Positions 1-39,293 of a DNA stretch of 39,293 nucleotides are shown piece by piece. The notes under the pieces are model-generated. The model did not search any database, had not been told where the DNA came from, and worked only from the letters and a program-made list of their open reading frames with translations. Every line of letters begins with the position of its first letter. Positions within the stretch are counted from its first letter, which is position 1. Origin of the DNA: a virus; IMG/VR virus record IMGVR_UViG_3300035703_000195, positions 1 to 39,293 of that record. The stretch is one strand, 5' to 3'. The position numbers were made by a program, and so were the translations under genes.

Positions 1-281
1 GCAATGATTATGCGCCGGGTTGTGGCCTTGTTGGAACTGATTCATCTTTGTTTCAGATCCGGTTTGCTTGTGTCAGCGCATCAACAACTTGTTCGATCAA
101 TTCATTGAGGGCTGCAAAGTCAATTCAATTTAGTCCGAATGTGTCTAATAATGCTGGTATGGAAATGATCTTTAGTGAGAACAGGCCATACACTCTTCAA
201 GCAGGAGAGAGCTTGGTTCCATTTTACGGTGTAGCAGGTAACAGTAACAAGGTAATTGCTTTTTATCAGTATCAGAACTGA
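1..281 (+). CDS. Structural protein, 3' part only (cut by window start)
   Basis: This is the C-terminal end of the gene that is complete at 37519-38262 (247 aa). Position 1 falls in the second base of codon 155, so the first whole codon starts at base 3. The first 127 bases are identical to 37982-38108. After that the two copies differ mostly at silent positions. The stop lies 7 bases before the adaptor start and the spacer GAGGTTTAA supplies its ribosome site. A TTG at 48 is only an internal leucine codon. The function is that of the complete copy: a probable virion protein lying between the capsid and adaptor genes. Confidence 0.85.
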   Translation, partial: NDYAPGCGLVGTDSSLFQIRFACVSASTTCSINSLRAAKSIQFSPNVSNNAGMEMIFSENRPYTLQAGESLVPFYGVAGNSNKVIAFYQYQN

Positions 282-288
282 GGTTTAA

Positions 289-1566
289 ATGGCTAACTAC
301 GAGAATACGCAAGACTTAAAAAAGGGCGTACTCTTTAGGTGCGGCGAACTTGATGACGGAACATCGGAATACGATGGAAAAGTCCTTGAGTATTTGAACC
401 GAGCACAACAGGCAATGGTCTCGGGAGCGGCTGAACTCGATCTGGATATTGGGGAGCCGTTCCCGTGGGCATTGAATCAATACAATAAAATTCTTATTCT
501 TGAACCGTCCATTACGAGCTTGGCGGTAACATTCACCAATGGATCTGCAACGGCGACCCTCTCTGCTACTCCTCCTAATAATCTTCTTAATTATTGGATA
601 CAGCCGGAAAATAGTTCAGAAACTTACAGGGTTTCAGCACACAGCGGTACTAGCACAACCATCACGCTAGACAGCATTTACATTGATACTAGCGTTACCA
701 ATCTTCCTTGTACGATTTTTAAGACAGATTACGAGCTTGATGAGAACATTCTCAGGCTGGCAAATCCGTTCATTACTAACTATGACGAGGTGATTCTTTA
801 CAATTCTGACCCCGGACAGATTGTTGGAGTTGATCTTGCTGAGTTCATGCGGCAATACCCGTTGTTCCTTTATCGGGCATCGACCCCGACCGCATTCACC
901 CAAGTTTACAAAGATAATGAGATGAAACCAACGGTACGGTTTAATTCCGTTCCGGTTGAGCGTATTCGAGTTCAGTACAATTATGTTCCGGTTCCAGAGC
1001 CACTGACTGATGGAGTTACCGAAGTTCAGACAATTACTCCATCGCTGGCCCCAACAGCAGGGACTTATACCCTTGGATTCGGTACTGGAACAACCGCAGC
1101 GATTCAATGGAATGCGACTGCGGCTCAAATTCAGGCCGCTGTAAATACGCTTCCGGGTCTATCTGAGGCGATTGTTACTGGAACCTTGGCAACTGCGATT
1201 GTCGTTACTTTTAATGGCTATTACGGCAATGCTCCCATGCTTACGGCTGGATCTATCAGTCTCGTCAACGGGGTAACTCCGGTTACTCTTTCTATCGTTG
1301 AAACGGTTGAAGGCAAGGAAAGTATTCCGATCATTCCACGGGATCATCGGATTACGCTTGAGTATTACGCATCTTACTATCTTTGCACTGACAAGAATGA
1401 CTCAAGGGCGGCTGAATACCGAGAATTGACTAGGGCCGGGATGAGGGCTTTGGTAAAGGCGTGGAAACAAGAAAAAATCACCACAAATCCCGATTTCGGT
1501 CGAATGATTGCAAGACCCGATAGAACTTATGACTATCGTAGAAATTGGAATTGGTGGTGGTACTAA
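289..1566 (+). CDS. Head-tail adaptor, long allele with an extra beta-domain
   Basis: This 425-aa protein resembles the adaptor/connector proteins that dock beneath the portal of short-tailed phages (P22 gp4 or T7 gp11 class). The N-terminus is helical (ENTQDLKKGVLFRCGELDD). A beta-rich insert covers about residues 68-145. The C-terminus is helical and ends in an aromatic WNWWWY tail. Compared with the second allele at 38270-39247 (325 aa), it carries 103 extra codons at 1012-1320 in place of three. The insert has the composition of the small beta-sandwich domains found on phage structural proteins. It sits between the 247-aa structural gene and the tail stabilisation gene, as adaptors do. 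The adaptor role rests on position, size and C-terminal character; no catalytic motif is expected. Confidence 0.75.
   Translation: MANYENTQDLKKGVLFRCGELDDGTSEYDGKVLEYLNRAQQAMVSGAAELDLDIGEPFPWALNQYNKILILEPSITSLAVTFTNGSATATLSATPPNNLLNYWIQPENSSETYRVSAHSGTSTTITLDSIYIDTSVTNLPCTIFKTDYELDENILRLANPFITNYDEVILYNSDPGQIVGVDLAEFMRQYPLFLYRASTPTAFTQVYKDNEMKPTVRFNSVPVERIRVQYNYVPVPEPLTDGVTEVQTITPSLAPTAGTYTLGFGTGTTAAIQWNATAAQIQAAVNTLPGLSEAIVTGTLATAIVVTFNGYYGNAPMLTAGSISLVNGVTPVTLSIVETVEGKESIPIIPRDHRITLEYYASYYLCTDKNDSRAAEYRELTRAGMRALVKAWKQEKITTNPDFGRMIARPDRTYDYRRNWNWWWY
1012..1320 (+). other. Allele-specific insert encoding a beta-sandwich-like domain
   Basis: This is 309 bases (103 codons) in frame inside the adaptor gene. 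In the other allele only nine bases occupy this place (38993-39001). The encoded segment is rich in T, G, A and V, with a pattern like TAAIQWNATAAQIQAAV followed by short strands. That pattern is common in accessory Ig-like domains of phage tail and head proteins. Flanking codons are shared by both alleles (LTD before, SIPIIP after), so the reading frame is kept. Confidence 0.8.
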
Positions 1567-3303
1567 ATGCCATATACAGGGCAGATAGCCGAAATTAAGT
1601 TTGGTGATAACGGGCTAATGTACGATTTGGCCCAACAGAACATCCCTCCATCGGCTTTTATCAGGGCCGACAATGTTCAATTCTTTAACGGGATTGCAGA
1701 AAAGGCCGATCAGATTAACACTTGGATGCTTGGCAATCCTAGTTTCAGTACGCCTACATTCACTGGCGAGAAGCCTTTGGCGGTGCATCGGTACTTTCCA
1801 CTGCCGGGCATTGAGCGCCATATTGTTGTCACTGATATTGGCAATGTATATAAATACGATACGCCTTTTAGTCGTGTATTGGTTACTCCTATTCTTGGCG
1901 CTCCTACGACTCTTTCAATCAATAATCTTCCGGTTATTGTTGAAGGTGGTAATGAAGACGCAAATCAGCCCCGTAAATTGTTTATCTTTACTGGAAACAG
2001 CCCGATTCAAGTTATTGAAGGCGATAATGCCACAAGGCGGAATTTGTCTGTTCCAGCCTTAGATTGGGCTAGTAGCTACCCTACAAATGGGTTTATCTTC
2101 CGTAATCGTCTTTGTGCTTATGGCAATTTGAACGATCCCCACAGGCTATATATTTCAACTGGATCAAACCAAGAAGATTTTACAGGGTCCGGCAATTCCA
2201 CAATTTCTGTATTTCCCGGTGACAGTGATGGACTATATGGCGGCTTCGTTTTCAAGGGCAGGGTATTCTTGTGGAAGAAGCCGTATGGTGTTTATTACCT
2301 AGTGGCTGACGATCCATCCCCTAGCAACTGGTATTCTCAAAAGGTTTCTAGCAATGTCGGTATTGCCTCTGAGAGGGCTTATTTTGAGGCTGGAGATGAT
2401 CTGTTCTTCATGTCTAATGATGGCACTATTGCCAGCTTCACCGCCGCGTTTCGCCTTGGAGACATTTATCAGGCCGACCTTCTGGCTGGCATCAAGACGG
2501 AATCAATTTTCAGAAATATTATCCGCAAGCAGTTTCTAGGTAACTCCTTTGGCAAATATCTTCCCCAAAAGAAGATCGGTATTTTTGCTTTCCCTAGCTT
2601 TCTATCTGCCGATGGAAAGTCCGACTGTTTCGTTTATATTGACTTTAACCAACAGACTCCGAGGGTTTCTTGGCATCGGTACAAGGCTAATACCTTTACC
2701 TGCGTATCGTACTATAAGGATGCTTATGGGGACGATCAGTTTGTGTTTGGAAAACTTAACTATACGGCAGGATCGTATGTCAATGGCGAGATGGGGGCTT
2801 ATGCTCCTTACTATTCGAGTACCGTTCCCTTCAGGATTCAGACTCCTCATTTGGACCTTGGAAGCCCGAACAATAAGCTATTTGACTTCTTTGAGTTTGA
2901 TTTTGAAAACACAACTACTTGGCCGTTGGCGGTCGATGTGTATATCGACTCTAAGTACACTCAAACCTTTACGCTTCAACCGTACTATAATGGCACACTA
3001 GGGTCTCCGATCTTTGGACCTCTGACGAGCCAATACAGCAATCCTACCTTCACACTGGATCAAAGCTATCTTGATGGTCGTGGAACCCGCGATGGGGCAG
3101 CTAGGCTTGGCGGTCGTGGGAAAACAATTTCTTTTGTCATTCGGGATGGTGATGTTTTGACGCAGGTAGGTTCTCCTCCTACTCAGACATTTACTGGTCC
3201 TAATCCTGATACTGACCAAGGATCGGTTTATCCGTACAAGATAACGGGCATTAAGGTGTATTATAGGGTTGCAGGACAGGACGCTAAGAAGCAAACTAAC
3301 TAA
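1567..3303 (+). CDS. Tail stabilisation / tail tube protein
   Basis: This 578-aa protein lies directly after the adaptor; its ATG follows the adaptor stop with no gap. It is beta-rich throughout, with many NG, GDD and DGTIASF-type turns that suggest a beta-propeller-like fold. Proteins of this size and place (P22 gp10, T7 gp12 class) form the tail ring below the adaptor. The N-terminus (IPPSAFIRADNVQFFNGI) resembles the opening of P22-type stabilisation proteins. No enzyme motif is visible. The assignment combines gene order with overall character. The first 46 bases recur at the very end of the window (39248-39293). Confidence 0.65.
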   Translation: MPYTGQIAEIKFGDNGLMYDLAQQNIPPSAFIRADNVQFFNGIAEKADQINTWMLGNPSFSTPTFTGEKPLAVHRYFPLPGIERHIVVTDIGNVYKYDTPFSRVLVTPILGAPTTLSINNLPVIVEGGNEDANQPRKLFIFTGNSPIQVIEGDNATRRNLSVPALDWASSYPTNGFIFRNRLCAYGNLNDPHRLYISTGSNQEDFTGSGNSTISVFPGDSDGLYGGFVFKGRVFLWKKPYGVYYLVADDPSPSNWYSQKVSSNVGIASERAYFEAGDDLFFMSNDGTIASFTAAFRLGDIYQADLLAGIKTESIFRNIIRKQFLGNSFGKYLPQKKIGIFAFPSFLSADGKSDCFVYIDFNQQTPRVSWHRYKANTFTCVSYYKDAYGDDQFVFGKLNYTAGSYVNGEMGAYAPYYSSTVPFRIQTPHLDLGSPNNKLFDFFEFDFENTTTWPLAVDVYIDSKYTQTFTLQPYYNGTLGSPIFGPLTSQYSNPTFTLDQSYLDGRGTRDGAARLGGRGKTISFVIRDGDVLTQVGSPPTQTFTGPNPDTDQGSVYPYKITGIKVYYRVAGQDAKKQTN

Positions 3304-3314
3304 AAGAGGCAATC

Positions 3315-5450
3315 ATGGCAGGGTTATTTTCAAGACTTAAAATTTGGAATCCGGGCGAAAGTCTATCAGCAAGCGATTTGAATGGTGAGTTCAATCACTT
3401 CCTATCAAATATTGATGCAGAACATTCCGAAGGATACTCGGCAAACCTGTCTGAAATGCAGACAACCGAAAATCCGGGCGATCTTGGATCAGAAAACCTT
3501 ACTCAACCCATTTCGGTCGCTCAAGAAATTGAAAGACTTCGTTTTGTTATTAACAGGGTTATTGGTAAGTCTTATTGGTATCAAGCTCCCGCACAAAGCA
3601 TTGAGGGGCTTAATAGCACAATATCGGGAGTTTTTGGTGTAAGCCCTTCTCGTATTGTATCCGGACAAAAAACGACTCTTTCTGGATTTCCTACATTTTT
3701 GCAAGCAAATGGAGCCTCCGGTGTTCGCTTGAATGCCAGTGCTGGTACTCCATTCAACTGCTTTATTGATACTAATTACTTTTCGTATACAGCCAATATT
3801 TCAAGTGGCGTTCTTTCTGGTCAGCCAGCAAACAACACAGCCACGCTTGCGAGTTCTTTGGGAGGCGGTCAGGCATCTCAAAACGCAACAGAGTTTGTTA
3901 TATCTAGTGCTGGCGCTGGTATTACTTCAAATATTGGTCGGCAAGCAATTTTCTCCATCGTAAATGGAGGTAACACAGAATACTTCCTTGGAACTATTGC
4001 AAGTTCTACAATTATTACTGGCATTAAAAGAGGATATTTTTACGATTCCTCAAATGTGGCAGTACCGCCAATTACACTTACAACCGGGCACACAATTACT
4101 TTATTAAGAACTACTTATGTATTCTTGAGAAATGATGGAACGCTACAGGTAACATATAACCCGCCATCATATATGGGTACGGCTCCGGTATCGCCATCTA
4201 TCAATGATTATTGGTTTGATATGACCATTAACTCTTGGAAGATTTTTAACGGTAACTGGATTTTGGCAAACTCCGTTTATATTGGAATGTGCGCTCAGGG
4301 TCCAGTAAATACTGTTTGTGCAAGATCCGAAAACTTTTTTGCAAACTACACCGATATTTTTGAACTTCAATTAAGAGATTTAACTAACAGTTCAGTTTCT
4401 TCAAGATTTGATCTTCCAGCAAAAATAAGTATATATGGGTCACTTGTAAGAAATGATTTTAGAGATTTCTTGTGGGATATGACTTCAAATATGTTTCCGG
4501 GCGAAACGGAAGCAGCAAATACAACATATTTCTTTTATCTTAACAATGTTGGCACTTCATACATAAGCGCCGTTCAGCCAACTTATGATGGATACTTACA
4601 GGGTTATTATCATCCATACGAAGCTCTTAGATGTGTAGGGTTTTCAAATAATGATGGATCATCAAACTTGTCTGGATTGTTCACTTATAGTTTGAATGAA
4701 AGCTCAGATAAAACTGTTCCAGTTGGAACGGTATTATCCCATGCTGCATCTAATGCACCGACTGGATATTTGATTTGTAACGGGTTGGCTGTATCAAGAA
4801 GTCTTTATTCAAATCTGTTTTATACGATTGGAACAATCTATGGAGCGGGTGATGGATCTACTACATTTAATATTCCAGATTTGCGATACTCATTTATCCG
4901 TGGTGCCGGAGGAACTCTTTCCGTAACGGGTAGCGGTACGGCGTCAAGCAACAATGCGACCTTTACCGCACATGGAATTAACAGGACAGGAATGCGTGTG
5001 CGATTGTCGTCGGGTACGCTTTCTGGATTGGCAGCATCAACAAATTATTTTGCAATCGTTGTGGATGCAAATACTCTTGCATTTGCATCTTCTTATGCGA
5101 ACGCAATTTCAAACACTAAAGTTGCAATTTCGGGAGCAAATAGCGCAGTAATTATTCAATATGAGGAGCCAGACGCAGGATCTCGTCTTCAAGCAACGAC
5201 TGGTGGCGCTACAAGTGGACCAGGAACAAGACAGCTTGATCAAATTCAAGGCCACAAGCATGAATACATTGTTGACGCCACTGGTGGTGGACAAACCATG
5301 CCACAAAATGTCAACAATGCGTTGCTGACCGGAGCCATCGGAGGGCCATGTATCGGCAATCCTACTGATGACGGAACAAACGGCACCCCCAGAACTGGCT
5401 TTGAAACCAGACCGCAAAATGTCTACATGAACTATATTATTAAATTCTGA
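3315..5450 (+). CDS. Tail fibre protein with tail-collar domain
   Basis: This 711-aa protein probably makes the receptor-binding fibre. The N-terminus (LKIWNPGESLSASDLNGEF) is a typical virion-attachment start. The middle is low-complexity beta structure. From about residue 473 a phage tail-collar domain begins (VPVGTVLSHAASNAPTGYLI, then YGAGDGSTTFNIPDLR). The collar is interrupted after FIRGAGG by about 90 residues of a separate beta-domain (GMRVRLSSG...NTLAFASS) and resumes at DQIQGHKHEY, ending RPQNVYMNYIIKF. The HKH motif and the closing NVYMNYIIK are usual for collar-type fibre ends. The start has the ribosome site AGAGGC upstream. The following small gene and GNAT-like gene may modify or accompany the fibre. 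Confidence 0.8.
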   Translation: MAGLFSRLKIWNPGESLSASDLNGEFNHFLSNIDAEHSEGYSANLSEMQTTENPGDLGSENLTQPISVAQEIERLRFVINRVIGKSYWYQAPAQSIEGLNSTISGVFGVSPSRIVSGQKTTLSGFPTFLQANGASGVRLNASAGTPFNCFIDTNYFSYTANISSGVLSGQPANNTATLASSLGGGQASQNATEFVISSAGAGITSNIGRQAIFSIVNGGNTEYFLGTIASSTIITGIKRGYFYDSSNVAVPPITLTTGHTITLLRTTYVFLRNDGTLQVTYNPPSYMGTAPVSPSINDYWFDMTINSWKIFNGNWILANSVYIGMCAQGPVNTVCARSENFFANYTDIFELQLRDLTNSSVSSRFDLPAKISIYGSLVRNDFRDFLWDMTSNMFPGETEAANTTYFFYLNNVGTSYISAVQPTYDGYLQGYYHPYEALRCVGFSNNDGSSNLSGLFTYSLNESSDKTVPVGTVLSHAASNAPTGYLICNGLAVSRSLYSNLFYTIGTIYGAGDGSTTFNIPDLRYSFIRGAGGTLSVTGSGTASSNNATFTAHGINRTGMRVRLSSGTLSGLAASTNYFAIVVDANTLAFASSYANAISNTKVAISGANSAVIIQYEEPDAGSRLQATTGGATSGPGTRQLDQIQGHKHEYIVDATGGGQTMPQNVNNALLTGAIGGPCIGNPTDDGTNGTPRTGFETRPQNVYMNYIIKF

Positions 5451-5457
5451 GGGCAAA

Positions 5458-5685
5458 ATGAAATATCACAAATATGACCCACAAACATTCCTGTATGTAG
5501 AAACAGTAGAGTCAGATGTTCAGCCAGAAAATTCTGTTTCTGGCGATCTTCCAGAAATGACCCAATTTTATACTCTTGCTTATATTGAAAATGAGTGGCT
5601 GTCAGTTGTTAGACCTGAATATGAAATTGTGGACAATGAGTTTGTAAAAAAAGAATCGGAAGAGGAAGATGGAACCGAAAGCTAG
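5458..5685 (+). CDS. Small acidic protein after tail fibre
   Basis: This is a 75-aa acidic protein (ending VKKESEEEDGTES) that starts 7 bases after the tail fibre stop, with GAGGGC as ribosome site. Small genes directly after a fibre are often fibre assembly chaperones or trimming factors. The motif KYDPQTFLYVETVES resembles the start of several such short proteins. No known domain was recognised with certainty, so a chaperone role is only an inference from position. Confidence 0.5.
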   Translation: MKYHKYDPQTFLYVETVESDVQPENSVSGDLPEMTQFYTLAYIENEWLSVVRPEYEIVDNEFVKKESEEEDGTES

Positions 5686-6073
5686 ATCAGAATTTTTTCC
5701 TACCGAGATGATCTACGAAACGGCCTGTAAGTTTTGGGATGACAACAACTGGCCTAGAATCCCTTTTGATAGCCTTCCTGATACGGGGATAGGTACTTAC
5801 TTCGAGGAAGATGGCGACATTTTGGCGATCGCTTTTATTTATGCAACAGACTCTAATCTTGCTTGGTTTGAATGGCTTACTTGCAGTGTAGAGTGCCGAA
5901 AAGAGAAGCGTTCTCAAATACTTAACAGCACTATCAAGTTTGCAGAAGACTTCGCCAAAGAGAATAAGCTCGTATTGTTCACAACTGTAAAGAATGTTAA
6001 TTTAATAGGTAGATTGGAGTCTCGGAACTGGAAGAAAACAGACAGTGGGATGACCAACTTTATATTTAGTTAG
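5669..6073 (+). CDS. GNAT-like small acetyltransferase-fold protein
   Basis: This 134-aa protein has the order of elements of small GNAT proteins: a strand with DGDILAIAFIYATDS, a central WFEWLTCSVECRKEKRSQIL where an acetyl-CoA loop would sit, a helix (ILNSTIKFAEDFAKEN), then LVLFTTVKNVNLIGRLESRNWKK as in the end of the fold. The R/Q-x-x-G-x-G/A loop is not canonical, so the protein may bind rather than transfer acetyl groups. Its start overlaps the previous gene by 17 bases and is preceded by GGAAGAGGAAG. Similar proteins lie between tail fibre and ejection genes in other podoviruses. Confidence 0.6.
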   Translation: MEPKARSEFFPTEMIYETACKFWDDNNWPRIPFDSLPDTGIGTYFEEDGDILAIAFIYATDSNLAWFEWLTCSVECRKEKRSQILNSTIKFAEDFAKENKLVLFTTVKNVNLIGRLESRNWKKTDSGMTNFIFS

Positions 6074-6082
6074 GGGTATATT

Positions 6083-7024
6083 ATGGGAGTAGTAACAGCA
6101 GCGGCGATAGTTGGCGGAGCAACAATAGCCAGTGGAATGATGCAAGCCAGTGCCCAAGGCAAAATGGCTAAGGCGCAGCAGTCGGCAGCAGACCGGATGC
6201 GAGAAGAGGCGCTCATGTTTGCCGCCCCAACAGCCGCAGAGCTTGAGAATCTTTCAAAGCAGGTTAATTTATACGAAAGAATGTATGCTCAACAGACCGC
6301 AACTATTGACCAACTTCAAAAACAGATCACTGATGTTTATGGCCCCGCAATTCTTGAGCAAGGTAAAATATTTTACGATCAGCTAAAGGGTCAATCTTCT
6401 GGCGTTGTTAAGTCTTTTGACAATCAAAGGCAGCGTCAAAGAAAGCAACTTGAGGCTCAACTGATTGAGCGCATGGGTCCGGGTGCATTGACCTCAAGTG
6501 CTGGCGTAAATGCCATGAATGACTTCGATCAAAAGACTTCCGATATGCGAGCCGGAATCGAAGAACAAAGTCTTAATAGTGCTTTGAATCGAGTCGTTGC
6601 TCTTTCTGGAGGCCAAGATGCCACTTCAAAAGGCATTCTTAACTCATACAACAGCATGAGTAATCTTCTTGGGAGCATTCAAACTGGCTATGGAAATATT
6701 CAGACCCGTCAAACTCAGGCCGCTATGGGTACTGCCGCACCTGTTATTAGCTCTGCTGGATCTCAGTATGTAACTGAAATGGGAATGGCTAAGGCACTAG
6801 GCGCAGGGTTTCAGCAAGCCGGGCAAATCTACGCTCTTGGATCTATGGGTGGTGGTGGAGGAGCACGGACTGGCGCAATGACAGAAGGTGGATTTGAAAC
6901 TCAGCCTTTTGATATGACAGTAGATCCAAACTTAGGATATACGCCACAAGCAAATCCAAGAGCCACTAGCCTTCTTGGTGGAGAACCAACATTTGGTGAT
7001 TTAACTTTTAATACGGGGACATAA
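6083..7024 (+). CDS. Internal virion / DNA ejection protein A
   Basis: This 313-aa protein opens with a hydrophobic Ala/Gly-rich segment (VVTAAAIVGGATIASGMMQA). A long Gln/Ala/Lys-rich coiled coil follows to about residue 190, then a Gly-rich tail (GSMGGGGGARTGAMTEGGF). This is the profile of the smallest of the three ejection proteins of podoviruses (T7 gp14 or P22 gp7 type), which enter the cell envelope to form a DNA channel. It lies first in a row of three helical proteins of rising size, as in those phages. The ribosome site is GGGGTATATT. Confidence 0.65.
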   Translation: MGVVTAAAIVGGATIASGMMQASAQGKMAKAQQSAADRMREEALMFAAPTAAELENLSKQVNLYERMYAQQTATIDQLQKQITDVYGPAILEQGKIFYDQLKGQSSGVVKSFDNQRQRQRKQLEAQLIERMGPGALTSSAGVNAMNDFDQKTSDMRAGIEEQSLNSALNRVVALSGGQDATSKGILNSYNSMSNLLGSIQTGYGNIQTRQTQAAMGTAAPVISSAGSQYVTEMGMAKALGAGFQQAGQIYALGSMGGGGGARTGAMTEGGFETQPFDMTVDPNLGYTPQANPRATSLLGGEPTFGDLTFNTGT

Positions 7025-7263
7025 TGAAAACCGGACCAATGCTAATGAAAGATATGATGGACTCTAAGAAGCCGGGAATGTTTGATGTTTCTGGAATTAG
7101 AGAACAGGTTGGAGAAGATGTTCCAAGCCTTCCATTGACTAAGGTTGGAAAGTTTCGTCTTCAACAATTTCTTCGTCGCAAGTTTGGCGTAGGCTGGCGT
7201 AATGTTGAACAAGCAAAAGGTATTTTGAGCCGTTTTGAAGCGGCCATGAAGCGAGGTGGGTGA
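7024..7263 (+). CDS. Small basic protein between ejection genes
   Basis: This 79-aa basic protein starts on the last base of the previous stop codon (TAATG), so it is translationally coupled. It has a C-terminal helix pattern (RLQQFLRRKFGVGWRNVEQA, then a helix ending RFEAAMKRGG). The position inside the ejection gene row suggests a virion-associated or assembly factor. No known family was recognised. Confidence 0.55.
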   Translation: MKTGPMLMKDMMDSKKPGMFDVSGIREQVGEDVPSLPLTKVGKFRLQQFLRRKFGVGWRNVEQAKGILSRFEAAMKRGG

Positions 7264-8525
7264 TGGCTTTAATAGCTGAGACAGTAGGTGCTCAACCAAT
7301 AGATTTCGGGGATGGGGCGGGGGCAGTAATAAAGGGTGCGGATGCCGCCGCAGGTCTTTATGCAGCAAAGCAAAAGGCTGAACAGGTAGGTCTTCAACTT
7401 GAGGATATGCGGCTCAAGCAGGATCAAATGAAAGCCAATATCTTTCTTGGATATATGGATAAGATCAAGAATGCCCCGAATCCTGCTGTCCGTAAGATCC
7501 TTGAAAAGCAGTATTCCGCACAACATCAAAAGATGTATGGCGGTCCAATGGACCCTGAGACTTTGAAGGCTATCACTGAAACTCCTGAGTTTGGTGAAAC
7601 CGTTCAATCTCTCATGGATCAAATGGGTCTAAAAGGTGCTGGAAGAAACTATGTAAATGCTGTCAATAATGCGGCCAAGTCTCTTGGATTGCCTTATTTG
7701 GATGCACTTCAAGCAATCAAAGAAGGATTTAAACTTGAGCTTGAAGAGGAACAAAACAAGAGGGCTGCTTCAGTTGCCGCTGCTTCCGCTGGAAGAGGCG
7801 AAAGAAGACTTGATCTTATGGAAGAAAGATTCCAAAGGCAGCAAAATCTTGATGTTTCAACGGCCCTTAAAAGAGCCGAAGAAGACAAACAATTTAATGA
7901 CTATAAACTTCAATATGTTGGGGCTGGTAAGGCACTTAACATTATTGAAGACGGTCTTAAAACATATAGAGACTCAGCCGGAAAGCAAACAATTCCATAC
8001 AGTCAGCTAACAGAGATTATGACCGACCTTGCACAATTGGCTGCAATTAAGCCAAGTGCAGTTGTTCCAGTTTCTAGGCAAAAAGAACTTGGCGTAGATA
8101 TTCCCGTATTCAATAAAATGATGGGAGAACTTGAACGAGAAGTTAAAACCGCACCATCTAAGAATGTTCCTGTAAGTTTGCTCACAATGTATAAGCAACA
8201 GCTTGGTAAAATGCAAAAGTACCTTGATATTGCAATGGAGAATGAGTTTGAAACTAGCCTGAAGCGCGAGGAAACGGCTGGCATTATCACTCCAGAGCAA
8301 GCACAAGCGCATAAGCAACAGGCTCTTACAAGACTAAGAACTCAAGGAGAACAGGCCCTTATTGAATCTGGCGTTAAGGAAAAATTGACCGTCAGACAAA
8401 TGATTCAAAGGGGTATGTCATATAATGAAATCGCTGGAAAACTCCCGAAGGATCTTCGTGGAATGTTTACCAAAGATAAGTACGATCAAGCAGTAAAAGA
8501 AATGAAGGCACAAAAGGGGAAATAA
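7263..8525 (+). CDS. Internal virion / DNA ejection protein B
   Basis: This 420-aa, almost entirely helical protein is rich in K, E, Q and A (KAEQVGLQLEDMRLKQDQMK), with no enzyme motif. The ATG at 7263 overlaps the previous stop (TGATG) and has GAGGTGG upstream; a GTG one codon earlier is less likely. As the second of three consecutive helical proteins, it fits the middle-size ejection protein (P22 gp20 or T7 gp15 type) that lines the channel through the cell envelope. Function is inferred from order and composition. Confidence 0.6.
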   Translation: MALIAETVGAQPIDFGDGAGAVIKGADAAAGLYAAKQKAEQVGLQLEDMRLKQDQMKANIFLGYMDKIKNAPNPAVRKILEKQYSAQHQKMYGGPMDPETLKAITETPEFGETVQSLMDQMGLKGAGRNYVNAVNNAAKSLGLPYLDALQAIKEGFKLELEEEQNKRAASVAAASAGRGERRLDLMEERFQRQQNLDVSTALKRAEEDKQFNDYKLQYVGAGKALNIIEDGLKTYRDSAGKQTIPYSQLTEIMTDLAQLAAIKPSAVVPVSRQKELGVDIPVFNKMMGELEREVKTAPSKNVPVSLLTMYKQQLGKMQKYLDIAMENEFETSLKREETAGIITPEQAQAHKQQALTRLRTQGEQALIESGVKEKLTVRQMIQRGMSYNEIAGKLPKDLRGMFTKDKYDQAVKEMKAQKGK

Positions 8526-8526
8526 G

Positions 8527-11500
8527 ATGGGATTCAGGAAAGCGTCTGGAACAAAGCCTTCGATGTTGGCCTCGACAATCCCAAGCCGGGAGGAGGAAAT
8601 CGGTATTCAGGAAGAAATATCGTCCTCTGTGCCAAAGCGTAAGGTTCAGACCTCAGAACGCGCTCCTGCCATTGCTCCAGAACCACAAATGACTGCACCA
8701 CAACCAGAACAAGATCAACCAGTTGATATTCTGGATATGGGCATTGATGAAATTCAGCCACAAGCGGCTGCGGCTCCAGAACCACAAATGCCAGAAGCTC
8801 CTGTTCAGCCTCAAGGTGAAGTCGATATTCTGGATATGGAAGTATCCCTTCCAACAGAAAGCAAGATCAAGAACTATCTTTTTGATTTACAGCAAAGCCA
8901 AGAACAGTTTGACGGTAGTTTCGCTGGCATTCAGTTCAAACGAGATAAAGACGGAAAGTATTATTTCTATGAACAGCCAAAATATAAAGGTGGATATAAG
9001 ACTCGCGGCGTTGGCTTGAGTGCGCTTGAGTTTGGAGAACGGGGCGAAAAGCCAGAGATTGAAAAAGGTGGATGGAAGCCAATTTCTCAAATGGACCCCG
9101 CCACAAGAAACTATTTGAATGTGGCTACTGGCGTAATGCTTGATTGGCCTCAATTTGCCGTAAGTCTTCCAGTTGCTATCGGCGTAGGCGCTGTAACCGG
9201 AGGCGCTGGATTCTTTCCAACATTGTTTGCTGAAGCAGTTAGCGGTGGGGCAACTGGCTATGCTGGAGCCAAGATTGCTGAAGCTAAGTATCAACAAATG
9301 CTTCAAAACAAAGACGAATCAAAGAAACTAGCATTTCTTGAGGAAGTGTTGGGAGATGCCAAGCCAACTGGAGTTGAGGTATCAACTATTTTGGGGGCTG
9401 GAGGGGCCGTTATTCCTGCTGGTATCGTAGCGGGTAAGGCAGGATATAAGGCCGCTTCTGAAGCCTATGCCTCAACAGCGTCTAGGCTTAATAGTTATCT
9501 TGGACAGGTCGTTTCTGATATTGGTGATTTCGCTGCAAAAATTGGCGTTGATCTGGACGCAAAAGACATTGTTAGAAGCGTAGATCCTGACATTGAAACA
9601 AAGATTTTAGAGGTTGAATCAGGTCAACTTGGCAAGAATCTTCAGGAAAAAACCATTAGCCAATCTCAATCTAGGATGCTTGCGCTCAAGGGTTATCTGA
9701 AATCCATGATGGATCGGTTTCAGGTTCCTGAAGGTCAAAAGACTATCGGTAAACTTACCGCAAAAGAAGCCGCTGAGACTCCATTTGCAAAGCAGGTAAT
9801 GAAGCCACGGGCAGACATGAATCTGATGGATGTTGTCGAAGATAACTTCGTAACGACATTGAAGCAGAACTCTATTCGTGGGCAGGAACTTGCTGGCGAT
9901 CTAAGAGTATCTGCCGATCAGTTAATGTCCGGTGTGGAGCAGGTTTTCGAGCGGTCATTCAATACATTTAGGACGCTAAAGGAACAGGGATATAATGGCG
10001 CTGCACTTCTTGAGGCGTTCAAAAAGACAAACCCTAGAGAAGCCGATGTACTGGTAAAGTTCTATAATAATTATCGGGAGATGATTGCCAGAAAGCCCGG
10101 TGAACTTCTTGATCCGGCTGATACTCAATTCATCGAGACTATTTTCGATGCCCTTCCTCCAGAGCGGTTTAAAAGCAATATTGTTCAAGAGCAAATTGTC
10201 ACTCGTCGTCATCCGATTGAACCCGGTCCTATTGGTGGCGCTCCAGAGTATCAGGTAGAGGGATTGCCTCTGTTTGGTGAAGAGGGCAAGTTTGCTGGTA
10301 TTCCAAGACCTCAATATACCGATCCGACTACTGGCAAGACGCTGTATGGCCGTGGAGACCTTCCAGAGCGCGATTATTTCGTTATGGGAGGCCCTAGAGA
10401 GCAGGGCATGGGTCAGATTGGACAGCCTGTTCCGGGTGAAACTGGACGCGTTCCGGGCGGTCCTAGCGGCTACATTGGCGAGGGTGCAGGTCAAATGCAG
10501 GAAAGCCTGTTTGGTGCTCCAGTAGGCACTGCTGGCGGCCCTAGAATGGTCGAGACCCCTGCAAAGAGATTCTTGCCTCCTACCCGTGGCGGCGAAGCCT
10601 CTGCTGGCCTTACTTTTAAGCAGTTAAATGAACTTAACAATCAAGCTCAAGAGATGGTCAAGAGTTTGGAATCAAGTGGCAATACGACTCTTACTGGTAT
10701 TGCAAAAGAGATTGCGACCATTACTCGTCAGTATGAAGACGATGCTTTGTTCAAGATTGGTGCAATTCGTGGTGATGAAGCCTTCGCTGAAAAGGTCATT
10801 GCGGATAAAGCTGCTTATTCTAATGCCGCAAAAGACATTACTGAGTTTAGAAGAGTGTTCGATGCCAAGAAGAACGATCTTGTCGGCCAAGTCTTGAATC
10901 TGAATCCTCAGATGACCGAAAGACTTTTGACATATCTTGATAAAACGCAGGTAGATGAACTGAAGTCTCTTGTGTTCCAACGGGCATATAATGACTCAAT
11001 TTCTGAGGTCATTGAGGGATCTGGCATTCACTTGAAGGTTGACCCGGCAAAAGTTGCCGCCGATATGCTTACTGGCGAAGAAAACAGAGCCAACATTGAG
11101 CTTCTTTTTGGGAAGCCACTTTTAAAGGAACTTGATTCTTTTAACACTATGGCTAAGTTCCTTAATACGAGAGGTGACGCATCGAAGGCCAGAAACTCGA
11201 TTGCAAGAACGGTGTACTCTGTTCTTAGATACCTTCCAGAAGGGGCCAAGATGGATGATTACTTGATGGCCTTCTTTTATGGCAATCCTACTGGGCAGCA
11301 GGTTCTTTCCAGTGTTTTAAAGGATGCAAATGCTATTCTCAGGAAGCCTACGGGTGGCGTTATTGGTAAGTTGGGTAAGGCGGCTTATGAGGTTGGAAGC
11401 CGACCTGCCGCGATGACTGGCATTCGGGCGGGCAGAACGGTTATTCCTCAGACTCTCAGGATGTTGCCAAAGTCGTACAAATCTCCAGAAGAAATTGAAA

Positions 11501-11532
11501 AGGAACTCTCTTTCGGCGAGATGGAACAATGA
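8527..11532 (+). CDS. Large internal virion / DNA ejection protein C
   Basis: This 1001-aa protein is the longest in the window. Residues 1-110 are a Pro/Gln/Glu linker that contains a duplicated unit, each ending in VDILDM. Around residues 195-250 lies an Ala/Gly-rich hydrophobic segment (AVSLPVAIGVGAVTGGAGFF), a likely membrane-inserting part. Long helices follow. A Gly/Pro-rich linker at about 610-690 (GQIGQPVPGETGRVPGGPSG) precedes a helical C-terminal part. No lytic transglycosylase or peptidase motif was seen, unlike T7 gp16. The size, membrane segment and place suit the largest ejection protein. The ribosome site is AAAGGGGAAATAAG. Confidence 0.6.
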   Translation: MGFRKASGTKPSMLASTIPSREEEIGIQEEISSSVPKRKVQTSERAPAIAPEPQMTAPQPEQDQPVDILDMGIDEIQPQAAAAPEPQMPEAPVQPQGEVDILDMEVSLPTESKIKNYLFDLQQSQEQFDGSFAGIQFKRDKDGKYYFYEQPKYKGGYKTRGVGLSALEFGERGEKPEIEKGGWKPISQMDPATRNYLNVATGVMLDWPQFAVSLPVAIGVGAVTGGAGFFPTLFAEAVSGGATGYAGAKIAEAKYQQMLQNKDESKKLAFLEEVLGDAKPTGVEVSTILGAGGAVIPAGIVAGKAGYKAASEAYASTASRLNSYLGQVVSDIGDFAAKIGVDLDAKDIVRSVDPDIETKILEVESGQLGKNLQEKTISQSQSRMLALKGYLKSMMDRFQVPEGQKTIGKLTAKEAAETPFAKQVMKPRADMNLMDVVEDNFVTTLKQNSIRGQELAGDLRVSADQLMSGVEQVFERSFNTFRTLKEQGYNGAALLEAFKKTNPREADVLVKFYNNYREMIARKPGELLDPADTQFIETIFDALPPERFKSNIVQEQIVTRRHPIEPGPIGGAPEYQVEGLPLFGEEGKFAGIPRPQYTDPTTGKTLYGRGDLPERDYFVMGGPREQGMGQIGQPVPGETGRVPGGPSGYIGEGAGQMQESLFGAPVGTAGGPRMVETPAKRFLPPTRGGEASAGLTFKQLNELNNQAQEMVKSLESSGNTTLTGIAKEIATITRQYEDDALFKIGAIRGDEAFAEKVIADKAAYSNAAKDITEFRRVFDAKKNDLVGQVLNLNPQMTERLLTYLDKTQVDELKSLVFQRAYNDSISEVIEGSGIHLKVDPAKVAADMLTGEENRANIELLFGKPLLKELDSFNTMAKFLNTRGDASKARNSIARTVYSVLRYLPEGAKMDDYLMAFFYGNPTGQQVLSSVLKDANAILRKPTGGVIGKLGKAAYEVGSRPAAMTGIRAGRTVIPQTLRMLPKSYKSPEEIEKELSFGEMEQ

Positions 11533-11930
11533 AGTTCAAAAAGCCACACATAAAGGCGCAGTATGATGCCAGTCCTAAGAAGCTCTTAGAGGTGTGTGAG
11601 GCTTTTAACCAGTTGTCCCTGAAGGAAGGGATAGAACCAGTCGTCACCCGCGTTACAGACCCCGTAGAAGGCGAATCTGGCGTTCATAGGGCACATAGGG
11701 CCGTAGACTTCCGCAATGAGTTTTTTGACGGTAAAACGAAACGGTGGCTTTACCCGATTGAAACGGTAGAGCATATTGTCGATGCCTTGAATAAAAAGTT
11801 CCCGAGGAAAGACGGTAAGCCAGTTGCCTTGCACCATTCATTCAAGAACGGGGCTTTTCACTTCCATTTGCAGATACCTGCCGTATGGGTGACTAAAGAA
11901 GAATTTAACAGACTGAAGAAAAAGGCTTAA
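11529..11930 (+). CDS. Endolysin, M15-type peptidoglycan peptidase
   Basis: This 133-aa protein matches the core of M15 (VanY/D-Ala-D-Ala carboxypeptidase-like) phage endolysins. The zinc ligands appear as the H...D pair in GVHRAHRAVDFRN and the HFH of GAFHFHLQI. The catalytic acid is less certain. It has no signal peptide, so release would depend on a holin. It overlaps the previous gene by ATGA and is followed by five small genes, several with membrane or lipoprotein features, which together form a lysis cassette. The length is near that of single-domain M15 endolysins. Confidence 0.8.
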   Translation: MKFKKPHIKAQYDASPKKLLEVCEAFNQLSLKEGIEPVVTRVTDPVEGESGVHRAHRAVDFRNEFFDGKTKRWLYPIETVEHIVDALNKKFPRKDGKPVALHHSFKNGAFHFHLQIPAVWVTKEEFNRLKKKA

Positions 11931-11950
11931 TATATCAGTAGGGGTGAAAA

Positions 11951-12112
11951 ATGGATCTTTTGTCATTGGTATCTAGGTTTGAAGAATTGGTTGGCTTTTT
12001 GGTTTTGGTACTGTCCGGTCTGATTGGTATTTCCATGATGATTCCGGGAGATCAACCCGAGAAGTCGCTCCAAAAGGTTTTGGACTTCATCAAGAAGTTC
12101 TCAAAGAAGTGA
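11951..12112 (+). CDS. Small membrane protein, candidate holin
   Basis: This 53-aa protein has one strong hydrophobic segment (GFLVLVLSGLIGISMMI, about residues 15-31) and a basic C-terminal tail (FIKKFSKK). It follows the endolysin with GGGGTGAAAA as ribosome site. A single-span holin or pinholin is the simplest reading, but the C-terminal XhlA-like gene at 12724 is an equal candidate. Confidence 0.55.
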   Translation: MDLLSLVSRFEELVGFLVLVLSGLIGISMMIPGDQPEKSLQKVLDFIKKFSKK

Positions 12113-12118
12113 GGGTAT

Positions 12119-12280
12119 ATGGAAAAAGCTAAAATGAATGGAAATAACATCCAAAAGGATTCTTACAAGATGCCTGTTAAGGCTCCCGAGAAACCTGCTA
12201 AATGCGAATATCTGAAGGGGTGTGATCTTTCTAAGGGCTACAAGGGCATGAATATGCCTAAGCCCGCCACTAAGAAATGA
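12119..12280 (+). CDS. Small Lys/Pro-rich soluble protein in lysis cluster
   Basis: This 53-aa protein is rich in Lys, Pro and Met with two cysteines (KCEYLKGCDLSKGYKGMN). It starts 6 bases after the previous stop, with GAGGGTAT as ribosome site, and ends in an ATGA overlap with the next gene. No family was recognised. It lies between a candidate holin and a candidate inner spanin, and its translation is probably coupled to theirs. Confidence 0.55.
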   Translation: MEKAKMNGNNIQKDSYKMPVKAPEKPAKCEYLKGCDLSKGYKGMNMPKPATKK

Positions 12281-12492
12281 GCTATCTCCGTCTCTTAACT
12301 GCTTTTCTGGCCGCAATCACACAAATTCCCGGTCTGCTTCGGTGGATCGGGAAACTCTTTGATAAGAGTCTTGCAGAGCAGTTAAAAGAGGTGGAGGAAG
12401 CGGAAAAAGCACTTCAGGGAGCCAAGGATGAAGCGTCTCGGGATTCCGCTCTTAAAAGGGTCAAAGATAGCGTTACTCGCTACCTGCATTAG
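12277..12492 (+). CDS. Candidate inner-membrane spanin (Rz-like)
   Basis: This 71-aa protein has an N-terminal hydrophobic segment (LRLLTAFLAAITQIPGLL), then a charged coiled coil (AEQLKEVEEAEKALQGAK) and a short basic end. Its last 65 bases overlap, in another frame, a gene with a lipoprotein-like start. This is the usual Rz/Rz1 arrangement. It is shorter than most Rz proteins, so the call is tentative. Translation is coupled to the preceding gene through ATGA. Confidence 0.5.
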   Translation: MSYLRLLTAFLAAITQIPGLLRWIGKLFDKSLAEQLKEVEEAEKALQGAKDEASRDSALKRVKDSVTRYLH

Positions 12493-12727
12493 CTGTTCTA
12501 CAACCCAACAAAAAAGTGAACTTGCCATTGATGTATGCGTTATTAGCGCCATCGGTGGCGATGTTATTTGTCGGTGCATAAAGCCAGACGATACTCTTTA
12601 CAGCATCCCGATATTGGAATGTGCCGAAAAGCGGTATAACGCCTTATCTCCTGAAGATTCGAGCAGGTTATTTAGTCATTTGATCAAGCTAAAGTACGAT
12701 CTAGCCACCTGTCAGGAGGGTAAATGA
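12428..12727 (+). CDS. Candidate outer-membrane lipoprotein spanin (Rz1-like)
   Basis: This 99-aa protein starts inside the preceding gene in a different frame. It has a basic start (MKRLG), a hydrophobic stretch (IALLATCISC) and cysteines at residues 20 and 23 that could be lipid-modified. The lipobox is imperfect (LAT-C or CIS-C). The mature part has four further cysteines, unusual for Rz1, which is normally proline-rich. The nested overlap with a short membrane-plus-coiled-coil protein is the main evidence. It could also be a periplasmic disulfide protein. It ends in an ATGA overlap with the next gene. Confidence 0.5.
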   Translation: MKRLGIPLLKGSKIALLATCISCSTTQQKSELAIDVCVISAIGGDVICRCIKPDDTLYSIPILECAEKRYNALSPEDSSRLFSHLIKLKYDLATCQEGK

Positions 12728-12915
12728 ATCAGGCTCATGGCTGGCGAAAAGAAGTATTGGCTGAAATTAGAGACCTGAAACAAGAGGTTAAGACGGTCGC
12801 AAAAGAGCTACATCAAGTGAATGCCCAACTCACAACACTTAAAATCAAGGTGGCGGGGGTATCAGCTACTGTCGCCATTCTAGTGACGATCATTACGGCT
12901 CTCATATCAAAATAA
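12724..12915 (+). CDS. XhlA/hemolysin-like small membrane protein
   Basis: This 63-aa protein has an N-terminal coiled coil (LAEIRDLKQEVKTVAKELHQ) followed by one C-terminal membrane segment (VSATVAILVTIITALISK). This is the layout of XhlA-type proteins, which help phage lysis. It starts in an ATGA overlap with the spanin candidate and is the last gene of the rightward operon. The terminator follows directly after its stop. Confidence 0.6.
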   Translation: MNQAHGWRKEVLAEIRDLKQEVKTVAKELHQVNAQLTTLKIKVAGVSATVAILVTIITALISK

Positions 12916-12918
12916 AAA

Positions 12919-12945
12919 ACCCCAAGATTTCTCTCGGGGTCTTTG
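12919..12945 (+). terminator. Terminator at end of the rightward late operon
   Basis: ACCCC (12919-12923) pairs with GGGGT (12936-12940). The stem extends, after one mismatch, by AGA with TCT, and the loop is TTTC. CTTT follows on the plus strand, and an A-run precedes it that would serve as a T-run for leftward transcripts. It lies between convergent gene sets, so it may work in both directions. Confidence 0.7.
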
Positions 12946-12970
12946 GACATACAAGTTGTTGCTTTCTAGC

Positions 12971-13036
12971 TTAGTAAGCCTTCTTAGCAACTTTTTTTTT
13001 GGCGGTCTTTTTCTTCGCCATTTTCTTCTTAGCCAT
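12971..13036 (-). CDS. Lysine-rich micropeptide (21 aa)
   Basis: This 21-aa peptide is made almost wholly of Lys and Ala in repeated AKKK-type units, ending KKAY. The ATG has a strong ribosome site (AAAGGGGGAAATC). It is reminiscent of the lysine-rich tails of histone H1-like proteins. It could bind DNA or RNA and might be the smallest of three basic proteins in this early region (see 17446 and 17689). The leader upstream carries a 10-bp hairpin. Confidence 0.6.
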   Translation of the reverse strand: MAKKKMAKKKTAKKKVAKKAY

Positions 13037-13059
13037 GATTTCCCCCTTTCTTTAAAGTC

Positions 13060-13092
13060 GCGGGATGACAGCCCCTACAACCGTCACCCCGC
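13060..13092 (-). promoter_or_regulatory. Leader hairpin upstream of the lysine-rich micropeptide
   Basis: Arms at 13060-13069 and 13083-13092 form a 10-bp stem. The single non-Watson-Crick position is a G-U pair only if the minus strand is transcribed, which supports an RNA structure in the leftward transcript. It sits about 24 bases upstream of the micropeptide start and could protect or set the level of that message. Confidence 0.5.
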
Positions 13093-13107
13093 ATGGAGTA
13101 ACACAAT

Positions 13108-13120
13108 CCCGCAGAGCGGG
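13108..13120 (-). terminator. Weak hairpin after the DUF669-like gene
   Basis: CCCGC and GCGGG separated by three bases form a short stem 26 bases past the stop of the leftward gene at 13147. No T-run follows, so it is at most a partial terminator or an RNA end-protecting hairpin. Confidence 0.3.
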
Positions 13121-13146
13121 TTGCATTAGACATTTTTATATCAGCT

Positions 13147-13569
13147 TCAGAAGATCGTAAAGTCAGAACCAAGGTCAGAGACATACGGATATGTCGCTTT
13201 CACTTCAGCATACTTGCTTACTTCGTTGGTTCTACGATCGATCGGGTAGTGAATCTCTACTTCAAAAGGCTTATCCAAGAAATCGTCGGGATTGAACTCA
13301 GAGCCGTTATGGTCTTGGTTAATGTCCTTCAGCATCTTGTAAAGCTGCGTGGTGTTCTTCACTCCCTTGTAGAAGGTGTTATGAAACAGTTGGCGGCCAT
13401 TCCATTTGTCTTCTCCGGTGATCTTCAGGGTCCAGCGAAGGTATTTGACCGATGGGTTGGTCTTTCCTTCTTTGGGTTCCCAAGAGATCGCCTTGACGAC
13501 ATAGCGACCGGGGGCGATTGGGTCAAAAGACTTTCCAGCAGCGGGGTTATCCATAGTGAATGTTGGCAT
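13147..13569 (-). CDS. DUF669-like recombination-associated protein
   Basis: This 140-aa protein begins MPTFTMDNPAAGKSFDPIAP and contains PGRYVVKAISWEPKEGK and LRWTLKITGEDKWNGRQLFH. These match the DUF669 family of phage proteins (single-strand DNA-binding-like fold). Such proteins are usually encoded beside a Sak/Sak4/RecA-type ATPase and an exonuclease, as here. It starts 2 bases after the stop of the ATPase gene, so the two are co-translated. It probably coats single-stranded DNA during recombination-linked replication. Confidence 0.7.
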   Translation of the reverse strand: MPTFTMDNPAAGKSFDPIAPGRYVVKAISWEPKEGKTNPSVKYLRWTLKITGEDKWNGRQLFHNTFYKGVKNTTQLYKMLKDINQDHNGSEFNPDDFLDKPFEVEIHYPIDRRTNEVSKYAEVKATYPYVSDLGSDFTIF

Positions 13570-13571
13570 GA

Positions 13572-14333
13572 TTATTTCTCCTTCTTTTTGTTAAAATACT
13601 TGTCCATTGCATCATAAGCCAATGGGATTTTTGGTGGCATATCGCTCAGTTGCGTCCTAGCGACATATAAGCCCGTAGGACGGGTTTGGGCGATGTGTAC
13701 TGGCTTCCCCTCAATGGTATCGACATAAGCCCTATAAACCTCTTGGAAGAGGATTGGGAGCAATTCTGGCAGCTTGCCCGGCAGAGCAGGGCGGTATCCT
13801 ACCAAGTTACCATCAGGGTCTTTTTCAGCAGCCAAATGTCCTACGGTGACAACATTGCATGGCAGGGCAAGCAGCCGATAGATCATGGGCTTGAAGTTGG
13901 CGCTCAGGATCAGATAGTCCTGCATGGCAGGGGTTTTAGGGTCTACCCGCTTCACTGAGGGGTTATCTGCCATAATCGCCTGAAGCATCATGTCACCAAA
14001 GCTCGTTAGGCTATCGAGCACAAAGGTCTTGAATGGGAACTTACCCGTCTTGGCAAGATCCTCAAGCTCTGCAAGTTTGGCCTCGAACTTACGATATACC
14101 CGCACCCCGCCGTTCATGGCAGTAGGCTGAAAGTTATCGTATTCCACCTGCTCAAGCCTTTTTGGGTCTTTGGCTTCCCAAAAGTTAGCCCCCGACGAGA
14201 TTTTACCGTCGAAATCGGCAACATACATAGGGCCGGGGAATCCCAAGGCACAGGAAGTCTTACCTGCACCCGACAGGCCGTAGATCAGTACCTTGATGTT
14301 GTTATCGCTGTTTTTCAAATCGCTGAGTTTCAT
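13572..14333 (-). CDS. Sak4/AAA_24-type recombination ATPase
   Basis: This 253-aa protein has a P-loop near the start (LIYGLSGAGKTSCALGFPGP), then a strand with DFDGKIS as the next acidic motif and FVLDSLTSFGDMML as Walker B. Short RecA-fold ATPases of this type (AAA_24, Sak4) promote annealing or exchange of single-stranded phage DNA. The gene overlaps the exonuclease gene by ATGA and is followed by the DUF669-like gene. The three form a recombination module. Confidence 0.8.
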   Translation of the reverse strand: MKLSDLKNSDNNIKVLIYGLSGAGKTSCALGFPGPMYVADFDGKISSGANFWEAKDPKRLEQVEYDNFQPTAMNGGVRVYRKFEAKLAELEDLAKTGKFPFKTFVLDSLTSFGDMMLQAIMADNPSVKRVDPKTPAMQDYLILSANFKPMIYRLLALPCNVVTVGHLAAEKDPDGNLVGYRPALPGKLPELLPILFQEVYRAYVDTIEGKPVHIAQTRPTGLYVARTQLSDMPPKIPLAYDAMDKYFNKKKEK

Positions 14334-15217
14334 TCTTCAATCTCCATAGTCTTTGTTGCGAGAAGAGACAAAAGGTCCGTTCTCATGTTCTTTGGTGCAG
14401 AGCAAACATCCTTAAATCTGCATCCTCCATAAGTAGTACAAGCCTTAGAACCATTCATTGGGTATTGATCGGTCGCATTAGCAAGCTCCCAAGCGGAGGT
14501 TGTAAAATTTACCCACTCCTGCCAATCGGCAATCTCATCACTGGACCGATAGGCTTCTACCCGCATGAACTCAGGGCTTGATCTGGCGAATTTCGTCACC
14601 TTGATGCCCTGAAGGATGGCGTTACTAATGTCCAAGCCAGCACTTCTAAGCAGGTAAATATACCCGGTTAGTTGGTGATTCGGAGTAGCCCTGCCAGCAA
14701 ACCCAGACAGGCTTGCGGTGGTTTTGTGGTCGAACAGGTAAAGTTGTCCGTTGATTGTGTTTCTAAGAACCAAATCCACCTGACCATAGAATGTAATGGC
14801 TGGCGATATTTGAGCCGTTAGAGACCGCTCAACAAACGGGCCTGATTCATCACAGTACACCTCAAAGGAGTCATCGCCATAGGTGGCGTGATACGCGTCA
14901 AGGATAATGTGACCGGATTTAACTGACCGGGCTTCTCCTTCTAGGGGAACTTCGATCGAGGAAGTCTTGATGTATCCATCAAATGCTTCCTTCATAATGT
15001 CGGCATTCCTAGAACCTCTTGGGGCAAGGTAATATGCTTCCATTGCCTTATGGATTGCCGATCCAAATGCTGTTGCTACCGACCCCGTTTCAATATCGGG
15101 GTTTTGGAAGGTAAACTGCGCCTTCCTGAAGCAAGTTTGGATTAAATCAAGACTGCTATTGTTTATTTGCCATACGCCGTTTTCCTTTGAGGGATGGCGT
15201 TTGAATTGACCTGTCAT
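14330..15217 (-). CDS. Cas4/RecB-like PD-(D/E)XK exonuclease
   Basis: This 295-aa protein has GSAIHKAMEAY (the helix with the metal-site His), FYGQVDLVLRN and YLFDHKTTASL, which are the D and D-x-K of the PD-(D/E)XK nuclease fold. It also has a C-terminal cysteine set (CTTYGGCRFKDVC) plus C29 near the N-terminus, as in Cas4 and AddB iron-sulfur nucleases. It would resect double-stranded ends to give 3' tails for the Sak4-like ATPase. There is no CRISPR array or cas gene nearby, so it is a replication or recombination enzyme. The ATG has GGAG ten bases upstream. Confidence 0.8.
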   Translation of the reverse strand: MTGQFKRHPSKENGVWQINNSSLDLIQTCFRKAQFTFQNPDIETGSVATAFGSAIHKAMEAYYLAPRGSRNADIMKEAFDGYIKTSSIEVPLEGEARSVKSGHIILDAYHATYGDDSFEVYCDESGPFVERSLTAQISPAITFYGQVDLVLRNTINGQLYLFDHKTTASLSGFAGRATPNHQLTGYIYLLRSAGLDISNAILQGIKVTKFARSSPEFMRVEAYRSSDEIADWQEWVNFTTSAWELANATDQYPMNGSKACTTYGGCRFKDVCSAPKNMRTDLLSLLATKTMEIEE

Positions 15218-15350
15218 ACTTTGTGTACTCCATTTCTAATAGTTTTGCGATCAGTTCACTTACTGACTGCGTAGGGTTGCCTGTTTCTCTTAGTCTCTTC
15301 AGAACATCGAACCGAATCCTGCAAAGACGAAATCGTTCATAATCGCTCAT
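15156..15350 (-). CDS. Small protein overlapping exonuclease start
   Basis: This 64-aa basic protein (FRLCRIRFDVLKRLRETGNP, then TQSVSELIAKLLEMEY) has a strand-helix-helix look that hints at a ribbon-helix-helix DNA-binding fold. Its last 62 bases overlap the exonuclease gene in another frame, and its start overlaps the preceding stop by ATGA, with AAAGG upstream. It may regulate the module or assist the nuclease; this is an inference only. Confidence 0.5.
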   Translation of the reverse strand: MSDYERFRLCRIRFDVLKRLRETGNPTQSVSELIAKLLEMEYTKYDRSIQTPSLKGKRRMANKQ

Positions 15351-15667
15351 GTAATACCTTTATCTTTCTTTCCGTATTGTTCTTTCATGTCCTTTCTCAG
15401 TTGATCGAGCATCATGACTGCCGCATTCTCAGGCATTTTAGACATGAATGGCACAGTCACATACTGCACCCCAACGATTTGTGAACCAGTAATGTCATGC
15501 TTTACAAAGCAATGCGCTGTAATGCACCCGGCCCACTCATACTTATCGCTGTCAAGTCCTTGCGGCTTAACCATCTCCCCCTGCGTATAACTAAGAGAAA
15601 ATATCTTTTTATGAAGGTTATTGTCTGTTATCTCAATCTTCTGTTCTTTTACTTCTGGTTTACTCAT
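15347..15667 (-). CDS. Hypothetical protein, first gene of the recombination operon
   Basis: This 106-aa protein has a mixed alpha/beta pattern (SKMPENAAVMMLDQLRKDMK near the end). No family was recognised. It has no clear ribosome site before the ATG, and the -10-like TATCAT lies only 8 bases upstream. It might therefore be made from a leaderless message. It heads the run 64-aa protein, exonuclease, ATPase, DUF669-like protein, all coupled by overlaps. Confidence 0.55.
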   Translation of the reverse strand: MSKPEVKEQKIEITDNNLHKKIFSLSYTQGEMVKPQGLDSDKYEWAGCITAHCFVKHDITGSQIVGVQYVTVPFMSKMPENAAVMMLDQLRKDMKEQYGKKDKGIT

Positions 15668-15674
15668 GAGAATG

Positions 15675-15702
15675 ATGATAACATTTGTTTACAAGAGGGC
15701 AA
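15675..15702 (-). promoter_or_regulatory. Possible leftward promoter of the recombination operon
   Basis: On the minus strand, TTGCCC (15697-15702) and TATCAT (15675-15680) are 16 bases apart. The -10 matches the sigma-70 consensus at five of six places; the -35 is weak. It lies in the 42-base gap between the leftward 106-aa gene and the rightward 90-aa gene. Confidence 0.35.
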
Positions 15703-15709
15703 TAGAAAA

Positions 15710-15982
15710 ATGAAACAAAAAAACATCAAAATGCGGCACAAGAAAAAAGACTTGAATTTCGCTTATGTAGAGTTCGATTCTCTCATTGAGGCACTGGACC
15801 ATATCAGCGAACAAGAGGTCATTCGCATCTACAATTATGGCGCAAGAGAACTTGCAAAGAGTCTAGCTCAAGGAAAAGATCCATTTGCACCAAAGAAAAA
15901 AACCGTCAAATTAAGCACAAAAACGCTTAACAAGGATCAAATCGAGGCGCTTGTTAGAGTAGGTTTGCTTTCAGAGGAGTGA
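15710..15982 (+). CDS. Lone rightward small basic protein in the early region
   Basis: This 90-aa basic protein is the only convincing plus-strand gene between 12915 and 27804. The ATG at 15710 has GAGGGC upstream; a longer reading back to 15497 would cover the divergent gene and is rejected. It contains IEALDHISEQEVIRIYNYGA, a basic linker (APKKKTVKLSTK) and a last helix (KDQIEALVRVGLLSEE). It is divergent from the recombination operon and its end overlaps RusA tail to tail by 29 bases. The place is that of a regulator, but no DNA-binding motif was recognised. Confidence 0.6.
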   Translation: MKQKNIKMRHKKKDLNFAYVEFDSLIEALDHISEQEVIRIYNYGARELAKSLAQGKDPFAPKKKTVKLSTKTLNKDQIEALVRVGLLSEE

Positions 15983-16355
15983 CCTGAACAGTGATCTGAC
16001 TTGCCTCTCCCCATCTTTTTGTGAGGTAGAGGTCAACGATCTGACTGTCGTCATCCCATACAATTTCATTCAAGGCATCGCATACCAGCTTGGCATAATT
16101 ATCTAGGTCAGAGCGGCTTGGATATGGCTGAGAAGGCTTCTTTGGCTTTTGCATGATAAATTCGATCGCCACGGCGACCGGAGCCGAGAATGGTTCCTTT
16201 TTCAGCTTTTTCATTTCCAGCTTTGCAAGCGTCTTTATATCGCTCTCTGCTTTTCTGGTCTTTGAGGGTGTAAAGGCATGGCCTGATCGGGCTATTCTCG
16301 GTCGGCCTTTTGCTACTGGCTCTACTTTAAAAACAAGGGTGATAAATTCCATCAT
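15954..16355 (-). CDS. rusA: RusA-type Holliday junction resolvase
   Basis: This 133-aa protein has the RusA pattern: VEPVAKGRPRIARSGHAFTP at the start, then RSDLDNYAKLVCDAL and VWDDDSQIVDLYLTKRWG, which give the conserved Asp residues and Lys of the active site. RusA dimers cut four-way junctions and would resolve recombination and replication intermediates before packaging. It starts at the first ATG of ATGATG, overlapping the upstream stop by ATGA. Its length is close to the family norm. Confidence 0.9.
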   Translation of the reverse strand: MMEFITLVFKVEPVAKGRPRIARSGHAFTPSKTRKAESDIKTLAKLEMKKLKKEPFSAPVAVAIEFIMQKPKKPSQPYPSRSDLDNYAKLVCDALNEIVWDDDSQIVDLYLTKRWGEASQITVQVTPLKANLL

Positions 16356-16534
16356 TGCATGGGATATTCTGTCATCGAGGTAGGAATTAGATCAAGATTA
16401 TCTTCTGACCCTTCATTCTCGATTAGAAAACCGTACATCACCACAAAAGAACGGCCTTTATTGACTGCTTTCGTCACAAAATTGTCGCCGTAATGATACC
16501 AGTCACCTTCGTAATATGCGTCAGGGACTCTCAC
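16352..16534 (-). CDS. Small hypothetical protein (60 aa)
   Basis: This 60-aa acidic protein, rich in Tyr and Asp/Glu (YYEGDWYHYGDNF), starts at a GTG that overlaps the stop of the metallophosphoesterase gene (GTGA). It ends in an ATGA overlap with RusA, so it is coupled on both sides. No family was recognised. Confidence 0.55.
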   Translation of the reverse strand: MRVPDAYYEGDWYHYGDNFVTKAVNKGRSFVVMYGFLIENEGSEDNLDLIPTSMTEYPMQ

Positions 16535-17232
16535 TCCATAGGATGAAATATAGGTATCCTCCCTCCTTCATGGATCGTTAAAGCTCCAAGGCAGGGGGCG
16601 TTCCTATTGTATTTGCCATAATCAAAGGCAAATGACTCCACATCTATTAAGCATCCAGCATTAGCGGCCCATATCTTGTAGCCGTTCAGGGTGCGGATAT
16701 AATCAATCGCTGCAAAGCTATGTAGGTGGCCTATCACGGTCGATATGCCAGCATCTAGGGCGGCATTTCTATGACCATCCTTGCCGCTGTAACCTTGCCC
16801 GTGGATCATTCTAAAAGGGCTTGGAAGGTCATTAAAGCGCCACTCTTGACGGTATTCCCACTCCTTCGGGATCTCATAAAGCTCTTTATAGTCCTTTATG
16901 GCAATCGAGGGGATCTCAGCATCAAAAGCCTTCCTGATCCATCTTAGGCCATGATTAGAGGTGCATAACTTCAGCTTTGGAAATGCTTTTGCCCACTCTT
17001 TGATCTTCTCGCGCACGATCATGATTTCTTCGGTAGGACTATGACGGTATTCGGCCCCCTTCTTATGAGCAGAGCCGTGGAAAATGTCGATCTCGTCTCC
17101 GGTGTGCAGGATGTTACTGTTCGGGATCTTAAATTCCTTCTTCAAATCGAGACAAAACTGCAAAGCCTTCTCATGTTCGTAAGGCTTTTGATTATCAGGA
17201 ATTACCAAAATCGGCTTCCTATGATCTAGCAT
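16531..17232 (-). CDS. Metallophosphoesterase
   Basis: This 233-aa protein has the calcineurin-like metal site spread over IPDNQ (the usual D-x-H appears as D-x-Q), TGDEIDIF (G-D-x-x-D), SNHGLR (N-H), HGQGYSGKDGH and GHLHS (G-H-x-H). Phage enzymes of this group act on phosphoesters of nucleic acids or small nucleotides; the substrate here is unknown. The ATG at 17232 is preferred over a TTG one codon before. There is no clear ribosome site, and TATACT lies 10 bases upstream, so the message may be leaderless. Confidence 0.8.
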   Translation of the reverse strand: MLDHRKPILVIPDNQKPYEHEKALQFCLDLKKEFKIPNSNILHTGDEIDIFHGSAHKKGAEYRHSPTEEIMIVREKIKEWAKAFPKLKLCTSNHGLRWIRKAFDAEIPSIAIKDYKELYEIPKEWEYRQEWRFNDLPSPFRMIHGQGYSGKDGHRNAALDAGISTVIGHLHSFAAIDYIRTLNGYKIWAANAGCLIDVESFAFDYGKYNRNAPCLGALTIHEGGRIPIFHPME

Positions 17233-17302
17233 CAATTAAAAGAGTATATTGCTTTTCTATAGAATCAAATTTTTGTTACTATTTATTTGGGGGGATCAGG
17301 GG

Positions 17303-17386
17303 ATGATCGAAATTTGCGTTATTTTAATGACAGGTTGTCAAATGATGTTCGTAGTTATCGGAGTAGTGTTAGCGGCAAAAAAATAG
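17303..17386 (+). CDS. Possible 27-aa membrane micropeptide
   Basis: This short reading frame encodes a hydrophobic peptide (MIEICVILMTGCQ then FVVIGVVLAAKK), one membrane span with a basic end. GGGGGGATCAGGGG precedes the ATG. It is isolated on the plus strand between two leftward genes, and its stop touches the hairpin at 17386. The call rests only on composition and the G-rich ribosome site. Confidence 0.35.
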   Translation: MIEICVILMTGCQMMFVVIGVVLAAKK

Positions 17387-17406
17387 GGCCAGCCAACGGC
17401 TGACCC
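17378..17406 (-). terminator. Leftward terminator after the lysine-rich gene pair
   Basis: The arms GGG-C-CAGCC (17386-17394) and GGCTG-A-CCC (17398-17406) pair over eight positions with one mismatch and a 3-base loop. Read leftward, the stem is followed by CTATTTTTTTGCC, a clear T-run. It ends the transcript that leaves the gene at 17446 and separates it from the metallophosphoesterase operon. Confidence 0.8.
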
Positions 17407-17445
17407 CATTTGTTACAAAGTTACCACAAAGACCCTACATTGTGG

Positions 17446-17685
17446 TCACTTTTTGCTTTTCTTACCGACGCACTTCCACTTTTTGCGGCTCAAGTTGTTC
17501 GGAGTATTTGGATCATTCTGCTTCTCTTTAGGGAGGCGCTTCTTGATTCCATAACTTCGAGCACAATAACTATCGCCGCGAGTAGTACCGGGCGCGATTG
17601 TGTATCCCTTGGCTCCGTATTTGACGACCTTGGTCCGGCCAGTTTTCTTATTTACGACCTTCTTAGAAAACTTTTTCTCAGCCAT
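17446..17685 (-). CDS. Small basic protein with conserved GDSYCARS motif
   Basis: This is a 79-aa Lys-rich protein (MAEKKFSKKVVNKKTGRTK). A central TIAPGTTRGDSYCARSYGI and a C-terminal NLSRKKWKCVGKKSKK resemble a recurring family of small phage proteins of unknown role. The two cysteines lie about 30 residues apart. It is the last gene before the terminator and follows the 94-aa basic gene by 3 bases. It may bind nucleic acid; no function is known to me. Confidence 0.65.
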   Translation of the reverse strand: MAEKKFSKKVVNKKTGRTKVVKYGAKGYTIAPGTTRGDSYCARSYGIKKRLPKEKQNDPNTPNNLSRKKWKCVGKKSKK

Positions 17686-17688
17686 GTG

Positions 17689-17973
17689 TCATTTCTTCTT
17701 TGCTGTTTTAGCCGATTGACGGAATGCCTTGGCTGTTGGAGCGCCTTTGCTTCCTACTTTACGCATCTTTTCTCCGCTTCCTGCTTTGATCCGTTCGCGC
17801 TTGGCATGAATGTTCGCATAAAGCCCCTTCTTTGCTTTTGCGGGCTTTTTCTTGGCCTTGCCAGCCTCACTGAAGGCAATCGCAATAGCTTGTTTCTGCG
17901 GCCTTCCAGAGCGAACTAGCTCCGAGATGTTTTGACTAATGACTTTCTTGCTCGATCCCTTTTTTAATGGCAT
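17689..17973 (-). CDS. DUF6496-like small basic protein
   Basis: This 94-aa protein combines [20 protein letters not shown] and [20 protein letters not shown] with [20 protein letters not shown], two short blocks common in phage proteins with Lys/Ala-rich ends. It is very basic and probably binds nucleic acid. Its start lies inside the preceding 47-aa gene in another frame (38-base overlap). The family label is from memory of the motif and should be treated as likely, not certain. Confidence 0.6.
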
Positions 17974-18079
17974 TTGTATCCACTCCTTCTAATTTAGCTA
18001 CCCGTTCATTCAGGTTATCAATAGCTTGGGTTATCTTTTGCAAAACCTCAATCAATTCCTTCAAATCTTCCTGTGTCAT
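17936..18079 (-). CDS. Small coiled-coil protein (47 aa)
   Basis: This 47-aa protein has a clear heptad pattern ([20 protein letters not shown], then RVAKLEGV). It has an excellent ribosome site (GAGGAGGACGA) formed by the last codons of the preceding gene, with which it overlaps by ATGA. Its end overlaps the 94-aa gene by 38 bases. It is probably an oligomer or an adaptor; no family was recognised. Confidence 0.6.
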
Positions 18080-18252
18080 TCGTCCTCCTCTCTATCATCG
18101 TCTCTATCGTCGTCTCGATCATCACGATAATCCATTTCTTCGTCCCAATATGATCTCGTTTCATAAGAATTACACTTTGGGCAAACAATCATGTGGCTGT
18201 TGTTAAATTCCATGTGCCCGCAATTCATACATAAATGTTCCATGCAAGCCAT
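18076..18252 (-). CDS. Zinc-ribbon protein with acidic repeat tail
   Basis: This 58-aa protein has a C-x2-C...C-x2-C zinc ribbon (C8, C11, C24, C27: HLCMNCGHM and IVCPKCNS) followed by a strongly acidic Asp/Arg repeat ([17 protein letters not shown]). The acidic repeat DNA also creates the ribosome site of the next gene. Start and end overlap the neighbours. Small zinc ribbons of this kind often bind polymerase or nucleic acid; the partner is unknown. Confidence 0.65.
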   Translation of the reverse strand: MACMEHLCMNCGHMEFNNSHMIVCPKCNSYETRSYWDEEMDYRDDRDDDRDDDREEDE

Positions 18253-18509
18253 TATTTGCTCACTCTCTCTTCGAACTCTAAAAGCAGGTTAGTTAGGTCT
18301 GCGTCGAGCCAATATTTCATGTTCTTTGCCATTCTAACGGGGTCCGAATTGCCTATGTTCTCAGAGGATTCCACCCTCAGAGCCTCATATCCCTCAATCC
18401 AAGCCCACCCCTTCATGATGCTATCGTTCAATTCGATCTTGAAAATAGCGGTCGCAAAGGGCTTTTCTCCGTTGTAATTGATCAATTCCTTGCTGTTCAT
18501 TACCATCAT
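18252..18509 (-). CDS. Hypothetical protein (85 aa)
   Basis: This 85-aa protein starts at the first ATG of ATGATG, overlapping the upstream stop by ATGA; an upstream in-frame ATG at 18581 lies inside the previous gene and is not preferred. It contains ATAIFKIELNDSIMKGWAWI and a C-terminal helix WLDADLTNLLLEFEERVSK. No family was recognised. It belongs to the long row of coupled small genes. Confidence 0.55.
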   Translation of the reverse strand: MMVMNSKELINYNGEKPFATAIFKIELNDSIMKGWAWIEGYEALRVESSENIGNSDPVRMAKNMKYWLDADLTNLLLEFEERVSK

Positions 18510-18679
18510 ACAATTCGTCCCTTTCTTGCCAAAACTTCGATTGCATACGCGATTGCAAGGTCTATATCGTCCGTCTCGCAATTTGCTATGTGATAGGTGT
18601 TGCCTTCAATGTAGGCCGTATCACCCGTCTGGTTCAATTCGTCTACTAGGGTCGTCAATTCAGTATGCTTTTCCTTCAT
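18506..18679 (-). CDS. Hypothetical protein (57 aa)
   Basis: This 57-aa protein has GGAGATAAC as ribosome site and ATGA overlaps on both sides. It shows a beta-hairpin-like middle (TAYIEGNTYHIANCETDD) and a helix (IDLAIAYAIEVLARKGRIV). No family was recognised. It was picked by its ribosome site and coupling. Confidence 0.55.
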   Translation of the reverse strand: MKEKHTELTTLVDELNQTGDTAYIEGNTYHIANCETDDIDLAIAYAIEVLARKGRIV

Positions 18680-18858
18680 GTTATCTCCATTTCGGTTTTT
18701 ACTGCATTTAACTGCTGTTCAATACGCTTGATGTACAGCTTGACGGTCGCCAAAAACTCCGGGTTTTCGCTTGTCAGCCACGCACCAAAACACTCATTTG
18801 CATTTTCTGTTAACATCAACAGGTTTACAAGTTCAAAATCTGCTTTTTTTGCGTCCAT
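18676..18858 (-). CDS. Hypothetical helical protein (60 aa)
   Basis: This 60-aa protein starts at ATG 18858 with GGAG seven bases upstream; a TTG two codons earlier is not needed. It is mostly helical (FELVNLLMLTENANECFGAW, then a helix ending IEQQLNAVKTEMEIT). No family was recognised. It overlaps the next gene by ATGA. Confidence 0.55.
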   Translation of the reverse strand: MDAKKADFELVNLLMLTENANECFGAWLTSENPEFLATVKLYIKRIEQQLNAVKTEMEIT

Positions 18859-18860
18859 GT

Positions 18861-19214
18861 TCAATCTCCTGAGTCATAGGTTGAATGAAAATACAATTTG
18901 CCTTCCTTGCTCTTATAGGCCGAATACTCCACCCCGGTCCATCCGGGATAATCCTCGTTTTGCTGCAAGTATTCCATGACCTCATGGGGAGGCGCGTCTG
19001 TCTCAATCTCGCGCTTCCATGTGGTATAGCAGCGCCCCTCGGCCTCTACGATCCACCCTGTATCTGATTTAGCCCCCTTCACTGGCAGGTTTTTAATGTG
19101 CAATCTCATAACTTCACTCATTCCTTCCGCGTATTCACGCTCTTGTTTTCGTTTCAAAAACCTTTCAAAAACCTTAAAACCTTGTTTCCAATAAAAAAGC
19201 ATCTCTTCTTCCAC
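18861..19214 (-). CDS. Hypothetical protein (117 aa)
   Basis: This protein likely starts at GTG 19214, since AAAGGAG lies five bases upstream; ATG 19202 is an alternative. It has a basic helical first part (FKVFERFLKRKQEREYAEGM) and a beta-type second part (GWIVEAEGRCYTTWKREIET). The start overlaps the preceding gene by 41 bases. No family was recognised. Confidence 0.5.
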   Translation of the reverse strand: MEEEMLFYWKQGFKVFERFLKRKQEREYAEGMSEVMRLHIKNLPVKGAKSDTGWIVEAEGRCYTTWKREIETDAPPHEVMEYLQQNEDYPGWTGVEYSAYKSKEGKLYFHSTYDSGD

Positions 19215-19386
19215 TTTCGCTCCTTTCAAGGCGCTTCATTATCTCGGTCCTGTATGCCTCCGAGCGCTCTTTATAGTGCTCCTCATACTCTTTGAGACCT
19301 TCTTTCCTGTGCATGGTTCTAAGGGCGATAGCGGCCTGATAAAGCGCCATCAATGCACTGTTTTCTACCTGCTTCAAGTCGCTCAT
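19174..19386 (-). CDS. Hypothetical helical protein (70 aa)
   Basis: This 70-aa protein starts at ATG 19386 with AAGGAG upstream and an ATGA overlap with the preceding stop. The upstream extension to 19458 lies inside the previous gene. It is helical and charged (ALMALYQAAIALRTMHRKEG, then KEYEEHYKERSEAYRTEIMK). No family was recognised. Confidence 0.55.
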   Translation of the reverse strand: MSDLKQVENSALMALYQAAIALRTMHRKEGLKEYEEHYKERSEAYRTEIMKRLERSESGRRDAFLLETRF

Positions 19387-19967
19387 TTGCTTTTCTCCTT
19401 TTCCAATAGTTCGCACAAATACTTCGCGTATTTTTCGCGGGTCGCGTAGGTCCTGCAATCCGCAAAAAACTTCAAATAGTATTTCCTATTCCATTGGTCA
19501 TGATACCGAAGGGCCTCAGTTAACTCGGCCACTTTTGCGCGATACCATTCAGCATGAGCAACGGCCTTTTTTGTTGCGCGGGCCTCCCGGATCTTGCCGC
19601 GGGCGGTCTCTTTTAAAACCAGCATCACCCCCAGTCCGTGGTTCGATCCGCCGCATTCACATTCACAATTCGGCCCCCTAGCATGGGCACAAATCTGATT
19701 GCACTTGCAATCGGTAACGGTCTCGGTTTTGGTATAAAACCTCCCCCGCACTTTTCCCATGTACTCGAAGGCCGTAGCGTTCCCGCACTGGCATTCCGTC
19801 CCTTGCGGGGCAGCGTGGCCCGGCGTGTTTTTGTTGGTCTCCAGAGTCGCGCAAAACGGAGTCAGGCAATCAATGCACCTAAAATAATGGCGCGTAACTG
19901 CGGGCAACTGCGGCGATGCTATGACTTTGTTTTCGATCATGCGGGCAAGTCGTTTCATTGTTTTCAT
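19383..19967 (-). CDS. Cysteine-rich zinc-binding protein
   Basis: This 194-aa protein has about a dozen cysteines in its first 120 residues: FRCIDCLTPFC, ECQCGN, DCKCNQICAHARGPNCECEC, then GGSNHG. The C-x-C-N...C-x2-A-x-GP-x-C-x-C-x-C-GG-x-NHG block is one I recognise from small phage zinc proteins of unknown function. The C-terminal third is a charged helix. It could bind nucleic acid. It starts 45 bases after the clamp gene and couples into the 70-aa gene. Confidence 0.65.
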   Translation of the reverse strand: MKTMKRLARMIENKVIASPQLPAVTRHYFRCIDCLTPFCATLETNKNTPGHAAPQGTECQCGNATAFEYMGKVRGRFYTKTETVTDCKCNQICAHARGPNCECECGGSNHGLGVMLVLKETARGKIREARATKKAVAHAEWYRAKVAELTEALRYHDQWNRKYYLKFFADCRTYATREKYAKYLCELLEKEKSK

Positions 19968-20012
19968 GTTTATCTTTCCTTTTGAAAAGGCCCTTCCTTG
20001 GGGCGTGGTTAG

Positions 20013-20681
20013 TTATGCGGTTGCCTGTTCTTCGGTATAACTTGCACCCTTTTCGATCTTTTTAAGCTCCTTATAAACCTCGTTAGGCCATGCTTCCATT
20101 ATGTTAGTCCGCATTGGCATAATCACGCCAATATCGCGGGTTTTTTCATCTCCGATTGCGCGAACGATAACAGGTGCAGATTGCTCAGAAACTCGAAAGA
20201 TAACACCCTTATGAGAGGGGTGATCTTGTAATGCTTCCGCAATTTGGGCGATATAATCGGCATTTAAAGCGAACTCAATAAATCCAGTAGGGTTTGGAAT
20301 TACTGCATCAATGTCGGGATAATTCGGAACACCCTGAGAGGTTTCGAGTTTAAGAATCGCGCCCCCGAACTCGAAGCGAACTTGACCCGCAATGTCTTCT
20401 CCCCTGATTTCAATTTCATCAGGTAGTTTTTTAATCTCGCGCAAAAGGTTTGAAAGGTGTTTTTTGCCTTCAATATGCGGCAAAAATAAATCGCGGGTGA
20501 CCATGGTGCCATCTTGAATGTACCTCACTGCCATTTTATGCCCGTCAGTTGCGACCATACGGGTGACCCCGTCCACGGTTTTTTCAATTTTCAAACATTG
20601 AATCTGATAGCGCATGACATCAGTCGATGCACAATCGAGCATTTTCGAGGCTATTTTAAGGGTTTTTTTGGTAAGGATCAT
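20013..20681 (-). CDS. Sliding clamp-like (DnaN-type) processivity factor
   Basis: This 222-aa protein has two short blocks of bacterial beta clamps: RMVATDGHKMAVR (residues 41-53), like the ATDGHRLA motif, and IGVIMPMRT with MPMR at 188-191, like the closing MPMRL of DnaN. Bacterial clamps are about 370 aa with three domains, while this is the size of the two-domain trimeric clamp of phage T4. It probably forms a ring on DNA. As no phage DNA polymerase is visible, it may hold the host replicase. An extra 31 residues follow the MPMR. The ribosome site is AGAAAACACA, weak. Confidence 0.65.
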   Translation of the reverse strand: MILTKKTLKIASKMLDCASTDVMRYQIQCLKIEKTVDGVTRMVATDGHKMAVRYIQDGTMVTRDLFLPHIEGKKHLSNLLREIKKLPDEIEIRGEDIAGQVRFEFGGAILKLETSQGVPNYPDIDAVIPNPTGFIEFALNADYIAQIAEALQDHPSHKGVIFRVSEQSAPVIVRAIGDEKTRDIGVIMPMRTNIMEAWPNEVYKELKKIEKGASYTEEQATA

Positions 20682-20804
20682 TGTGTTTTCTCCAATTCTG
20701 AATCGGCAGTTATCCGGCGCGATAGTGCGGCGAATTGTAGGGGCCTCATCAGTACGCGCATAACGCGTAGACCGCGCCCCTAGCAGGGGCGGCGGTTTCG
20801 GCCT

Positions 20805-20876
20805 TTATTTCGTGCCTTCCCAAAACATTAGGAAGGTGAGGGGCGGGATCAGCAGCATCAAGTAATCAATGTTCAT
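20805..20876 (-). CDS. Possible 23-aa membrane micropeptide
   Basis: This is a 23-aa peptide with one hydrophobic stretch (YLMLLIPPLTFLMFW) and a GTK end. No ribosome site is obvious; the near-palindrome at 20878 lies directly before the ATG. It resembles other membrane micropeptides in this region, which is the main reason to list it. Confidence 0.35.
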   Translation of the reverse strand: MNIDYLMLLIPPLTFLMFWEGTK

Positions 20877-20877
20877 C

Positions 20878-20897
20878 GTGTGATCATGTTAACAGCA
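20878..20897. promoter_or_regulatory. Near-palindromic operator-like motif, copy 1
   Basis: This 20-bp site, GTGTGATCATGTTAACAGCA, matches the sites at 22823-22842 (17 of 20) and 25574-25593 (17 of 20). The core is a near-palindrome around CATG. It lies in the gap between the 134-aa gene and the clamp region. A repressor or activator site is the simplest idea. Confidence 0.5.
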
Positions 20898-20910
20898 TTC
20901 AATGGACGCG

Positions 20911-21315
20911 TCAATACTCTTGATCCACGCGCCCCCGGCGGGCCTCTTTCCAGCGCCGAAAAACCCACGCTATCCACTCCGATGGCGCGATGGTCTCCCA
21001 TACTTCGCCATCGCCAGCCCCGTACCATGCGCGGGTTGCCTTCCTCATGCTCCAATAATTCCACGCAAAAACGGGATGCCATGAGGTCACGCGGCCGCCC
21101 GAATCGCAGTCTTGAAGCCCGACGGCGAGCCAGTAAGGGAAGCACTTCCGGGCGCGAGAGGCGAGCTTATCGATCCAATACGGGCGAATGGGACCGTGCC
21201 ACGGGATCGGACCGCCGGAAAGACCGTTCTTGTATTCAAAAAACCACCGGCGGCCGTCTGGCAAGGCGCGCGGGAATTGGTAGATTTTAAGGTTTCCGAG
21301 TTTGTATCGTTTCAT
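20911..21315 (-). CDS. Hypothetical GC-rich gene, 134 aa
   Basis: This 134-aa basic, Trp-rich protein (MKRYKLGNLKIYQFPRAL start; HPVFAWNYWSMRKATRAWYG in the middle) has GGGGGTG as ribosome site. The reading back to 21369 is rejected because it overlaps the previous gene and has no ribosome site. Base use is much richer in G and C than in neighbouring early genes, like ArdC. No family was recognised. Confidence 0.55.
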   Translation of the reverse strand: MKRYKLGNLKIYQFPRALPDGRRWFFEYKNGLSGGPIPWHGPIRPYWIDKLASRARKCFPYWLAVGLQDCDSGGRVTSWHPVFAWNYWSMRKATRAWYGAGDGEVWETIAPSEWIAWVFRRWKEARRGRVDQEY

Positions 21316-21602
21316 GCTGCACCCCCTTCGCGTCCGCAATGCGGGCATGGTTGCGCGACAAGCTCCCAAGCGCGGGCCTCTACTTGGAGTCTTTCGATCT
21401 CCGAGATCGAAAACACTCCCGCGAGGGTCATTGCCTCGCCGACGATCTGCGAAGCGACCTGTTTCAGTGTTACGGGGCGACGGCCTCCACGCTCCACGGG
21501 CGCGCTGAATGCGGCCACCATCTCCGGCCCCAAGTAGGGCAGCGGTTCAAAGTCGGGGCGGCGGGCAATGTCATAAGCGGCGAAAAACTGGTTACGGGTC
21601 AT
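21312..21602 (-). CDS. Hypothetical GC-rich gene with C-terminal CPHCG
   Basis: This 96-aa protein begins MTRNQFFAAYDIARRPDFEP and ends with a cysteine knuckle (QPCPHCGREGGAA). It has GGAG upstream and an ATGA overlap with the next gene. A helix (ISEIERLQVEARAWELVAQ) comes before the knuckle. Codon use is GC-rich as in ArdC. No family was recognised; the CPHCG suggests half a zinc site or a dimeric one. Confidence 0.55.
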   Translation of the reverse strand: MTRNQFFAAYDIARRPDFEPLPYLGPEMVAAFSAPVERGGRRPVTLKQVASQIVGEAMTLAGVFSISEIERLQVEARAWELVAQPCPHCGREGGAA

Positions 21603-21618
21603 GATAGGGGTCTCCTTT

Positions 21619-21804
21619 TTAGATTAGGTTCATGCCGAGTGAATCGGCGGCCTGTTCAATGGTCATTTTTCCGGCTTCAAGGTCTTCAATGACATCGGTT
21701 AGGTGTCCGTGCCATTCCGCTGCCCCCTCGTCTTCCTCGCTATCGAATACGATTTGGGCGCGCTGTTGTTTGAGGTATTGAATCACTTTTAAAAGATCGT
21801 GCAT
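21619..21804 (-). CDS. Small acidic protein next to ArdC
   Basis: This 61-aa acidic protein starts at ATG 21804 with AGAGG upstream; the longer reading to 21966 lies inside ArdC. It has a helix (MHDLLKVIQYLKQQRAQIVF), an acidic linker (DSEEDEGAAE) and a last helix (LEAGKMTIEQAADSLGMNLI). The acidic surface could suit an antirestriction or DNA-mimic partner, but this is a guess from charge and position. Confidence 0.55.
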   Translation of the reverse strand: MHDLLKVIQYLKQQRAQIVFDSEEDEGAAEWHGHLTDVIEDLEAGKMTIEQAADSLGMNLI

Positions 21805-21821
21805 TTTTTTGGTTTCCTCTC

Positions 21822-21840
21822 GGTTGGTTGGTTGGTTGGG
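21822..21840 (+). repeat. (GGTT)4GGG tetranucleotide repeat
   Basis: Four and a half units of GGTT lie in the gap between ArdC and the 61-aa gene. Five GG pairs in a row can form a two-layer G-quadruplex in the plus strand. Length change here would alter the spacing ahead of the 61-aa gene's ribosome site region. Next to it a 5-bp hairpin (AGGCC/GGCCT) is seen at 21841-21856. Confidence 0.6.
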
Positions 21841-21868
21841 AGGCCTTCCATGGCCTCTAGGTTTCGAT

Positions 21869-22771
21869 TTAAGCGGTTTTTGTCTCCGGGGCATAGGTTG
21901 CGCCCGTGATGTGGTCTGCGGCCTTCTGAGCGGCTCCTGCGGCCTGTAACGCGAGCCGGGAGTCACCCTTTAAAACCTTGATCCATGAGGCAAGATAGGC
22001 CGCGCTGTTGTCCATGAGGTCGCTCCCGTCAATCCCGGCGGTGGCGAGCAGGAAAGCGCTCCCCATTTCAGCCACTAGCTCCTCTTTCGAGTACTCATGG
22101 GAGCCGAACGAGGCGAGTTTCGTCAAGCTGTCCCGGTTCAAACGCGAACGGTGGCCCGTAGAGTGGGCAAGCTCATGGAACAGGGTTCCGTAGTAATGGG
22201 CGGGCGTTTGGAAGGTCTCGCGCGGCGGCATAGCCACAAGGTCCATGGATGGCGCGTAGCACGCCCGCGTCCCCTTGTGGACGATTTGCGGGCGGCCCGC
22301 GAAGCCTTGGACGATCCGCTCCGCGCTTTCGATCGGGTTGAATGCGGGGCGCGGAGTGACCGGGGTCGCGTCGATGCCGAGGGCTTCCGGGGTGATCCCG
22401 TCAATCTGATCGAGGTTAAAGACGGTGTAATGGCGAAGGAAGGCGAAGCTCTCAGGGTCTCCCCCTTCCTCCCCGTCACGGGTGACGCGGTTCCAGTAGG
22501 TGACGGGCGTCCCGGTCGATCCGGCCTTGACGCGGCCCCCGCGCTCCCGGACTTGGTTGAAGGTCAGCCAGTACGGAGTCGAGAATCCCGCGCACCCGGT
22601 CAGGATCGCGTTAATTCCCCGGTAGACAGTCCCGGTCGCAGGGTTGCGCTGGACCATCGCGGCTCCGGTTGCGGGGTCCCATGGGCGTTTCCACGGGTTG
22701 ACGCCCGCTTCCATCCGGGCGATCAGGGTTTCGGTAACGCGCTCGTAAACGGTCTTTTTTGATTCACTCAT
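21869..22771 (-). CDS. ardC: ArdC-type antirestriction protein
   Basis: This 300-aa protein has both ArdC parts. The N-terminal single-strand DNA-binding domain (DUF1738 type) reads VYERVTETLIARMEAGVNPW, then RGINAILTG and PYWLTFNQV. A C-terminal zincin protease-like domain has FHELAHSTGHRSRL, giving H-E-x-x-H, and the downstream EELVAEMGSAFL as third ligand region. Plasmid ArdC protects incoming single-stranded DNA against type I and II restriction. The start at 22771 has GGAG at ten bases; an extension to 22807 has none. The gene is clearly richer in G and C than the structural genes, which suggests separate acquisition. Confidence 0.9.
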   Translation of the reverse strand: MSESKKTVYERVTETLIARMEAGVNPWKRPWDPATGAAMVQRNPATGTVYRGINAILTGCAGFSTPYWLTFNQVRERGGRVKAGSTGTPVTYWNRVTRDGEEGGDPESFAFLRHYTVFNLDQIDGITPEALGIDATPVTPRPAFNPIESAERIVQGFAGRPQIVHKGTRACYAPSMDLVAMPPRETFQTPAHYYGTLFHELAHSTGHRSRLNRDSLTKLASFGSHEYSKEELVAEMGSAFLLATAGIDGSDLMDNSAAYLASWIKVLKGDSRLALQAAGAAQKAADHITGATYAPETKTA

Positions 22772-22822
22772 TAGTAGGGGTCTCCTGTAGGGTTGCGGCC
22801 CGATCATTCGAGCCGTACATCA

Positions 22823-22842
22823 GTGTTAACATGATAACAGCA
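22823..22842. promoter_or_regulatory. Near-palindromic operator-like motif, copy 2
   Basis: The site GTGTTAACATGATAACAGCA lies 51 bases upstream of the ArdC start. It contains GTTAACATGATAAC, close to a perfect palindrome. It matches copy 1 at 17 of 20 positions and copy 3 at 16 of 20. Its place suggests control of ArdC. Confidence 0.55.
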
Positions 22843-22845
22843 TGA

Positions 22846-23530
22846 ATGCAATAGGGGCCGAGTAGTTTTTTTTCGACGCACCCCCGCCACCAGCAATTCC
22901 CACTGGTTACGGTCCGGATTAAAAAAGTATTTTAACAATTTGAAAACGGGTGAGATGATCTCCAGAGTCAATCGGGAGTCATACCACGCCCACGCACTAC
23001 ACGCGTTAGGATGCCCACAGAGCGCGCCAAGCGCGGCATGAGTCTAGGTACTGGCCGGGTCCGTAGACGCGTTCTAGCGAGAAATCGCGGTTTGGCTTAA
23101 CAATCTCGCGTCAAATCCTGCGCTCCACGCGCTCCAAGAGTCCAGGCGTCCAGGAGTCGATTGCGCTCATGGTGTCCGGTGTGTCCTGATCCACGCGGAA
23201 AGGGGTAGTGTAACCTCATCCCATGCCCGACCAGTCAAGTCAAGCGGGTGTCAGGTGTTCGCCCCCGGAGTCAGTCAGCGGCTCCCGGTCTTGTGCGTGT
23301 CAGACTCCCCGGCTCCTCACCCCCACTAGCCTTCCCTCTCCGGCTCCCGATCTCGCGTCACCCGGTCTTGTGTCATGCATCGCAGCCCGGCCACCCCTAG
23401 GCCCCACCCCACCCCCCTCCCGCGCCCGCCCGCCCCCACCCCCGCGCACCCCACGGCGCGCACCCCCTCCCCACGCCCACCCATTGCGCTCCGACGCGTT
23501 CGCCGTCGCGCGTCTATTTTCCAAAACTCT
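22846..23530. other. GC-rich non-coding leader upstream of ArdC
   Basis: About 0.7 kb holds no gene I can support. It is GC-rich and dense in short repeats: CGGCTCC three times and CCGGTCTTGTG twice between 23279 and 23371, and GTCCAGGCGTCCAGGAGTC near 23142-23160. Proline-rich or Gly/Arg-rich frames here are by-products of base composition. A leftward promoter lies at its right edge, so it would be transcribed as a long G-rich leader ahead of ArdC. Confidence 0.6.
23386..23482 (-). other. Cluster of 15 G-runs on the minus strand (G-quadruplex potential)
   Basis: On the plus strand, C-runs of three or more begin at 23386, 23394, 23402, 23407, 23412, 23419, 23425, 23429, 23433, 23439, 23449, 23463, 23469, 23476 and 23480. 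In 23401-23460 only six of 60 bases are A or T. The minus strand, which is the RNA-like strand for the leftward promoter at 23537, can form several G-quadruplexes, and the plus strand i-motifs. Confidence 0.75.
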
Positions 23531-23536
23531 TATGAC

Positions 23537-23565
23537 ATTTTAACTAACTTGACTCTTTTTATCAA
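23537..23565 (-). promoter_or_regulatory. Leftward sigma-70-like promoter
   Basis: On the minus strand TTGATA (23560-23565) and TAAAAT (23537-23542) are exactly 17 bases apart; each matches five of six consensus positions. The surrounding 23517-23585 is AT-rich. Transcription would start near 23530 and enter the GC-rich leader, then ArdC. Confidence 0.6.
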
Positions 23566-23586
23566 GTATTGGGGTAAATAAAAAGG

Positions 23587-23853
23587 TTAGTAAGGTCTAG
23601 GAAGGCTGTTGGATTGGATGATGGCTTTAGGCTCAGTAGGATGCTCGTAGACGGTTCCTATGGTCTCGATGACATACTTGCCCTTATTTGCGGGTATATC
23701 GCGTGTAATGGTCTTGCAGGGTGTTTTGATGACTAACGATTGATACCGGGTTTCGTTGAAACCAGACTCGGATTTGGAATCTTGGTATCGAACGATCCAA
23801 GGTGTGTCGGGAGTGTACAGGTCGATGTAGATTTGCAGGATCTTATTTTCCAT
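23587..23853 (-). CDS. Hypothetical protein (88 aa)
   Basis: This 88-aa protein has a beta-rich pattern (KILQIYIDLYTPDTPWIVRY, later GKYVIETIGTVYEHPTEPKA). The start overlaps the preceding gene by 11 bases. No family was recognised. It is the last gene before the GC-rich leader and has the normal base use of the early region. Confidence 0.55.
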   Translation of the reverse strand: MENKILQIYIDLYTPDTPWIVRYQDSKSESGFNETRYQSLVIKTPCKTITRDIPANKGKYVIETIGTVYEHPTEPKAIIQSNSLPRPY

Positions 23854-24067
23854 TTTGAAGTTCGGCTTTCAAATGGTCGGCCTGTTTCTTGACCCGTTGT
23901 AAGATGTGTTTCTTTTGATTCAATAACTCTGTGATGGCTTCTGAACACACTGACTTGAGCCTTGGATCTAGCCTCGCCAGATTCTCGTAATGCTCGATAA
24001 CGCTGGTGTAATGATCAAACAGCGTAAGTAAGTATCGTGCATTGCAAACGAACAGTGCATCCTTCAC
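23843..24067 (-). CDS. Hypothetical helical protein (74 aa)
   Basis: This 74-aa protein is helical, with a basic coiled-coil second half (ITELLNQKKHILQRVKKQAD, then HLKAELQNGK). No family was recognised. It lies between the 51-aa membrane protein and the 88-aa protein in the leftward row. Confidence 0.5.
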   Translation of the reverse strand: MKDALFVCNARYLLTLFDHYTSVIEHYENLARLDPRLKSVCSEAITELLNQKKHILQRVKKQADHLKAELQNGK

Positions 24068-24099
24068 AGATTCAGTTTATATGGCTTTTGGGGATAGGT

Positions 24100-24255
24100 C
24101 TATTCTGACTTGCGGTCATCCCATTTATTCGACCAAGGCCACCATACGCGCTTGATGATGGGGTTCCAGTTTGGTGTGGGCATATTCCACAGCTTCCAAC
24201 TGCGGTTCATGATGATAAGGGTGGTGATGATAATTGCGATTGCGATGAGTGTCAT
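24100..24255 (-). CDS. Small membrane protein downstream of the structured RNA
   Basis: This 51-aa protein has an N-terminal membrane segment (MTLIAIAIIITTLIM) and a Trp- and Lys-rich cytoplasmic tail (WNPIIKRVWWPWSNKWDDRK). The ribosome site GGAGCAAAT is strong. Its leader begins directly after the structured RNA and its terminator-like end at 24298, so readthrough or an RNA switch could set its level. No family was recognised. Confidence 0.65.
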   Translation of the reverse strand: MTLIAIAIIITTLIIMNRSWKLWNMPTPNWNPIIKRVWWPWSNKWDDRKSE

Positions 24256-24297
24256 ATTTGCTCCTATTAAGCCGTTAATAAGTTCTTCTTAACATCT

Positions 24298-24500
24298 AAA
24301 AACCCCCCAAAGAAGAGCTTGGGATACCGAAATTGTTCCGTTACCGGATAACCTTCGGGTGCTTGGTCTTGTGAGTGGAATCACAATCCGGGGAAGTAGT
24401 TGCACTTCCTTGGGGGGTGCTTGTGGTTGTGCCACAAAAGTTTGGCCGAATTAACCCCTGCTCGGCTCTACACAGGACAGACGCGCCCAAAGGAGGGGCG
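24298..24500 (-). ncRNA. Structured RNA with terminator-like 3' end, family not recognised
   Basis: The leftward strand can fold into at least six helices. Arm positions on the plus strand are 24484-24488/24496-24500, 24445-24449/24462-24466, 24421-24426/24432-24437, 24392-24397/24404-24409, 24369-24374/24381-24386, and 24327-24331/24354-24358 with an inner 4-bp stem at 24340-24343/24349-24352. A 9-bp helix (24302-24310/24410-24418) closes the last three hairpins into a multi-branch unit. Leftward, its 3' arm GGGGGG is followed by TTTTT. The same arm can instead pair locally (24306-24310/24319-24323) to make a short terminator. Such competition is typical of riboswitches or attenuators, but a free small RNA is equally possible. 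No known RNA family was recognised. Confidence 0.6.
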
Positions 24501-24505
24501 TTGGT

Positions 24506-24679
24506 TTATGTTGTTCCTTTCAACGCTTCACGGGCTTTTTTCTCGCAATAGGCAAGCGTTGCCTCGTTGGAATAGATGCAGTGAACAATGTCATCGAGCG
24601 CTTCCCGATAACGAGCGTTTTCGGCCTTCAGGTTTGCAATAACCATCAATGCAGCATCCAGTTCGTTTTCAATGCCCAT
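24506..24679 (-). CDS. Small coiled-coil protein (57 aa)
   Basis: This 57-aa protein contains LDAALMVIANLKAENARYRE, a short coiled coil, and HCIYSNEATLAYCEKKAREA, with two cysteines. It lies between the secreted repeat protein and the structured RNA; its stop is six bases before the first RNA hairpin. No family was recognised with certainty. Confidence 0.55.
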   Translation of the reverse strand: MGIENELDAALMVIANLKAENARYREALDDIVHCIYSNEATLAYCEKKAREALKGTT

Positions 24680-24691
24680 CTATACAGCCTC

Positions 24692-24943
24692 TCAGTAACA
24701 ATCCGTATAGGTGTTTTGGCCGATGGTACGGGTAGTGCAGTTCACCTGATTGCCGCGATTGTCATACCCATCAGAATAGGTGGTGTTACCGATCTGACGA
24801 GTGGTGATGTTGCTGTTGTACCCATTGTTGCCATAGGTATCGGTATAGATTGTGTTACCGACCTTACGGCTAGTGGTGTTGTAGTAGTCATAGGCTTGTG
24901 CCGATGATGCGAACAGTGCGATTACTGCGATTAGTGCTTTCAT
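24692..24943 (-). CDS. Secreted repeat protein
   Basis: This 83-aa protein has a clear signal peptide (MKALIAVIALFASSAQA, cut before YDYYN). Three tandem units of about 21 residues follow, each with TT-x-R-x-[VI]G-[NQ]-[TN]-[TI]Y[TS]D, the last closing with a cysteine pair (NCTTRTIGQNTYTDCY). It is therefore periplasmic or outer-membrane associated. AAGGAG is the ribosome site. Such a product in an early phage region may alter the cell surface, for instance against superinfection; this is inference. Confidence 0.75.
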   Translation of the reverse strand: MKALIAVIALFASSAQAYDYYNTTSRKVGNTIYTDTYGNNGYNSNITTRQIGNTTYSDGYDNRGNQVNCTTRTIGQNTYTDCY

Positions 24944-24964
24944 GTTTTCTCCTTATTTGATTTT

Positions 24965-25025
24965 CTCGCCGCCAGACTCAAGGTGTGTGTGTTTCCAGCG
25001 GCGAGTTGTTGGCGTTATTGCCAAC
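24965..25025. promoter_or_regulatory. Two strong hairpins upstream of the secreted protein
   Basis: A perfect 8-bp stem (24965-24972/24998-25005) encloses a loop with a GT-repeat. A 6-bp stem (25008-25013/25020-25025) lies next to it. They lie in the leader of the secreted protein gene and after the stop of the 35-aa membrane gene. No T-run follows in either direction, so they are more likely RNA-processing or protein-binding structures than terminators. Confidence 0.5.
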
Positions 25026-25037
25026 GAAAGTTAAAGT

Positions 25038-25145
25038 CTAATACTTCCAACAGAACTTGATGAACTTAACAATCAAGTAACAAATCAGAGCAAAGACCCA
25101 AAGTCCGATTACCGAACAAGTTATGAAAAAAATGATCAGATCCAT
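25038..25145 (-). CDS. Membrane micropeptide (35 aa)
   Basis: This 35-aa peptide is almost wholly hydrophobic (MDLIIFFITCSVIGLWVFAL then ICYLIVKF), with a basic end (KFCWKY). AGAG precedes the ATG. It is one of three small membrane frames in a row, which supports its being real. Confidence 0.5.
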   Translation of the reverse strand: MDLIIFFITCSVIGLWVFALICYLIVKFIKFCWKY

Positions 25146-25160
25146 ATTAACTCTTTATTC

Positions 25161-25286
25161 CTAGCTCCATGCCCAAAAGATAAATTTGAATATGGCTACG
25201 AATACAGTGATGATCAGAAAAATCGCCACTGCTGAAAATACGAACTCTAAAAAATCATCCATTTCGTTTTGGTGTTTATTTTCCAT
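25161..25286 (-). CDS. Membrane micropeptide (41 aa)
   Basis: This 41-aa peptide has a polar start (MENKHQNEMDD) and one long membrane span (LEFVFSAVAIFLIITVFVAI) ending in an aromatic patch (FKFIFWAWS). AGGAAAAGAAG lies upstream and the start overlaps the 23-aa frame. No family was recognised. Confidence 0.5.
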   Translation of the reverse strand: MENKHQNEMDDFLEFVFSAVAIFLIITVFVAIFKFIFWAWS

Positions 25287-25347
25287 CTTCTTTTCCTATT
25301 AGGTATCCGATTATTGCGGCCACAATCAGCCAGTATTCATTAACCAT
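25276..25347 (-). CDS. Membrane micropeptide (23 aa)
   Basis: This 23-aa peptide (core YWLIVAAIIGYLIGKEDGK) has one short span. Its start overlaps the end of the 67-aa gene and its end overlaps the 41-aa gene, so translation would be coupled. The ribosome site is weak. It is listed because of the coupling and the repeated membrane theme. Confidence 0.4.
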   Translation of the reverse strand: MVNEYWLIVAAIIGYLIGKEDGK

Positions 25348-25543
25348 TACGAAGTTCCGACTTCTTCTCTTCAAGCCATCCGGCAAATCCGCTTGCATAC
25401 ATCTCATGCAACTGATCTGCCTCTTTGCTCATCAGAAACCGAATTGCAATCTCGTATCCGCGAATTACAGCCTCATCGAGCTTGCCTTCAAATACATCCG
25501 AACGCATCCGTACATTGAAATCAGGGTCAATCGTGTGTGTCAT
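25340..25543 (-). CDS. Hypothetical protein (67 aa)
   Basis: This 67-aa protein starts at ATG 25543 with AAGGAG at good spacing; an upstream extension to 25564 would skip that site. It is helical and acidic (FEGKLDEAVIRGYEIAIRFL, ending FAGWLEEKKSELRNG). A promoter-like pair at 25563-25591 precedes it. No family was recognised. Confidence 0.6.
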   Translation of the reverse strand: MTHTIDPDFNVRMRSDVFEGKLDEAVIRGYEIAIRFLMSKEADQLHEMYASGFAGWLEEKKSELRNG

Positions 25544-25562
25544 TGTGTTTCTCCTTACAAGC

Positions 25563-25591
25563 ATCTTATTACGGTGTTATCATGTTATCAA
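25563..25591 (-). promoter_or_regulatory. Leftward promoter overlapping the third near-palindrome
   Basis: On the minus strand TTGATA (25586-25591) and TAAGAT (25563-25568) are 17 bases apart. The -35 and the start of the spacer lie inside the repeated 20-bp near-palindrome (25574-25593), so a bound protein would block this promoter. Confidence 0.5.
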
Positions 25592-25593
25592 CA
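25574..25593. promoter_or_regulatory. Near-palindromic operator-like motif, copy 3
   Basis: The site GTGTTATCATGTTATCAACA agrees with copy 1 at 17 and copy 2 at 16 of 20 positions. It is centred on CATG and overlaps the -35 of a leftward promoter and the stop codon of the zinc protein gene at 25588. Confidence 0.55.
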
Positions 25594-25938
25594 TTTATTT
25601 TCACAAATGAAAAAATAATTGTACCCGTCATTGGAAAGTTTGATTGCAGCCCTCTTTCCGCAGTGCAAACAGAACTCTTGGTGGAAGCTCTCGGCCTTCT
25701 TCATTGTCTCTTGAGAGATGAACATGGCCTCCTCCATCACTGCATTCTCATACGCCTCAAGGCCCATCGGCTCCCGATAGAACTTCTTGCGATAAGACTG
25801 CACCAATGCCTTTATTTTATCGCTCTCAAGATCACTTGTTAGCAATTCGCTTACCCCATTTCTCCGCGTATGTTTTAGTAGACCCGGTAGCATTATTGCT
25901 GCTAGAGCGTTCAATTTCTGTATATCGACCTTTTCCAT
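25588..25938 (-). CDS. Zinc-binding protein overlapping the helicase gene
   Basis: This 116-aa protein starts at ATG 25938 with GAGGAATGAAG before it, inside the helicase gene (107-base overlap in another frame). The C-terminus has two cysteine pairs (FCLHCGKRAAI and FICENKC). The middle has a helical YRKKFYREPMGLEAYENAVM. Such an overlap is long for phages, but the ribosome site and the zinc pairs support a real gene. No family was recognised; it may assist the helicase. Confidence 0.6.
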   Translation of the reverse strand: MEKVDIQKLNALAAIMLPGLLKHTRRNGVSELLTSDLESDKIKALVQSYRKKFYREPMGLEAYENAVMEEAMFISQETMKKAESFHQEFCLHCGKRAAIKLSNDGYNYFFICENKC

Positions 25939-26764
25939 CTTCATTCCTCATGTAAAATACTTGGTTTACGAACTTCCCGCGCTTCCGTAGCTTCTTGAAT
26001 ACGAACTCGCGGTCATACGGCGTTAAGCCGTAATTATCCTGTTCCTCGCGCGTCATCCTGTTCATCAGCAAAATATTCGTCGCCTCCTGAACAGCCGTAG
26101 ATGACCCCTTGATGTCGAACTCCGACACAATCTTGCCATCCACCGTCTTACGAGGGTGCATCACAAGGAAAATGTGCATCGGCGTTACCTTCACCGCCTG
26201 AACGAACTTGTGTACCGTCTCGTCCATCTCAAGCGTTTGGTCCCCGCCCCTCGCTGGCTTCAACATGAAGTTCAGGTTATCGACGATCATGATGTTCGCC
26301 TCATGCGTGTCCTGAACGAACTTCATCAGGTCAATGAACTCGTCAATGTCCACACGCGACGAGTATGTCGTCACCACAAGGTTCTTGATGATTTTCTCTT
26401 GGTAGGTCTTGAGGGTCCAGTGGAGCTTCTTGCGGCTCTCATCGTCGGCGGGTTCTCCTGAGATGAAGTCATGCCCCCCAAGCACCGACAGGACCATCTT
26501 CGTAAAGTCCACTTCGCCGATCTCAATGGGGGCGACGAACACCTTCTGGTCCTGCTCGATCAGCTTCGCGGTCAGGTTTGCAAGCCAAAGGCTTTTACCC
26601 GCTCCAGTTGGCCCACAGAAGATCGAAAACTCGCGGGGCCTTAGTCCACCCGTCATCCGGTTGAAATTCGTCCAGCCGTCAAGCGGAACGCCAGTGGGGG
26701 GTGTCAAAATCTCGACCGCAGCCTTGTCCAGCACCTCAAGGGTTTTTGCTATTGGGAGGGTCAT
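25832..26764 (-). CDS. DnaB-type replicative helicase (RecA-fold core)
   Basis: This 310-aa protein has the DnaB C-terminal domain: FNRMTGGLRPREFSIFCGPT, then GAGKSLWLANL (Walker A), IMIVDNLNFMLKP (Walker B) and HIFLVMHPRKTVDGK, like the DnaB H4 region. It lacks the N-terminal primase-binding domain of full DnaB (about 460 aa). It is coupled by ATGA to the initiator gene just before it, as helicase or loader genes are in lambdoid phages. It would unwind the phage origin and use host primase. Confidence 0.85.
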   Translation of the reverse strand: MTLPIAKTLEVLDKAAVEILTPPTGVPLDGWTNFNRMTGGLRPREFSIFCGPTGAGKSLWLANLTAKLIEQDQKVFVAPIEIGEVDFTKMVLSVLGGHDFISGEPADDESRKKLHWTLKTYQEKIIKNLVVTTYSSRVDIDEFIDLMKFVQDTHEANIMIVDNLNFMLKPARGGDQTLEMDETVHKFVQAVKVTPMHIFLVMHPRKTVDGKIVSEFDIKGSSTAVQEATNILLMNRMTREEQDNYGLTPYDREFVFKKLRKRGKFVNQVFYMRNEDGKGRYTEIERSSSNNATGSTKTYAEKWGKRIANK

Positions 26765-27462
26765 GAGTATTTCCCTTCCAGAATCTTGATCGCATTGTCA
26801 CCACGAACGATGAAGTCAAGATCACAGCGCCACGGCTTTGAACGGTTTCCGCTCACCGCGCCTTGCCCTGTCAGGAATTGCGACTTGTTGACCGCTTGAA
26901 TCACATCCTGCCAAAACTCAGCCTCGGGGTACTCGCGCAGCGCCTTAGCGATTGCGCGCTTCCGACCGTCCGTGAGCTTGATTACTCTGGCTAGTGAGGG
27001 GTTGGCAAGACTATTCCATAAGTTGACTAGATCGGTGGTCTTTAGGCCTCCCTCAACAGCCTCAGACACCTCGTCGCCTTTCGACGAGAATATGTCCTGT
27101 TCTGTCCTGTCCTGTCCTGTAACGGCCAAATCACGATCCGCTGACGATCCCGCCACGATCCCCATACGATCCCGACCTTCAAGTATTTGCTTTTCGATCA
27201 TTTTTTCAATCGTCTGCAAAATGTCTTTCGGCTTATGTCGGGTGATGTAGGCGAAGTGGTCAAGGTCAATAGTGAATAAACCTTGCTCGTTTTGTTGGCT
27301 CGCCTCACACAGCAAATAAATGAATATCAGACGATTCTGGTCGGAAAAATCAAAAAAATTTCGGTTCGTCGCAAAGTCGTTTGCGAACGAAAACCAGACC
27401 GGGTTTTTGTACTCCTTCGCCCTCTTGTTGTAGTCTTCCCAATTCTTGAATTTTAGGCGCAC
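26761..27462 (-). CDS. Replication initiator (lambda O-like)
   Basis: This 233-aa protein starts at GTG 27462, with AAGGGGGG four bases upstream. The N-terminal part has a winged-helix pattern (NRLIFIYLLCEASQQNEQGL, then FAYITRHKPKDILQTIEKMI). A linker at about 95-125 is followed by a C-terminal domain with GRKRAIAKALREYPEAEFWQ and WRCDLDFIVRGDNAIKILEG, as in phage replisome organisers that recruit helicase. The linker DNA contains the iteron-like repeats of the proposed origin. It is the first gene of the leftward early operon. Confidence 0.8.
   Translation of the reverse strand: MRLKFKNWEDYNKRAKEYKNPVWFSFANDFATNRNFFDFSDQNRLIFIYLLCEASQQNEQGLFTIDLDHFAYITRHKPKDILQTIEKMIEKQILEGRDRMGIVAGSSADRDLAVTGQDRTEQDIFSSKGDEVSEAVEGGLKTTDLVNLWNSLANPSLARVIKLTDGRKRAIAKALREYPEAEFWQDVIQAVNKSQFLTGQGAVSGNRSKPWRCDLDFIVRGDNAIKILEGKYS
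27093..27172. other. Proposed replication origin inside the initiator gene
   Basis: ACGATCC occurs at 27133, 27144, 27155 and 27166, an exact 11-bp period, one turn of DNA. The period is not a multiple of three, so protein sequence does not explain it. Next to it, 27093-27120 holds five-base units TGTCC, TGTTC, TGTCC, TGTCC, TGTCC, TGT. An AT-rich stretch (27181-27230) follows on the other side. Four iterons within an O-like gene is the arrangement of the lambda origin. Confidence 0.75.
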
Positions 27463-27555
27463 AAGGCCCCCCTTTTTGTTGTTAATACATTGATGTTTTC
27501 AGGGAGATTTGCTAACCTTTTTGGCAAGCAGATGACTCCCAGACCCATTTGCGAT

Positions 27556-27609
27556 CCAGACACCCGGCCAAGGGTGATTCTGGAACATAGGCCGGATACA
27601 TCCCGGCCT
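27556..27609. promoter_or_regulatory. Pair of strong hairpins in the divergent early/late gap
   Basis: A stem of CCAGA-CACCC (27556-27565) with GGGTG (27572-27576) and TCTGG (27579-27583), with a two-base bulge, is followed five bases later by a perfect 7-bp stem (27589-27595/27603-27609) and TTTT on the plus strand. They lie ahead of the initiator gene in leftward RNA. They may be a rightward terminator, or paired RNA hairpins in the early leader. Confidence 0.5.
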
Positions 27610-27724
27610 TTTCCATTTTTGAAGCACCAATTCTCAAAAGTCAAAGCCAAAATCCAAAAAACAGTTTTTTTGCTTTAGAGGCTTGCTATTGTAAAATTAA
27701 GATGGCGGCTTATCATGGATGAGA

Positions 27725-27770
27725 CAAGATATGTCTTGCTCGGTGGTTTTTGTGTGTGTGTTTTCCACCG
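27725..27770 (+). promoter_or_regulatory. Hairpins with GT-repeat loop upstream of TerS
   Basis: CAAGA/TCTTG (27725-27729/27734-27738) and CGGTGG/CCACCG (27741-27746/27765-27770, 18-base loop with GTGTGTGTG) lie 34-79 bases before the TerS start. A similar GT-loop hairpin is at 24965-25005. Near TerS, it may be RNA leader structure or part of a packaging start site. The rest of 27463-27803 holds no supported gene. Confidence 0.45.
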
Positions 27771-27803
27771 TGGGAGGGTTATCCTGCCGCCAGCTTTTTA
27801 ACT

Positions 27804-28409
27804 ATGGGGAATGAAAAAAAATCAATGAAAGAAGCCGTTCAAGAGAAGGTTAAGACCTACAAAGAGAAAGTTGACGAACAGGTCGCCGTTCTCAAAGAAG
27901 CTCCCATTTCTGCTCGCGTCAAAGCCGTTTGTCACATGGCGGCAATCGGATTCAATAAAAAAGAAATCGCCGTTTCTCTTGGAATACCAGAAAGCCGAGT
28001 AGGAGCCGTTCTTTCCAGCAAAAGCGCAAAAGCCCAAATTGACAAGATCCAACACGACCTGTTCTTTGCCGATCCCCAAAAGATGTTTCGGACTGAAGTA
28101 CCCCGCGCATTTAGGCGTATTCGCAAGGTTCTTTATGGCGAAAAAACCAAGGATAATGATGTTCTAAGGGCCGCAGACATGATCTTTGACCGGGCACTTG
28201 GGAAGCCAAAACAAGAAGTCGCTCACGAAGCGTCCTCCATCAAGCAACTTTTTGAAATGCTGGACAAGCAAAGCCAAGACCAAAACCAAATTATTGAAGT
28301 AAAGTCTAATGTTGTAGACCAATCAACCGTAGTTGATGCAGACTTTAAAGAGAAAGAAAAACCACAGGGCGATGAAATGGATAATTGGATTATGGAGAAT
28401 CTGAAATAA
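27804..28409 (+). CDS. terS: Terminase small subunit
   Basis: This 201-aa protein starts at ATG 27804. It has a helix-turn-helix near residues 36-70 (ARVKAVCHMAAIGFNKKEIA, then SLGIPESRVGAVL), a helical oligomerisation part (FRRIRKVLYGEKTKDNDVLR) and an acidic tail. TerS proteins bind the packaging site and hand DNA to TerL. It is the first gene of the rightward packaging and head operon. There is no strong ribosome site before 27804; the downstream ATG at 27825 is an alternative. Confidence 0.75.
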   Translation: MGNEKKSMKEAVQEKVKTYKEKVDEQVAVLKEAPISARVKAVCHMAAIGFNKKEIAVSLGIPESRVGAVLSSKSAKAQIDKIQHDLFFADPQKMFRTEVPRAFRRIRKVLYGEKTKDNDVLRAADMIFDRALGKPKQEVAHEASSIKQLFEMLDKQSQDQNQIIEVKSNVVDQSTVVDADFKEKEKPQGDEMDNWIMENLK

Positions 28410-28681
28410 TGGGCAAGTTTACGACTTCATTATTTAACCTTACAGAAACCGATCCACTTGGAGACTATGCCTTTTCTTTCGCCGTTATTCAGACTAACTC
28501 AGGGTCATATCCAACCGCAGAAACAACGGCAGATGTTCTTACCCTAACTACTGCAAATCCGGCAGACTACTTTTTTCAGGGCAATGCCACTACGGATACG
28601 GTTACTTTAATTTTAGCTAACTTTTACAATAAACCACAAACAGATGAAGTAGCATTGGTCTACGCTTTAATGTTTGGATGA
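28409..28681 (+). CDS. Small structural-type protein (90 aa)
   Basis: This 90-aa protein starts in a TAATG overlap with TerS, with GGAG upstream. It is Thr/Ala-rich beta sequence (TTADVLTLTTANPADYFFQG, then TDTVTLILANFYN), the composition of virion decoration or fibre parts. It directly precedes the 611-aa beta-repeat protein and may form part of the same surface structure. No family was recognised. Confidence 0.55.
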   Translation: MGKFTTSLFNLTETDPLGDYAFSFAVIQTNSGSYPTAETTADVLTLTTANPADYFFQGNATTDTVTLILANFYNKPQTDEVALVYALMFG

Positions 28682-28689
28682 GGTGAACC

Positions 28690-30525
28690 ATGAAAAGAAT
28701 CTTAGAGCCTTTCGAGTATAGTTTTAACGCACCGTCAAGCCAGATAGATTTTTCAGGGATTAACTACTCTGGAACATTCGATCCTGCGTTTATTCTTGGC
28801 ATTATCAACCTAGACTATAACCGAGGAACGCTGATTTATAACCCCGCTGGTCAATTCACAACTGGCGGAGTGTGGTTGAGTCCTTTTGTTGTTGATCTTC
28901 AGTTCGACACTTCGCCAATGAACAACACCGATCGGCTGTTGATTGTTTTTGAAGACGATGTAGTCGATCAGAATGTCCAAGTCACAAATTCCGTTACGAC
29001 TCTTACAAATGCAAATGCTTCCAACATTACAGCTTCAGGAATGACCGTTGTTGGAATTAACCTTTTCAACGGAACAACTGGCTCCATACCGCTTGAACTT
29101 CAGACACAACTCATTGCACAAATCACTTCTGGAGCTTCGGTTACGGGTGGACAGTTTATTATTGAAGGCTCTACCAACAATGTAAACTTTGTCAGAGCAC
29201 CATACGCTTTAATCAACAATCCAGCTTGGTCAGCATCGACTCCGAGCACTGAGCCTGTTTATTTAACCGATCCGATAAATGTTGCGGCATCGAGAACATA
29301 CAATCTCATGATCCCTTCGTTCTTTCGGTATGTCAGAGCAAGGATCTCATCGACAATTACAGGCTCAGGTGGATTGGCGAGCAACACAATGATTAGGAAT
29401 AGCGATTTGCAAGCCTGTCAGCCAGTGATGGGTGCAGATCGGAACTTCATTGCCACAGGTAGATCGGTTCTGAACGAAAACCTCCTGAACCTTTCAACCA
29501 CAGAGCTTGTGAATGTTTCAGGTTACAACAAGTTTTCGATGCAAATTATCGGATCGGCAGGTATTACGGCAGGGGCCATCATACCTGAGATGAGCGCAGA
29601 CGGTACGAACTGGACTGTCATGACATTCTACAACAACACTACAAGCGTTTTTAGCTCTGCCAGAACCATTTCGGCTTCGACAGTTTCATATTTCGAGGGG
29701 CCACTCCCGATGAGATACTTTCGGGTCAGGATCAGCACTGCATTTACAGGCGGAACTGTTTCGATGTACTGCACCTTGAAGCAACAGCAGGGGCCGGACA
29801 GGATTTATGCTCTAGGAACCGAAACGATTGCAGGTGTGTCGCTCTACAAGGTAGCATCAACAGATGTATCATCGGCGGCGATTGCAACTACTACGACCAC
29901 AACTCCATCATCATTTAACTATCAAATGTCAGGCGCATTCTCAGTGCAAGTGACAGCGATTTCTGGATCGGGTGCGTTTATGGATGTGAGCGTAGAAGGT
30001 AATATGTCGAACTTAGGTACTGCTGCATGGTTTAGGCTTTACGACTTCCCAAGGATAACAACCACTGGAACTTTTCACAGTCCACAAATTAAATACGGCT
30101 TTGTCAACCAGATCAGATATGTTCAGACCATCGGTGGCACTACGCCATCGGTGACTCGGCAGATCGCAAGGCAACTGACCTCTGCCGATCCGGGTCAAAA
30201 CATCCGATCTTTTATCGACCGAACCATTTTGCCGAACACGCTGAACAGCGTTACTCCGGTTTTCTTCGTAGATGGCATGCCGCACTTTAATTTGCTTGTA
30301 ACGCTCGCAGGAGGCGGTACGCCCGGAGCGATTCAGCTAGAGGGATCGGACGATAACACCAACTGGTATTCGATCGGTACACCTCTTACGCTAGTGGCTG
30401 GTGCAACGGTTCACAATCACCCTAACGCCTTGCACATGGCAAGGTGGGTACGAGCTAGGGTTAGCACTGCCGGAACGGGTACGACTCTTTCACAATTAAC
30501 AATTAGAGCGATGGGAGATTCATGA
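28690..30525 (+). CDS. Large beta-repeat structural protein
   Basis: This 611-aa protein is all-beta, with about four tandem domains of about 110-130 residues. The domain ends share a pattern: FFRYVRARISST, RYFRVRISTAFTGGT, NQIRYVQTIGGTTPS and WVRARVSTAGTGTT. Each is preceded by an S/E-DGTNW or ST/DDNTNW turn. This is typical of phage surface or head-fibre proteins. It has no attachment or enzymatic motif I can name. It is placed unusually, between TerS and TerL. GAGGTGA precedes the start. Confidence 0.65.
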   Translation: MKRILEPFEYSFNAPSSQIDFSGINYSGTFDPAFILGIINLDYNRGTLIYNPAGQFTTGGVWLSPFVVDLQFDTSPMNNTDRLLIVFEDDVVDQNVQVTNSVTTLTNANASNITASGMTVVGINLFNGTTGSIPLELQTQLIAQITSGASVTGGQFIIEGSTNNVNFVRAPYALINNPAWSASTPSTEPVYLTDPINVAASRTYNLMIPSFFRYVRARISSTITGSGGLASNTMIRNSDLQACQPVMGADRNFIATGRSVLNENLLNLSTTELVNVSGYNKFSMQIIGSAGITAGAIIPEMSADGTNWTVMTFYNNTTSVFSSARTISASTVSYFEGPLPMRYFRVRISTAFTGGTVSMYCTLKQQQGPDRIYALGTETIAGVSLYKVASTDVSSAAIATTTTTTPSSFNYQMSGAFSVQVTAISGSGAFMDVSVEGNMSNLGTAAWFRLYDFPRITTTGTFHSPQIKYGFVNQIRYVQTIGGTTPSVTRQIARQLTSADPGQNIRSFIDRTILPNTLNSVTPVFFVDGMPHFNLLVTLAGGGTPGAIQLEGSDDNTNWYSIGTPLTLVAGATVHNHPNALHMARWVRARVSTAGTGTTLSQLTIRAMGDS

Positions 30526-30689
30526 TGATTACGATATGGCGAAAACTTGATGAACAGACCACAGAACTTGTCGAAGCGATGGAAGATGATCTAGCACTGG
30601 CTCAGAGGCTTTTAGAACTTAGGCAGGATGGGAAGATTTATCACGCCGAAAAGCATGACAACGGCATGACGGTGTCGTTAGATGTATGA
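30522..30689 (+). CDS. Hypothetical small protein (55 aa)
   Basis: This 55-aa acidic protein (LVEAMEDDLALAQRLLELRQ then a beta-type HAEKHDNGMTVSLDV) begins in an ATGA overlap with the beta-repeat gene and ends in an ATGA overlap with the next. No family was recognised. It is included because of the double coupling. Confidence 0.55.
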   Translation: MMITIWRKLDEQTTELVEAMEDDLALAQRLLELRQDGKIYHAEKHDNGMTVSLDV

Positions 30690-31225
30690 AAAACATACTT
30701 GTAGAATTTGGTGAATATGGAGCGAGGATTTATAAAGATCCTGCCATTATAGAACAGAAAAAGGATCAGCCTAATTGTTTTATTAACCCCGATACTACTG
30801 CGGTTTTAGGGATCAGTCCTGCTTATTGGGAAATTGATCTTTACGGTAAAATAGTAAAGTGTAGCGAGGAAGACATGATTAGAAGAAACGATCATCATAG
30901 GACTATTGTTACTGGAGATACCCCATCTATTGAGAATGTAAATATCAATGACCTGAGAGTAGAATTTAACAACACTTTTGACGGTAAAACAGAGTCTTTA
31001 TTGCAAGAAATTAACAGGCTAAAACAAGAAATAAGCCAATCAAAAGAGCACAATGCCGAGGCCATAGAAAGGCTGAACAAGCATCAAAACATAATGATGT
31101 TTATGCAAGACATAATGGCAAATAACGAGAAGAAAAATCGCCATAATCATTTAAAAACCATTGCAGCCATTGTTTTGTCATTGGTTTTGTCAGGATTGGT
31201 GTTCTACTATTTCAGGGGGGTATGA
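30686..31225 (+). CDS. Tail-anchored coiled-coil membrane protein
   Basis: This 179-aa protein has an N-terminal soluble part, a coiled coil at about residues 105-135 (LLQEINRLKQEISQSKEHNA), and a C-terminal membrane span (TIAAIVLSLVLSGLVFYYF) with a short basic end. It is coupled on the left by ATGA. A membrane protein in the packaging operon is unusual. It might act at the cell membrane in superinfection exclusion or in capsid assembly. No family was recognised. Confidence 0.6.
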   Translation: MKNILVEFGEYGARIYKDPAIIEQKKDQPNCFINPDTTAVLGISPAYWEIDLYGKIVKCSEEDMIRRNDHHRTIVTGDTPSIENVNINDLRVEFNNTFDGKTESLLQEINRLKQEISQSKEHNAEAIERLNKHQNIMMFMQDIMANNEKKNRHNHLKTIAAIVLSLVLSGLVFYYFRGV

Positions 31226-31226
31226 A

Positions 31227-31409
31227 ATGGAAAAAAAGTTTTACTTTAAAGAGGCTGAATTGAAGTTCATCATTCTTGAATTGTCAAAACTTCCTTATGG
31301 ACAAGTTTGCAGAATAATTAACTACATTGACAATATTGCTACCAATCAAAAAGAAGAAGAAAAGCCAATTAACGAACAAATTGTTGATGGGATTAACAAC
31401 ATACTCTAA
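31227..31409 (+). CDS. Hypothetical small protein (60 aa)
   Basis: This 60-aa protein starts at ATG 31227, with GGGGGG upstream. It is helical (FKEAELKFIILELSKLPYGQ, then CRIINYIDNIATNQKEEEKP). It lies two bases before the TerL start. No family was recognised; in this place it may be a TerL or packaging partner. Confidence 0.5.
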   Translation: MEKKFYFKEAELKFIILELSKLPYGQVCRIINYIDNIATNQKEEEKPINEQIVDGINNIL

Positions 31410-31411
31410 AG

Positions 31412-32938
31412 ATGGAAGATCAGCTTACAATCTACAAAAAGATAAGAAGCGATCCTTGGGAGTTTGCATCTAGGGCAGTATTTACTCAAGACCAAAAAGA
31501 TCGAGCTAACCCAATTAAGAAGTTTCCTTCACAATTAGACTATCTGAAGCTGTACTTTAGAATTTGGCAAAAGAAGCGACTGGTTGCCGTTCCAAAATCA
31601 CGCCGGATGTTTCTGTCTTGGGCAACATTGATCCTGTATTTGCACGATACAATGTTTAATATCGGCAGACAAACGGCGGTTGTATCGAAGAAAGAAGACG
31701 ATGCCGACGACCTTTTGGAGCGTATGGCGTTTATTCTAAAGAACATACCTGAAGATGTTATTCCAAAAGACCTGATCCCTAAGTGGGAAAAGACCTATTG
31801 TTGTATTGATTTCCCTGAGATTGGTTCCCGTATTTTGGGATTTCCTTCTGGTTCAGACCAACTTCGGTCATACGCCGCATCTGGAATTTTGGCTGACGAA
31901 TGTGCGTTTTGGCCGGATGCTGAAGAAATGTATGCTGCGACCTTTCCGATCATCGAGGAAGACGGAAAGATGACAATGATTTCATCGGCAGCACCCGGTT
32001 TCTTTAAGAAGCTGGTACATGACGAGCTTGATGGGGAAATTGACGATGGCAAGAGAGCCGAAAAGAAGTTCCCAATGGACGGGATTGAGGTTTGGGAGAA
32101 CCCAACCAATAGATTCACTGTTTTCCAAATTCACTATACGGCAGATCCCAAAAAACGAGATGGTCAATACCGATCGACCATGCGTTCAGGTATGCCATTA
32201 TCCAAGTTCAATCAAGAGTACGAGATTTCATGGGAAACATACGAAGGTAAGGTAGTTTTTCCTGATTGGAACAAGGCAATTCATGGCTCAAAGGACCGTC
32301 TTTGGCCCCATACGGGGCTACCAATTATTTGTGGGATTGACTTTGGCTTGACTCCGGCTTGTGTTTTTGGGCAGGTTCAGGAGAACCAACTGGTCATTTT
32401 TGATGAGATTGTAACGACCAATATGGGTGCAGAGCGGTTTACCGAGCTTATTAAGATGCACATTGTTAATACCTATCCTAATTGGAGCAACACCAAGAAG
32501 TCGGTCATTATGTTTATTGACCCCGCCGGACTCCAAAGATCCCAAAGCGATGAAACAACTTGCGCTCAAAAACTGTCTAAATACTTTAACCCCATGCCCG
32601 GATCTCTTACCTTCGAGGACCGAAGGGGGTCCGTAGAGAACTTCCTTTGTAAGATGACTAAGGGTGAGCCTAATTTTAAGTTGGACCTTGGGACTTGCAG
32701 GATTTTGACTGGTGGGTTTGATGGGGGTTATCATTTTTCTGAGAGTGCGTTCTCGATAGAGCCTAGTAAGGTACGGCCTGTGAAAAACGAGTATTCGCAT
32801 ATCCATGATGCGTTACAATATCTATGTAGCGGCATTCTTGGGCGGCGTAAGGATCGTTCAATTCACATACCGGAACCGGGTTATCTGTTCGAGCGTTATG
32901 GAGGCATGAATGGCAATTCAAAAGAAGACCGAAATTAA
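31412..32938 (+). CDS. terL: Terminase large subunit
   Basis: This 508-aa protein has the ATPase part first: a deviating Walker A (LVAVPKSRRMFLSWATL, about residues 56-72), Walker B (GILADECAFWPDAEEM) and the coupling motif MISSAAPG. The nuclease part follows: ICGIDFGLTPACVFGQ, SVIMFIDPAG and the C-terminal HIHDALQYLCSGIL with acidic metal ligands. It translocates DNA into the procapsid and cuts the concatemer. The length is normal. Its end overlaps the portal gene by 29 bases. Confidence 0.9.
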   Translation: MEDQLTIYKKIRSDPWEFASRAVFTQDQKDRANPIKKFPSQLDYLKLYFRIWQKKRLVAVPKSRRMFLSWATLILYLHDTMFNIGRQTAVVSKKEDDADDLLERMAFILKNIPEDVIPKDLIPKWEKTYCCIDFPEIGSRILGFPSGSDQLRSYAASGILADECAFWPDAEEMYAATFPIIEEDGKMTMISSAAPGFFKKLVHDELDGEIDDGKRAEKKFPMDGIEVWENPTNRFTVFQIHYTADPKKRDGQYRSTMRSGMPLSKFNQEYEISWETYEGKVVFPDWNKAIHGSKDRLWPHTGLPIICGIDFGLTPACVFGQVQENQLVIFDEIVTTNMGAERFTELIKMHIVNTYPNWSNTKKSVIMFIDPAGLQRSQSDETTCAQKLSKYFNPMPGSLTFEDRRGSVENFLCKMTKGEPNFKLDLGTCRILTGGFDGGYHFSESAFSIEPSKVRPVKNEYSHIHDALQYLCSGILGRRKDRSIHIPEPGYLFERYGGMNGNSKEDRN

Positions 32939-34811
32939 AGATGATCTTGTAACAATCACAACATCGTACAAGGAAGAAGCAAAGAACGCTAAGGCCAATC
33001 GGATGCGGTTGAACCGCACAAACTACGATTGTTACCATTTGAGGCAGGACTGGTCGCACAAGCGCAAGGGTCAAAGCCGGGAGTTTTTGGCTAAACAGCC
33101 AATGGCCGTAGAGCAGATTTCCACCTTCATCCAGCAAGGGCTTGTGGATTCTGGAGACTGGTTTGGTGTGCAGAAGGCTCCGGGCGTTACGGATGCTGTT
33201 CTTACCGAGTCTGAAGTAGCCGCCATTATGAAGTGGGCTTTTGATAAGTGTGAGTTTCTGACCTATGTCGGGGATTCGGTCAAAGATTGTTTGCTTCAGT
33301 CTCTTGCCATTACAAAGAATTATGGATGTTATAAGCCAAAAGCCTATTTTTACACCGAAACTAAAGAAAAAGGCGGCAAGTTTGTTGATGTTTTGAAGCG
33401 TGAAACCCGCGATTATTGGTGTCCAAGGCTAGAGCTTTTAAGGGCAGAAGACTACTATCCAGACCCTAGTGGCAAGGGATTGTATGTGATTCATGAGACT
33501 TACTTGGATATTTCCGAGCTTTACGCAATGGCTGAAGGGCCGTATGCGGTTTATGACAAGGCCAAGGTAGAGCTTTTGCATGGGACTTTGATGGAGTCCG
33601 ATATGCAAGCCGCAAAAAAGTCACGGGAAACAGGTCAAAACACCTCAATTAACGGTTATCGGAAAAAGGTAAAGGTAAATGAGTGTTGGGGAACCATTCT
33701 TGAGCCGGGTACTGGCAAGGTTCTTAAAAAGGATGTTGTTTGGACGATTGCTGACGACCGGATTGTGATTCAGGAGCCTACTGACTATCCATTCTGGCAT
33801 AACCTTCCTCCAATCATTCAGGCGGCCTTTGTTCGGGTTCCTAGATCGGTTTGGCACAAGGCTTTGATGGATGCTCCCACTCAGACCAATATCGCTCTAA
33901 ACGAGCTTTATAACCTTATGGTTGATGCTGGTATGAACGATGCCCACGGCATTAAGCAAATTCGGGCAGACTGGTTGGAAGACGAGAGTCAAGTTTCTAA
34001 CGGTATCTATCCGGGCATTACTCTGAAGGTGAATAGCCAATGTCCTCCCGGAATGAAGGTTTTAGAGCGGGTGGATACTAGCTCAATGTCCAGTGAGGCG
34101 TTGAATGTATTTAATACCATGTCGGCTGAGTTTTCGGCTTCCGCATTGACCAACGACCTTCGGATGGGGGTTTTGCCAAATAGGGCTGTTAAGGCTACTG
34201 AGGTTGTAGAAGCCTCTCAGAGCATTACTTCGGTATTTACGGGGATCTCTAAGGTATTAGAGCAGACCCATATTGAGCCGAACATGAACATGATGTTTGC
34301 TAATATTCTCCAACACTTCTCTGAGATTGACCCTGCCGAGATGAAGGCTGTTCTTGGTGAAGAGCGTTATTTTGCTGTTGTTCGGATGGGCAAGGAAAAC
34401 CTGTTTGCAAGGGCTTATGATGGGTTCAAGTTCAGGGTTTACGGTATTTCCAAGATCCTTGCCAAGCAAAAGGATTTTAGGAAGTTTACCGCCCTGCTTC
34501 AAACGATTGCCTCGTCAGACCTGTTGGTAGAGGAATTTATCAAGCAGTTTTCTATGGGCAAGTTCCTTGGTAAGATTATTAAGTCACTCGATATTAACGA
34601 GGACGAGCTAAGGATTAGCGAGGAAGACAAGGCGATGATGATGATGGCTCAAGCAGGAGGAGGCGCACCGATGCCTTCTGAGCAGGGGCCAAATATGCAG
34701 AGTCAGATTCCACAGGCGGGTGCTCAACAAAGTGCCGAGACTGTTGAAAGCATGATTCCACGATCTAATTTTGGTGGATTACAAGGAAAGGCTGAAGGGG
34801 GAATGGCATGA
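32910..34811 (+). CDS. Portal protein
   Basis: This 633-aa protein follows TerL and precedes scaffold and capsid, the place of the portal. It contains WCPRLELLRAEDYYPDPSGK and HETYLDISELYAMAEGPYAV, then a long helical stem (AEFSASALTNDLRMGVLPNR) and a Met/Gln/Pro-rich C-terminal end (AQAGGGAPMPSEQGPNMQSQ). This fits portals of P22-like podoviruses in size and order. GGAGG precedes the start. It forms the dodecameric DNA gate to which the adaptor at 289/38270 binds. Confidence 0.8.
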   Translation: MAIQKKTEIKDDLVTITTSYKEEAKNAKANRMRLNRTNYDCYHLRQDWSHKRKGQSREFLAKQPMAVEQISTFIQQGLVDSGDWFGVQKAPGVTDAVLTESEVAAIMKWAFDKCEFLTYVGDSVKDCLLQSLAITKNYGCYKPKAYFYTETKEKGGKFVDVLKRETRDYWCPRLELLRAEDYYPDPSGKGLYVIHETYLDISELYAMAEGPYAVYDKAKVELLHGTLMESDMQAAKKSRETGQNTSINGYRKKVKVNECWGTILEPGTGKVLKKDVVWTIADDRIVIQEPTDYPFWHNLPPIIQAAFVRVPRSVWHKALMDAPTQTNIALNELYNLMVDAGMNDAHGIKQIRADWLEDESQVSNGIYPGITLKVNSQCPPGMKVLERVDTSSMSSEALNVFNTMSAEFSASALTNDLRMGVLPNRAVKATEVVEASQSITSVFTGISKVLEQTHIEPNMNMMFANILQHFSEIDPAEMKAVLGEERYFAVVRMGKENLFARAYDGFKFRVYGISKILAKQKDFRKFTALLQTIASSDLLVEEFIKQFSMGKFLGKIIKSLDINEDELRISEEDKAMMMMAQAGGGAPMPSEQGPNMQSQIPQAGAQQSAETVESMIPRSNFGGLQGKAEGGMA

Positions 34812-35008
34812 AAGAAGTGAAGATAAATAAAATGTATGATTCTGAATTGATGAAAAAGGGCTATAAAGCCACTAAGATTGTTCAGGACGGATTGACTGGA
34901 AAGCCTCCGGTCATTGAAGATGAGTGTTATTATGGTTCCGAAGATCAGGTGAAATATCTGAAGGATCGGGGCTATGAGGCCAAGTTGTCAGAAGAAGACG
35001 AAGAATGA
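34808..35008 (+). CDS. Hypothetical small protein (66 aa)
   Basis: This 66-aa charged protein (KKGYKATKIVQDGLTGKPPV, ending KLSEEDEE) is coupled by ATGA to the portal gene and to the next one. Small genes here in relatives often act in head assembly; no family was recognised. Confidence 0.55.
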   Translation: MKEVKINKMYDSELMKKGYKATKIVQDGLTGKPPVIEDECYYGSEDQVKYLKDRGYEAKLSEEDEE

Positions 35009-35274
35009 ACGACCAAAATAAACTCACACTTATCCATAATGGTCGGATGGCTTCGATTGCAAACGAGCATCTGAAGGGCTTGATCGACAAACATCGTGTC
35101 GCATTATTAGCAAAACTTAAAAATCTTGCTAGAAGCGGTAAACATGATGTGGTTGAATATGCTAGTACAGTAGCCGCATTGAATGTGCTTGATGATGTTC
35201 AGCTTGACATTAGGAAGCAGATTGATGCGGCGCAACAAGTAGAAAATGGGGTAATTAAGAATGGAAACGAATGA
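35005..35274 (+). CDS. Hypothetical helical protein (89 aa)
   Basis: This 89-aa helical protein (HLKGLIDKHRVALLAKLKNL then VVEYASTVAALNVLDDVQLD) starts in an ATGA overlap and its end overlaps the scaffold gene by 14 bases. No family was recognised. Position suggests a role in head assembly. Confidence 0.55.
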   Translation: MNDQNKLTLIHNGRMASIANEHLKGLIDKHRVALLAKLKNLARSGKHDVVEYASTVAALNVLDDVQLDIRKQIDAAQQVENGVIKNGNE

Positions 35275-35866
35275 AAACACACAAGAACAAACTCAAGAAA
35301 CTGGTAAGCCGATCTATGTTGGCTCTAAACAGTTTTCTAGCCATGAAGAACTGGTGAAGTACACCGAACAGCTTCATAACAAAGTCATTGAAAGGGAACT
35401 GGCCGAAAAGCCAAAAGTTCCAGAAACAGTAGCAGGTCCAAAGCCTTCTGAGCTTTTGTATCAAGATCCTGACGCTTTTTTTGAGCTTGCTGTCCAAGAG
35501 GCAGAAGCTAGGGTTGAACGAAAGTTGACCAAAAAGGAACAGGAAACTACTGTAATGAAAAAGTTTTGGGAGGAGAACAAGGATCTGAAAGATCATGAAG
35601 ACCTTGTTAATGCACAGATTGCATACAAGCGGGCACAATACAAAGATTTGCCAGCAACGCAAGCCCTCTCTAAAATAGCTTTAGAGGTACGAAATACTGT
35701 CTCTAAAATCCGTGGGGTTCCTTCAGGGGGTAAGGAACTTCCATCTGGTCCGGCGGTGGTCGCCGGAGCCAGTAACGGCAATAACTCTCAAACGACCGTA
35801 ACCGCGACAAGGCCACGAACTTTCGTAGACCAACTCCGGCAACGGCAAAACAGGGGTAAAAGCTAA
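35261..35866 (+). CDS. Scaffolding protein
   Basis: This 201-aa protein is highly charged and helical (acidic start NENTQEQTQETGKP, long helix AVQEAEARVERKLTKKEQET). A flexible Gly/Ser/Thr linker leads to a basic C-terminal end (ATRPRTFVDQLRQRQNRGKS). An acidic helical body with a basic C-terminal capsid-binding end, directly before the capsid gene, is the mark of a scaffold. It would be needed only for procapsid assembly. Confidence 0.7.
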   Translation: METNENTQEQTQETGKPIYVGSKQFSSHEELVKYTEQLHNKVIERELAEKPKVPETVAGPKPSELLYQDPDAFFELAVQEAEARVERKLTKKEQETTVMKKFWEENKDLKDHEDLVNAQIAYKRAQYKDLPATQALSKIALEVRNTVSKIRGVPSGGKELPSGPAVVAGASNGNNSQTTVTATRPRTFVDQLRQRQNRGKS

Positions 35867-35868
35867 TC

Positions 35869-36816
35869 ATGGCACAATTCACTTGGACGCAAGATTCGCC
35901 TTCTGGCCCGTACAAAAACCATGAACTGTCTGCACTTTTGCGGGATGCCGCGATTGCAGAAACAAAGTTTATGCAATTTGTTAAGCCTGAAGCCGGATAT
36001 GGCAAGAAAAAAGGTGAGTCAATCACCATCACTCGGGTATCCAATTTGGCCGTTCCTACGAGCGGTAAATTGGTAGAGGGACAAAGCATTCCTGAAGATG
36101 CACTTCAACTTTCTACAAAGTCGATCACTGTATCTGAATGGGGTCGCGCTGTTCCTTACACCTCTCTCTCTGACGATCTTTCGATGTTCAACATCGAGAA
36201 CATTGTTCAGAAAGAATTGGTAAAACAAATGAAGTTGGTTCTTGATAATGCGGCGGCTGCTGCTTTCAAGACAACTCTGATTAAAGCTGTTCCAAACGGT
36301 GCATCTTCAATCAGCATCACTACCAACGGAACTCCCGGTGCAACCGCATCGGTAAACCTTGCCTACTATCATGTAGAGCAAATCCGTGACTATATGTACT
36401 CTACTCTTCTCGTGCCTCCATACGAAGGAGATGAATACATTGGTTTGATTTCCACGAAGGCGAAGCGCGGTCTTATGGCTGACCCTGATTGGGAAGAGTG
36501 GCACAAGTACACCGATCCTTCTGCCAAGTACAATGGCGAAGTCGGTAAAATCGAAAACATTCGTTTCATTGAAATTAACAATTCTGGTGCTTTGTCAAAT
36601 GGTATCGGAACTGGTGGCATTTGTGGTGAAGGCGTGATTTTCGGATCTGATGCAGTGGCTATGGCCGTTGCACTTGATCCTGAACTTCGTGCTGGTATTC
36701 CTCAAGACTTCGGTCGTTCTCAAGCTGTTGCGTGGTACGCAATCGCTGACTTCGGCCTTGTTTGGGATACCGCTAACGCAGGTGAAGCCAAAGTGGTTCA
36801 TATCACAAGTCTGTAA
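35869..36816 (+). CDS. Major capsid protein
   Basis: This 315-aa protein starts 2 bases after the scaffold stop, with GGGG as ribosome site. It has a pattern common to HK97-fold coat proteins: an N-terminal helix (YKNHELSALLRDAAIAETKF), a beta-rich part (SITITRVSNLAVPTSGKLVE), a long helix (NIVQKELVKQMKLVLDNAAA) and a C-terminal domain with ALDPELRAGIPQDFGRSQAV. It forms the shell. The codon pattern is regular, as expected for a highly made protein. Confidence 0.8.
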   Translation: MAQFTWTQDSPSGPYKNHELSALLRDAAIAETKFMQFVKPEAGYGKKKGESITITRVSNLAVPTSGKLVEGQSIPEDALQLSTKSITVSEWGRAVPYTSLSDDLSMFNIENIVQKELVKQMKLVLDNAAAAAFKTTLIKAVPNGASSISITTNGTPGATASVNLAYYHVEQIRDYMYSTLLVPPYEGDEYIGLISTKAKRGLMADPDWEEWHKYTDPSAKYNGEVGKIENIRFIEINNSGALSNGIGTGGICGEGVIFGSDAVAMAVALDPELRAGIPQDFGRSQAVAWYAIADFGLVWDTANAGEAKVVHITSL

Positions 36817-36825
36817 GGAGATAAT

Positions 36826-37251
36826 ATGTATCCAATCAATCAATCACCTAATCTTCTTCCAAGTAACCTTGTTGCATTGACTTCTGCGGCAGTGGTTCAA
36901 TCGTTTGTTGTTTGCGATCAAATGCAAGTAAATGAACTTTTCTTTGTAGTGTCAACTGCGGTTGTATCTTCAGGGAATGTGGTTCTTACTTTCAAGCGCA
37001 GACCGACTATTGGATCTGCTTCTGGTGAAGTAACCATTGGGACTCTTAACATTCCCGGCGGTGCTGCTGTTGGAAAGTGCTATTACAAGCGCGTTACTCC
37101 AGTAGTTTGTGCTGTATCTGAGCAGATTGTTGTCGAAGTGACAACTGCTGCTGCTGGTGGCGGTGCGGCAGGAAACGGTATGGGCTTTGTTCGTGCCGAT
37201 TCTGACCCTGAAACCGAAGCCAATAATGCTGACTTGATCCTTTCTTCTTGA
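36826..37251 (+). CDS. Capsid-associated beta protein, possible decoration
   Basis: This 141-aa protein is all-beta (FFVVSTAVVSSGNVVLTFKR, then TIGTLNIPGGAAVGKCYYKR) with a Gly/Ala-rich C-terminal half. It starts 9 bases after the capsid stop, with AAGGAGATAAT as an excellent ribosome site. A decoration or head-completion role is inferred from place and composition. Confidence 0.6.
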   Translation: MYPINQSPNLLPSNLVALTSAAVVQSFVVCDQMQVNELFFVVSTAVVSSGNVVLTFKRRPTIGSASGEVTIGTLNIPGGAAVGKCYYKRVTPVVCAVSEQIVVEVTTAAAGGGAAGNGMGFVRADSDPETEANNADLILSS

Positions 37252-37262
37252 TATACTCTATT

Positions 37263-37294
37263 GGGGGGGCTTCTGGAGATTCCGGTTGTCCCCC
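37263..37294 (+). promoter_or_regulatory. Hairpin after the capsid gene pair
   Basis: A G-run (37263-37269) pairs with CCCCC (37290-37294) around an inner stem CTGGA (37273-37277) and TCCGG (37281-37285). TAATAAAAAA follows instead of a T-run. It may be a weak terminator or a stabilising RNA end that keeps the capsid message abundant while part of the transcription passes on to the tail genes. Confidence 0.5.
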
Positions 37295-37321
37295 TAATAA
37301 AAAACAACACTGGAGAATAGA

Positions 37322-37522
37322 ATGGAAAACGAAAACACAGGAAACAAAGAATTTGATTATAGGGTGCAAATTTTTGACCCTAAAACTGGCAAGTTAGTTA
37401 AGTATCAACCATATCAAATGGTCATCGAAAATGGCTTTACCAAGATTGAGCGTCCGATTGGATCTGGTAACTGGTTTTACTCTAATGGCGAGCCGATTTC
37501 TAAAGAGGTAAAAGCAAAATGA
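37322..37522 (+). CDS. Hypothetical small protein (66 aa)
   Basis: This 66-aa protein (EFDYRVQIFDPKTGKLVKYQ, later RPIGSGNWFYSNGEPISKEV) has CTGGAGAATAG upstream and an ATGA overlap with the 247-aa gene. No family was recognised. It may be a virion assembly factor or structural part. Confidence 0.55.
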   Translation: MENENTGNKEFDYRVQIFDPKTGKLVKYQPYQMVIENGFTKIERPIGSGNWFYSNGEPISKEVKAK

Positions 37523-38262
37523 AGGCCAAGCCAATTCAGCATCTAAATACGGGATATGCAGGGAATGGGTTTAATCCCATTATTAGTGCAGTAAATGGCT
37601 CACAGATTCAGCTTTATTCCTTGAGAATGATTAACCAATCCGGCAGTGCTTCTGATTTAGCGGCATTGCAGACGATGAGTACGGATGCGGTCAATGTTTA
37701 TACCTTCACGCCGCCATCTACTGTAACAAATGTTACGGCCAATCTTTTAGCTGGTTCTAGCACAGCATTTTTTAATGCTACTGCTGCCAGTGGGGTAATC
37801 ATTGAGTCTCGTCAAAAGATTCATGCTTTTCTGGTCAATGTAAGTGCTGCACAGTCAGGAGCCAATACATTTACGACTTCTTACTCAAATGGAACTGGAT
37901 TTACTACGGTTCTTCAGACCATTTCTGTACCCACGACATTTGCAGCATCTCCTTCTCAATATGTTGTTTTGTTCTCTCCGGGCAATGATTATGCGCCGGG
38001 TTGTGGCCTTGTTGGAACTGATTCATCTTTGTTTCAGATCCGGTTTGCTTGTGTCAGCGCATCAACAACTTGTTCGATCAATTCATTGAGGGCTGCAAAG
38101 TCAATTCAGTATAGTCCAAATGTGGCGAACAATGCTGGTATGGAAATGATTTTCAGTGAGAACAGGCCATACACTTTACAGGCTGGAGAAAGTCTGGTTC
38201 CTTTTTATGGAGTGGCTGGTAACAGTAACAAGGTGATCGCTTTTTATCAGTATCAGAACTGA
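37519..38262 (+). CDS. Structural protein (247 aa), complete copy
   Basis: This 247-aa protein is beta-rich, Ser/Thr/Ala-rich and has no enzyme motif (GSQIQLYSLRMINQSGSASD, then ANLLAGSSTAFFNATAASG). It precedes the adaptor, as minor head or connector proteins do. It is the full version of the fragment at 1-281; the part from codon 155 onward is shared by both ends. It starts in ATGA overlap with the preceding gene. Confidence 0.65.
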   Translation: MKAKPIQHLNTGYAGNGFNPIISAVNGSQIQLYSLRMINQSGSASDLAALQTMSTDAVNVYTFTPPSTVTNVTANLLAGSSTAFFNATAASGVIIESRQKIHAFLVNVSAAQSGANTFTTSYSNGTGFTTVLQTISVPTTFAASPSQYVVLFSPGNDYAPGCGLVGTDSSLFQIRFACVSASTTCSINSLRAAKSIQYSPNVANNAGMEMIFSENRPYTLQAGESLVPFYGVAGNSNKVIAFYQYQN

Positions 38263-38269
38263 GGTTTAA

Positions 38270-39247
38270 ATGGCTAACTACGAGAATACGCAAGACTTGA
38301 AAAAAGGCGTACTCTTTAGGTGCGGCGAACTTGATGACGGTACATCGGAATACGATGCAAAAGTCATTGAGTATTTGAACCGAGCGCAACAAGCAATGGT
38401 CTCGGGAGCGGCTGAACTCGATCTAGATATTGGGGAGCCGTTCCCGTGGGCCTTAAATCAATACAATAAGATTCTAATTATTGAGCCAGCGATCAATAGT
38501 TTGGCAGTAACTTTCACAAATGGATCTGCAACGGCGACCCTCTCTGCTACTCCTCCTAATAATCTTCTTAATTATTGGATACAGCCTGAAAATAGTTCAG
38601 AAACCTATAGAATCTCCGCTCATACAGGTACAAGCACAACAGTTACGCTAGATAGCGTATATATCGCAACAAGCGCAACAAATCTTCCATGTACCATTTT
38701 TAAGACTGATTACGAGCTTGATACAAATATTCTCAGACTTGCCAATCCGTTCATTACTAACTATGACGAGGTAATTCTTTACAATTCTGACCCCGGACAG
38801 ATTGTTGGAGTTGATCTGTCCGAGTTTATGCGGCAGTACCCATTGTTCCTTTATCGGGCATCTACTCCTACCGCATTTACACAAGTATTTAAAACAAATG
38901 ACATGAAGCCTACGGTTCGATTTAATTCTGTTCCAGTAAATCGAATCAGGATTCAGTACAACTATGTCCCTGTCCCTACCGCGTTGACGGATTCTGCTCT
39001 CTCAATTCCGATTATTCCTAGAGATCACAGAATCACGCTTGAATACTACGCATCGTACTATCTTTGCACCGATAAGAACGATAGCAGGGCACAAGAATAC
39101 CGAGAATTGACTAGGGCCGGGATGAGGGCTTTGGTAAAGGCGTGGAAGCAAGAGAAGATCACCACAAATCCCGATTTCGGTCGAATGATTGCTAGACCCG
39201 ATAGAACTTATGACTATCGTAGAAATTGGAATTGGTGGTGGTACTAA
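38270..39247 (+). CDS. Head-tail adaptor, short allele
   Basis: This 325-aa protein is the second allele of 289-1566. It lacks the 103-codon insert and differs at about 20 further residues, mostly in the beta-rich half. The ends (first 60 and last 60 residues) are nearly identical in both. The ribosome site and spacing are the same in both copies. Function as for the long allele. The short form is likely the basic one, since the insert is cleanly added in frame. Confidence 0.75.
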   Translation: MANYENTQDLKKGVLFRCGELDDGTSEYDAKVIEYLNRAQQAMVSGAAELDLDIGEPFPWALNQYNKILIIEPAINSLAVTFTNGSATATLSATPPNNLLNYWIQPENSSETYRISAHTGTSTTVTLDSVYIATSATNLPCTIFKTDYELDTNILRLANPFITNYDEVILYNSDPGQIVGVDLSEFMRQYPLFLYRASTPTAFTQVFKTNDMKPTVRFNSVPVNRIRIQYNYVPVPTALTDSALSIPIIPRDHRITLEYYASYYLCTDKNDSRAQEYRELTRAGMRALVKAWKQEKITTNPDFGRMIARPDRTYDYRRNWNWWWY

Positions 39248-39293
39248 ATGCCATATACAGGGCAGATAGCCGAAATTAAGTTTGGTGATAACG
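39248..39293 (+). CDS. Start of tail stabilisation protein (cut by window end)
   Basis: These 46 bases are identical to 1567-1612, the beginning of the 578-aa stabilisation gene. The window ends inside the gene. Its presence shows that the end of the contig runs back into the start of the same gene map. Confidence 0.9.
   Translation, partial: MPYTGQIAEIKFGDN

Follow-up and report, generated by a model that had tools for sequence, protein, structure and literature searches.

The window analysed here is a tailed-phage record of 39,293 bases that encodes a terminase large subunit, a portal protein, a major head protein and a DnaB-like helicase, together with a DnaD/O-like initiator, a Sak4-like annealing protein and a RusA-like resolvase; NCBIfam returned 0 matches for eight proteins. 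Positions 1-995 repeat 37982-38976 at 88% identity and positions 1324-1612 repeat 39005-39293 at 91%. A related record of 26,301 bases is colinear with the window from 27636 to its end and on through its start to 15751, with 85-96% identity in the matching stretches. The end repeats and this colinear relative suggest that the genome is probably circular or circularly permuted, about 38 kb long and unclosed, and that the two ends of the record, which overlap at 88-91% identity, probably derive from different strains. The related record lacks 15751-27636, the part of the window that holds the element described below.

That element lies within a GC-rich island made up of an ArdC-like antirestriction gene, three small genes and a gap without a credible gene (Table 1). 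The gap separates ArdC from an 88-aa gene upstream and is the longest in the window, as ranked against a hand-picked gene set. For its open reading frames (40-106 aa) the best PHROG match had E 0.79, none falling below 0.1, and a tRNA search found none. The initial annotation had described 0.75 kb of non-coding, very GC-rich DNA here; the gap in fact extends over 815 bases, and its GC content is 59% overall and reaches 75% only at 23300-23499. Further upstream, positions 24692-24943 (minus strand) encode a small protein of secreted appearance that contains near-repeats of the form TRxxGNTxYxDxY and for which there was no PHROG match below E 0.01.

Table 1. Features of the ArdC locus and of the candidate replication origin, in window coordinates
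Feature	Position	Strand	Remarks
GC island	20880-23520		60% GC (window 46%); holds the gap, the ArdC gene and three small genes
ArdC-like antirestriction gene	21869-22771	-	ArdcN and MPTase-PolyVal domains; probable start at 22771 behind AGGAG, read from the sequence
Gap without credible gene	22772-23586		815 bases
Operator-like palindrome, 16 bp	22824-22839		upstream of ArdC
Near copies of the palindrome	20879-20894 and 25575-25590		probable operators of a phage regulator
Extended -10, TGTTATCAT	22831-22839	-	overlaps the operator-like site; nearer candidate ArdC promoter, read by eye
G-run tract	23386-23482	-	15 G3+ runs on the strand resembling a leftward RNA (15 C3+ runs on the plus strand)
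Canonical quadruplex motifs	23463-23482, 23429-23452, 23407-23427	-	four G3+ runs with loops of 1-7; the only three in the window on either strand
Rho-loading-like C-over-G stretch	23402-23479	+	C minus G of 46 in 78 bases; next best 21, sd 7.1
Hairpin followed by U-rich stretch	23493-23514	+	directly past the C-rich stretch; also in the predicted plus-strand fold
Candidate sigma-70-type promoter	23565-23537	-	TTGATA (23565-23560), 17 bases, TAAAAT (23542-23537); 10 of 12 consensus matches, to a consensus that may not be the host's
Four GGATCGT iterons	27172, 27161, 27150, 27139	-	exact 11-base spacing; inside the DnaD/O-like initiator gene (26761-27462)

The most conspicuous feature of the gap is a dense tract of G-runs on the strand that a leftward transcript would resemble. 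The fifteen runs of at least three G that had first been noticed there are borne out exactly in number and position, and 69 of the 97 bases are C on the plus strand. Elsewhere in the window (outside 23200-23490), the densest cluster of C or G runs has 6 per 100 bases. Dinucleotide shuffles never reached 15 runs per 100 bases, whether the whole window (0/100), the GC island at 20880-23530 (0/500), the stretch 22846-23565 (0/500) or 23300-23500 (0/1000) was shuffled. Mononucleotide shuffles of 23300-23500 did so in 2 of 1000 cases, and shuffles of the tract's own 97 bases in 16 of 2000. These counts put the anomaly down mainly to local C content, to which clustering into runs contributes somewhat.

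Among 251 other loci (2.65 Mb), the maximum was 12 runs per 100 bases, in a coding tandem repeat. Duplicate sequences and the window itself (L081) were excluded from this survey and from the energy survey of 332 loci described below; the loci were chosen by homology and partly overlap, the same records having been cut differently, and they are no random sample. Two clusters were rejected as homologous elements. One, with 12 C-runs per 100 bases in a locus whose MCP is a 68% relative (L248), encodes a tandem hexapeptide repeat, and the other, of 8 runs (L249), lies within a 172-aa reading frame. The L248 protein (15708-16283, minus strand) has about 14 hexapeptide units of the type AG(W/E/G)GI(E/K). 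The tract is real and extreme, and is known from one assembled genome only.

Both strands were scored for quadruplex formation, and the tract has the strongest G4Hunter value of the window (-2.8) as well as its only canonical motifs. The energy difference between RNA:DNA and DNA:DNA pairing, computed with the nearest-neighbour tables in Biopython, is -49.6 kcal/100 nt for minus-strand RNA at 23383-23482, compared with a window mean of -1.4 (sd 6.9) and a best value of -41.8 among the 332 other loci (3.28 Mb). A QmRLFS-type rule for R-loops, re-coded for the analysis (an initiation zone of at least 50% G, then, within 50 nt, 100 nt with 40% G or more), matched once in the window, at the tract, with the minus strand as the RNA-like one. 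The same rule gave 200 matches, spread over 90 of 332 other loci, and a match is therefore nothing special in itself. The R-loop or G-quadruplex setting originally proposed is nevertheless the window's best such site if the DNA is transcribed leftward, and its energy lies beyond that of every other locus; on such transcription, one or the other structure would likely form. Conventional folding of the 759-nt leftward RNA gave a z score of -1.34, with 2 of 20 shuffles equally good, and the G-rich 291 nt showed no gain over shuffles (z +0.68); quadruplexes are outside what the folding tool reports in the mode used.

Leftward transcription could begin at a candidate promoter upstream of the tract. 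Its two hexamers and their spacing are exactly as first described, but it is no more than a candidate, because promoter-like matches in 6 kb are near chance level (11 against 5.2 +/- 3.0 expected from shuffles). With a start near 23530, the distance to the runs would be about 48-144 nt, slightly shifted from the 55-150 bases given in the initial annotation but close to them. The scan for terminators listed no leftward terminator-like site between 23587 and the ArdC start.

ArdC itself appears to be served by a nearer control region. The 16-bp palindrome upstream of the gene, searched on both strands with at most three mismatches, gave six matches in the window (two of them the query site itself) against 0.33 expected, and none of 100 shuffles reached six. 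Each palindrome lies just ahead of a leftward gene, judged by eye: a 23-codon frame (start near 20876), ArdC (22771) and a gene whose start is at either 25564 or 25543. Those at 20.88 and 22.83 kb overlap an extended -10, and for the one at 20.88 kb the scan gives a -35 as well, at a spacing of 17 bases; the extended -10 ahead of ArdC is absent from the promoter list because the scan requires both hexamers. These motifs make it probable that ArdC is served by a repressible promoter of its own, some 50-70 bases before the ATG. The tract would then lie upstream of this nearer candidate and not necessarily in a transcribed leader, which weakens the earlier description of it as the leader of ArdC.

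Homologues of ArdC were confirmed in number, with 182 viral and 313 bacterial candidates (up to 51% identity among the best 80 of each) and 57 phage records with a match, the best at 49% identity; the upstream DNA of this last match was covered within the pooled 332-locus survey. A comparable tract within 1 kb upstream was found at none of the best 80 of the 182 viral loci and at none of 79 bacterial loci (the best 80 of 313, minus L314 with its 19 upstream bases). The maximum in that kilobase within these sets was 8 G3+ runs per 100 bases for the viral loci, of which one (L067) offered 795 instead of 1000 bases, and 7 for the bacterial loci. The tract is therefore not part of the usual surroundings of ArdC.

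No match to 20700-25700 was found across 50,697 phage records, and the island matched one of 72,556 plasmid records, over 166 bases inside ArdC at 68%. Scans of viral contigs with the helicase, clamp-like, 96-aa and 88-aa proteins yielded no relative, while those with TerL and MCP found close relatives, 0 of which held the tract region. When 30 related records, hand-chosen from 160 rows of the TerL and MCP scans, were compared with the 6.8-kb early region, 1 of them matched, over 62 bases in the helicase gene; the helicase was matched in 2 of the 30, at 36-37%. Thus no record holding the region of the tract was found among the phage records, viral contigs and related records searched, and a literature search on G-quadruplexes in bacteriophage and prophage genomes gave no description of this element among the matches listed. 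For the early region as a whole (15751-27636) no close relative was found in the viral contigs, although proteins of the structural genes have counterparts there that are 90-99% identical. The early module possibly turns over fast.

Base composition suggests that the ArdC cassette was probably gained laterally. The GC content of the island, the GC3 of ArdC (0.76; the hand-picked genes listed from beyond the island range from 0.30 to 0.68) and the dinucleotide distance of the gene cassette alone (0.126) all fit such a gain, and the distance of the island as a whole (0.109) is above that of all 125 other 2.64-kb windows (maximum 0.091). The GC step at about 23.5 kb is sharp. That sharpness, the strain-mixed ends of the record and the lack of another record with the region would also suit an assembly join or a sequencing artefact, the former having been named at the outset as what might overturn the finding. 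However, the palindrome occurs inside the island, at its edge and outside it, so that the island is most likely the phage's own and a false join unlikely, and no 15-mer of the tract recurs elsewhere in the window on either strand, so there is no within-window repeat to misjoin on. The tract is also no homopolymer. A join finds no support in these observations, and we consider either explanation very unlikely.

What, then, might the tract do? It may do nothing. Gap and tract could be a compositional relic, intergenic DNA of an acquired cassette that drifted into C-rich low complexity, and we hold this almost as likely as the transcription barrier that we prefer below. The high GC3 of ArdC and the outlying signature of the island agree with it, as does the fact that the anomaly is mainly local C content, with neither a homologue, an RNA family nor a structure better than shuffles. 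Yet by dinucleotide distance the gap itself is not foreign, its value being 0.089 where windows of its size average 0.094, and the longest gap of a compact phage, carrying a one-strand tract right past a promoter-like site, would be unlike the usual outcome of drift. The opposite direction of transcription must also be weighed, since G-runs on the minus strand and C-richness on the plus strand are the same asymmetry and sequence alone cannot separate the two readings. Rho utilisation (rut) sites are long, C-rich and G-poor in the RNA, and a rightward transcript of the tract would be just that, followed by a hairpin. Such an RNA would load Rho and, with the hairpin and its U-rich stretch, end antisense transcription in the leftward early operon. 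The plus strand has the window's highest C-over-G stretch with the hairpin and its U-rich tail directly after it, but any G-run tract inevitably has a C-rich complement, terminator-like sites in the region are no commoner than in shuffles (6 against 7.4), and, in a further departure from rut sites, the tract has no known rightward transcript to terminate and no nearby rightward gene that needs termination. We therefore regard a Rho-dependent role as unlikely. That the gap gives rise to a long structured non-coding RNA is slightly less probable still: the gap offers 815 gene-free bases with a promoter-like site at their head, but Rfam had no match for the gap even at E up to 5, the folding scores of the full and the G-rich RNA were as given above, and no relatives were found in which to look for covariation.

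The initial annotation had also suggested that the tract could prime replication. A promoter-like site followed by the window's strongest RNA:DNA-favouring stretch is what such an R-loop origin would call for, and at the T4 origins oriF and oriG a phage promoter likewise feeds an RNA:DNA hybrid that persists (PMC3016281); here the hybrid is predicted. These origins, however, carry an A+T-rich unwinding element, whereas the hybrid zone of the window is about 75% GC (23300-23499) and an A+T-rich stretch comes only near 22820-22960, about 600 nt on.

A scan for DnaA boxes found one site in the window, at 32.8 kb and thus not near the tract, which is fewer than chance. Instead, four evenly spaced iterons lie inside the initiator gene, followed by about five ACAGG-like units (array 27093-27174). 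The origin of phage lambda has iterons inside its O-like initiator gene, and the layout here is the same. The array at 27.1 kb is the probable replication origin and a better candidate than the tract, for which priming is not supported and seems highly improbable. In the G016 initiator gene, a search for repeats turned up just two, each in two copies, and around the helicase of L170 a search for tandem repeats gave nothing, so that these searches give no sign of a shared iteron origin.

We favour the reading that the tract is a transcription barrier heading a GC-rich and probably acquired ArdC cassette, and put its probability at roughly one in three. Leftward transcripts, whether started by the candidate promoter (23.55 kb) or reading through from the early genes (23.6-27.5 kb), would become very G-rich on crossing the tract. 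The nascent RNA and the non-template strand could then form an R-loop or a hybrid G-quadruplex, which would slow or end transcription ahead of ArdC, so that less read-through would reach the gene and most ArdC expression would come from the operator-covered promoter next to it, at about 22.83 kb. A G-run cluster just past a promoter-like site, the strongest RNA:DNA preference in the window, the nearer ArdC operator and promoter and the lack of a listed leftward terminator in the gap speak for this model. Against it stand that the tract is known from a single genome, the mere candidate status of the promoter, the unremarkable fold of the G-rich part, the commonness of matches to the R-loop rule and the absence of a U-tract after the G-tract.

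Termination by hybrid quadruplexes is already known as a kind, and the phage tract would be a single further case. At mitochondrial CSB 2, hybrid quadruplexes arising from non-template G-tracts terminate transcription (PMC5027508), and they also form when T7 RNA polymerase transcribes (GGGGA)4 (PMC4066803). Like CSB 2, the phage locus has a non-template G-tract downstream of a promoter, here a candidate, and its nascent RNA could pair with the non-template DNA, stopping the polymerase. It differs in consisting of fifteen spread runs and not one split tract, in presumably being read by a bacterial polymerase, and in being known from sequence alone. The T/U tract that follows the G-tract of CSB 2 is missing as well; by eye, there is no adjacent UU in the 60 nt past 23386. 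A bacterial parallel is gonococcal pilE, for which transcription-dependent quadruplex formation with a cis-acting small RNA has been proposed (PMC3547852). In both settings the RNA would occupy the strand rich in C, leaving the G-rich strand free. However, transcription at pilE starts within the quadruplex sequence, whereas the promoter-like site of the phage is about 50 nt upstream, and the outcome at pilE is gene conversion, whereas no recombination partner was seen in the window.

A more elaborate version of the barrier would turn it into a switch: single-stranded DNA laid bare by an R-loop or hybrid quadruplex close to the promoter would be recognised by the N-domain of ArdC, whose gene lies just downstream, so that ArdC would sense and control its own read-through. 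The one support for this switch is that ArdC-N domains are held to bind single-stranded DNA (PMC5512222), and we consider it a long shot.

At present the tract is one extreme sequence without comparative support. If transcription is in fact halted or slowed there, the tract would be a phage equivalent of mitochondrial CSB 2, a terminator built from G-runs rather than from a hairpin. Placed ahead of ArdC, it would insulate an antirestriction gene from the transcription around it, and would offer a cheap and portable way of uncoupling an acquired gene from its new operon.

Follow-up and report, generated by a model that had tools for sequence, protein, structure and literature searches.

What is the structured RNA that lies between two small leftward genes of an uncultured phage, and what might it do there? 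The window considered here is the whole 39,293-base stretch of IMG/VR record IMGVR_UViG_3300035703_000195, a single contig. Its structural genes run rightward, and its replication genes and small early genes run leftward. Two of the small leftward genes are separated by a gap of 250 nt that holds no gene, which is indeed the setting that a preliminary description had given for a multi-hairpin RNA. The flanking genes and the elements of the gap are as follows.

24506 to 24679, minus strand: upstream small gene (57 aa, no family match).
24421 to 24505, minus strand: remainder of the gap, mostly inside the span described earlier; several short stems (z 0.01).
24297 to 24420, minus strand: structured, branched terminator-like RNA unit made of a closing helix (P1), two hairpins and a U-run, assessed by folding against shuffles.
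24402 to 24418, minus strand: P1 5' arm (ACCCCCCAAGGAAG, mismatch, GC), with a pairing probability of about 1.
24389 to 24410, minus strand: early hairpin GGAAGU-GCAACU-ACUUCC, overlapping the P1 5' arm, seen in prefix folds (-7.5 kcal/mol, z -4.1).
24365 to 24390, minus strand: hairpin 2 (UUGUGA-UUCCAC-UCACAA, with flanking GG/CC), present in the minimum-energy fold and the centroid.
24326 to 24358, minus strand: hairpin 3 (CCGAAG/UUUCGG, a 4x4 internal loop and UCCG-GUAA-CGGA with a GNRA-type tetraloop; -12.9 kcal/mol, z -2.5).
24303 to 24324, minus strand: alternative local hairpin of terminator type (UCCCAAG-CUCUUC-UUUGGGG), from folding, sharing its U-run with P1.
24302 to 24318, minus strand: P1 3' arm (GC, mismatch, CUUCUUUGGGGGGU), from helix search and folding.
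24298 to 24302, minus strand: U-run UUUUU at the end of P1, the presumed termination site, assessed by sequence and shuffle statistic; its first U is paired in P1.
24100 to 24255, minus strand: downstream small gene (51 aa, hydrophobic N-terminus, AGGAG ribosome-binding site, no family match).

The first clue is stability. Read leftward, the 124-nt unit (24420-24297) folds at -48.7 kcal/mol with a z of -5.1, and none of 200 shuffles is as stable. In a scan with 25 shuffles per 130-nt segment, in which one segment was deliberately placed over the unit, its z of -5.84 came second among 1361 segments folded out of 1506 planned. The z of -5.1 and the helix shuffle test described below are independent of this rank. 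This branched, terminator-like RNA of about 120 nt is real, and its fold is statistically unusual. However, it is smaller and simpler than first described. The preliminary description counted six or more stem-loops as one object, but 24421-24505 folds at the shuffle mean, so that its hairpins are at chance level and give no evidence of function. A small pseudoknot picked out by eye in 24445-24480 was discarded, as no structural signal rises above chance there. Nor does the three-hairpin arrangement proposed for the unit hold, since the minimum-energy fold has only two hairpins. The GGAAGU/ACUUCC stem overlaps the P1 5' arm and is displaced by P1. Prefix folds suggest that this early hairpin would form first and give way later.

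Strong folds also occur elsewhere in the window. The segment 1469-1598, at the boundary of two tail-region genes, is the sole one ranked above the unit among the 1361 of 1506 folded, with a z of -6.7 on the minus strand and -5.3 on the plus strand. Two more lie on the plus strand: 27521-27650 (z -5.5), directly before the rightward structural genes, and 12285-12414 (z -4.5), a long nested stem near an intergenic gap.

The second clue is the closing helix. The preliminary description noted a 9-bp helix (24302-24310 with 24410-24418) running leftward into TTTTT. This helix is present, and it extends to 14 bp (24405-24418 with 24302-24315, including one G-U pair, U24311-G24409), followed by a U-U mismatch and then two further pairs. 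P1 encloses a branched loop of about 85 nt. With spans of up to 200 considered, no helix on the leftward strand of the 39-kb window scores higher. As a helix abutting T5 it scores 34.5, whereas 400 dinucleotide shuffles of the whole strand averaged 20.2 and never exceeded 31, although the statistic was picked after the helix had been seen and is thus a check on chance rather than a blind test. A boxA-like GCTCTT lies within the P1 3' arm, but it is too short to carry any meaning and was disregarded.

Could the element act as DNA rather than RNA, for instance as a cruciform, a replication origin or an inverted repeat that binds a protein? The plus strand of the unit also beats its shuffles (z -3.4), and replication genes lie 1.3-3 kb away. 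However, the minus-strand fold is better, as expected where G-U pairs on that strand turn into A-C mismatches on the other. In addition, only on the minus strand is the arm followed by the T-run, and the loop is long for cruciform extrusion. A DNA-level role is therefore very unlikely.

Does the unit belong to a known family? The preliminary description recognised none and offered an Rfam search as the check. At both the gathering threshold and permissive E-values that search found nothing credible at the RNA unit, the lone overlapping match being a sub-threshold one to AgvB (16.1 bits against a gathering threshold of 56, E 1.8). Searching the region by blastn against phages, plasmids and E. 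coli genomes turned up nothing beyond a chance match of 20 nt to Aeromonas phage CC2. Pattern scans for hairpin 3 and for P1 with the early hairpin gave only chance-level matches outside the window. A covariance model built from the single sequence and run on the fetched loci reached at best 15.4 bits (E 0.14) outside the window, compared with 161.5 bits for the sequence itself. A further match of 22.5 bits is the RNA unit site itself, read on the plus strand.

Protein searches fared similarly. No relatives of the neighbouring small proteins were found by tblastn in phages. Scans of IMG/VR with the DnaB-like helicase, the small early proteins, the replication protein and the clamp plus phosphoesterase gave no usable relative, and a scan of GTDB genomes with the helicase gave no match; these scans are sensitive to close relatives only, so that an absence of homologues is not proven by them. 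The match to the replication protein (L086/L087) was rejected, since it lies in an otherwise unrelated phage. A terminase search of IMG/VR was more productive, with seven close relatives (L002-L008) of 90-96% identity, all of them fragments. Their similarity to the window lies in the structural genes and, for the longest of them, also at 5.67-15.75 kb (94%). None of the seven records holds the RNA region.

These results bear on a sceptical reading, namely that the structure arose by chance or by misassembly of a mosaic metagenome contig. The RNA region is in no second contig, and the ends of the window overlap imperfectly (91-93%), which means that the contig may mix variants. The repeated ends are 1-1612 and 37982-39293, the identity being that of the best blocks. 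This has the appearance of a genome of about 38 kb, circular or redundant, whose assembly drew on mixed variants. Nevertheless, the helix is unequalled in 400 shuffles, and in a close relative the match to the window extends to 15.75 kb and resumes at 27.6 kb, though not between. Chance or an assembly artefact is the least probable of the explanations considered.

What, then, does the unit do? The reading we favour, with somewhat better than even confidence, is that it is a branched RNA serving as a leftward intrinsic (factor-independent) terminator. As in such terminators, a stable G+C-rich stem runs directly into a U-run on the transcribed strand, and it lies 3' of a gene on the same strand. 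The absence of any match to P1 and its U-run in 400 shuffles, the z of -5.1 and the co-directional flanking genes all argue for termination. In this respect the preliminary description is supported, since the fold z, the U-run statistics, the better minus-strand fold and the direction of the genes agree with its terminator-ended structured RNA on the leftward strand. A terminator scan of 22.7-27.7 kb gave the unit site as its sole leftward match, while its matches overall were at chance number.

One aspect that does not fit so neatly is the loop. The loops of intrinsic terminators are usually 3-8 nt. The local hairpin conforms to this, whereas the more stable P1 encloses about 85 nt of branched RNA. 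That is long for an intrinsic terminator, and therefore the local hairpin may do the stopping. The sharing of one U-run with a second, short stem is a further departure from the usual design. An observation that argues against termination is that the unit lies inside an operon: the genes beyond it, at 24255, 24067 and 23853, would then lack any evident promoter of their own. A leftward promoter-like match at 24255-24227 falls within the 24255 gene.

Where would the transcript begin? A possible start lies upstream.

25563 to 25595, minus strand: promoter-like site TTGATA-17-TAAGAT over a palindromic operator-like repeat, from promoter scan and repeat search; possible start of the leftward unit.

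The repeat is near-palindromic, 22 nt long with the core consensus GTGTTATCATGATAACAC, and it occurs in three copies on the minus strand (25574-25595, 22823-22844 and 20878-20899), two of them directly before gene starts. Matches to the core number four, at the three places, where 0.08 would be expected by chance. The copy at 25574-25595 overlaps the promoter-like site just before a gene whose internal start is preceded by AGGAG. Promoter-like matches in the scanned region number 10, against 5.1 in shuffles, so that any single match is weak evidence. This arrangement suggests that a leftward unit may begin near 25563-25591 and meet the terminator at 24298.

The favoured terminator could work in the following way. 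A leftward transcript probably starts near 25563-25591 and passes several small genes. In the RNA from 24420 to 24297 the hairpins would fold first, beginning with GGAAGU/ACUUCC and continuing with hairpin 2 and hairpin 3. Emergence of the last arm makes two stems possible: the short local CCCAA/UUGGG hairpin, and the 14-bp P1, which can zip up by way of the free CCCCCC stretch. Either P1 or the local hairpin, set against the U-run, would release the transcript at about 24298. The 3' end of the freed RNA would be compact, locked into P1 and expected to withstand 3' exonucleases; perhaps the terminator leaves a stable 3' RNA. The 24255 gene might then be expressed by readthrough, by antitermination or from a promoter that was not recognised here.

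What if termination is itself regulated? The unit sits in the leader of the 24255 gene, and a ligand, a protein or a ribosome could set the choice between termination and readthrough, making it a cis-acting switch. The preliminary description leaned this way, likening its mutually exclusive pairings to a riboswitch or attenuator. Attenuators and riboswitches with terminator expression platforms do have pre-gene segments with more than one pairing, as here, where CCCAA and UUUGGG segments pair alternatively and a further copy, CCUUUGGG, lies near 24486-24494. The alternative pairing of CCCAA at 24319-24323 can indeed form a hairpin (-6.8 kcal/mol). However, that hairpin taken alone is ordinary (z -0.53), and the fold forced into it is about 9 kcal/mol worse than P1. 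Moreover, the local hairpin and P1 abut one common U-run, and so both would terminate. In the equilibrium ensemble of the 250-nt gap the P1 3' arm pairs with its partner at a probability of 0.99-1.0, and the ensemble contains no antiterminator. In known switches of this kind the alternatives do not both terminate, and Rfam gave no match to a known aptamer family. A switch is thus improbable, and from equilibrium folding the local hairpin is better taken as a probable quick terminator or folding intermediate than as a regulatory state.

The main rival to the terminator reading is a free phage small RNA. Such an RNA, of about 120-200 nt, would start from its own promoter in or near 24420-24505 or be cut from the operon transcript. 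It would end at the terminator of the unit and act in trans by base pairing, by protein binding or as a decoy. The compact and improbable fold with its terminator and the 250-nt gap without a gene count in its favour, as does end-to-end pairing, which is common to many stable RNAs. Phage and bacterial small RNAs with terminator-derived 3' ends resemble the unit in their compact fold, terminator-like 3' end and intergenic position. However, 24420-24505 has no sigma-70-like promoter at the threshold of the scan (phage-specific promoters lie outside what the scan covers), and Rfam gave no match. We therefore regard a free small RNA as possible, though distinctly less probable than a terminator. 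A more specific version is about as doubtful as the switch. This would be a new class of structured phage RNA, free and about 120 nt long, in which the end-to-end helix doubles as the terminator and the two hairpins are the binding site for a factor of the host or the phage; one of these hairpins has a GNRA cap and a symmetric internal loop.

The two readings would matter in different ways. If the unit is only a terminator, its branched design joins a long helix and a quick local hairpin on one U-run, which could make termination robust to the folding route taken. A free RNA, on the other hand, would represent an orphan class of phage RNA, and the single sequence offers a concrete probe for relatives as phage collections grow.

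Beyond the unit, the stretch 20750-23500 stands out for a G+C content of 54-67%, against about 46% for the window. Within it lie an ArdC-like anti-restriction gene (21869-22807) and, at about 23320-23480, a gene-poor section that is G-rich on the minus strand and has G-quadruplex potential. A candidate type II hammerhead ribozyme lies at 20803-20735 on the minus strand. It has a complete core (GAAA, GUC and CUGAUGA) with stems I and III closed, and a local search against RF02276 gave 28.9 bits (E 3.6e-4), below the gathering threshold of 37; its cleavage is putative. Hammerheads flanking the anti-restriction gene ardA have been described (PMC3088659). The candidate lies about 54 nt before a sliding-clamp-like gene and about 1 kb from the ArdC gene.
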